Notes under the pieces: generated by a model
Databases searched by the model: none
Seen by the model: the letters and a program-made list of their open reading frames with translations, nothing else
Told to the model about the DNA's origin: nothing
Program-made: the position numbers and the translations under genes
Part shown: positions 1 through 36,638 of the stretch, one piece after another
How positions within the stretch are numbered: position 1 is the first letter of the stretch
Layout of the letters: every line of letters starts with the position of its first letter
NCBI GenBank assembly: GCA_017521195.1
Contig: JAFXGP010000088.1
Location: forward strand, 75,203 to 111,840
Direction of reading: 5' to 3'
Length of the DNA stretch: 36,638 bases
Source of the DNA: Lachnospiraceae bacterium
GTDB lineage: Bacteria; Bacillota; Clostridia; Lachnospirales; Lachnospiraceae

Positions 1-2178
1 ATGTGCATGAGCCGGCACACTTCCATCCGGAAACTCTATCTGCATATTGTCATGACCGGTCATATTCCAATGTTTGATATATTCCATAAAAATGGAAAGT
101 CTTCCGCTGGAAATATCATTAGATTCCTCCGTTGCGCCCGTCACACTGGCAACCATTGTCGAATCCTTCATAATATAAACCGGTTCTACCATGGATACCA
201 ACGATGTATTTCCGATATTCATATTCAAAAGTTTTGCTTCTGCCAACTTTATGAAGGTAGCAATATCAATATATAACTCAGAATCCGGGCGTTCTCCCTT
301 TTGTACGGAATAATCCCAAACTTCGAATTCAGAATAAATTGGGTCACTGACCACCGCCGGTACAATTCGTTGTGCAGTAAATACAATCGGAAAAAACAGC
401 ACTGTTACTGCGGCCACTACAATTCCTTTTTTCAGAATACCAAGTATTTTCTTTTCTTCTTTTAAAATTACCACAAAAATACAAACAAATACTTCCATAA
501 CGCAAGCCGCCAAATAGCCGGTTCTGGATAACGTCAGGAACAAATATATATTGGCACTTCCAAGCAAGGCCAATTCTTTCCAACATTCCTGCCATTTCTT
601 TGTCTGATAATATCTCATAAAAAGACGGATTATGATAGCACACAATACCAAAGCCAGGTAGTATCCTGTCATAGTTACTGTAGAAAATCCCATTGCGTAA
701 CGGTTAAATTTGTAACGCTGGTACGGTCTGTGCATTAGACAATAATACACCATATAGATGAAATTTAAAATAATACCATTACTGAAAATGCGCATCAGAT
801 AATTTCTTTTTTCCCAAATCCAGCATCGGTAATAAAAAGCTCCAAACATAATAGCTGCAACTATTGGCCATTCTCTAGTATTTCTAAATATAATCATCAA
901 AGCAATTACCACTGCAAATAGGCTTATATACAAATAGTTAAGTCTTCCGTTAACTTTTCTTTTTTTCGTAAACAACTGAATCAAAGAAATCAAAATCTGC
1001 AATGCCACAAAACCTGCTACTACTATCATCTGCGCCTGCCATTTGCTGGTAAGGGCTTCTTCACTATCAATTCCAATAAATGGTTTATAACGGTTATAAG
1101 CAATTAAGAGGGATGGAATCAGATATAGCAAATTCCAGATTTTAAGCCACTCTTCTTTTTTTAAAGTGCAAAGATAAGCCAATCCAAACCAGATGATAAG
1201 TTTGCAAGTTGCCCAAATATGATGTACCGTGTACAAACCGTTTATATATTCATAACAAGCCCAAAGAACCTTGCCAAAGCAGATTGCCATTGCCCACTGC
1301 CACAACTTATCCTGTAAAATTTCTTTTGTAATCAGCGGTTCATTTCCACTTCTTTTATAATTAATTCCATAAAATCCAACTGCCGCGGCTAAAGTAATTC
1401 CTACATAATAAAATCCATAGTTAACAATCCCAACCCCAAAGATTCTTCCGGGGAACACCGCCAACAATGCTATTAATGTCACAATCCCCAACAAAGGATT
1501 AGCCACCCACTGTATCAGGTTTTGTACTGTAATTTCCTTATTTTTTTCTTTCCATTTACCGGAAAACAGCTTATCTGTAAATGTACAACCTGCTTTTGTT
1601 AATGCTCCTAAAAGCACACCAAATATAATGACTGCCCACCAACTAAACGGCTCATTGTAAATATAACGGATAATAACGTTAACATTACGCATTTCATATC
1701 CGCCATATAGTAAACTTCCGTTGGCAAATGATGTGGATGCAGCCGTATCTTCATAAGCCAGATATAAATCCTTAGTCAGGCCTTCTACGGTATAATAGTA
1801 TTCCCCGCCTTCGATCATTTCCATATCAATAGGGATATGAACAAAACCGGGAAACTGTGCATCTTCCTCCACCACATAAAAGGTTTCCCAAAGTTGCTTG
1901 TAAGCTCCATCATATACACGAAAAGTAATGGTTTCTGATTGCATGTCATTTAAAACATACAAATCCACCGCTTTCAAATTCTTTCCTTCAGCAATAAACA
2001 TCTGGGTAGCATTATTGGCAACACTAACAGGGCCGGATTCCTTCACCTGCACTTCATTACTCTTGGAAACTTCCGTCTTTTGGATTACTCCTAAGGGCCA
2101 AATCAGACAAAACAGAAGTAAAGCAAATCCTACAACAAGGTATTTAATTCCTTTGCTTAATGTTATCTTTTGATTCAT
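1..2178 (-). CDS. O-antigen ligase/polymerase-like membrane protein (Wzy_C type), 3' end outside window
   Basis: This frame is open for 726 codons from an ATG at 2178 to the left window edge, with no stop, so the C-terminus is missing. An AGAGGGA ribosome site lies just upstream. The protein has one N-terminal membrane segment (about residues 10-28), then roughly 150 mostly polar residues likely outside the cell, then about ten or more hydrophobic segments. Near the cut end is a GRLSIF segment, a W and a glycine about 15 residues further on, and finally PAHAH. This matches the pattern of the large periplasmic loop in the Wzy_C/WaaL family (R...W...G...aHN). Known members join or polymerise lipid-linked glycans outside the membrane. 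It is the last gene seen in the left operon, 35 bp after the GtrB-like gene. Polymerase versus ligase cannot be decided here. Confidence 0.75.
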   Translation of the reverse strand, partial: MNQKITLSKGIKYLVVGFALLLFCLIWPLGVIQKTEVSKSNEVQVKESGPVSVANNATQMFIAEGKNLKAVDLYVLNDMQSETITFRVYDGAYKQLWETFYVVEEDAQFPGFVHIPIDMEMIEGGEYYYTVEGLTKDLYLAYEDTAASTSFANGSLLYGGYEMRNVNVIIRYIYNEPFSWWAVIIFGVLLGALTKAGCTFTDKLFSGKWKEKNKEITVQNLIQWVANPLLGIVTLIALLAVFPGRIFGVGIVNYGFYYVGITLAAAVGFYGINYKRSGNEPLITKEILQDKLWQWAMAICFGKVLWACYEYINGLYTVHHIWATCKLIIWFGLAYLCTLKKEEWLKIWNLLYLIPSLLIAYNRYKPFIGIDSEEALTSKWQAQMIVVAGFVALQILISLIQLFTKKRKVNGRLNYLYISLFAVVIALMIIFRNTREWPIVAAIMFGAFYYRCWIWEKRNYLMRIFSNGIILNFIYMVYYCLMHRPYQRYKFNRYAMGFSTVTMTGYYLALVLCAIIIRLFMRYYQTKKWQECWKELALLGSANIYLFLTLSRTGYLAACVMEVFVCIFVVILKEEKKILGILKKGIVVAAVTVLFFPIVFTAQRIVPAVVSDPIYSEFEVWDYSVQKGERPDSELYIDIATFIKLAEAKLLNMNIGNTSLVSMVEPVYIMKDSTMVASVTGATEESNDISSGRLSIFMEYIKHWNMTGHDNMQIEFPDGSVPAHAH

Positions 2179-2213
2179 TCTATTGTGTCCCTCTTTTACT
2201 TTTGAATCATTAT

Positions 2214-3161
2214 CTATTCTATATCCTCATCTGAAACGGGAACCAGATCCCTAACCACAAACTGAGGTGCATTATTCATACAAATATACATTCTTCCAAT
2301 GTATTCCCCAATAAGTCCCAACATTAACATCATAACCCCGCCAATAAACATAAGGGCTGACATCATAGAACTAAATCCCATCGGAACTGCCGGATTAATA
2401 AATTTCTTAATGATAGTATAAATTCCGTATAAAAAACCTATAAATGCAAATACCGAACCGCTAATAGTTGCAATTCTTAAAGGTTTGGTACTAAAGGCAG
2501 TAAATCCATTAAACCAAAGCCCCAATAATTTTTTTAATGTATAACCGGATTGCCCCACTTCACGTTCTCTGTGGTTTACCGGCACATTAGAAATTTTCTT
2601 GGTAGTACGGAGCACCAATCCTATGACATATGGATAGGCATTCCCATATTTTAACATTTCATTTACCACAAAACGTCTTGCAGCAAAATAACTGGATACA
2701 TACAATTCCTTTGGTTTTCCCAACAAAAACTGCGCCATTTTTTCATTTACAAAACTTCCAAAATTACGGAAAAGAGAATGTTTTTTATGGGCATAACTGG
2801 CATAAACCACATCATCACCGGCTTCTATTTTTTCCAACAATTTACCAACTTCATTAGCAGGAGTTTGTCCATCATCATCAAGGCATACTAAAATGTCACC
2901 TGTTACCTGATGAAAACCTGCCATTAAAGCACCATGCTGCCCAAAATTCTTGGCCAGATTCACACCACATATATTATGATTCTCTTTACATAAAGTTTCA
3001 ATCACCTCATAGGTATTATCCGGTGAACAATCATTTACCAAAATAACCTCATAACAATATTGACTCAAACCTTCCATAGTTTCTTTTATCTCTGCTATAA
3101 CTTTTCCAATGGTTTGGGAGGAATTATAACAGGGAATTACAAAGCTGACTTTCTTTTTCAT
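2214..3161 (-). CDS. GtrB/DPM1-like polyprenyl-phosphate glycosyltransferase (GT2)
   Basis: A 315-residue protein with a GT2 domain at the N-terminus (VIPCYN at 8-13, VNDCSPDNT at 42-50) and an acidic triplet D95-D97 at the DxD position. The motif continues GQTP, a variant of the usual LQDPP seen in GtrB and ArnC. Two membrane segments follow at about 230-255 and 265-295, as in GtrB. Known members transfer a sugar from a nucleotide donor to undecaprenyl phosphate on the cytoplasmic face. The gene follows the GNAT gene and precedes the ligase-like gene in the same operon, with an AAAGGT ribosome site. A GtrA-like flippase gene lies 6.5 kb upstream in the same operon. The sugar is unknown; the nearby wecE-like gene makes dTDP-Fuc4N or Fuc4NAc a candidate. 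Confidence 0.88.
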   Translation of the reverse strand: MKKKVSFVIPCYNSSQTIGKVIAEIKETMEGLSQYCYEVILVNDCSPDNTYEVIETLCKENHNICGVNLAKNFGQHGALMAGFHQVTGDILVCLDDDGQTPANEVGKLLEKIEAGDDVVYASYAHKKHSLFRNFGSFVNEKMAQFLLGKPKELYVSSYFAARRFVVNEMLKYGNAYPYVIGLVLRTTKKISNVPVNHREREVGQSGYTLKKLLGLWFNGFTAFSTKPLRIATISGSVFAFIGFLYGIYTIIKKFINPAVPMGFSSMMSALMFIGGVMMLMLGLIGEYIGRMYICMNNAPQFVVRDLVPVSDEDIE

Positions 3162-3217
3162 CTTTTCTGACCTTTCGTCATGTTTTTACTCTATTCTCCA
3201 AAAATTAAATTATAATT

Positions 3218-3763
3218 TCATTTTTCGTGTGGATTAATTTTTGCCAGAAAAACCACATCCCGATACTCACCATTTACAAATACTTCATCTTTCAGATATG
3301 CTTCCTGTTCAAATCCGTTTTTCAAAAAACTATGGATAGAAGCAGGATTATCCGAAAAAGCTCTGGCAAATAATTTGTGAAGATTTAATTCCCCAAAGGC
3401 AAATTCCATGGTTAATCCCAGAATCTCTGTTCCAATGCCTTTTCCTTTTTCACTCTCTTCTCCAATAAATACGCCATACTCTGCTTTTCGGCATTCTGAA
3501 TCGTAATCTCTTAAATAAGTACAGCCGATAGGTTTATCATCTTCTATACGATGAACAATAAATTGAAAACCTTTGCCGGAAAAAATCTCATTTTCCAACC
3601 ATTTCTTATGACCTTCCACAGTAAACGGCTTCTGATATATAAAGTAAGGCCTTACAACATCACTGTTTCTCCAACGGATAATATTAGCAGTATCTTCATC
3701 TGAATCAGTAATGGGACGCAAATATACCTGCTTTCCCACATATCGTTTCTCCAAACTTGACAT
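3218..3763 (-). CDS. GNAT N-acetyltransferase, PseH-like or Fuc4N acetyltransferase
   Basis: A 181-residue single-domain GNAT of the RimJ/RimL type. A WRN motif at 31-33, followed by a histidine and WL around 52-56, is typical of PseH-type sugar-amine acetyltransferases. The acetyl-CoA loop is visible as EKGKGIGTE at about 105-113. Known relatives acetylate the 4-amino group of nucleotide-linked 4-amino-4,6-dideoxy sugars. It lies in the same operon as the wecE-like aminotransferase (two genes upstream), which suggests acetylation of dTDP-Fuc4N. It is also the only GNAT in the window, while the pseudaminic acid genes need a PseH. Either substrate, or both, is possible. It does not resemble E. 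coli WecD as I recall that sequence. The start is ATG at 3763 behind GGGAGATAAGTGAGAAG. Confidence 0.8.
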   Translation of the reverse strand: MSSLEKRYVGKQVYLRPITDSDEDTANIIRWRNSDVVRPYFIYQKPFTVEGHKKWLENEIFSGKGFQFIVHRIEDDKPIGCTYLRDYDSECRKAEYGVFIGEESEKGKGIGTEILGLTMEFAFGELNLHKLFARAFSDNPASIHSFLKNGFEQEAYLKDEVFVNGEYRDVVFLAKINPHEK

Positions 3764-3779
3764 CTTCTCACTTATCTCC

Positions 3780-5606
3780 CTATTTCTTTGTCTTTTTCAC
3801 AGGTTTTCCCATTTGTTCTTCTATCTTGTATACCACAAAAGGATTTTCTCCTTCTCCTATGGTATCCTGTATTTCCAATTTAACTTTTATATCCTTGGAT
3901 TTATAAAAATCTTCTACAAAGGTAATATCACTATTAGCTTCTGCAACCACATAAAAATTATCTGTAAGGAGAGCTTCTGCAATCGTATTGCTTTCTGTAT
4001 ACTTTCCTCTTGTTTCTTCCTGTAACGGACTGTTACAAATCCAACCACCCAACAAATCATAATTTTTCTGTCGGTTATCTACATCTTCAAACATTTTTTC
4101 CATAAAACTTACGGTAGAATATACATCCAGATAATAATAATTTTCCGGATTCGCTTTCGCATACTCATCCCATAAATTCTGATTTACCAAAATCTGTTCT
4201 CTTCGGCTTTGTTCTGTCTTCACTTTAGATATTCCGCCCGGCAAACTTATCAGCGCAACCAGTACCAACACTGCTGCCACCGCCATACGATAATACTTCT
4301 CTTCATTCCAAAGTGGTCTGTCATATAATTCCTTTACCAACATAGCAAATAGAATCATAAATTCAATCATATATAACGGATGGGTAATTCTATCCACAGC
4401 CCGCTGTACAAAGAGAAGATATACCCAAGGCGCAATTCTCATTATTAAAAGTAAACTTAATTTCCAAAAATACTTTTTTTCTTTCTGTAATATAGCTAAT
4501 CCCATCACCAGGAAATAGCCCGCCAAAACAAAGATATTGTATGGCATGTCTCCCAGCGAAAACGTACGACGTACCATGTCCACACAAGCTTGTTTGATAC
4601 GGTAAGTCAGACTGCCGTACATCTTAGGTCTTTCGCCATAGGATGCTATAATTTCTAAAGTATTCTCTGTAATCCCCTCATCTAAACCAAAATTATAATT
4701 ATCAATCAATCTATATTGAATTTCTTCAATTCCATTAGATTGGTAAAATTCTTTTTGTTCTTCATAATTAGGATACCAGGTATAGTCATATACATCAGTT
4801 CTCGCATCAAAAAAGCTTCTATATTCCTGCCATTCCGAAGTGGTATAAGCCATATAATCCGCTCCCGCAAAAATCCCCAGACCTAATATCATTACCACAG
4901 CAAATATCAGATATTTACATATATTAGCTTTTGATAACAGGTGTTTCCAAATCTTTTTCTTTTCAATTCCCATATAATTACTCTGTTCCTGCTTTGCTGC
5001 TTCCACCCAGTGGATGATTCCTGCCACAGCAATAAAAGGACAGGTTAACAGTAACATTTCACTTCGGATATTAAATGCCATCCATACCAACAACAATGCA
5101 GGAATATTCTTTTTCCACCATTCTCCCACGGTACATTCTATCGGTGTTGTGTAAAACCAAAAACAGGCAGTTCCTGCCAAGCAACCGCAAACCACAGAAT
5201 ACTGAACATACACAAGTTCCCATAACATAAGTGAAAGGAATACAAGAACCATCAATATAACAGTTGTTATTTTTGTTTTTGTATTACATGAAATCTTCTC
5301 AGTACGATAAGTAATCATTGCAAAACAGATCCCAAAGCATACACACAGCAAAACTCCAAATATAGGTGCTCCCGGTAATACTTTATAAAGACTGCTAATC
5401 AACCATCCTATAGGATATAGCAACTGATTGGTATGACCATCCGGAGTACCACTATAAGCTCCCGATAATATATCTTTGATTACCATATCATCATTCAGAT
5501 CATAGAAGAAATCAAAACAACAGGCTGTAATGGTAAAAATACCCAGTACTACCAAAAATGACAATATGATATTCGTTATTTTTTCCTGTGCATTACTGTT
5601 TATCAT
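3780..5606 (-). CDS. Large polytopic membrane protein, GT-C-like
   Basis: A 608-residue protein with about ten or more hydrophobic segments and a polar C-terminal part of roughly 130 residues (from about 470) that probably lies outside the membrane. The loop after the first membrane segment is acidic (YDLNDDMV, about residues 34-41), a position where GT-C glycosyltransferases carry their catalytic acidic residues. I do not recognise a named family, and the GT-C assignment is inferred from topology and this loop. The gene ends 16 bp before the GNAT and starts 17 bp after the wecE-like gene, so it is clearly co-transcribed with them. It would suit the role of outer-face transferase using a lipid-phosphate sugar made by the GtrB-like enzyme. 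A ribosome site AAGAAAGG precedes ATG 5606. Confidence 0.7.
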   Translation of the reverse strand: MINSNAQEKITNIILSFLVVLGIFTITACCFDFFYDLNDDMVIKDILSGAYSGTPDGHTNQLLYPIGWLISSLYKVLPGAPIFGVLLCVCFGICFAMITYRTEKISCNTKTKITTVILMVLVFLSLMLWELVYVQYSVVCGCLAGTACFWFYTTPIECTVGEWWKKNIPALLLVWMAFNIRSEMLLLTCPFIAVAGIIHWVEAAKQEQSNYMGIEKKKIWKHLLSKANICKYLIFAVVMILGLGIFAGADYMAYTTSEWQEYRSFFDARTDVYDYTWYPNYEEQKEFYQSNGIEEIQYRLIDNYNFGLDEGITENTLEIIASYGERPKMYGSLTYRIKQACVDMVRRTFSLGDMPYNIFVLAGYFLVMGLAILQKEKKYFWKLSLLLIMRIAPWVYLLFVQRAVDRITHPLYMIEFMILFAMLVKELYDRPLWNEEKYYRMAVAAVLVLVALISLPGGISKVKTEQSRREQILVNQNLWDEYAKANPENYYYLDVYSTVSFMEKMFEDVDNRQKNYDLLGGWICNSPLQEETRGKYTESNTIAEALLTDNFYVVAEANSDITFVEDFYKSKDIKVKLEIQDTIGEGENPFVVYKIEEQMGKPVKKTKK

Positions 5607-5623
5607 AAGTTCAACCTTTCTTC

Positions 5624-6757
5624 TTATCTTGAAGCATAAAACTCTTTCACTGCATTACTGATATAATCTACTTCCTCAAGACTCAAGGCATAGTACATAG
5701 GAAGTCTTGCAAGACGTTCACTTTCTTTAGTGGTATATACATCTTCTCCATGAAAACGGCCATATTTTAATCCTGCCGGTGCACTGTGAAGAGGAATATA
5801 ATGAAATACGGTTAATACGTCTTTTTTCTTCATAAAATCAATAAATTCAGTTCTTTCTTCCAAATCTTTAGCCTTTAAATAAAACATATGGGCATTATGA
5901 ACACATCCTTCAGGAATAGTTGGCAACTCAATATATCCATTTTCTTCTAACTCTTTCAGATTCTCATAATAACGATTCCAACATTCTAATCTCTTACGAT
6001 TCATCTCTTCGGCAAGTTCCAGCTGAGCCCAAAGATAAGCTGCATTCATATCACTTGGAAGATAACTGGAACCAAAATTTACCCATGTATATTTATCTAT
6101 CTGTCCACGGAAAAATTTACTGCGATTAGTGCCTTTTTCCCTGATAATCTCTGCTTCTTCAATATATTTTTCATTCTGAATCAGGATTGCTCCGCCTTCT
6201 CCCATACTGTAGTTCTTTGTTTCATGGAAACTGTAGCATCCGAAATCACCAATGGCTCCCAGCGCCTTTCCTTTGTAAGTTGACATAACACCTTGTGCTG
6301 CATCTTCAATTACCCACAGATTATGTCTTTTTGCAATATCCATAATGGTATCCATTTCACAGGAAACTCCTGCGTAATGTACCGGTACTATTCCCACGGT
6401 TTTTTCAGTAATGGCCGCTTCAATTTTCTTTTCATCAATGTTCATGGTGTCCGGACGGATATCCACAAATACCGGCACCGCACCTCTAAGTACAAAAGCA
6501 TCTGCTGTAGACACAAAAGTAAAGGATGGCATAATTACCTCGTCTCCCGGTTTCACATCCATCAACAAAGCTGCCAGCTCTGTTGCATGAGTACAGGATG
6601 TGGTAAGCAATGCCTTCAGAGTTCCTGTATTTTCCTCAATCCATTGGTTACACTTTTTGGTAAACTGCCCATCACCACAGATTTTCTGTGCATCCACCGC
6701 TTCTTTCATATATTGCATTTCTTTTCCTGTAAAAGGAGGCACGTTAAAACAAATCAT
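5624..6757 (-). CDS. wecE: dTDP-4-amino-4,6-dideoxygalactose transaminase (WecE/RffA type)
   Basis: A 377-residue DegT/DnrJ/EryC1/StrS aminotransferase that closely follows E. coli WecE along its length: FNVPPFTGKEM near the start, CGDGQFT at 27-33, GDEVIMPSFTFVSTADAFVL at 71-90, EDAAQGVMSTYKG at 151-163, FHETKNYS at 177-184 with PLP lysine K181, and HGEDVYTTKESERL near the C-terminus. The known reaction is glutamate-dependent amination of dTDP-4-dehydro-6-deoxyglucose to dTDP-Fuc4N. A longer reading to 6805 is possible, but ATG 6757 matches the family N-terminus and lies 1 bp past the stop of the gene before it, so I chose it. No rmlA or rmlB gene is in the window, so the dTDP-sugar precursor must come from elsewhere. 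Confidence 0.93.
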   Translation of the reverse strand: MICFNVPPFTGKEMQYMKEAVDAQKICGDGQFTKKCNQWIEENTGTLKALLTTSCTHATELAALLMDVKPGDEVIMPSFTFVSTADAFVLRGAVPVFVDIRPDTMNIDEKKIEAAITEKTVGIVPVHYAGVSCEMDTIMDIAKRHNLWVIEDAAQGVMSTYKGKALGAIGDFGCYSFHETKNYSMGEGGAILIQNEKYIEEAEIIREKGTNRSKFFRGQIDKYTWVNFGSSYLPSDMNAAYLWAQLELAEEMNRKRLECWNRYYENLKELEENGYIELPTIPEGCVHNAHMFYLKAKDLEERTEFIDFMKKKDVLTVFHYIPLHSAPAGLKYGRFHGEDVYTTKESERLARLPMYYALSLEEVDYISNAVKEFYASR

Positions 6758-6758
6758 T

Positions 6759-8501
6759 TTATTCCACACTTTCTTTTTGGGTAACATAAACCCCATAAGT
6801 TCCATTGTTATATATATTCACATACTCGTTACTGTTCATAAACGCCACCAAACGTTCTTTCTTTTGTAAACCCTGTTCTCCATCGGTATTAATATTACGG
6901 ATAATTACCATAGGTGCTTCTTCCAACCTTTCCAGATCCTGCGCAAAGGTTTCATAATGGTAAGAGGCAAGATCCGGCCAGGATGTGCCAATGGCAAACG
7001 GCATATCCAACAGAAAGCTAAGTCCCGGGCAATCCCCATATAAAATAACTTCCTCATTTTGAAGCTCTTTCTCCTCCAGATAAGCCATCAATGTCTGTAT
7101 AGCCGTTCCGTTGCCTTCCGTAGTATACATTCCTGCCAACACTTTAGGTTCTATAAATTTATAATTTCTTGGCGCACCATCCATGCCGTCGCGGAACACA
7201 AACTGACTGTGAAATCCTATGCTTTGAATCATAATAGCTGCCCAAAGCATGGCAACCATTGCTTTCCATGGAAAAGTAATCTGCCCAAGCACACCACCCC
7301 CTGCCTTACGGCGGAATATTTTAACATAAGTATAGAAAGCAAATGGCATAGTTATAAATAAGTTATTCAGATTCTGGAACGTATAATTATTGCTTCCAAG
7401 TGGGGTAACCACAGTAATCACCAAGGTCATGACTGCCCACAACTTTTCTTCCAAAGTATTCCTTTTGGAGTACAACATATAAACAGCTGCAATCCATACC
7501 AAATATAAACCAATCATACCCCATTCATACATGCTGGTATAATCTTCATAATATCGGAAACTAAACATTCCTCTTCCCCACATAAAGCGAAGAAGAACCA
7601 GCATACCGGCTATATAAGCTATTTTTTTCCACATTTCCATTTTTCCTTTGAAACAGAAAAACATAGCCATTCCCATAGCGATTCCTAAAAGAATTAAAAA
7701 CACCCATTTAGAACTTCTTTTATAAGCATCCACAACACTGATAATCATAGTCCAAACAGAATAGGTTTCATCAGAATTTCCTATGCTGCCCAGCCCCAAA
7801 ACCATATCCACAATTCCGGAAAAGCCAAAACGGCAAATAACTCCTACAAGAGGAATCATTACACCAACTATATATCCCGCAATACACTTCAGTGTCTTGT
7901 TAACAATTACATTCAATTTCTGCCGTTTGCCTGCCAGATAATACCACAAGCCAACAATCAAAGCCATTTCCGTCAGGTTGGGGATACGCACAAACACATT
8001 GATCCCAAGAACAATCCCTGCCAACACAAGTAACTTATCCTTTTCTTCCACCAATCCCTGATACAGCAAAATTGCTCCCAGTGTAAAGAGAAAATAGGTC
8101 AGGTAATTATATAAAATTCCTGCCGGAATCCAACAGAATCCGATAGCAAGCATTTCTCCCACAAAGGCAATCCACGCCGGCATCCATTTACGGAACATAA
8201 AATACACTAACAATGCAGTTCCGCTAATCAAAAATGTGGCATATACTTTCATTCCCAACAGAGTAGTTCCAAAGGGCAACTTTGTTAATAACCAACCTGC
8301 CACATTGGATACATAGGTAGACACCACCCACATACCTTCCATTTGTTCAAAAAACAGGAAATTACTAAAACTGTAAGTAGAATCCGATACGTCCACTCCT
8401 TGATTTACGGTTATAAAAGGATACAAAAACAAGATTACAGGAAATATATATTTGGTTATAACTTCATAATACTTTTGATATATTTTTTTTAACTGTTTCA
8501 T
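6759..8501 (-). CDS. Large polytopic membrane protein, GT-C-like
   Basis: A 580-residue protein with about 11-12 hydrophobic segments and a polar C-terminal domain of roughly 150 residues containing LYGDCPGLSFLLDMPF. The first outside loop carries GVDVSDSTYSF (about 35-45), an acidic loop at the place where GT-C glycosyltransferases have catalytic residues. No named family is recognised, and the role as a lipid-phosphate-sugar-dependent transferase is inferred. The start ATG 8501 has a strong AAGGAGGG ribosome site. Its stop lies 1 bp before the wecE start, so the two are probably translationally coupled. It is distinct in sequence from the 608-residue protein at 3780 but has the same layout. 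Confidence 0.7.
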   Translation of the reverse strand: MKQLKKIYQKYYEVITKYIFPVILFLYPFITVNQGVDVSDSTYSFSNFLFFEQMEGMWVVSTYVSNVAGWLLTKLPFGTTLLGMKVYATFLISGTALLVYFMFRKWMPAWIAFVGEMLAIGFCWIPAGILYNYLTYFLFTLGAILLYQGLVEEKDKLLVLAGIVLGINVFVRIPNLTEMALIVGLWYYLAGKRQKLNVIVNKTLKCIAGYIVGVMIPLVGVICRFGFSGIVDMVLGLGSIGNSDETYSVWTMIISVVDAYKRSSKWVFLILLGIAMGMAMFFCFKGKMEMWKKIAYIAGMLVLLRFMWGRGMFSFRYYEDYTSMYEWGMIGLYLVWIAAVYMLYSKRNTLEEKLWAVMTLVITVVTPLGSNNYTFQNLNNLFITMPFAFYTYVKIFRRKAGGGVLGQITFPWKAMVAMLWAAIMIQSIGFHSQFVFRDGMDGAPRNYKFIEPKVLAGMYTTEGNGTAIQTLMAYLEEKELQNEEVILYGDCPGLSFLLDMPFAIGTSWPDLASYHYETFAQDLERLEEAPMVIIRNINTDGEQGLQKKERLVAFMNSNEYVNIYNNGTYGVYVTQKESVE

Positions 8502-8551
8502 GTACCCTCCTTATTTATTATTCCAATATGAAAATCATACTTGTTATCATT

Positions 8552-9643
8552 TTAATTTTTGTTTTCTGCAATCTTTCCTGCAAAAACTTTTTTCCAAAGA
8601 TGTATCACTTCTTTAAAAATACAGTCTCTGACATAATCCACCAAGACACCTGCAACAAAAACTGCAATTACTGTCACTAACATATGAGGAAATAATCCAA
8701 ATCCATCCCGCACCTGTTCAATTCCTGCCAAAAACTGCCACTGCGTACGGATTGCCAGATTTTCATGTAACAAGTAAACCCCTAATGTATAAGAAGAAAC
8801 TTTACATATCACGCCGGATATCATACCCTGCGGTATCCTAATATAACTAAATCCATAAAACAATCCTACTGCAGCAAGTAAAACTAACAAATGATTGTAA
8901 CAATACGGCATATTCATAGCATGTTCCAATGCAAGACCTTTGCTGCTTAAAATACCGCAACCTATACTAATCAGCCATATCCCGGTTACTGCAAGAAAAT
9001 ATATTCCGAAAGACTTTTTCTTATTATTAAAAAACGGAATACCATACATACGTATGTATGCAGCAATCACAAACAAACACACAAACCAACCAAAATCATA
9101 GCCATTCCTATCTGTCGGAATAGATATCGGAAAAATTGTCTTAGGTATAGAAAATATTAATAACAAACCGGCAATCACAATTTCATGCTGACGCTTTGTC
9201 AACTGCTTTACACCTGCACTTAAAATCGGCACAAATAAATACAAAACCACATAAGAGATAATATACCAGTAATGTTCCATTTGAATCGGGAAAATTACAT
9301 TTATCCAATCATAAACCCCCCATTCATCAACGTCTCCCACACCTAAAGCCAGGCAAACTATCGGCACTCCAATAGAATAGAACAACATCTGAAACCAAAG
9401 ACTAATCAAGCGGGAAACTTTCCATTTCGCTTCCAACAAAAAATATCCGCTAATCAAAACATAAACATTAACAGCAGCAATACATAAAGCACTCAGATAC
9501 CAAGTAATCATATTTATTATTCCGGTATCTCCAACCAGGGACGGAGTTGCCCCTCCTTTTATTAAATAATGGAGTACAACAACCATCAGCATTGCCACTA
9601 TTCTTAACAATTCCATGTTTGCCTGACGTGTTCTTTGTTTCAT
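8552..9643 (-). CDS. Acyltransferase family 3 membrane protein (O-acyltransferase)
   Basis: A 363-residue protein with about ten hydrophobic segments. The N-terminus reads NMELLRIVAMLMVVVLHYL with R14 and H25, the conserved Arg/His pair of the acyltransferase-3 family (WecH, OatA and OafA membrane domains). The family moves acetyl or other acyl groups onto sugar hydroxyls. It has no extra SGNH domain, so it is like WecH rather than OatA. It lies 15 bp after the GtrA-like gene and 50 bp before the GT-C-like gene. A GGCGGGAGAAC ribosome site precedes ATG 9643. It probably O-acetylates the surface glycan or a lipid-linked intermediate; the exact acceptor cannot be read from the sequence. Confidence 0.88.
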   Translation of the reverse strand: MKQRTRQANMELLRIVAMLMVVVLHYLIKGGATPSLVGDTGIINMITWYLSALCIAAVNVYVLISGYFLLEAKWKVSRLISLWFQMLFYSIGVPIVCLALGVGDVDEWGVYDWINVIFPIQMEHYWYIISYVVLYLFVPILSAGVKQLTKRQHEIVIAGLLLIFSIPKTIFPISIPTDRNGYDFGWFVCLFVIAAYIRMYGIPFFNNKKKSFGIYFLAVTGIWLISIGCGILSSKGLALEHAMNMPYCYNHLLVLLAAVGLFYGFSYIRIPQGMISGVICKVSSYTLGVYLLHENLAIRTQWQFLAGIEQVRDGFGLFPHMLVTVIAVFVAGVLVDYVRDCIFKEVIHLWKKVFAGKIAENKN

Positions 9644-9658
9644 GTTCTCCCGCCTTAA

Positions 9659-10081
9659 TTATTTCTTTTCCTTATTCTTAAAGATCCATAATTTACTCAA
9701 AAAGTAATTGGATACAATTACTACAAACTGTCCTACCAATTTGGAAATCATATTATTAATAGCCAATAAATCAATCATAACAAACAAAATTGCATTTTCC
9801 ATAACCAAAGTTAACAGTCTTGCTGTTACAAAATTCTTAAATTCATTGAAAATATTTTTGAAACCTTTTACTTTACTGGCAAAAACAAAGCTTCTGTTTG
9901 TCAAATAAGTAAAAATAACACAAATCACCCAAGTTAAGATATTAGCTACCTGTTCGTAAATATTCATTACATTGGCAAACAGGTAAAACAAAATCATACT
10001 TAAAAAGAAGGCTATCCCACCCCAAAACAGGTAATCAATTGCTTCTTTATGTTTACGGTATATTTTAATAATTAAATCCAT
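9659..10081 (-). CDS. GtrA-like membrane protein (putative lipid-phosphate-sugar flippase)
   Basis: A 140-residue protein with four hydrophobic segments, the size and topology of the GtrA/GtcA family. FWGGIAFFLSM (about 19-29), TYLTNRSFVFAS (about 58-69) and a basic tail after LSKLWIFKN are typical of the family. GtrA is thought to flip undecaprenyl-phosphate sugar across the membrane. The gene sits 73 bp downstream of the ABC transporter gene and directly before the acyltransferase gene, with an AGAGGA ribosome site. Together with the GtrB-like gene at 2214 and the GT-C-like genes at 3780 and 6759, it completes a three-component glycosylation set. Confidence 0.88.
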   Translation of the reverse strand: MDLIIKIYRKHKEAIDYLFWGGIAFFLSMILFYLFANVMNIYEQVANILTWVICVIFTYLTNRSFVFASKVKGFKNIFNEFKNFVTARLLTLVMENAILFVMIDLLAINNMISKLVGQFVVIVSNYFLSKLWIFKNKEKK

Positions 10082-10154
10082 GTTATCCTCTTTCTTGTCT
10101 TAAGTTCATCATTGTCTGATGAGATTCTTCAGCTTTAATCATGTACTCCATCTG

Positions 10155-11906
10155 TTAACGTTCTCTGGAGACTTTACCTTTTTCTACTCTGTATACAATG
10201 TCACATTTTTCAATCGTCTGAAGTCTGTGAGCAATAATAATCAACGTCTTCTTACCATGAAGTCTGTTGATAGATTCCATAATAGCTGCTTCTGTATCAT
10301 TATCCAATGCTGAAGTGGCTTCATCCAACACCAACACTTCCGGATCTTCAAACAAAGCTCTTGCAATACCGATACGCTGTCTTTGTCCTCCTGATAAACG
10401 GATACCACGTTCTCCGATTCCCGTATCCAAACCTTCCGGCAGACTCTTTACAAATTCATCCAGCTGGGCCTCTTTTAACACAGCCCACACTCTTTCGTCA
10501 TCAATATCTTCGTCTGCAATACCGAAGGCTACATTTTTACGGATAGTGGAATCAATCATAAAGATGGTCTGGGGAATATATCCGATATTCTTCAACCATT
10601 CTTCATAATGTTCTTTTACATCTACACCATCAGCAGTAATCTTTCCTGTTTCTAATTCCAAAAGTCCAAGCAGAATATCTACTACCGTAGTTTTTCCGGA
10701 ACCGGAACTTCCCACAATACCTACTGCCGAACCAACCGGAATGTCCATATCTGCATGATCGAAAATCAGCTGTTCACTATTGGGATATTTGTAGGTAATG
10801 TCTTTCAATTCTATCTTATCTTTAATATCCAACTTTTCTACAATCTTCTTATGATTATAAGCTTCCACATCGTATACCATGTTTTCATCATGAATTTCTT
10901 CCTGCAAATGATCACTTACACCCATAAAGAATGGTTCGAAGTAAGAAATACTGGTGAGATAATTGTTGATTCTATTAGCACTTGGAATCAGACGCATAGC
11001 AGCCATACCAAAGGTGGTAAGCTGCGGAATCATTTCCGTTACCGTTGCTCCCTGCAACATTACAATCATCATATAAAGCACTAGTCCCGCAATACATACC
11101 GTTTCAATCAGTAATCTTGGAGTAGAATTAAACAGATTATATTTCTGAACTGCATTTACATAACCAAATCCGCATTTTGCATATTCATTAATAAAATACT
11201 GTTCCTTATTGGCAATCTTAATTTCTTTGATTCCCATAACTGACTGCTCAATCCATTTGTACAACCCACTGTAATAGTCCTGATTGTCCTGACCGGCTTT
11301 TACCATAATTGGTTTTAACACTACTTTAATCAAAAGCAAAACTACTATCAGTAATGCTGCAATCGTCATAATCATCTTTGCGTCTACAATCAAAAGCACA
11401 GCCACCAGACAGGCAAAAACCACACCTTCACTGATTAATTGCAACACACTTAAAATCAATCCATACATATTATTTACATCAGATGTAATATTTCTCTGAA
11501 TTACAGCAGTATCCGCATTCAAATAATATTCATAGGGACGCTTCATAAAATTAATCATCATTCGTCTGGAAGTAGCAAATTGATTGGTATAAACAAATCG
11601 AAGCTGAACTACATTTTGTAAAAACAAAAATAGATTTTTCAAAACGAAAGCTCCAATCAAAGCCACCAACATAACTACCGTAAACTGAGTTACATTCTGC
11701 AAATGCAAACCATTGTAGATAGCCGCAAGAAGCTGATTGGTTTCTATAGCCTTAGGATCAAGCAATACACTTACCACCGGAATTACTACGGAAATACTTA
11801 AACTTTCCAGCACACCACCAATAAGCATAAGAAATACAATCACCACCATAACTCTCTTTTGCTTGGCATCTAAAAGCTTGTTCATCTTTTTGAATATCTT
11901 TACCAT
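10155..11906 (-). CDS. ABC transporter, fused permease-ATPase (lipid-linked glycan flippase type)
   Basis: A 583-residue half-transporter. The first 330 residues hold six hydrophobic segments (ABC type-1 exporter domain). The ATPase part has Walker A GSSGSGKTT (about 396-404), signature LSGGQRQRIG (about 500-510), Walker B VLVLDEATSALD (about 515-526) and a switch histidine in IIIAHRLQ. The size and fusion fit PglK/WlaB/MsbA-type flippases, which move undecaprenyl-diphosphate oligosaccharides outward. No Wzx-type flippase gene is in the window, so this may serve the main polymer. It is the first gene of the left operon; the start has TAGGAGAAAAAG before ATG. The substrate is inferred from location, since the exporter fold alone does not show it. 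Confidence 0.9.
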   Translation of the reverse strand: MVKIFKKMNKLLDAKQKRVMVVIVFLMLIGGVLESLSISVVIPVVSVLLDPKAIETNQLLAAIYNGLHLQNVTQFTVVMLVALIGAFVLKNLFLFLQNVVQLRFVYTNQFATSRRMMINFMKRPYEYYLNADTAVIQRNITSDVNNMYGLILSVLQLISEGVVFACLVAVLLIVDAKMIMTIAALLIVVLLLIKVVLKPIMVKAGQDNQDYYSGLYKWIEQSVMGIKEIKIANKEQYFINEYAKCGFGYVNAVQKYNLFNSTPRLLIETVCIAGLVLYMMIVMLQGATVTEMIPQLTTFGMAAMRLIPSANRINNYLTSISYFEPFFMGVSDHLQEEIHDENMVYDVEAYNHKKIVEKLDIKDKIELKDITYKYPNSEQLIFDHADMDIPVGSAVGIVGSSGSGKTTVVDILLGLLELETGKITADGVDVKEHYEEWLKNIGYIPQTIFMIDSTIRKNVAFGIADEDIDDERVWAVLKEAQLDEFVKSLPEGLDTGIGERGIRLSGGQRQRIGIARALFEDPEVLVLDEATSALDNDTEAAIMESINRLHGKKTLIIIAHRLQTIEKCDIVYRVEKGKVSRER

Positions 11907-12020
11907 CTTTTTCTCCTATCGGTCGATTTATCTTTGAACGCAAACATTAGGCCGAAATCTCTCTCAACCCATAATTACCCGTATTCTAATTATATTTTGA
12001 CATTTTATTTTACCATAAAA
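11907..12020 (-). promoter_or_regulatory. Candidate promoter and leader of the left operon
   Basis: Reading the minus strand, a perfect TATAAT (plus-strand 11989-11994) lies 83 bp before the ABC transporter start and directly after the terminator of the preceding unit. A weak -35 (TATGGT, 12012-12017) is 17 bp upstream. The -10 overlaps the right arm of a 7-bp inverted repeat ATAATTA/TAATTAT (11971-11977 and 11987-11993, 9-bp spacer), which could be an operator. The -35 is poor, so a promoter here is only moderately supported. Confidence 0.4.
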
Positions 12021-12052
12021 ATAAGGGAATATACAATCCATAATTCCCTTAT
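12010..12052 (-). terminator. Rho-independent terminator after the pseF-decarboxylase-sialyltransferase-like unit
   Basis: A perfect 10-bp stem, ATAAGGGAAT (12021-12030) with ATTCCCTTAT (12043-12052), has a 12-nt loop. Read on the minus strand, the stem is followed by TTTTATGG. It is 200 bp past the end of the sialyltransferase-like gene and before the ABC transporter promoter, the right place to separate the two operons. The T-run is short and the stem is AT-rich, so termination may be partial. Confidence 0.65.
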
Positions 12053-12064
12053 ATTTATGCCTCT

Positions 12065-12163
12065 CTATATATTTTTTCGTTTTTGATATTTGTTCTGCAT
12101 TTTTATTGCAAATATTATCTGTTTTTGTAACTTTTTGTCTGCATATTGCAGGTTATCTTTCAT
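12065..12163 (-). CDS. Possible small lysine-rich ORF (32 codons), doubtful
   Basis: An ATG at 12163 opens 32 codons ending with TAG 12 bp before the terminator stem. The peptide starts MKDNLQYADKKLQKQ and is rich in K, Q and N. There is no good ribosome site before it, and the surrounding 200 bp is very AT-rich, which favours such compositions by chance. The stretch 12164-12258 holds nothing else I can support. It is listed only because it is the sole open frame placed between a real stop and a terminator. Confidence 0.15.
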   Translation of the reverse strand: MKDNLQYADKKLQKQIIFAIKMQNKYQKRKNI

Positions 12164-12258
12164 TTCTTGTTTTTTTCAAAATACAATCTTTATTTCTGCA
12201 AGAGCAAATTACAATTTATGCTTTTTGCATTATTAAAAATCAATTTTACATTTAATTT

Positions 12259-13329
12259 TTAAATAGCATCATTTTGCCTATGAAGTTCCGGTGCTTCATA
12301 TCTGTCCATAAAATCTTCTCCCAAAAAGAGGATTTCATCTGCATTTTTAATAGAATCAGGCACTGTAAATACCGTGATTACTTTATTCCAACGGATTCCT
12401 GGAATAAAATTCATAATTTCCATAGGGAATTTTCCCTCAATCACAATTTGTTCCTTAAATAGCTTTTTGTAATCCAACAAATCTCTTGGATGAGGTTTTA
12501 TGAATACTTCTGCACCATTGGCATACTCTTCAATAATGTCTTTGAATAACCGTTCCCTGGTTTTCAAATCGCACAGTGGTTCTGAAAGGAGAAGGACTTT
12601 TTCTTTGGTTTTATCTCCCTGCGAAATCTGTCCCATCAAACTATCCACATTTTCCATAAAGATTTCAACCAATAAATGCTTATCTTCTTCCCGGATTCCG
12701 GCCACCAGTTCTTCTCTTGGCTTTTCAATATATTTCTCGCAAGGATATTGCAAACAGGCAATGTTGTTTACTTCCATATCCAGACAATATTTTGCATATC
12801 CGTTTTGAATAAAAATCCAGTTCCAGGAAGCAAGCTTTGCTTTCAATTCAAAATGTCCCCTGTTATCATATCTGGCAGTATCATAGTGCTTAATACAATC
12901 CAATCCATCTTCCAGAGCATGATAATAAATCTTTTTATAAGATAAGTAATATCCGATAGGATCTGAATCGCAAAATACATAAATATCTTTATATTCCTTA
13001 AAATCCACCGGAATATACGGTTCCTGCATTTTTCCCAGCATCTTGGTATATATCATTCTGGCAAGCATATTTATGACAATGTTCCCACGATCCACATGAT
13101 ATTTTTGAAGTTGTGGGAAACAACTGTCTTCCTTTTCATGGTATTCCACCACCTTTTCAAAAAGCCCTGATCTCAATGCCCTTTCTTTTAAATTGCCAAA
13201 ATCATTGGACATGGTACTTAAAACCAATGTTGCTCCCCCTCTTTTTTCTAAAGGAAGATTACATTCCTTTAATACCGATATATATACATGATAAAAGGTA
13301 TGACATACGTAAATTCTTTCTTTTCTCAC
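12259..13329 (-). CDS. Sialyltransferase-like glycosyltransferase (GT52/polysialyltransferase type), likely nonulosonic acid transferase
   Basis: A 356-residue soluble protein, counting from GTG 13329. Two motifs shared by bacterial sialyltransferase families GT38/GT52 are visible: EDG at about 140-142 (in YYHALEDGLD) and HP at about 280-281 (in IKPHPRD), followed by a serine-containing stretch FTVPDSI. The N-terminus (YVCHTFYHVYIS) resembles the first strand and helix of these enzymes. They move sialic-type sugars from CMP donors. It directly follows pseF, which makes such a donor, and the decarboxylase-like gene, so pseudaminic acid is the likely donor sugar. A TTG at 13344 is possible, but GTG 13329 has GGGAG eight bases upstream, overlapping the previous stop. 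It was recognised from motifs and context only, so specificity is inferred. Confidence 0.72.
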   Translation of the reverse strand: MRKERIYVCHTFYHVYISVLKECNLPLEKRGGATLVLSTMSNDFGNLKERALRSGLFEKVVEYHEKEDSCFPQLQKYHVDRGNIVINMLARMIYTKMLGKMQEPYIPVDFKEYKDIYVFCDSDPIGYYLSYKKIYYHALEDGLDCIKHYDTARYDNRGHFELKAKLASWNWIFIQNGYAKYCLDMEVNNIACLQYPCEKYIEKPREELVAGIREEDKHLLVEIFMENVDSLMGQISQGDKTKEKVLLLSEPLCDLKTRERLFKDIIEEYANGAEVFIKPHPRDLLDYKKLFKEQIVIEGKFPMEIMNFIPGIRWNKVITVFTVPDSIKNADEILFLGEDFMDRYEAPELHRQNDAI

Positions 13330-13334
13330 TATTT

Positions 13335-14540
13335 TTACTCCCAATGGTACTTTTGCATATATTCATCATTTGTCCATGGTTCTCTCGCCTGGTACAAACT
13401 TCCATCAACTTTTTCAATCCAAATTGCAGGGAAATAATGAATAAATAAAGGATTCAAACACATGGTATATCCACCGGCCGTATCATATACAATCCGGTCT
13501 CCCGGCTGCAATGCTACATCATCCACAATTTCAAACAAGCGGTCATATTCCATACAGGTGGCACCGCATACCCACTGGCTTTTTACGATATCTCTGTTGC
13601 TTGTGTCTGTGCCATAAACCATATGATGAGGATACACATGACGGGTTACCAACGGATTTAAATTCACACGGCTTCCGTCCGTTACAATAAATTTGTGATT
13701 TCGGATATCCTTGACATCCAAAACCGTAGTCTCAAAACTCATTCCTCTGGAAATCAGAGAAACCCCCGGTTCTGCAATAATTTTAGTTTTTTCAGGATTA
13801 AAATATTCCCTTAATTCTTTTCCGATTTCTTCAAAATAATTCAGATAATTAGGCTTATCATCCCTTCCACCGAAATAACCGCCACCCATATCTACAAATT
13901 CAAGGTTTAAATCATATTCCTTCGCAATCTTAACTGCCATTTTAGCCAAAGCACCATACACTTTTACGGTTCTGGACTGGGTAGAAGAATGTAGATGAAG
14001 TCCTGTCACTTTCACATTAGGAAAACTCTGTACAATATCAATGGCTTCTTTTAATTTCCCATTTTCATAGCAGTAACCAAATCTTCCGCCCTCTTCTTCC
14101 ACCAACTGTTCTTCCGGGCAAAGACTTCCAATATCACAATTTACACGAAGGCCTACCTTAAACTCTCTCTCCGGATATGTTTTGCTCATTTCCCCAATCC
14201 ACTGCAATTCATAAGTAGAATCAAAATTCACATATCCTCCTCCAAGAAGGACCTGTTCCCAAACTTCTCTGTCTTTGATGGGACTATTATAAACAATTTT
14301 ATCATCCGTATAGCCTAACCTTTTAGCAATATCGTACTCCATGTCCGATACTACTTCCGCATAAAAACCATATTCCTTCAGATATCTCAATAACCATGGA
14401 AGGGAATTGGTCTTTACGGAATATCCCATGATGAAATTGCCCCAATTATTTGTTAAGGCTTCTTTCAACAAATTAATATCATACAATAAATCTTTTTCTT
14501 TTACCCGATAAAAAGGAGTCTGCAATTTATTTGTCTCCAT
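13335..14540 (-). CDS. PLP-dependent decarboxylase-like enzyme, fold type III (LysA/BtrK/ODC-like)
   Basis: A 401-residue protein with the alanine-racemase-like barrel and C-terminal domain of the group IV decarboxylases. Visible landmarks are PLP lysine K43 (GYSVKTN), GLHLHSSTQSR at 180-190, the glycine-rich phosphate loop MGGGYFGG at 218-225, EPGV at 257-260, C329 and D333 in CMEYD, and Y358 in GGYTM. The usual EPGR arginine is replaced by valine, which sets it apart from typical DAP and ornithine decarboxylases. It overlaps pseF by 14 bp and is followed within a few bases by the sialyltransferase-like gene, so it belongs to nonulosonic acid metabolism here. Decarboxylation of an amino acid or aminoacyl group is likely; the substrate is unknown. 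Its own lysine-biosynthesis role is unlikely in this context. Confidence 0.85.
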   Translation of the reverse strand: METNKLQTPFYRVKEKDLLYDINLLKEALTNNWGNFIMGYSVKTNSLPWLLRYLKEYGFYAEVVSDMEYDIAKRLGYTDDKIVYNSPIKDREVWEQVLLGGGYVNFDSTYELQWIGEMSKTYPEREFKVGLRVNCDIGSLCPEEQLVEEEGGRFGYCYENGKLKEAIDIVQSFPNVKVTGLHLHSSTQSRTVKVYGALAKMAVKIAKEYDLNLEFVDMGGGYFGGRDDKPNYLNYFEEIGKELREYFNPEKTKIIAEPGVSLISRGMSFETTVLDVKDIRNHKFIVTDGSRVNLNPLVTRHVYPHHMVYGTDTSNRDIVKSQWVCGATCMEYDRLFEIVDDVALQPGDRIVYDTAGGYTMCLNPLFIHYFPAIWIEKVDGSLYQAREPWTNDEYMQKYHWE

Positions 14541-15228
14541 CTTTGTTTCTCCTTAAATATTTAATTTCTGCAATTTCCCAATCCTCCAAAGTGTCAATAT
14601 CCTGCACTTCCATTTCCGCTAGTACCAATGGCACTAATTTTTCTACATCGGTAGTTCCTGCCTCCATAAACGGAAGGGTTCTGCAAGCATAAAACTGACC
14701 ACAATCATGATATATTTTCTGTAAATCCTGACTTCTTGCAGTAGCATATTCCGGGAACTGTCTTTCTACATACCCTTCTTCATTCACAATTAATCCTCTT
14801 TGCGGAGGATAGGAAAAAGGTACCACAGGCATTACCGAATCTGCAGTGTCCAGCAGTTCCATGGCTTCTTTCAAACGCTCAGCCGTAATAAAAGGAGCCG
14901 TAGGATAAATACAGCAAAAGCTGTCAAAATATTGTCCTTGTTTTTTATATTCTTTTAAAACTTCCATAATTACTTCATCGGTAGACGCATAATCATTTGC
15001 CGTGGCTTCGCTTCTCATAAAAGGCACTTTGGCACCTGCCTGTTTTGCAAGCATTGCAATTTCTTCATCATCAGTAGACACCATAACTTCATCAAAAACT
15101 CCCGCATGCAATGCTGCTTCTATAGAATAAAAGAGGATTGGTTTTCCACAAAATTCCTTAATATTTTTTCTGGGAATTCTTTTACTTCCTCCTCTTGCCG
15201 TAATCATTGCCAATCGTTTTTCTACCAT
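14527..15228 (-). CDS. pseF: CMP-pseudaminic acid cytidylyltransferase
   Basis: A 233-residue CMP-sugar synthetase. The nucleotide loop ARGGSKRIPRKN is at 11-22, then GKPILFYSIEAA and VMVSTDDEEIA. CCIYPTAPF (about 105-113) and RSQDLQKIYHDCGQFY (about 164-179) are hallmarks of PseF rather than NeuA. It activates pseudaminic acid with CTP, the final cytoplasmic step. It is the first gene of a three-gene minus-strand unit and is divergent from pseI across a 220-bp gap. An AGAAGGACG ribosome site precedes ATG 15228. The donor it makes would be used by the sialyltransferase-like protein two genes downstream. Confidence 0.93.
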   Translation of the reverse strand: MVEKRLAMITARGGSKRIPRKNIKEFCGKPILFYSIEAALHAGVFDEVMVSTDDEEIAMLAKQAGAKVPFMRSEATANDYASTDEVIMEVLKEYKKQGQYFDSFCCIYPTAPFITAERLKEAMELLDTADSVMPVVPFSYPPQRGLIVNEEGYVERQFPEYATARSQDLQKIYHDCGQFYACRTLPFMEAGTTDVEKLVPLVLAEMEVQDIDTLEDWEIAEIKYLRRNKDGDK

Positions 15229-15448
15229 GTTTTTTCGTCCTTCTCTCTTTTTGTCTCAACTTTTATTTACAAACTTTATTTTTCTTTTTTTATCTATGAA
15301 CTCATATATTTCATAATTCAAACATGTATGTTATATATATTCTTTTACAGTATACACCATATTTTCCTTCAAAGAAACAAATTTGATTGCCTTATTTTTT
15401 TAAATTGTTTATACTATTAGTACTTATTTCGACGAAAGGAACTATTCC
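15229..15448. promoter_or_regulatory. Divergent promoter region between pseF and pseI
   Basis: This AT-rich gap serves both directions. On the plus strand a promoter TTGCCT (15387-15392), 17-bp spacer, TATACT (15410-15415) lies 33 bp before pseI, whose ribosome site GAAAGGA is at 15434-15440. On the minus strand a TATACT (plus 15349-15354) is a candidate -10 for pseF, but I see no convincing -35 at the right distance, and the pseF leader would be about 120 nt. No gene is supported in the gap. Confidence 0.55.
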
Positions 15449-16501
15449 ATGAACAAACAATTTAAAATTGGAAATAAATTAGTAGGCGAAAACGCCCCTG
15501 CCTTTATCGTGGCAGAAATCTCCGGCAATCACAATCAGGATTATCAGCGTGCCGTTGAAATTATCCATGCTGCCAAAGAAGCCGGTGCAGATGCCATAAA
15601 ATTACAGACCTACACCGCAGATACCATTACCTTGGATTGCGATGAACCCTGTTTTGTAATTAATGAAGGAACTATCTGGGACGGCATGACTCTCCACAAA
15701 TTATATCAGGAAGCTTATACTCCTTGGGAATGGCAGCCCCGCTTAATGGAAGAAGCTAACAAAATCGGCTTGGAATGTTTTTCCTCACCTTTTGATTTTA
15801 CATCTGTAGATTTCTTAGAAAAAATGAATGTTCCGGCATATAAAATTGCCTCTTATGAAATCAACGACATTCCTTTAATCCGAAAAATTGCAAAATTACA
15901 CAAACCTATGATTTTTGCTACCGGAATTGCTTATCCGGAAGACATAGAACGTGCTTTAGCAACCTGTAAAGAAGAAGGCAATGAAGATATTATTTTATTA
16001 AAATGTGTGTCTTCTTATCCAACTCCTTACGAACAGGTAAATTTACGTGTGATTCCTACCTTAGCCAAAACTTATGATTGTATCAGCGGAATTTCGGACC
16101 ACACCATGGGAACTATTGTTTCTGCAGGCTCCATTCCTTTAGGTGCAAAAATGATAGAAAAACATCTGACCTTAAGCCGTGCTGACGGTGGACCGGACGC
16201 AGCCTTCTCCATGGAACCAAAAGAATTTGCCAAATTGGTAGAAGAAGTCCGAATCTTAGAAAAGGCTTTGGGATGCAGTGAATATGTTTTAACCGATACT
16301 CAGAAATTAGAACACGGCGGCTCCCGCTCTCTGTTTGTGGTAAAAGACATTCAGCCGGGAGAAATTCTGACTCCGGAAAACATCCGTTCCATTCGTCCGG
16401 GAAATGGTCTTCACACTATGTATTATGAAGAAATTTTAGGAAAAACAGCAAAATCGTTCTTAAAGAAAGGAACACCGCTTGCATGGGAACTGATTCAGTA
16501 A
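15449..16501 (+). CDS. pseI: Pseudaminic acid synthase (NeuB family)
   Basis: A 350-residue NeuB-family protein. The N-terminal TIM barrel begins with FIVAEISGNHNQDY (about 20-33), continues with DAIKLQTYTADTITL and GISDHTMG, and a C-terminal SAF (antifreeze-like) domain starts near GGSRSLFVVKDIQPGE. PseI condenses 2,4-diacetamido-2,4,6-trideoxy-L-altrose with phosphoenolpyruvate to give pseudaminic acid. GNHNQ and DADAIKLQT-like positions fit PseI/LegI/NeuB, and the neighbouring pseB, pseC, pseF and pseG point to pseudaminic acid. It is the first gene of a two-gene plus-strand unit and overlaps pseG by 19 bp. Confidence 0.93.
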   Translation: MNKQFKIGNKLVGENAPAFIVAEISGNHNQDYQRAVEIIHAAKEAGADAIKLQTYTADTITLDCDEPCFVINEGTIWDGMTLHKLYQEAYTPWEWQPRLMEEANKIGLECFSSPFDFTSVDFLEKMNVPAYKIASYEINDIPLIRKIAKLHKPMIFATGIAYPEDIERALATCKEEGNEDIILLKCVSSYPTPYEQVNLRVIPTLAKTYDCISGISDHTMGTIVSAGSIPLGAKMIEKHLTLSRADGGPDAAFSMEPKEFAKLVEEVRILEKALGCSEYVLTDTQKLEHGGSRSLFVVKDIQPGEILTPENIRSIRPGNGLHTMYYEEILGKTAKSFLKKGTPLAWELIQ

Positions 16502-17568
16502 TTTACATCCGTACAGATGGTAACTCAAAAATAGCCACCGGGCATCTTGTCCGGTGTCTTTGTATTGCTCAGGCTTTGGAATCTTTAAATAAGTCTGTAT
16601 GTTTTCTGGTTTCTGATTACGACAGTTTTTCCTTATTAAAAGCTTTAGCTGCATCTGTTTTTAGTGGATATACATTTTCTTTTGATGTGAAAATATTAAA
16701 AAACAGCTGTTATGATAATTTAGAATTGGAACTTGAGGAACTTGGCGGTTTGCTAAATTCTTCATTAAATAAACCTATAATTTTTGTAGATTCTTATTTT
16801 GTGACCGAAGATTATTTTTCTTATTTAAACAAATTTGCAAAAGTTGCCTATATGGATGATTTAAGAGCTTTTGATTACAAGGTTGATTTACTTGTGAATT
16901 ATGATGTAATACCACCTGCCAGAGAGCAGGAATATGAGCTTTCCTACACCAATGCAGGTATCTCTCTGTTAGGTGCAGAATATACACCTTTACGCAAACA
17001 ATTTCAGAATCAGGAAGTATCTTTGCACAACCAAATAAAAAAAATCCTGATTACTACCGGTGGAAGTGATCCATATGACTTCACCTTCACACTTTCTAAG
17101 TATTTATTATCTCTGGAATTAGCATTGGAACTTCATGTGGTTGTAGGAAGATTATTTAAAAATACAGACTCTTTAGAAGAATTAACCAAACAATATCCAT
17201 CCCTTCACTTACATTACAATGTCGGTGATATGGCTTCTCTTATGAAACAGTGTGATTATGCTGTTTCTGCTGCCGGAACTACCTTATACGAATTATGCGC
17301 TTTAGGAATTCCTGCTGTCAGCATTTCCATGGCAGATAACCAGATTCCTATGTCCAAAACCTTTGCTGAAGTTGATGCGGTTCCTTATGTGGGAGATATC
17401 AGAGTACAGAAATATGAAGATATGGATTTCATCCTTCACCAAATTTCTAATCATTTAATTTCTTTATGCGAGGATTCTTCCAAAGCTCATCTTCAGCATA
17501 ATAAAATGCGCCGTCTAATTGATGGAAACGGAGCTATTAAAATCGCTGAAGAATTGTGTAAATTATGA
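16483..17568 (+). CDS. pseG: UDP-2,4-diacetamido-2,4,6-trideoxy-L-altrose hydrolase
   Basis: A 361-residue GT-B-fold protein. The N-terminal loop IRTDGNSKIATGHLVRC (about 9-25) matches the PseG signature, with H21 in the place of the catalytic histidine. The C-terminal half has TTGGSDPYDFT and SAAGTTLYELCALGIPA, as in PseG and MurG-like nucleotide-binding domains. It removes UDP before the PseI step. The start ATG 16483 lies inside pseI, with AAAGGA about 11 bp upstream, so translation is coupled. Many TTA and TTT codons give it a somewhat more AT-rich look than its neighbours. The gene is convergent with the ATP-grasp gene, and the two share a terminator. Confidence 0.9.
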   Translation: MGTDSVIYIRTDGNSKIATGHLVRCLCIAQALESLNKSVCFLVSDYDSFSLLKALAASVFSGYTFSFDVKILKNSCYDNLELELEELGGLLNSSLNKPIIFVDSYFVTEDYFSYLNKFAKVAYMDDLRAFDYKVDLLVNYDVIPPAREQEYELSYTNAGISLLGAEYTPLRKQFQNQEVSLHNQIKKILITTGGSDPYDFTFTLSKYLLSLELALELHVVVGRLFKNTDSLEELTKQYPSLHLHYNVGDMASLMKQCDYAVSAAGTTLYELCALGIPAVSISMADNQIPMSKTFAEVDAVPYVGDIRVQKYEDMDFILHQISNHLISLCEDSSKAHLQHNKMRRLIDGNGAIKIAEELCKL

Positions 17569-17595
17569 TCTTGTAGATTTATCAATTAAACAACA

Positions 17596-17650
17596 AAAAA
17601 CGAAAGCACTACCTGTTTTTTTCGCAAGGTAGTGCTTTCCTTATTTTTCA
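17596..17650. terminator. Bidirectional terminator between pseG and the ATP-grasp gene
   Basis: A perfect 13-bp stem, GAAAGCACTACCT (17602-17614) with AGGTAGTGCTTTC (17627-17639), and a 12-nt loop. On the plus strand it is followed by CTTATTTTTC; on the minus strand it is followed by a G-interrupted T-run (GTTTTTTG). It lies in the 86-bp gap between two convergent genes, so it can end transcription from both sides. Confidence 0.92.
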
Positions 17651-17654
17651 TTCT

Positions 17655-18848
17655 TTATTTCGTTGTAACAAACAACTTTTTAATAGTTTCGGCTATTTCT
17701 TTCAATGCTTCTTCGTTTTCTCCCTCCAAAACAAAATATCCTCTTCCCATCAGAGAATGACCATCGGATACTTTTGAAAGAATATCTCCCGCATTAATAT
17801 TACATTGCCAAATTACAGGTTTTATTCCCAGCACCTTTTCGATTTGTTCCACATCCGGCACCGCCTGTACTTCTCCTTCCAAATCAAAGTAATGAATCAT
17901 CATCATCTTGGTCTTTTCAGGAACAAAATTACATCCTAATCCCATGCGGTGTTTGATATATTCCTCTGCCACATCCACACCGGTACACAATGGAGTAAAC
18001 AGATTATGCAAATTATGGCCGGAAGGTCTTGCTGACATTTCTATCATAAAAGGACCGTCCCCTGTACAGATTAAATCTGCATGCAAAAGACATTCCTGTA
18101 ATTCCAACGTTTTTACAGTCTTTTCCATAAAGGCCTTTACCTGTCCATAAAACTCATCTTCCGGCATTACTGAAAAATAAGCTACTGCCTGGCGTGCCGG
18201 TAAGGGAGTATTTTCTTTATGTCGAAGCAGTACAAAATAGAATGTTCCATCAATAACAGCCCCATCCAAGCCATATTCTTCACCCTTTGCACACTCTTCC
18301 AACACATAGCTTTCGCCACAGGTAACTTGCAAAGCTTTTTTCAGTTCCTGCATATCATTTACAAAATGAATACCACGGCTTCCGGAACCATATCTGGGTT
18401 TTAAAATGGCGGGAAATTGCAGATTGTACTCTCCGCACCCTATCTGCTCAAATAACTTTTTTCTTTCTTCCGGGGATTCTTTCGCTTCCAGACATACACA
18501 ACCTCTAAGACCATTTTCTTCCATTTTTTGATGAAACAATAACTTATCGGTACAATACATTGCCTGTTTTTTTCCAATTCCCGGCAATTTCAAAGTATCG
18601 TTTACACTTCCTATGGTAGTCAGATATCTTCCGATAGGAACAGTCAATACAAAATCAATTTTTTCCTTTTCCACGCACTGAATCGTTTCTTCTTCTCGAG
18701 AAATATTCACCACAACAGCTTCATCCGCTACTGCCAATCCTTCTGCTTTTTCATTCCCATCCAACGCAACTACTGTCAGATTATACTCTTTTGCTTTTTT
18801 AATCGTATGCAAAGATTCCGAACTGGCACCTATAATTGCTGCTTTCAC
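17655..18848 (-). CDS. ATP-grasp ligase of unknown substrate in the pseudaminic acid cluster
   Basis: A 397-residue ATP-grasp protein. The N-terminal preATP-grasp fold starts AAIIGASSES and VVALDGN. ATP-binding landmarks are K102, ILKPRYGSGSRG (148-159, K150), YVLEECAKGEEYG (181-193), HADLI (256-260) and IEMSARPSGHN (269-279), the last with metal-binding E270 and N279. Such enzymes join a carboxylate to an amine or thiol through an acyl phosphate. The gene is the last of the membrane protein-pseC-GT2 unit and faces pseG. No step of the known pseudaminic pathway needs it, so a tailoring role (amide link of an amino acid to the sugar, or charging of a carrier) is inferred. The start is GTG 18848 with GGGAGA seven bases upstream. 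Confidence 0.85.
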   Translation of the reverse strand: MKAAIIGASSESLHTIKKAKEYNLTVVALDGNEKAEGLAVADEAVVVNISREEETIQCVEKEKIDFVLTVPIGRYLTTIGSVNDTLKLPGIGKKQAMYCTDKLLFHQKMEENGLRGCVCLEAKESPEERKKLFEQIGCGEYNLQFPAILKPRYGSGSRGIHFVNDMQELKKALQVTCGESYVLEECAKGEEYGLDGAVIDGTFYFVLLRHKENTPLPARQAVAYFSVMPEDEFYGQVKAFMEKTVKTLELQECLLHADLICTGDGPFMIEMSARPSGHNLHNLFTPLCTGVDVAEEYIKHRMGLGCNFVPEKTKMMMIHYFDLEGEVQAVPDVEQIEKVLGIKPVIWQCNINAGDILSKVSDGHSLMGRGYFVLEGENEEALKEIAETIKKLFVTTK

Positions 18849-18885
18849 TTTTTGTCTCCCATCTTTTATCTAACAACTTACTTTT

Positions 18886-19917
18886 TTATTTACCGGCTAT
18901 CTTTTTTCTAAAATTACGGTACGCCCACAAAAGCTTATAATACACCACAAAATACAGGGTTGATTTCATATGCATATCTATCAGCTTTCTTTCTTCGGCA
19001 TGAACTCTGGTTAAATAATACTTATTCTTTCTAAAATCCGGAAAAGTCTTCTTCATTTCCTCACCCATAGCTTTTATAAAAGAAATTTCCTGCTTTTTTA
19101 CACCCATCATATAAGAAAAGAGTGTGTTTACATAAAACAATGTGGTAAAACTGCTTTCTATTTCTTCTTTATATTCATCCAGAAAACCAAATTGTTTTGC
19201 TTCCGCTACCATAATTCTGGCTGCTTCCATACGGTCCTCACATCGTTTCTTGGTAATGGTATGTACCGTAGAAGCATTATGCTGATAATAATAGTACATG
19301 GGTTCCTGAATGTACTCAAAATGTTTTGCCCTAAGCATCCAGGAATTACTGATGGCATTATCCTCATAGAAAATTCCTTCCGGAAAACGGTTTGGATAAT
19401 CGAATATAATCCCACGCCTGTAGATTTTTACTACCAAACTCCCGCCATCTAAAATCAAAGACTGATATTTTTCTTTCGTTAATATTCCAGCTTGCTCCGG
19501 TTTATTATTGTGAACCACTTGTCCGATTTTCATAGAATGTTCATTAGTCAAATGATAATCACATCCCACCATATCAGCGCCTGTTTCTTCTGCTTTCTTT
19601 AAAAGCTTTTCATAATAATCCTTGGTTATCCAATCATCACTGTCAATGAAACCAATCCATTCACCCTTAGCAATTTCAAGTCCCAGGTTTTTAGCTCCGC
19701 CTTGTTTTTTATTAACATGAGAGGCTATAACCTTAAATTTGTCAGGGTATTTTGCTTCATATTGTCTCAAAATCTCCAGAGAATTATCCGTAGAACAATC
19801 ATCTACTGCGATAATCTCATAATCGTTAATTGTCTGATTCACCAGAGATTCTAAACAATATTCAAGTTTACCATCAGATGCCATGTTGTAAACAGGAACA
19901 ATAATACTTAACTGCAT
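18886..19917 (-). CDS. Glycosyltransferase family 2
   Basis: A 343-residue GT2 enzyme: SIIVPVYN at the N-terminus, AVDDCSTDNS at about 37-46, and FIDSDDW at about 92-98 carrying the metal-binding acidic residues. It has no clear membrane segment, so it acts at the cytoplasmic face. The C-terminal part is basic, ending RKKIAGK. It sits between pseC (39 bp) and the ATP-grasp gene (37 bp) with AGGAGA before ATG 19917. It probably adds one sugar of the repeat unit; donor and acceptor cannot be told from sequence. Confidence 0.88.
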   Translation of the reverse strand: MQLSIIVPVYNMASDGKLEYCLESLVNQTINDYEIIAVDDCSTDNSLEILRQYEAKYPDKFKVIASHVNKKQGGAKNLGLEIAKGEWIGFIDSDDWITKDYYEKLLKKAEETGADMVGCDYHLTNEHSMKIGQVVHNNKPEQAGILTKEKYQSLILDGGSLVVKIYRRGIIFDYPNRFPEGIFYEDNAISNSWMLRAKHFEYIQEPMYYYYQHNASTVHTITKKRCEDRMEAARIMVAEAKQFGFLDEYKEEIESSFTTLFYVNTLFSYMMGVKKQEISFIKAMGEEMKKTFPDFRKNKYYLTRVHAEERKLIDMHMKSTLYFVVYYKLLWAYRNFRKKIAGK

Positions 19918-19956
19918 AATATATCTCCTAAATCTTCTAAGGAATTTTCAGCAACA

Positions 19957-21150
19957 TTACTTCTTATAATAATCTACAATCTTCTTCACAGCTTTAATAA
20001 CGTCTTCGACGTCTTTATCTGTCATTCCATAGTAAAGCGGCAAGCTCATCATTTCATCATATAATCTTTCTGCTTTTGGACAAATTCCTTTTTCATATCC
20101 CAATCTCTGATAATGCGGGAAATAGTAGGTTGGAATATAGTGTACATTACACATAATATTTTCTGCTGCCAAAGCATCAAAAAATTCTCTGCGGTTAATG
20201 GTTAACATTTCCGGTTTGATTCTTAAAATATATAAATGTCTTGTAGTGTCAGATTCCGGTATTTCTTCCTGCACCTGAATTTCAGGCATCTGTAAGAAAG
20301 CTTCATCATATTTTGCAACAATTTCTTTTCTTCTCTCAGAGAACATGGGAAGCTTATCCAACTGGCTAATCAAAAGACCAGCCTGAATGTCTGTCATACG
20401 ATAATTATATCCCAAAGATACCTGTTCATAGTACCAGCCACCATGTGGTTCTTCTTCCATAAGTGCAGTATCACGGGTAATACCATGAGAACGGGCAAGA
20501 AGAAGTTTCTGATAATATTCTTCGTTATTGGTCATAACAGCTCCGCCTTCGCCACCGGTTACTGTTTTTACCGGATGGAAACTAAAAGTTGTCATATCTG
20601 CAATAGAACCATTAGGTTGTCCTTTATATTTAGTACCAATAACATGAGCACCGTCTTCAATTAACACAAGATTATGTTCTTTACAATGCGCCATAAGCTT
20701 GTCTAATTCTACCGACTGCCCTGTAAAGTCAACTGCTACTACCGCTTTTGTCTTATCTGTGGTTGCTGCTTTTACTTTTTCAGGGTCAATGTTATAAGTT
20801 TTATCATTAATATCCGCAAATACCGGTTTTGCACCACAGTATAAAGCACAGTTAGCACTGGCTGCAAAAGTAATCGGTGTAGTAATTACTTCATCCCCGG
20901 ATTCCACACCTGCTGCCATACATGCCATATGAAGTGCTGCAGTTCCGTTACTGCATACTACTGCATACTTTGCACCTGTAAGTTTACATAACTTCTCTTC
21001 CAATTCTGTAATCTTAGGCCCACATGTTAAATAATCGCTTTTCAAAACATCTACTACTGCCTGAATATCAGCATCATCAAGATATTGATGTCCATAATAT
21101 AATTTTGTATCTCTTACAGGAGTTCCTCCACAAATCGCAGGTTTATTCAT
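19957..21150 (-). CDS. pseC: UDP-4-amino-4,6-dideoxy-N-acetyl-L-altrosamine transaminase
   Basis: A 397-residue DegT/DnrJ/EryC1 aminotransferase of the PseC type: GHQYLDDADIQAV near 20-32, SDYLTCGP at 38-45, CSNGTAALHMA at 66-76, IEDGAHVIG with D166, and FHPVKTVTGGEGG with PLP lysine K195. PseC aminates the keto sugar made by PseB, using glutamate. It is clearly different in sequence from the WecE-type enzyme at 5624. A LegC or PglE role cannot be excluded from motifs alone, but PseB and PseG-like partners support PseC. The start ATG 21150 has AAAGGAC. It follows the 564-residue membrane protein by 36 bp. Confidence 0.9.
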   Translation of the reverse strand: MNKPAICGGTPVRDTKLYYGHQYLDDADIQAVVDVLKSDYLTCGPKITELEEKLCKLTGAKYAVVCSNGTAALHMACMAAGVESGDEVITTPITFAASANCALYCGAKPVFADINDKTYNIDPEKVKAATTDKTKAVVAVDFTGQSVELDKLMAHCKEHNLVLIEDGAHVIGTKYKGQPNGSIADMTTFSFHPVKTVTGGEGGAVMTNNEEYYQKLLLARSHGITRDTALMEEEPHGGWYYEQVSLGYNYRMTDIQAGLLISQLDKLPMFSERRKEIVAKYDEAFLQMPEIQVQEEIPESDTTRHLYILRIKPEMLTINRREFFDALAAENIMCNVHYIPTYYFPHYQRLGYEKGICPKAERLYDEMMSLPLYYGMTDKDVEDVIKAVKKIVDYYKK

Positions 21151-21186
21151 TTTCTTAGTCCTTTCCGGCTTCTTCGCCCTTGGTGC

Positions 21187-22881
21187 CTACTTAGGCACAA
21201 TACCATCTTTTATATCTTCACTTACGAGTTCACTTCTTCTCATCATAAATTGGTAACATGTACTTGGGAAATTATGATAACTGTTAATTTCCCCTTCTTC
21301 TTTTATATTGCTACTGTAATAAATTATATTACCTTTACTTTCTATGATATCCGTAGTTGAATGGTCATAATCCTTCTGCACAATATAATAAGGATCCATT
21401 AATCTTTGTTTTACAAACACACCATCATCTGTCACATAATGATCTACATATGGACTGAGGCAAAGGAACAGACAAAATACCAGGCAACCAGTTGCAATAC
21501 TCTGGAATCCCTTTTTCTCATAATCAAACCAGCTTGCCATTCCTACCAATGGTATTACCAACAAAAAACCTAAACCATATCGAATAAATGGCGCCAATAA
21601 AAACCAAACCAATGCAGATGCCAACATTGCCAAATAAAGCACAATTAACTCTACTCTGATTTCTATTTTTTTAATCCATTTATAACCCAAGTTAAACATG
21701 GCCAAAATAATACCAAGCACGTTAGAGCCTAAAAACATCTTTGCATATCTTTCCTGATTTTCCCACCAGATTGGAAGCCATTCCGTAATAGGCATATCTA
21801 TTAAACCGACATCAAACAAACAGCGTCCCCACACTTTAATCTGATAAGCATCCACCAATAAATATTCCAACGGCACTTTCCACTCTACATTAAAAAGATC
21901 TATTGCTTCAAAAGGATAAATTAACCATCCTGAAAGAATGACGTTTCGAATCAAATAAGGAGCTAATGTAAAAATACCCATTCCCAGATAAATACCGATA
22001 TCTTTCCATTTCTTTTCTTTCAACAAGAAAAATGCAGGATAAATTACTACGAGAACCATGGATATTGCAGATAACTTCATAGTCCCCAGAAAAACTGCAA
22101 ATACAGATAATAATGCATAAACCGAATAATGGGCCCTTTCTTCAATCGCTCTCAACCACACACTAATCATATAAATTGATAAAAACATGGTTGGATAATC
22201 GGTTGCCGGTGACATACTTCCGGTAACATTAATCAAAGCATAAAACAAAATCGCTACACAGCCGGCATCTTCCAGATGACTCTTGCGTTCTTTAAAAGTC
22301 TTTAAATGATGAAGGGCATACAAACATAATATCACTTCTACAAATCCGGTCGTTGTATGGAGCGACCAAGGTAACAACCAGGCCATACTTAAAACAGCTG
22401 CAAAGGCGAGATATAAACTGTTATATCCATAATGCAACTGCATATTTGCCATACCTTTTATAATCCCATATTCTTCGTACAAACGGATATTCTGTGCGTG
22501 ATAGATACCGGTATCTGTATGGAATTTCCCACGGGAAGTAAAAAATGCTATTAAAAGAATGAAGCAGAAAAAGAAAAATCCTTCCCAAGAAAATATCAAT
22601 TTTTTCGTCTTAGGAATTACTTCTCTGATTTCTTTTCTGCATCCCCATCCACTGATAATTGCTAAAAGTAACAATAGTAAATGCACTATCATTCCTACTT
22701 TGTAAACAATACTTGCAAAAGCGGCATAAATGGTAATTCCTACAATTCCGGTTACCAAATAATCAATAATCTGAAACTGCCATTTCCTTTTCAAAGCTTT
22801 CGCTAGTAGTTTTTCTATTCCTATTCCAATCATTCCGCAAAGCATAAAGTAATAAATCCAACTAAGCATTACAACTACCAT
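21187..22881 (-). CDS. Polytopic membrane protein, possible polymerase or GT-C-like transferase
   Basis: A 564-residue protein with about 12 or more hydrophobic segments. A loop at about 120-152 reads HTDTGIYHAQ, then YGIIKGMANMQLHYGYN. The acidic and histidine residues followed by GxAN and GYN look like a conserved active loop found in several uncharacterised Gram-positive cell-surface glycan membrane proteins. The end is polar. I cannot name the family with certainty. It heads the unit with pseC, a GT2 gene and the ATP-grasp gene, so it may act on the nonulosonic-acid-containing glycan outside the membrane. A strong GGGAGGAAAAGC ribosome site precedes ATG 22881. Confidence 0.7.
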   Translation of the reverse strand: MVVVMLSWIYYFMLCGMIGIGIEKLLAKALKRKWQFQIIDYLVTGIVGITIYAAFASIVYKVGMIVHLLLLLLAIISGWGCRKEIREVIPKTKKLIFSWEGFFFFCFILLIAFFTSRGKFHTDTGIYHAQNIRLYEEYGIIKGMANMQLHYGYNSLYLAFAAVLSMAWLLPWSLHTTTGFVEVILCLYALHHLKTFKERKSHLEDAGCVAILFYALINVTGSMSPATDYPTMFLSIYMISVWLRAIEERAHYSVYALLSVFAVFLGTMKLSAISMVLVVIYPAFFLLKEKKWKDIGIYLGMGIFTLAPYLIRNVILSGWLIYPFEAIDLFNVEWKVPLEYLLVDAYQIKVWGRCLFDVGLIDMPITEWLPIWWENQERYAKMFLGSNVLGIILAMFNLGYKWIKKIEIRVELIVLYLAMLASALVWFLLAPFIRYGLGFLLVIPLVGMASWFDYEKKGFQSIATGCLVFCLFLCLSPYVDHYVTDDGVFVKQRLMDPYYIVQKDYDHSTTDIIESKGNIIYYSSNIKEEGEINSYHNFPSTCYQFMMRRSELVSEDIKDGIVPK

Positions 22882-22964
22882 TGCTTTTCCTCCCTACACA
22901 TCAATTCTTAACCGATATAGGCATTCGGAAATATGTTTTAACAATTTTAAAATCACCTACTTCG

Positions 22965-22993
22965 ATTATATAAAATTTAAGATTGAAGAGCAA
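22965..22993 (-). promoter_or_regulatory. Candidate promoter of the membrane protein-pseC unit
   Basis: On the minus strand a perfect TATAAT (plus 22965-22970) is 17 bp from TTGCTC (plus 22988-22993). It lies 84 bp before the membrane protein start and overlaps the terminator stem-loop of pseB. The -35 has only TTG in common with the consensus, so support is moderate. Confidence 0.45.
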
Positions 22994-23016
22994 CTAAATG
23001 CCATTCAATCTTAAAT
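22971..23016 (-). terminator. Terminator after pseB
   Basis: A perfect 13-bp stem, ATTTAAGATTGAA (22975-22987) with TTCAATCTTAAAT (23004-23016), has a 16-nt loop. It starts 12 bp past the pseB stop, and on the minus strand it is followed by TTTATATAAT. It is AT-rich with a mixed T-tract, so it may leak. The remaining bases to the next gene (22882-22964) hold no gene. Confidence 0.65.
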
Positions 23017-23028
23017 ATTATTGCTTAT

Positions 23029-24027
23029 TTATTTTTCCAATTCTACCGTTTTTAACAATTCACGAATTTCTTCCACTGTAAGCCATTCTGTATTGTTATC
23101 GGAGCTGTAGGAAAATCCTTCCGGAACTTTCTTGCCGCTCATGTTTGGTTTCTGTCTGTTGTTCCATACCATCTGTGGATATACAATGAAATGTTTGTCG
23201 TATTCATATGTTGTCATGGAATCTTCTACTGTTACCATGATTTCATGTAATTTTTCACCTTCACGGATACCTACTTCAGGTTTTTTGCATCCCGGCATCA
23301 TCGCTTCTGCCAAATCCGTAATTTTGAAAGATGGAATTTTGCTAATGAAGGTTTCTCCACCGGTTGCTTCTTCCAACGCTTTAATTACAAGTTCCACACC
23401 CTGAGTTAAACTAATCCAGAAACGTGTCATTCTGTAATCTGTAATCGGAAGTTCTGTTCCGCCATTTTTAATCACACTGTTAAAGAATGGAATTACAGAA
23501 CCGCGGCTACCCGCAACGTTACCATAACGTACGATAGAGAAGTTAATATCTTTTTCTCCTGCATAAGCATTAGCTGCAATAAACAATTTATCGGATACTA
23601 ATTTAGTTCCGCCATATAAGTTAACAGGGTTTACAGCTTTGTCGGTAGAAAGAGCAACTACTTTTTTCACAGTATCGCTGTCAAGAGCTGCTTCAATTAC
23701 ATTCTGTGCACCTTCGATGTTAGTCTTAATAGCTTCGTTTGGATTGTATTCGCATGCCGGAACCTGTTTCATAGCTGCTGCATGAATTACATAATCTACG
23801 CCAACGAAAGCTCTCTTCATTCTGGCAAGATCTCTAACATCACCGATAAAGAAACGGAGCTTGTCCTGATATTCTTTGAACTCATTCTGCATCATCCACT
23901 GTTTGAATTCATCACGGGAATAGATGATAATCTTTTTAGGATTATAATTTTTTAATACATATTTTGTAAAGCATTTACCGAAGGAACCTGTTCCTCCTGT
24001 TACTAAAATTGTTTTATTATTTAACAT
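23029..24027 (-). CDS. pseB: UDP-N-acetylglucosamine 4,6-dehydratase (inverting)
   Basis: A 332-residue soluble extended SDR, the usual length for PseB/FlaA1. The dinucleotide loop is TGGTGSFG at 10-17, then IIIYSRDEFKQ and FFIGDVRDL. Catalytic residues are visible as D129, K130, Y138 and K142 (STDKA...NLYGGTK). HAAAMKQVPACEYNP is a PseB signature. It converts UDP-GlcNAc to the 4-keto-6-deoxy-L-altrose intermediate, the first pathway step. A longer reading to 24066 exists, but ATG 24027 has GAGAGGAC just upstream and fits the family N-terminus. It seems to form its own unit, with its own promoter and terminator. Confidence 0.95.
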   Translation of the reverse strand: MLNNKTILVTGGTGSFGKCFTKYVLKNYNPKKIIIYSRDEFKQWMMQNEFKEYQDKLRFFIGDVRDLARMKRAFVGVDYVIHAAAMKQVPACEYNPNEAIKTNIEGAQNVIEAALDSDTVKKVVALSTDKAVNPVNLYGGTKLVSDKLFIAANAYAGEKDINFSIVRYGNVAGSRGSVIPFFNSVIKNGGTELPITDYRMTRFWISLTQGVELVIKALEEATGGETFISKIPSFKITDLAEAMMPGCKKPEVGIREGEKLHEIMVTVEDSMTTYEYDKHFIVYPQMVWNNRQKPNMSGKKVPEGFSYSSDNNTEWLTVEEIRELLKTVELEK

Positions 24028-24081
24028 AATGTCCTCTCTTCTGAATACCTTCCTTGTTGTATACATGTAAAATTAAAACAT

Positions 24082-24102
24082 TTTAGGTATACTATACCTA
24101 AA
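24082..24102. promoter_or_regulatory. Perfect 21-bp palindrome in the pseB leader (putative operator)
   Basis: The arms TTTAGGTATA (24082-24091) and TATACCTAAA (24093-24102) are exact inverted repeats around one central base. The palindrome starts about 11 bp after the -10 box of the pseB promoter, so it covers roughly +5 to +25 of the transcript. That is a typical roadblock position for a dimeric repressor. No regulator gene is in the window. I found no second copy by eye. Confidence 0.6.
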
Positions 24103-24113
24103 TATACGTTTGA

Positions 24114-24142
24114 ATTATACCATACGCCTTTAACGATTGCAA
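24114..24142 (-). promoter_or_regulatory. Promoter of pseB
   Basis: On the minus strand TTGCAA (24137-24142) is 17 bp from a perfect TATAAT (24114-24119). It is about 87 bp before the pseB ATG, leaving room for the palindrome in the leader. Spacing is ideal and four of six -35 bases match. Confidence 0.7.
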
Positions 24143-24188
24143 ACACTCTAAGTGTAAAATCCCCGCCTGTTTCTTAGGAAAATACAAT

Positions 24189-25178
24189 TTACAGCCCTTT
24201 CATCTTCTGATGCATAACTCTCACTGTTTTTGGTGCCACCGTCAAAAGTATCAGATAAATTTTATTTTTCTTAGTCAGATACGGATTGGACAAAGTATCC
24301 ATCCAATGCTTTCTCAAATATTTTTTCACATTTGCATAAAACTTATTATCAGAATTCATCTGTGATGCTGGAATATGAAGCATATAATCCAGTCTTTGGA
24401 ATAATCCGAATCTTATACACACTTCTTTTAAATCAGGATAATGTTTGTCCACAATGTCGCTTGCCACGTCTGCGTTTTCCACAATATCCATAAACACTCT
24501 GGAAAAATCGTTTTTATCTTTTTTTCTGGTATTGCTACCAATACGATAAAATACGTGGTAGTGTTGTTCCGGCAAAATATAAATACCATTAATTTCTTTT
24601 AACATCTGCAAAAGAAGATAAAAATCTTCATTTAATTTTCCTATTGGAAATTTTTTGTCCGCAAACAAATCCTTTTTAATTAACTTAGTACAAAAAGAAC
24701 AATCTCCACGATGCATCAGCAGTTCTTTCATAAACTCGTCACTACTGCAAAGAAAGGCTTTTTCCGGTGGTGTACATACATCCGGCAATTTATTTCCCTT
24801 ATCATCTATCTCATCCCTGGAAACCTGAGCAATAGGCACTTGATACTCCAAAACCGCATTAATTAAATCTTCATACATGGTTGGAGAAATGAAATCATCG
24901 CTGTCTACAAACCCCAGATATTCGCCTTTCGCATTCTCAATCCCTAAGTTTCTGGCAGAAGAAGAACCTCCGTTTTCTTTATGAAACACTCGGATTCTTG
25001 CATCTTTTTCCTGTAATTTATCGCAAAGTACACCGGTACCATCCGTGGAACCATCATCTACCATGAGAATCTCTATATTTTCGTAGGTCTGGTTAATGCA
25101 GCTGTCCACGCATTTTTCCAAACAATCCATAATGTTGTATATGGGGATTATGATACTTATTAAGGGTTTTTTATCCAC
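24189..25178 (-). CDS. Glycosyltransferase family 2
   Basis: A 329-residue GT2 enzyme with SIIIPIYNIMDC at the N-terminus, MVDDGSTDGTG (about 39-49), HKENGGSSSARN and FVDSDDF (about 93-99). It has no evident membrane segment. The start is GTG 25178 with GGAGG in the overlapping end of the GT4 gene (8-bp overlap), so the two are translationally coupled. It is the last gene of the right operon. Only a weak 5-bp hairpin (ACACT...AGTGT, about 24143-24155) follows, so read-through into pseB is possible. Confidence 0.88.
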   Translation of the reverse strand: MDKKPLISIIIPIYNIMDCLEKCVDSCINQTYENIEILMVDDGSTDGTGVLCDKLQEKDARIRVFHKENGGSSSARNLGIENAKGEYLGFVDSDDFISPTMYEDLINAVLEYQVPIAQVSRDEIDDKGNKLPDVCTPPEKAFLCSSDEFMKELLMHRGDCSFCTKLIKKDLFADKKFPIGKLNEDFYLLLQMLKEINGIYILPEQHYHVFYRIGSNTRKKDKNDFSRVFMDIVENADVASDIVDKHYPDLKEVCIRFGLFQRLDYMLHIPASQMNSDNKFYANVKKYLRKHWMDTLSNPYLTKKNKIYLILLTVAPKTVRVMHQKMKGL

Positions 25179-26373
25179 GTTTTTCCTCCATTATAAACTG
25201 ATACATTTTCTTCGGTGCAATCACAGGTGCCGGACTAAAAGGTCCTTCCTGCGGTAACTCTATTTTACCTTTTTTCCAATCTTCATAGAATTTCAACAGG
25301 CGTTTTGCAGCTTCCGGAGCATTCCACTGTGAGGCTATAGTTTCATACGCCGCCAAAGCCATCCCGGATGCTTTCCTCGGATTATCCAACAGAAATTTAA
25401 TTTGTTTCTCCATGTCTTCATAACTTCCATCTTTATATACCAATCCGTTTTCACCATGATTAATCAAAAATGGTGCCGCACCTACTTCTACATTTGCTAC
25501 TTCCACGCAGCCGCTGTTCATGGCTTCATTTACCACAGCTCCCCAGCCTTCCAAGAAGTTACTGGTAAATAAATGGATATGACATTTTTCCATAACTTTT
25601 CGAACCTGCGTTGGTTTTAAGAATCCATAAAATGTAACCTGATTTTGTAATTCTTTTTGCTTTACGGTCTGTTTCAGTTCCCCTTCCAGTTCCCCTCCAC
25701 CGACCATATGAAGATGAAATTTGTAACCTTGCTTTTTTAAATTCTCGGCCAGTTTAATAGCAAACTCTGGATGTTTCAGTGGAATAAATCTTCCTGCCCA
25801 TACAATTTGAATTTCTTCCTGATTCTTCTTTTCACCCCAGACATGCATTTTCTGTAACTGTTCTTTGGTAAATTCTTTAAATTCCGGGAAATAACCAAAA
25901 CGGAACATCTTATCCGGATATGCTTTTACAATAGAAAAGTCAGAAGCCACATATGCTCCTGCACACAACAAATATACCGGATTCTTTCTGTGACTTGTAT
26001 GTTCCTTATACTTACGAATCAAACCTTTCGGAGAAATAGCTTTCCATTGTCCTTCGCGATAAAGTCTTTCACTGATTCGGATGGTCAATTTATCACTGCT
26101 TAAACGATTCACAATCAAATCTTCCCGTTCCATCCAACCTACAAGCAGGATATCACTTTCATCTATCAGTTGTTTACATAACTCTAACTGTTTTTTCAGA
26201 AAAACCACATAAGGAATCTTTTCTGCTTCCACGCCCCAGCCCATCTGAATCCGTTCTTCTTCCATAGGCTCTGTCTGGATAAACCGATAGTCATCCCCCA
26301 ATTTCTCATATAGAGCATTGGAAAAAGGAATTTGGTGATGATTTATATAGTTGGATATCATGGTGATTTTCAT
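25171..26373 (-). CDS. Glycosyltransferase family 4
   Basis: A 400-residue GT-B enzyme. The N-terminal half is divergent (SNYINHHQIPFSNAL), and the C-terminal half has VWAGRFIPLKHPE (around 196-208), HMVGGGELEGEL and the EX7E element in FLEGWGAVVNEAMNSG. It transfers a sugar from a nucleotide donor with retention of configuration. AGGAG precedes ATG 26373. It is separated from the next GT4 gene by 64 bp of AT-rich DNA with no gene. Donor and acceptor are unknown. Confidence 0.88.
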   Translation of the reverse strand: MKITMISNYINHHQIPFSNALYEKLGDDYRFIQTEPMEEERIQMGWGVEAEKIPYVVFLKKQLELCKQLIDESDILLVGWMEREDLIVNRLSSDKLTIRISERLYREGQWKAISPKGLIRKYKEHTSHRKNPVYLLCAGAYVASDFSIVKAYPDKMFRFGYFPEFKEFTKEQLQKMHVWGEKKNQEEIQIVWAGRFIPLKHPEFAIKLAENLKKQGYKFHLHMVGGGELEGELKQTVKQKELQNQVTFYGFLKPTQVRKVMEKCHIHLFTSNFLEGWGAVVNEAMNSGCVEVANVEVGAAPFLINHGENGLVYKDGSYEDMEKQIKFLLDNPRKASGMALAAYETIASQWNAPEAAKRLLKFYEDWKKGKIELPQEGPFSPAPVIAPKKMYQFIMEEKRG

Positions 26374-26437
26374 AATGCTTACTCCTAAAACTATGTTGCT
26401 GTAATATTCAATTATTTCATATCTCTAAATAATATTT

Positions 26438-27721
26438 TTATTGGCAAATCTCTCTATACATCCCCATCAATGCCCGATAATTCTCATCTGCATCATGGGT
26501 CTTTCTTGCACGGACTCTTGCTTCATTCGTCATTACATCGACCATCTCTTTATCTTCCCAAGTACGCATAATAGCTTCTGCCAATGCTTTTACATTTCCT
26601 TTTTCAAACAGCAGTCCTTCCTTCTCATGTTCCACCATACTTGGAATTCCACCTGTATAAGATGCCACTACCGGTGTTCCAAGAAGCATAGCTTCTCCCA
26701 CAGAATTAGGAGAATTTTCTAAAGAAGATGCACAAACAAAGGTATGACATTTCAAATACTGCTGTTTCATTTCTTCTGCAGACAATTTCCCAAGAAATGT
26801 TATCTTGTCCTTCATGTCCATTTCTTTTATCAACTTACGAAGATATTTGCCATAAGCAGATATCTTAATTTTATCTTTTAACGTTGTATAGTTCACCAAA
26901 CTGTTTCCCGCCACATTTACGGTTACATTCGGATATTTTTCTTTTACAATTTGTAATGCCTGAAGCAAATAATGGAATCCTTTTAATGGATAATCTGCCT
27001 GACTAAAGAAAATACTGTGCTTCTTACACTTTTTATATTCCCACTTTCCTTCATAGAATTCCCCACGCATGGTTTCATTCATAAAGAAATATTTTACCTG
27101 TGGATTTATATTTTTAGCAGCTTCTTTATCAAAATCAGTTCTTCCGGTCACATTGCCGCACAACTTCAAAACTTCTTTTTCACGTTCTCCGCGGATAAAG
27201 AATTTTTCCTGTTGCTGTTTCATACTGTCTTTTTTTAACCAATCACGAAAGGAAACCTGACCCTGAACGTCTAACGGTAAATCTGCCATATATTCTTTGG
27301 CACATTCACTGATAACGCCCTGAATCCCCACCAAAGTATGTTTCGGATTTCCAAAGGATTTCACCGCTGCCAAAGAGTGTCCGAATTCAGTTCCAAAAAC
27401 ATGAAGGACTTCCGGATTATAATCCCGGATAATTTCACCTATCCGTTTTTCTAACCCATCTCCGCCATAGTTTTCCGGATGTACAGTATCTTCCGCAAAT
27501 CCATAACAAACTATCTTTTTATCATCATTTATTACAACTTCTTTTTTTCCTTCTTCTGAAACATCTTCCACAGGGTAACAAATTCCCAGCTCCACCTCTT
27601 CTTTTTCCTTCATCATACGCATCAGGATTCCGGAAATCCAGCCTTCTTTTACACTGCATTCCTTTCCCAAATACTGTCCGATGATCGGTGGCATGATATT
27701 ACAAACCCAAAGTACTTTCAT
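26438..27721 (-). CDS. Glycosyltransferase family 4
   Basis: A 427-residue GT-B protein. The N-terminus begins VLWVCNIMPPIIGQYLG, and HVFGTEFGHSLA lies near 110-121. The C-terminal half has FFSQADYPLKGFHYLLQAL, FLGKLSAEEM and the EX7E element SLENSPNSVGEAMLLGTPVVAS. It is of the usual GT4 length, with no membrane segment. The AAAGGGGAT ribosome site is strong. It probably adds one residue to the lipid-linked repeat; specificity cannot be inferred. Confidence 0.88.
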   Translation of the reverse strand: MKVLWVCNIMPPIIGQYLGKECSVKEGWISGILMRMMKEKEEVELGICYPVEDVSEEGKKEVVINDDKKIVCYGFAEDTVHPENYGGDGLEKRIGEIIRDYNPEVLHVFGTEFGHSLAAVKSFGNPKHTLVGIQGVISECAKEYMADLPLDVQGQVSFRDWLKKDSMKQQQEKFFIRGEREKEVLKLCGNVTGRTDFDKEAAKNINPQVKYFFMNETMRGEFYEGKWEYKKCKKHSIFFSQADYPLKGFHYLLQALQIVKEKYPNVTVNVAGNSLVNYTTLKDKIKISAYGKYLRKLIKEMDMKDKITFLGKLSAEEMKQQYLKCHTFVCASSLENSPNSVGEAMLLGTPVVASYTGGIPSMVEHEKEGLLFEKGNVKALAEAIMRTWEDKEMVDVMTNEARVRARKTHDADENYRALMGMYREICQ

Positions 27722-27779
27722 ATCTATCCCCTTTAAAACAATTTGATTTTGTACAAACCAATCATTTTATATATTAAAA

Positions 27780-28697
27780 TTATCTTCTCAACAATTTATA
27801 TATTCCGTTTTTAATCCCATTATATATTCCTGACAAAGCAGGATTCTCTGCAATTGCGGTTCTAAGAGGTGCCAGAGTCAACCACATAATCATGCGATAC
27901 TTAAAAACCTTGGATTTTCCCAGATATTTCGTGGTAATTTCTCTATGTTCCATAGCAGAACGTTTCCGATTTTCCTTGGTTTCCGAAAAACCACCGCCTT
28001 CGTAAGATGCTATCACAACCGGCATGGAAATTCCTTTTGCACCTTCCTCATAAATGCTATATAAGAAATGCTCATAGTCGGCACGTACTTTATATCTCAG
28101 TTCGTATGCCCGCTTTTCAAATAATCTGTAATCATAAAAACAAACCTGATGACAGGGTACATTACGATAACAGGTAAAATCATTAATCTGCGGAGCTGAA
28201 TAAATAATCGTATCCTGTAGCTGATTGTATTGGTTTCCATAGTATATAAGCCGCGGTTTCTCCATCGCGCTGATAGCAAAGTCCATACAGTCTTCTCCAT
28301 GATTCTCTTTTGCGTAACCATTATTCTGCATAAACTGCTTCATATCTTCCTGTTGCTTTTTCAAAATAAATTCAGCCACTTCTTCCAAAACAGTATCTGA
28401 GTAAAAATAGTCTCCACAATTTAAGAATTGAACATATCTGCCTTTTACATGAGACACAGCCTGATTCATTCCGTCGTATATACTTTTATCTTTTTCTTGT
28501 ATCAGATGAATCTGATCTTTTCCTTCAAAGTATCCCTTTTCCAGCAATCCGCTTAAACTTCCGTCAGTAGAACCTCCATCCTTTAAAACAACTTCATAAT
28601 CTGTAAAAGTCTGTTTTAAAATACTATTTAAAGTTTTTTCCAATCTTTCTCCCGGATTTAGGGATACTACAACGATACTAAAAAATGGTTTCTGCAT
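27780..28697 (-). CDS. Glycosyltransferase family 2 (WcaE-like)
   Basis: A 305-residue GT2 enzyme with SIVVVSLNPGERLEKTLNS (about 7-25), VLKDGGSTDGS (about 37-47) and FLNCGDYFYSD (about 95-105). A GxxD-type NCGD replaces the usual DxD, as in the WcaE-like branch. The gene overlaps the EpsG-like gene by 20 bp, and its GAAGGA ribosome site lies inside that gene. It is 58 bp before the GT4 gene in the transcript. It acts at the cytoplasmic side on the growing repeat unit; the sugar is unknown. Confidence 0.86.
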   Translation of the reverse strand: MQKPFFSIVVVSLNPGERLEKTLNSILKQTFTDYEVVLKDGGSTDGSLSGLLEKGYFEGKDQIHLIQEKDKSIYDGMNQAVSHVKGRYVQFLNCGDYFYSDTVLEEVAEFILKKQQEDMKQFMQNNGYAKENHGEDCMDFAISAMEKPRLIYYGNQYNQLQDTIIYSAPQINDFTCYRNVPCHQVCFYDYRLFEKRAYELRYKVRADYEHFLYSIYEEGAKGISMPVVIASYEGGGFSETKENRKRSAMEHREITTKYLGKSKVFKYRMIMWLTLAPLRTAIAENPALSGIYNGIKNGIYKLLRR

Positions 28698-29823
28698 TTA
28701 AAAATTCCTTCTCATAGAATAGCCAGGACTTATAAGGCAACACTCTTACTCCCGGTTGGTTTGCACTTTTCAAAAACAGCAGAAAGTAAATGACACCTGC
28801 CATTATTACTAACACAGTAAAAATCTTTTTCTTTCTATTATTCTTAATACTTCCCAAAATCGCAGGTATAAACAAGATATGGGAAGTCATAAGGTAATAA
28901 CAGATTCTTCCTACCAGCGGCAAGAAAGAACCGCATAAATATAAAAGAATGGCAAGAAAATTCAACTTAAAATAAAATCTGTTTTCCTTCTCTTCTTTCC
29001 AGGCATCTTTATAACAAATAAGCGCCAGCACCAAAACTGCCACACATCTTACTATACTCATCAGATTACCGCCCAGTCCGGATTCTGTTTCCAGATAGAT
29101 GGTATCTTTGTAAGAAGGATACAATTCCAATGCAATTTTCATAATCAAATCCTGAAACAGCACCATACATGCTGCCCCAACCATTAACACTGCCACATGC
29201 CACTTTTTCCAAGTCATATTGGCAATCAGATAAATAGGAATGACTACCAATACGGATTTGTGAAAAAATGCAGCCAGGACAATCAACATAATAAATTTCC
29301 CATACTCCTTACGGAAGATATAACGGAAAGAATATAGTGTAATTGCCAACACAAAATAGTAACGCACTGTATTAAATGTCCTATAATAGATTCCCAGGGT
29401 CATAAACAAGAAAAATGCCAATGGGAAATCATCTGTCTGCTCATAAAGTGCCTTTAGGAAAATCCAAATAGTTACGAAAGCAAAAACAGCAAATACCAGA
29501 AGATAATTTTCTCCTCCGGACAATTCGCACAATACTTTTACCACTGCATTAAACAACGGTTCTGTCACTACATAACCACCTACATAAATCTCATGTATGG
29601 TATCTACATAAGTTCCATAATCATTTCCCACTTCCAAACGCAGTGCTGCAAGCAAGAAAAGAATCGTAAAAATAGCAAGCAGACTAAGGGTATTTAACCC
29701 CTGTCTGCGTGTATATCCTTTGGTTATATGAAGTTGTCCCGTTACCGGCTGTGGCTGGTTATTTACCAGACAAGCCAAGGCTATCGTGGTTATTGCCACC
29801 ACTGCATATAATATCATTCCCAT
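28678..29823 (-). CDS. EpsG-like membrane protein, putative polysaccharide polymerase
   Basis: A 381-residue protein with about ten hydrophobic segments. EVGNDYGTYVDTIHEI (around 64-79) is the characteristic loop of the EpsG family (R...GxDYxxY). EpsG-type proteins are thought to polymerise repeat units outside the membrane in Firmicutes, in place of a classical Wzy. It lies between the 261-residue GT gene and the WcaE-like GT gene. GGAAG precedes ATG 29823; ATG at codon 3 is an alternative. The 67-bp gap upstream holds nothing of note. Confidence 0.85.
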   Translation of the reverse strand: MGMILYAVVAITTIALACLVNNQPQPVTGQLHITKGYTRRQGLNTLSLLAIFTILFLLAALRLEVGNDYGTYVDTIHEIYVGGYVVTEPLFNAVVKVLCELSGGENYLLVFAVFAFVTIWIFLKALYEQTDDFPLAFFLFMTLGIYYRTFNTVRYYFVLAITLYSFRYIFRKEYGKFIMLIVLAAFFHKSVLVVIPIYLIANMTWKKWHVAVLMVGAACMVLFQDLIMKIALELYPSYKDTIYLETESGLGGNLMSIVRCVAVLVLALICYKDAWKEEKENRFYFKLNFLAILLYLCGSFLPLVGRICYYLMTSHILFIPAILGSIKNNRKKKIFTVLVIMAGVIYFLLFLKSANQPGVRVLPYKSWLFYEKEFLNAETIF

Positions 29824-29890
29824 TCTTAACTTCCAAACTTCTGCCTATTTCTATTAAAACCACATCTGCTCAGCAATACCTTAATAAATA

Positions 29891-30676
29891 TTAAAGTACT
29901 GCATCTTTCATCCCTGCACACATCAATTCAAATGCTTTTTTCACAGGTATTTCCTGACACATAACTCCTTTATGTGCTAATAAGAAACGGATTGCCATCA
30001 GATGTCGTAATTTCCCATATAAGTAATAGTAAAGCACTCCTCTGTCAAAGAAGAACTTTTCTGTATATCCGTTAAACCATGTAGATGGACGTGGTACTTC
30101 TTTTCCGATTTCGATAGGAAGAGCATATACCTTAAATCCTTTTTTCAAACACTCCAGTAAAAACAAACTGTCTTCTCCATTGCTGTATTTGGCTCCACCA
30201 CCAAACAAAAGAGAAAATGTAATATTTGCTTTATGTAATTTTTCCCTCCGGATTGCAAAACTGTAAGTAGGGTATCTTCCACTATTGTAAAAACGAACTC
30301 TCTGCTCTTTTTCAATATGATAAGTAGCCCTGTCTGCCTCTACATCCATATTAAACAGAAGCATATCTGCTTCTGGATGCTGTTCAAAGGCATTTAAAAT
30401 CTTTTCCGCATATCCTTCATGATACACAATATCTTCATCGGAAAATAGAACAATGTCGGCTTTGGCACGAAGCAGAGCATTATTTCTGGATAAACCAACT
30501 CCTTTTTCTGCAAAGCTATAAGCCCGTATTGTATTTCCCTCATGTTCATATTCTAAATAACTGTTTTCACCACATTGATTAATAATTACTGCATCAGACT
30601 GCAAATTCATTTTTTTTGCCAATGCAGCAACATCTTCTTTCACTGCAGATACTAATGTTTCTAAGGTCATTTTCAT
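29891..30676 (-). CDS. Glycosyltransferase family 2, short LVS...NQ subtype
   Basis: A 261-residue GT2-like enzyme. The usual first strand is replaced by LETLVSAVKED (5-15), then VIINQC (30-35), AEKGVGLSRNNAL and FSDEDIV with D80-E81-D82 in the DxD place. GEDSLFLLECLKKG lies in the C-terminal half. This N-terminus looks like a complete subfamily form, not a truncation. It follows the wzz-like gene by 40 bp that contain most of a palindrome. AGAAGG is only a few bases from ATG 30676; ATG 30670 has better spacing and may be the real start. The sugar is unknown. Confidence 0.8.
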   Translation of the reverse strand: MKMTLETLVSAVKEDVAALAKKMNLQSDAVIINQCGENSYLEYEHEGNTIRAYSFAEKGVGLSRNNALLRAKADIVLFSDEDIVYHEGYAEKILNAFEQHPEADMLLFNMDVEADRATYHIEKEQRVRFYNSGRYPTYSFAIRREKLHKANITFSLLFGGGAKYSNGEDSLFLLECLKKGFKVYALPIEIGKEVPRPSTWFNGYTEKFFFDRGVLYYYLYGKLRHLMAIRFLLAHKGVMCQEIPVKKAFELMCAGMKDAVL

Positions 30677-30693
30677 TTCCTTCTCTTGATTTC

Positions 30694-30718
30694 AAAGTTG
30701 TTCAAATTGAACAACTTT
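30694..30718 (-). repeat. 25-bp perfect palindrome at the end of the wzz-like gene
   Basis: The arms AAAGTTGTTCAA (30694-30705) and TTGAACAACTTT (30707-30718) are exact inverted repeats around one base. The palindrome covers two of the three bases of the wzz-like stop codon and most of the 40-bp gap. As RNA it would form a 10-bp stem with a 5-nt loop. There is no T-run after it, so it is not a standard terminator. It may be an RNA-processing or stability hairpin, or a protein-binding site. Confidence 0.75.
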
Positions 30719-31682
30719 ATTTCTTTACTCTTTCTATCATATAATATGCTTTTACGAACCAATCCTCGGCATCAGTAATCATTAGACCTTTCACTTTACA
30801 TCCCTGAAGCTCAAGCTGTCTTAGCACTCTCTCCACCTGACGTCCGTTATTTCGTCCCCAGGGAATATTTACCAGCAGATTCTTGGCACTCCTAAGACGT
30901 ACATAGTCTTCCGCAGAAGGAATGATTTCCCCATTCCAAGTTTCTACTTCACTCTCACCGAAAACATGTTTCAGATTATTTCCAAACATCTGCTTCTGAA
31001 CTTCATTGTTCCCTTTTGTTAAAAGCCCATATACCGGCAAACCAAAACGCGATTCACCGTCTTTTTCCACGTATACAGCATCTTCTAACAAATAGTAGAA
31101 AAGCAGACCAAAAATCACCAAAATCACTACAATCAAAGAACCTAAGAAAGCAGCATTTTCCGTTTTATTATTTTTTTCAAATGTAACTGCTTCTTCCTGA
31201 CTCCATAATTCTACAGTATTGAGAAGCTCCATTTCCTGACCAAAATGCCATAGTGATTCCTGATATGCTTTAGCAATGATATTTGCCTTCTCGGGTGTTT
31301 CGGCATTCACATGCACTGTCAAAATACGATAATCTCCAAGCATCTCTCCAGAAACTGCTTTCTTTACCATATCTTTGGTAATCTCTTCCGGTAGCAAAGT
31401 CAAAGCATAGTCCACAATAGGATCATCTCGTAATATTCCATCCCAGGTATAGGCATTATAATAATCTACTCCATCCTTAAAAAAGGTAATATAATAATCT
31501 GCAGAAGCCCTGTATTCCGGCTCTCCATCCACAATATTTGTCACCACTTTATAAGTAATGGCACCCAATGCCGCACCTACAATGGCTCCCAGCAGCACAA
31601 ACCATATTTTCTTTCCCAAAACAAGGAACAATCTTTTGAAATCCATTCCCTGTTCCATGTATGTTTTTCTTTCAATTTCCAT
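30717..31682 (-). CDS. Wzz/CpsC-like chain-length determinant with kinase-less C-terminal domain
   Basis: A 321-residue protein. The first membrane segment is at about 25-45 (FVLLGAIVGAALGAITYK), an outer domain of about 130 residues follows, and the second membrane segment is at about 180-200. These mark the Wzz/CpsC/YveK family, which controls polymer length. About 120 cytoplasmic residues follow, including ARLR-type AEDYVRLRSAKNLLVN, then LELQGCKVKGLMITDAEDW and KAYY. They resemble the last part of the BY-kinase (CpsD) fold but lack a P-loop. No separate CpsD kinase or Wzb/CpsB phosphatase is in the window. It follows the sugar transferase by 75 bp; GGAGAC precedes ATG 31682. Confidence 0.85.
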   Translation of the reverse strand: MEIERKTYMEQGMDFKRLFLVLGKKIWFVLLGAIVGAALGAITYKVVTNIVDGEPEYRASADYYITFFKDGVDYYNAYTWDGILRDDPIVDYALTLLPEEITKDMVKKAVSGEMLGDYRILTVHVNAETPEKANIIAKAYQESLWHFGQEMELLNTVELWSQEEAVTFEKNNKTENAAFLGSLIVVILVIFGLLFYYLLEDAVYVEKDGESRFGLPVYGLLTKGNNEVQKQMFGNNLKHVFGESEVETWNGEIIPSAEDYVRLRSAKNLLVNIPWGRNNGRQVERVLRQLELQGCKVKGLMITDAEDWFVKAYYMIERVKK

Positions 31683-31757
31683 GTATCTTTGTCTCCAAAA
31701 CTACATTTTATAAATAACTTCCGGCACCAGTTTCTATCTTTTTTACAAACATAGAGT

Positions 31758-33122
31758 TTACTTCATAGCCGTAGTCTGATTACTGTCTACACCTTCCGTA
31801 CTCTCCGGTTTGAACAGAATCTTCAAAGTAAGAAGCATCAACTTAATATCCAGCCACAAAGTATAGTTTTCAATATAGAACAAGTCCAGTTTTAACTTGT
31901 CATAAGGAGTCGTGTTATATTTTCCATATACCTGTGCATAACCTGCCAAACCTGCTTTTACTTTCATACGAAGGGCAAATTCAGGCATTTCTTCCATATA
32001 CTGGGCTATAATCTGAGGTCTTTCCGGTCTCGGACCGATGAAGGACATATCCCCTTTCAGAATATTAAACAACTGTGGCAATTCATCAATTCGTACCTTA
32101 CGGATAAATTTTCCAATAGGTGTAATTCGTGAATCGTTTTTGGAAGCCAGTCTGGCAACACCATCTTTTTCCGCATCCACACGCATACTTCTGAATTTCA
32201 GAATTTCAAATTCCTTGCCACCGGTAGTACAACGTATTTGTTTATATAAAACAGGCCCTTTATCATAGGCTTTAATTATAATGGCTGTCACCAACTGGAT
32301 TGGTGCAGAGATAATTAAAAGAATCAAAGAACACACAATATCTATAGTTCTCTTTACAATTCTTTGCTCAATTTTCAAAGAAATTTCACGGCTCAGTAAA
32401 ATCGGTGTATCAAACAGATGCAACTGGTCGGAACCTTTAAGCAATACATCTGTAATCTTTGGCATCATATACACACGGATAGATTGACTGTAACAGAATT
32501 TAAATAAAGCATTTCTGTCTGTAGTTGGAATATCCCAAAGCACTACTGCCATTTTAGAATCTACAATTTCCTTTTTAACAGCATCTAACCCTTCCGCAAC
32601 ATCCATACATTTTACAATGTTATACTTATCCGGTCTGGTTGCAAATTTACGGGTAATATCTTCAATACTTCTTTCCCCATGAATCAAAAGCAAATCTCTT
32701 GGTGGGAAGGCTTTCCGATAAACCTGATTACAGAAGAATGTCCAAATGCCTGCCACAACAATCTGTGCTACAGTCATCCATATAATACCTTTTGTCCATA
32801 CCAGTTTTACCTCCATCAGGGATATTTGTAAATAAGTAATCACGTTAACACACAACAGAGAAAATCCCTGGGAAAAGAATACATCCATAGGTTTTAAAAA
32901 TCCTATTTTCAATCCTCCATAGGTGGTGTTAAAGAAAAACAGCAATACAAAATAGATAAACACCATCAAAATATGTCCCCAAAAGTACAGTTTTACATTA
33001 AAAACACATCTCTGATGATATTGCACAATCCAGGTATAAGCATATATTCCTGTAGATAAGATAATTCCCAAAAAAGAAAGACATAAGATAATCAGTCTTT
33101 TTATGGATTCATTTTTTCTCAT
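31758..33122 (-). CDS. Polyprenyl-phosphate sugar-1-phosphate transferase (initiating enzyme, WbaP/CpsE type)
   Basis: A 454-residue protein with four hydrophobic segments in the first 140 residues, a central cytoplasmic region, and a C-terminal bacterial sugar transferase domain starting KRTIDIV (about 258). Landmarks are GPVLYKQ, FEILKFRSMRVDAE, IDELPQLFNILKGDMSFIGPRPERP and AGLAGYAQVYGKYN. This domain moves a sugar-1-phosphate from a UDP sugar to undecaprenyl phosphate and starts repeat-unit synthesis. The acceptor is the shared lipid; the sugar is not clear. The ribosome site AGGAGG is optimal. It precedes the wzz-like gene, a common order in CPS/EPS operons. Confidence 0.93.
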   Translation of the reverse strand: MRKNESIKRLIILCLSFLGIILSTGIYAYTWIVQYHQRCVFNVKLYFWGHILMVFIYFVLLFFFNTTYGGLKIGFLKPMDVFFSQGFSLLCVNVITYLQISLMEVKLVWTKGIIWMTVAQIVVAGIWTFFCNQVYRKAFPPRDLLLIHGERSIEDITRKFATRPDKYNIVKCMDVAEGLDAVKKEIVDSKMAVVLWDIPTTDRNALFKFCYSQSIRVYMMPKITDVLLKGSDQLHLFDTPILLSREISLKIEQRIVKRTIDIVCSLILLIISAPIQLVTAIIIKAYDKGPVLYKQIRCTTGGKEFEILKFRSMRVDAEKDGVARLASKNDSRITPIGKFIRKVRIDELPQLFNILKGDMSFIGPRPERPQIIAQYMEEMPEFALRMKVKAGLAGYAQVYGKYNTTPYDKLKLDLFYIENYTLWLDIKLMLLTLKILFKPESTEGVDSNQTTAMK

Positions 33123-33154
33123 AGCATCCTCCTAAACCTTCCGGCTAAGTTTTA

Positions 33155-33904
33155 CTAAATTCGTCTTACAGTAGCTCTGTAAGCCCAACCCACAAAAGCA
33201 ATGCAACTAGCCGGAAAAGATAATTTTTCCACGTTACGATACAAATACCAGATTCTTTGAATCGCTTTCAGTTTATTTGAGGATAAAGATTTCCCGGGTC
33301 TGCGGTAAATCGCTAAAACCTCATCTAGTCCTCTTGCCACATGTCCATTCCTTAAAATCTGCCACCAGGTAGCACTATCTTCACTGGGTACATTAGGCAT
33401 ATAAATTAAATCCTTGGATATTTTCTGCGTATCCAGTAAAACTGTTGTAGTAAAAATAACGGTTCTGGACAAAGCCTTTTTATAAGTCAGACTTTCCGGC
33501 ACATGGACGATTCTTCCCGTACCTACCGCCTCTTCATCTCCAAATTCGTAGGCAGAAAAAACAAAACCGGCGTCTTCTTTTGTCATAAATTCCAATTGTC
33601 TTTGCAATTTATGACTAAGCCACACATCATCCGCATCCAAAAAGGCTATATATCTTCCTTTTGCCTCTTTAATTCCGCGGTTCCTGCTTAATGCAGCTCC
33701 CTCATTTTTCCCCTTTTTTATCAATCGAATTCTCTCATCCGGATTGTCTTTTAAATATGCTTCAATAACTTCGCAACTATTATCTTTGGAACCATCATCT
33801 ACCAAAATCAGTTCCCAGTCTGCATATGTCTGGGCTTTTACCATTTCCATGGTCTGGCGGATAAATGCTGCCGCGTTGTATACCGGCGTAACAATACTAA
33901 TCAT
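33155..33904 (-). CDS. Glycosyltransferase family 2
   Basis: A 249-residue GT2 enzyme: SIVTPVYNAAAFIRQT (3-18), VDDGSKDNS (about 36-44), AALSRNRGI and FLDADDVW (about 89-96). PSEDSATWWQILRNG near 175 is typical of the acceptor side. It is short, with no clear membrane anchor, and the C-terminus is basic. It is 8 bp after the GtrB-like gene and 32 bp before the initiating transferase gene. TTAGGAGAAAC precedes ATG 33904. The sugar it adds is unknown. Confidence 0.88.
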   Translation of the reverse strand: MISIVTPVYNAAAFIRQTMEMVKAQTYADWELILVDDGSKDNSCEVIEAYLKDNPDERIRLIKKGKNEGAALSRNRGIKEAKGRYIAFLDADDVWLSHKLQRQLEFMTKEDAGFVFSAYEFGDEEAVGTGRIVHVPESLTYKKALSRTVIFTTTVLLDTQKISKDLIYMPNVPSEDSATWWQILRNGHVARGLDEVLAIYRRPGKSLSSNKLKAIQRIWYLYRNVEKLSFPASCIAFVGWAYRATVRRI

Positions 33905-33912
33905 AGTTTCTC

Positions 33913-34842
33913 CTAAAATTCTTCTTTCACCAGATAAATCGGTCTTTGTTTCACTTCCATATAAGTCTTAGATAAATATTGCCCTACTATTCCAAGGCAC
34001 AAAAGTTGAACACCGCTTACCAGACAGATAATACATACCAGTGACGGCCAACCTCCTACAGGATCCCCCCAGATTAAAGTTCTTACAATAATAAAAATAA
34101 TTGCTACAAAAGCGATAGCACAGAACAATACTCCTATGAAAGATGCAATAGCCAATGGAGCTGTAGAGAAAGCTGTAATTCCTTCAATCGAATACAGGAA
34201 TAGTTTCCAGAAATTCCACTTGGTTTCTCCATGAACACGTTCCACATTTTCATATTCCAACCACTTGGTTTCATATCCTACCCAACCAAAAATCCCTTTG
34301 GAAAAACGGTTGTATTCACACATGGACAAGATCGCATCCACTACCTGCCTTGTCATAAGGCGGTAATCTCTTGCTCCATCCACAATATCTGCCTGAGAAA
34401 TCCTGTTCATAATCTTATAAAACATTCTGGCAAAGAAAGAACGGATTGGCGGTTCTCCTTTTCTGGATACTCTTCTGGTTGCCACAGAATCGTACCCCTG
34501 TTCAATATAGGAAAACATTTCCGGAAGAAGTGATGGTGGATCTTGTAAATCTGCATCCATCATTACCACATAATCACCTTTTGCTTTCTGAAATCCTGCA
34601 TAGATTCCGGCTTCTTTTCCAAAATTCCGTGAAAAAGAAATGAGATGTACATTGTCGGCACTTTCTCCTAATTTTTTCACCTCTGCCACAGTTCTGTCTT
34701 TGGAACCGTCATCCACATATATAATCTCCACATCCAGCTTCTTTTCCTCAAAAAAGGGCTGATTTTTCATCAGTTCATCAAAAAAATATTTTACGTTTTC
34801 TTCTTCGTTGTAACAAGGAACAATAACACTTAACAATGCCAT
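33913..34842 (-). CDS. GtrB-like polyprenyl-phosphate glycosyltransferase (GT2)
   Basis: A 309-residue protein with SVIVPCYNEEENV (5-17), YVDDGSKDRT (42-51), and DADLQDPPS (96-104) as the classic GtrB/DPM signature. Two membrane segments lie at about 230-255 and 265-290. It loads a sugar onto undecaprenyl phosphate on the cytoplasmic side. It lies directly after two tandem membrane proteins that may be its outer-face partners. This is the second such enzyme in the window; the one at 2214 has a divergent DDDGQTP motif, so the two probably carry different sugars. GAGAGG precedes ATG 34842. Confidence 0.9.
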   Translation of the reverse strand: MALLSVIVPCYNEEENVKYFFDELMKNQPFFEEKKLDVEIIYVDDGSKDRTVAEVKKLGESADNVHLISFSRNFGKEAGIYAGFQKAKGDYVVMMDADLQDPPSLLPEMFSYIEQGYDSVATRRVSRKGEPPIRSFFARMFYKIMNRISQADIVDGARDYRLMTRQVVDAILSMCEYNRFSKGIFGWVGYETKWLEYENVERVHGETKWNFWKLFLYSIEGITAFSTAPLAIASFIGVLFCAIAFVAIIFIIVRTLIWGDPVGGWPSLVCIICLVSGVQLLCLGIVGQYLSKTYMEVKQRPIYLVKEEF

Positions 34843-34854
34843 CTTAGTACCTCT

Positions 34855-35673
34855 CTATCTCATATATAAAATGTAATTATCCGTTATTTCTCTTTTATAG
34901 TAAACGCCGGCTTTGTCCGGTGCATTTTCAAAATATTTCACCACTACAGCATCACAATCGTACATGTATGCCACATTAGAAATTTCACCCATGCATCCTT
35001 GCGGCTGTTTTACCGCCTCATACAAATGCATCAGTTCCAAAGGATAGCTGTCCATAATGCCCAAATCCATATTTGCTGTGTAGATATCTTTTCCGTATAA
35101 AACCTGCATTCCCGGCTCATAAATTCCCATATATTCTAAAACAGGGTCTACCGCCAGAACCAAAGCATCCTCCTTGAATTCTTTAATCCACTGCACTACC
35201 TGTGCTTCTTCCATGTTCTCTCCTTTTTCAGAACGTTGTGACATAAGCCCATAACTGCTTCCTGCTAAGCCAATTAAAATCACAAAGCCTATGGTCACAA
35301 AAGCTTTTTGGCTCTTTTCTCTCAAAAGACTTAAGAAACATACCATTCCATAGGCGCATAAGAACAGAAACAATAGCAGACCCCAAACTTTATAATACTG
35401 TCCTGCAATGGGAGTTAATTTATTAATCCCCCAGATAGCCAAAGGATTCATTACTACCAATATCACTGCTGTCAAACCATACAAAAAAGGCCATAACTGT
35501 ATATGTTTTTTTGCTTCTTCCACCATCCAGTTATCTTCCAGCTCTGATTTACCATACCGGTCCCATGCCACTGCCAAACCAAGACCTAAAGCCAACAGGT
35601 AAAACAAGGTATAGCTTCCTGCAGCCTTACTTTCCTGAAAGGTGGAAATAATGATTTTCATAATTTCTATCAT
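34855..35673 (-). CDS. Membrane protein with C-terminal outer domain, unknown role
   Basis: A 272-residue protein with about four hydrophobic segments in the first 155 residues, then a polar domain of about 110 residues (LAVDPVLEYMGIYEPGMQVLYG, then GVYYKREITDNYILYM at the end). The ending looks like that of long Firmicute GT-C-like membrane proteins (possibly DUF6077-like, from memory and unverified). The start ATG overlaps the upstream stop in TAATG, with AAAGGAG before it, so translation is coupled. The two proteins together (515 residues) may be one GT-C-like transferase split into two chains. Next comes the GtrB-like gene, 12 bp away. Confidence 0.65.
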   Translation of the reverse strand: MIEIMKIIISTFQESKAAGSYTLFYLLALGLGLAVAWDRYGKSELEDNWMVEEAKKHIQLWPFLYGLTAVILVVMNPLAIWGINKLTPIAGQYYKVWGLLLFLFLCAYGMVCFLSLLREKSQKAFVTIGFVILIGLAGSSYGLMSQRSEKGENMEEAQVVQWIKEFKEDALVLAVDPVLEYMGIYEPGMQVLYGKDIYTANMDLGIMDSYPLELMHLYEAVKQPQGCMGEISNVAYMYDCDAVVVKYFENAPDKAGVYYKREITDNYILYMR

Positions 35674-36404
35674 TAGTTATCCGCTCCTTTCTGTTTTATC
35701 TTTTTGGTAAGGCGGACCCCTATTATACTAATCACAAATAGTATGACGGATAATACCACCATAAAAATTCCCCAAACAAAAGTAGTCAAAAACAAACTGC
35801 AAGAAACAAACAATCCTAAGCTAAGCACCAAACCCCAGATTGTAATTTTCTCTTTTTCTACCGGAAAATCTTCCCTCAGTATAGGGCCACAAAAACGGTA
35901 CAAAACACATAAAACACAAGGAATCAGCATACTTGATACAATTACTTCTCCGGAATATCCGTAAAACAACTGACGGTATCCTACTGCACCAACATAATAA
36001 TCTCCGGATAAATATAATAATTCCAGCAGAATCACCAACAGCCATGTTTTTTTGAAATCCCTGAAAAACAGTAAGCCGCCCAACTCTCCAAAAGCCAAAA
36101 GCGATCCTATGACAGTAAGTAAAGTTCCAAGCCCCCATACTACATCCACAACTTCCATTCCTGTCCAAAGGCAAAGGGTACTGTACCAGAACGGAAGAGT
36201 AATTATTTTTCTGGACACAACAACTCCCAGTTCCAAGGGTTGTCTGGTAAAGGGATGATATTGGTTCATAGTATCGGTCATCAAAGTAGTCTGCACGGTC
36301 TCTACCATAGCATCATTACGATTGCCTGAAGTAGAAGTAAAAACCACCCATACAACTGCAACAAATAACCAGAATAACAATGCCACATATCTTCCATTCT
36401 TCAT
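35673..36404 (-). CDS. Polytopic membrane protein, unknown role
   Basis: A 243-residue protein with about six hydrophobic segments and a basic C-terminus. After the first membrane segment comes STSGNRNDAMVETVQTTLM, a polar acidic loop at the place where GT-C enzymes carry catalytic residues. It is coupled by TAATG to the 272-residue protein. It may be the N-terminal half of a split GT-C-like protein or an independent subunit. The ribosome site is weak (AAAGAAATG), unlike all its neighbours. It is the first gene of the right operon visible in the window. Confidence 0.65.
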   Translation of the reverse strand: MKNGRYVALLFWLFVAVVWVVFTSTSGNRNDAMVETVQTTLMTDTMNQYHPFTRQPLELGVVVSRKIITLPFWYSTLCLWTGMEVVDVVWGLGTLLTVIGSLLAFGELGGLLFFRDFKKTWLLVILLELLYLSGDYYVGAVGYRQLFYGYSGEVIVSSMLIPCVLCVLYRFCGPILREDFPVEKEKITIWGLVLSLGLFVSCSLFLTTFVWGIFMVVLSVILFVISIIGVRLTKKIKQKGADN

Positions 36405-36442
36405 TTCTTTAAAAGAAAAATTTTTAACCTTTTAACGAAGTA

Positions 36443-36478
36443 AACTCCGCAGTCAAACCTGCGGAGTTCTCTTTTTTA
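36443..36478 (+). terminator. Terminator-type hairpin reading on the plus strand
   Basis: A perfect 10-bp GC-rich stem, AACTCCGCAG (36443-36452) with CTGCGGAGTT (36459-36468), a 6-nt loop, then CTCTTTTTT. The T-run is on the plus-strand side, so the orientation is opposite to the genes beside it. On the minus strand the same stem would sit in the leader of the 243-residue gene without a T-run. Confidence 0.7.
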
Positions 36479-36480
36479 TT

Positions 36481-36567
36481 CTATGTTTTTTGATTTGCAC
36501 GAACTTCACCCTCTCGAAGTTCAAGCACAACATCTGACCTGGTTTGTAAATCCGCATCTAATCTCAC
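36481..36567 (-). CDS. Possible small ORF (28 codons) between two terminators, doubtful
   Basis: A GTG at 36567 has AAGGA six bases upstream and opens 28 codons ending TAG at 36481. The peptide begins MRLDADLQTRSDVVLELREG and has a balanced, protein-like composition. An in-frame TAA just upstream rules out an extension of a longer gene. It could be a real small gene, a remnant, or chance. The same DNA can fold: GAACTTC (36501-36507) and GAAGTTC (36516-36522) are inverted repeats. Confidence 0.22.
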   Translation of the reverse strand: MRLDADLQTRSDVVLELREGEVRANQKT

Positions 36568-36591
36568 AATCCATCCTTACTGCAGGCAACA

Positions 36592-36634
36592 AAAAAATCA
36601 AGGTCATTCAAGTGATGCCCTTGATTTTTTCTTT
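36592..36634. terminator. Bidirectional terminator at the right edge
   Basis: A perfect 12-bp stem, AAAAAATCAAGG (36592-36603) with CCTTGATTTTTT (36619-36630), and a 15-nt loop. Both strands end in long T-runs. It would end transcription of a gene outside the window to the right on the minus strand, and so marks the start of the polysaccharide locus. Confidence 0.85.
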
Positions 36635-36638
36635 TGCA

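Follow-up and report, generated by a model that had tools for sequence, protein, structure and literature searches.

Conservation of a predicted ATP-grasp ligase and a fold-III decarboxylase with pseudaminic acid genes in Lachnospiraceae, and their possible role in amino-acid-derived N-acylation

The canonical pseudaminic acid (Pse) pathway of Campylobacter and Helicobacter is composed of PseB, PseC, PseH, PseG, PseI and PseF. An ATP-grasp enzyme and a decarboxylase occur together in the butirosin BtrJ-BtrI-BtrK system, in which BtrJ is the ATP-grasp member, BtrI the carrier protein and BtrK the decarboxylase. Along with FigC, SbnH, AcsE and MccE, BtrK belongs, according to one source, to a clade whose members decarboxylate amino acids that carry a larger group on their side chain (PMC7857480). 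Excerpts of other studies describe further points of resemblance. In C. difficile, the PF13535 protein CDR20291_0245 is needed for a terminal amino-acid-capped Fuc3N, and its locus, that of type B flagellin, also has an FdtB-like aminotransferase and a FemAB-like gene whose product could make the amide bond (PMC5207246, PMC5207245). In Shewanella, SfmE, an ATP-grasp_4 protein, is described in a pathway that involves mono-acetylated Pse but lacks a clear PseH; a 236-264 Da moiety on the mono-acetyl nonulosonic acid is there reported as nitrogen-free (PMC3765264). Lastly, the Leg5GluNMe7Ac of C. botulinum is a nonulosonic acid bearing an N-linked glutamyl group (as cited in excerpts of PMC5207245 and PMC13317340). 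Searches of the open-licence literature returned nothing combining ATP-grasp, pseudaminic acid and decarboxylase, 4-aminobutyryl with pseudaminic, or ATP-grasp with bacillosamine, and the word 'grasp' does not occur in the accessible portion of PMC13317340, which deals with Pse in Clostridium.

The window analyzed here, a stretch of 36,638 nucleotides from a Lachnospiraceae genome assembly that is 81.7% complete, encodes five of the six canonical Pse enzymes, each above its NCBIfam equivalog cut-off and each where an earlier note on this DNA had located it. The inverting UDP-GlcNAc 4,6-dehydratase PseB (23029-24066, minus strand; TIGR03589, 537.4 bits, cut-off 407.75) and the 4-aminotransferase PseC (19957-21150, minus; TIGR03588, 469.2 bits, cut-off 423.5) form a strand unit that encloses a LIC_10190-family membrane protein (21187-22881, minus; NF047510, 290.3 bits, cut-off 100) and continues through a GT2 glycosyltransferase (18886-19917, minus; PF00535) to a predicted ATP-grasp carboxylate-amine ligase (17655-18848, minus; PF13535, 6.1e-12), which is, as claimed earlier, the terminal gene of the unit. 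The UDP-sugar hydrolase PseG (16483-17568, plus; TIGR03590, 186 bits, cut-off 153.55) and the Pse synthase PseI (15449-16501, plus; TIGR03586, 475 bits, cut-off 340.25), the latter being the sole NeuB-family match in the genome, are followed by the CMP-Pse synthetase PseF (14527-15228, minus; TIGR03584, 282.9 bits, cut-off 205.7), an alanine-racemase-fold PLP decarboxylase with the motif EPGV (13335-14540, minus; PF02784/PF00278) and a GT52/polysialyltransferase (polyST)-like glycosyltransferase (12259-13344, minus; PF07922, 1.1e-10; PF07388, 2e-6). By ORF ends, the starts not being proven, the decarboxylase gene overlaps pseF by 14 nt, in agreement with the earlier note, and shares 10 nt with the GT52 gene. 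Relative to the canonical pathway, PseH is thus missing from the cluster, and the ligase and the decarboxylase are added. Scans of the DNA for promoters (58, against a shuffled expectation of 49.2, sd 7.1) and terminators (9, against 7.5, sd 3.0) stayed near expectation, and searches for Rfam matches and tandem repeats found none.

The occurrence of the two additional genes with pse genes is not peculiar to this genome. Among 80 named loci with this decarboxylase, PseI is present in 76, PseF in 76, the GT52/polyST-like gene in 66, the GT2 gene in 55 and the ATP-grasp gene in 65 within the fetched stretch; for 14 of the 15 genomes in which that stretch has no ATP-grasp gene, one is found elsewhere in the genome, such that the pair occurs together in 79 of the 80 named genomes. 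PseF and the decarboxylase share a strand, with PseF immediately 5', in 44 of 81 loci, and the two are fused as a single ORF in 21 of the 80 named ones. Within the bacterial family, the decarboxylase was detected at 52% identity or more in 8 of 299 genomes, including the genome under study, with an ATP-grasp gene on the same contig in all eight. Similarly, all 13 of the 299 genomes with a close ATP-grasp homolog (E<=1e-45) fall among the 67 that are PseI-positive (p=1.3e-9), and within those 67 the decarboxylase is concentrated among ATP-grasp carriers (p=2e-7). Genomes having only a non-cassette decarboxylase also contain PseI somewhere in seven of nine cases, so that linkage is more telling than co-occurrence. 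Taken together, these data support the ligase and the decarboxylase as a real module with pse genes, hereafter the cassette, and the earlier proposal that the idea would fail if the pairing did not recur beside pse genes elsewhere is answered by its recurrence in the named loci. Carriers of the cassette are mostly gut and rumen bacteria.

The decarboxylase displays the two-domain architecture, PLP lysine, glycine loop, PLP-N1 glutamate and catalytic cysteine of its fold, and K43, R132, H184, G219-221, E257 and C329 are invariant in all 80 aligned sequences (79 from named loci plus that of the window). Its best NCBIfam model is FslC, although the score of 144.7 bits falls short of the cut-off of 500, and its best PDB chain is 7kh2, an N-citrylornithine decarboxylase. 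As judged by sequence, the enzyme is nearest to FigC, and thereby to the clade described as acting on conjugated amino acids, with which it shares the fold family and the catalytic lysine, histidine, arginine, glycine loop and cysteine. It differs from FigC and FslC in model score, in its sugar-pathway context and at the position of Arg290, the last residue of the EPGx motif, which is valine in 74 of the 80 sequences, isoleucine in 6 and arginine in none. A reading of EPGV, with its loss of the PLP-phosphate arginine, as the mark of a dead enzyme is not preferred, because the FigC R290 contact is a backbone one in the available part of the source (PMC7857480); in addition, the valine or isoleucine is conserved and no other catalytic residue is lost. 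A diaminopimelate (DAP)/lysine, ornithine or polyamine decarboxylase is disfavoured by the model scores and by the CME loop present in 80 of 80 sequences, where plant DAP decarboxylases have 'CES'. The same evidence bears upon the suggestion that the pair is a remnant of lysine or polyamine biosynthesis that came to lie in a surface locus by chance: the enzyme does have family-level similarity to LysA, but its score against the LysA model TIGR01048 is 122.9 bits where the cut-off is 297.9, its loop is CME throughout and its gene is linked to pse genes in the named loci, and we regard this suggestion as very improbable.

The ATP-grasp protein scores 45.9 bits against PF13535 (gathering score 27), and its profile matches include 4dim, the L-amino acid ligases 3vot/30vh and BacD. 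Residues K102, K150, E184, E270 and R274 are invariant in the 65 aligned sequences, including that of the window; the earlier claim that both enzymes keep their visible catalytic residues holds. In a tree of 44 ATP-grasp proteins, 33 rows from cassettes and three from loci without the cassette decarboxylase (L167, L198, L221) compose one supported group (100/99), across which the decarboxylase label requires two changes; since long-branch warnings apply, no single origin is claimed. Compared by description only, CDR20291_0245 of C. difficile is likewise a PF13535 protein involved in amino-sugar capping, but the accessible accounts concern another sugar, without a nonulosonic acid, mention no decarboxylase and include a FemAB-like gene. 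SfmE of Shewanella, also compared by description only, resembles the present enzyme as an ATP-grasp protein in a Pse-type pathway without clear PseH; the five-gene operon as described, however, lacks clear PseG, PseI and PseF as well, along with any decarboxylase of this fold.

The earlier note regarded both enzymes as dispensable for CMP-pseudaminic acid, a view that is not supported, as the acetyltransferase gene is absent from the cluster: no GNAT gene is found within 8 kb of PseI in the window, and across 83 cassette loci (six of them duplicates of named ones) there is likewise no PseH-like GNAT in that interval. With pseH missing, the ATP-grasp enzyme probably fills the acylation step, and we propose that it is a PF13535 carboxylate-amine ligase that would replace PseH. 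Consistent with this proposal, ATP-grasp genes and PseH-like GNATs tend toward mutual exclusion in the other Pse loci of the family. Among 60 PseI loci without the cassette decarboxylase, 18 have an ATP-grasp gene, of one type or the other, no more than 5 kb away; a GNAT accompanies 1 of these 18, compared with 17 of the 42 remaining loci (Fisher p=0.006), locus L198 having both. The 60 include 25 with neither gene nearby, some of which may rely on an acetyltransferase encoded elsewhere.

It is conceivable that ordinary Pse5Ac7Ac is made, with PseH supplied by a GNAT encoded at 3218-3763 (minus strand) or by an unlinked GNAT, and that the ligase and decarboxylase modify a neighbouring sugar or some other metabolite. 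The GNAT of the window scores 71.6 bits against the PseH model TIGR03585, under the cut-off of 93.1; six GNATs in the genome match the model at E<=0.001, the best at 71.4 bits and of the type found near WecE. That cut-off is passed by only 9 of the 67 PseI-positive genomes of the family and missed by 58, so the model is insensitive there, a sub-threshold score means little and such a GNAT may be a PseH. However, GNATs of the window's type have WecE within 4.2 kb in 12 of the 13 loci that bear them, including that of genome G100, where this GNAT is on a different contig from the pse cassette, and the ligase and decarboxylase travel with PseF and PseI. Likewise, in G264, the cassette genome among the nine that pass (94.8 bits), the GNAT is 1.9 kb from WecE. 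The GNAT of the window is thus best read as the likely partner of the WecE-like dTDP-4-amino-4,6-dideoxygalactose transaminase encoded at 5624-6805 (minus; TIGR02379, 651.8 bits, cut-off 434.85), its assignment as PseH is not preferred, and ordinary Pse5Ac7Ac synthesis is decidedly unlikely.

Our preferred reading, to which we assign a probability of roughly 0.47, is that the cluster makes a CMP-activated sugar of the Pse series bearing at 7-N, rather than acetyl, an amino-acid-derived acyl group, added by the ligase in place of PseH and decarboxylated on the sugar. We infer the individual reactions and the order in which they run, as well as the amino acid and the end product, as follows. PseB and PseC would yield UDP-2-acetamido-4-amino-2,4,6-trideoxy-L-altrose, after which the ATP-grasp enzyme would activate an amino-acid carboxylate (most likely that of a glutamate or aspartate side chain) and couple it to the 4-amine. 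PseG, PseI and PseF would then convert the acylated sugar to its CMP-activated form. At the PseF step or one adjoining it, the decarboxylase would engage the free alpha-amine as an aldimine and remove the alpha-carboxylate from the sugar-bound amino acid. The product would be a Pse whose 7-N acyl group, 4-aminobutyryl or beta-alanyl, ends in a free amine; C. botulinum Leg5GluNMe7Ac offers an undecarboxylated chemical parallel, differing, in the excerpts citing it, in its legionaminic series, its N-methylated glutamyl group and its attachment at position 5. The earlier inference of an amino-acid-derived amide therefore stands as the best reading of a real module, shorn of its dispensability component. 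The accompanying butirosin analogy stands in part: an ATP-grasp ligase followed by a fold-III decarboxylase is the logic proposed here, but a butirosin-like carrier-protein route is disfavoured. When other ORFs of at least 70 aa lying up to 3 kb from cassette genes were grouped, the 18 groups that recur most often all had median lengths of at least 130 aa, so that none is of carrier size (an unlinked carrier would escape this search). Seven were assessed by Pfam, which identified an ABC transporter, a GT2, an Acyl_transf_3 and a Spo0A_C protein and gave no match for the remaining three; the other 11 were judged by length and by eye. The nucleotide sugar itself would consequently have to be the carrier.

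The same genomic linkage would equally fit the reverse order, in which the decarboxylase makes a free omega-amino acid or small product whose carboxylate the ATP-grasp enzyme, again replacing PseH, joins to the 4-amino sugar, and the end sugar may even be the same. By name, the PDB neighbours of the ligase include enzymes of free amino acids (the L-amino acid ligases, BacD), which favours this order, but the decarboxylase is nearest to a clade described as acting on conjugated amino acids and is found fused to PseF and, in the second context described below, to a PGT, both of which handle nucleotide sugars. Moreover, we know of no fold-III enzyme that decarboxylates free glutamate or aspartate, and we consider decarboxylation before ligation unlikely.

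A second ATP-grasp-decarboxylase pair lies 4 kb to the left of the window, within a PglF/PglE/PGT-like unit. Among the 11 non-cassette decarboxylase loci of the family, the decarboxylase directly adjoins a different ATP-grasp gene in seven, with a PGT just 5' of it in five of these, one of the five being a fusion; no ATP-grasp gene is next to it in the other four. Of three further loci from a phylum-wide draw, one (L244) has a weak ATP-grasp match (85 bits) and two, with short flanks, have none. L035 also encodes a hexapeptide acyltransferase, 3.7 kb past its second-type ATP-grasp gene. It is possible, at somewhat less than even odds, that a portable pair which ligates and then decarboxylates on the sugar replaces CoA-dependent N-acetylation in at least two Lachnospiraceae pathways (PseB/PseC and PglF/PglE-like), with the nucleotide sugar as carrier, and yields zwitterionic glycans with pendant primary amines (4-aminobutyryl or beta-alanyl).

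The second context also bears on the idea that the decarboxylase acts on a basic amino acid to release a free amine, which the ligase couples to a sugar carboxylate, either C1 of Pse or, in the second context, that of a uronic acid. A nucleotide-sugar dehydrogenase gene lies near the second module in L027, and genes judged similar by eye lie there in L035, L037 and L040, which would place carboxylates in both contexts; fold-III decarboxylases, furthermore, commonly yield diamines. Such coupling, however, leaves the absent PseH step unexplained, fits poorly with the 13 ATP-grasp genes in Pse loci without the cassette decarboxylase (the second type and the weak L220 left out) and with their tendency to exclude PseH-like GNATs, and would probably hamper use of CMP-Pse through amidation of C1. 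We judge it highly unlikely.

Should ligation followed by decarboxylation on the sugar prove true, bacteria would have, in addition to the GNAT and LbH acetyltransferases, a way of N-acylating amino sugars that relies on an ATP-grasp ligase and a decarboxylase; a hitherto unassigned branch of fold-III decarboxylases would gain a concrete substrate, and the labelling of such clusters as makers of Pse5Ac7Ac would be wrong for cassette-bearing gut and rumen bacteria. Surface charge, and probably recognition by lectins or immune receptors, would change if an acidic nonulosonic acid carried a free amine. Transfer of the CMP-activated product to a surface glycan would be the probable role of the GT52/alpha-2,8-polysialyltransferase-like protein. 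Flagellin is no more than a possible target of the sugar: PF01973 has no match in the genome, a weak test in that the model registered only in archaeal controls, and the genome has six flagellin-domain matches, while the cassette, with its own GT52/polyST-like transferase, sits amid surface-polysaccharide genes.

An earlier note had described an ATP-grasp ligase and a decarboxylase of the alanine racemase fold embedded among pseudaminic acid (Pse) genes, and this gene set was recovered in full. Within window 12259-24066, PseB, PseC, PseF, PseI, and PseG all score above their NCBIfam equivalog cut-offs, and they are accompanied by the ligase (17655-18848, minus strand; PF13535), the decarboxylase (13335-14540, minus strand; PF02784/PF00278), a GT2 protein, a GT52/polysialyltransferase-like protein, and an LIC_10190-type membrane protein. 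On the minus strand, the PseF, decarboxylase, and GT52 reading frames overlap successively, end on start. The genome around the window is 81.7% complete, the window forms part of a 111.8-kb contig, and PseI is the sole NeuB-family protein found by a search of the genome. The LIC_10190-family protein (21187-22881) lies within the pseB-pseC unit and is without a Pfam match.

No pseH is present in the window cluster. When the genome was searched with the PseH model, six GNATs were detected at E<=0.001, none of them above the cut-off, the best (3218-3763) reaching 71.4 bits against the required 93.1. Taken alone, such scores are weak evidence, because only 9 of the 67 PseI-positive genomes of the family reach the cut-off, including one (G264, 94.8 bits) that itself carries the cassette of pse genes, ligase, and decarboxylase. 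The most likely role of the window GNAT is acetylation in a dTDP-4-amino-sugar branch, since 13 of 165 loci searched with it contain a GNAT of its type and, in 12 of these 13, G264 included, a WecE homologue lies within 4.2 kb, the sole exception being G206. Also among the 12 is another cassette genome, G100, in which the GNAT is on a contig other than that of the pse cassette. The product of the WecE-GNAT unit is probably 4-acetamido-4,6-dideoxy-galactose. In the window (3218-6805) a membrane protein separates the WecE homologue from the GNAT, and a spacing of approximately 1.8-1.9 kb between the two is also seen in several relatives. As the ligase-decarboxylase pair would cover the missing PseH step, it is probably required for the pathway; the direction taken by the earlier note, an amino-acid- or amine-derived amide, stands, whereas its view of the pair as additional to the Pse pathway probably does not. 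With this module, nonulosonic acid biosynthesis would take a new form.

The relationship between ATP-grasp ligases and GNATs was analyzed in 60 control loci of the family, from 59 genomes, that contain PseI without the cassette decarboxylase, both enzyme groups being scored by profiles and queries built from the control loci and the window. An ATP-grasp, either of the window's type or of a second, PRK12767 type, lies within 5 kb of PseI in 18 of the 60 (one, L220, being a weak match), and a GNAT is found in 1 of these 18 vs. 17 of the 42 loci lacking a nearby ATP-grasp (Fisher p=0.006 at 5 kb, p=0.012 at 3 kb, and p=0.005 at 8 kb, the genomes being non-independent). The one locus with both is L198, where an ATP-grasp (10597-11787) and a GNAT (near 11.8 kb) sit beside PseI; neither is near PseI in 25/60. 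Among cassette loci with PseI, no GNAT occurs within 8 kb of PseI in any of 83 (6 duplicates included). Close relatives of the ligase (E<=1e-45) were detected in 13 of 299 family genomes, all among the 67 that are PseI-positive (p=1.3e-9, again with non-independent genomes). More distant ATP-grasps adjoin PseI in ten loci lacking the cassette decarboxylase (L170, L175, L179, L180, L184, L185, L194, L195, L215, and L216), and these may attach other acyl groups in the place of PseH.

The ligase-decarboxylase module is real, conserved, and narrowly distributed. Relatives of the decarboxylase at E<=1e-40 occur in 17/299 family genomes, its own counted; in the eight with at least 52% identity, the ligase is invariably on the same contig (8/8), and the two form a cassette there with GT2, pse genes, and, wherever the contig extends far enough, GT52. 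A scan of GTDB contigs with the decarboxylase yielded 165 relatives, of which the best 80 were analyzed; most are labeled as Lachnospiraceae or its genera Butyrivibrio, Eisenbergiella, and Parablautia, the remainder as unplaced Clostridium, Eubacteriales, Bacillota, or bacterium. Carriers of the cassette include Butyrivibrio hungatei, Eisenbergiella tayi, and Parablautia intestinalis. Within stretches bounded by contig ends or 10-kb flanks, these best 80 loci contain PseI (76/80), PseF (76/80), PseG (73/80), GT52 (66/80), the ligase (65/80), GT2 (55/80), PseC (29/80), and PseB (11/80). Fourteen of the 15 genomes whose stretch lacks the ligase carry a copy elsewhere, interrupted by an in-frame stop in two of them and sometimes in pieces, and the one in which none was found is a 1.8-Mb assembly. 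In 21 of the 80 loci (between L138 and L163), mostly from Butyrivibrio, PseF and the decarboxylase form a single reading frame of 631-677 codons. The range of the decarboxylase seems narrow because a draw across the phylum found it, at E<=1e-40, in 5/398 genomes, two of which are the window's own and another of the family. In L231 and L232, the ligase gene contains one in-frame TAA, possibly reflecting decay or assembly error, and the decarboxylase, PseI, PseF, and PseG are retained.

A second context is found approximately 4 kb left of the window on the same contig, where a paralogous decarboxylase (39% identity, EPGS motif) is directly followed by a different ATP-grasp. This pair (L027:13073-15239) has no gene in between, its ATP-grasp scores above the PRK12767 cut-off, and its unit includes a PglF-like dehydratase, a LegC/PglE-like aminotransferase, and a PGT. 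Of 11 non-cassette decarboxylase loci in the family, seven have the decarboxylase directly adjoining a second-type ATP-grasp, with a PGT just 5' of the decarboxylase in five of the seven, and four have no ATP-grasp adjoining it. In L040 (9358-11442), PGT (PF02397) and decarboxylase form one 694-codon reading frame, followed by the second-type ATP-grasp. Among the three additional loci from the phylum draw, a weak second-type match lies beside the decarboxylase in L244 and none in the other two, whose flanks are short. Distant homology links the ATP-grasps of the two types (hhalign probability 99%, 23% identity), and the two decarboxylase groups are close (37% identity). In both contexts, ligase and decarboxylase adjoin genes that seem to make an amino sugar.

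By HMM and solved structures, the decarboxylase is nearest to the N-citrylornithine decarboxylases FigC/FslC and scores far under their cut-off. Residues named in the FigC paper (K63, R151, H198, G237-239, and C354; PMC7857480) correspond, in a mapping made partly by hand, to K43, R132, H184, G219-221, and C329. These, together with E257, are invariant in all 80 aligned sequences, the window's counted. E257 is presumably the PLP-N1 glutamate. FigC R290 contacts the PLP phosphate through its backbone according to that paper (PMC7857480); the corresponding position holds Val in 74 sequences and Ile in 6. According to the same paper, FigC, SbnH, AcsE, MccE, and BtrK decarboxylate amino acids that bear citrate, a nucleotide-peptide, or a carrier protein on the side chain (PMC7857480). 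The ligase matches the 4dim profile first, followed by L-amino acid ligases and BacD, and keeps the conserved Lys, Glu, and Arg.

Judged from sequence, the most favored reading, with a probability of roughly 0.47, is that the ligase acylates the 4-amine of the sugar in the place of PseH and that the decarboxylase then acts on the sugar. Ligation of a side-chain carboxylate would leave free the alpha-amino acid end that a fold-III decarboxylase requires; ligation through the alpha-carboxylate would leave no substrate, except with an amino acid bearing two such centers. This required end, the clade of the decarboxylase, and its fusions to PseF or PGT suggest that decarboxylation would be a late step taking place on the sugar. 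Attached glutamate would thereby become 4-aminobutyryl, and aspartate beta-alanyl; the calculated masses are 377.18 Da for a 7-N-(4-aminobutyryl) Pse5Ac and 363.16 Da for the 7-N-(beta-alanyl) form, vs. 334.14 for Pse5Ac7Ac. Each reaction in this scheme is predicted, as are the sequence of steps and the final structure.

Precedents, likened by description, are partial. The amino-acid-capped Fuc3N on the type B flagellin of C. difficile depends on CDR20291_0245, a PF13535 protein, but its mutant loses the entire terminal moiety and a FemAB-like gene shares the locus (PMC5207246, PMC5207245). Shewanella SfmE accompanies a mono-acetyl Pse and, as in the window cluster, no clear PseH, but clear PseG, PseI, and PseF are also lacking there and the group carried by the sugar is reportedly free of nitrogen (PMC3765264). 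A broader and more tentative proposal is that a portable ligate-then-decarboxylate module replaces N-acetylation in at least two nucleotide-sugar pathways, giving pendant amines. Confidence in both readings is lowered because the PseH model is insensitive in this family and the precedents are ambiguous. The acetyltransferase gap was examined for the Pse context alone; a hexapeptide acyltransferase gene found 3.7 kb past the second-type ATP-grasp of L035 is taken, judging by its neighbors, to serve another sugar.
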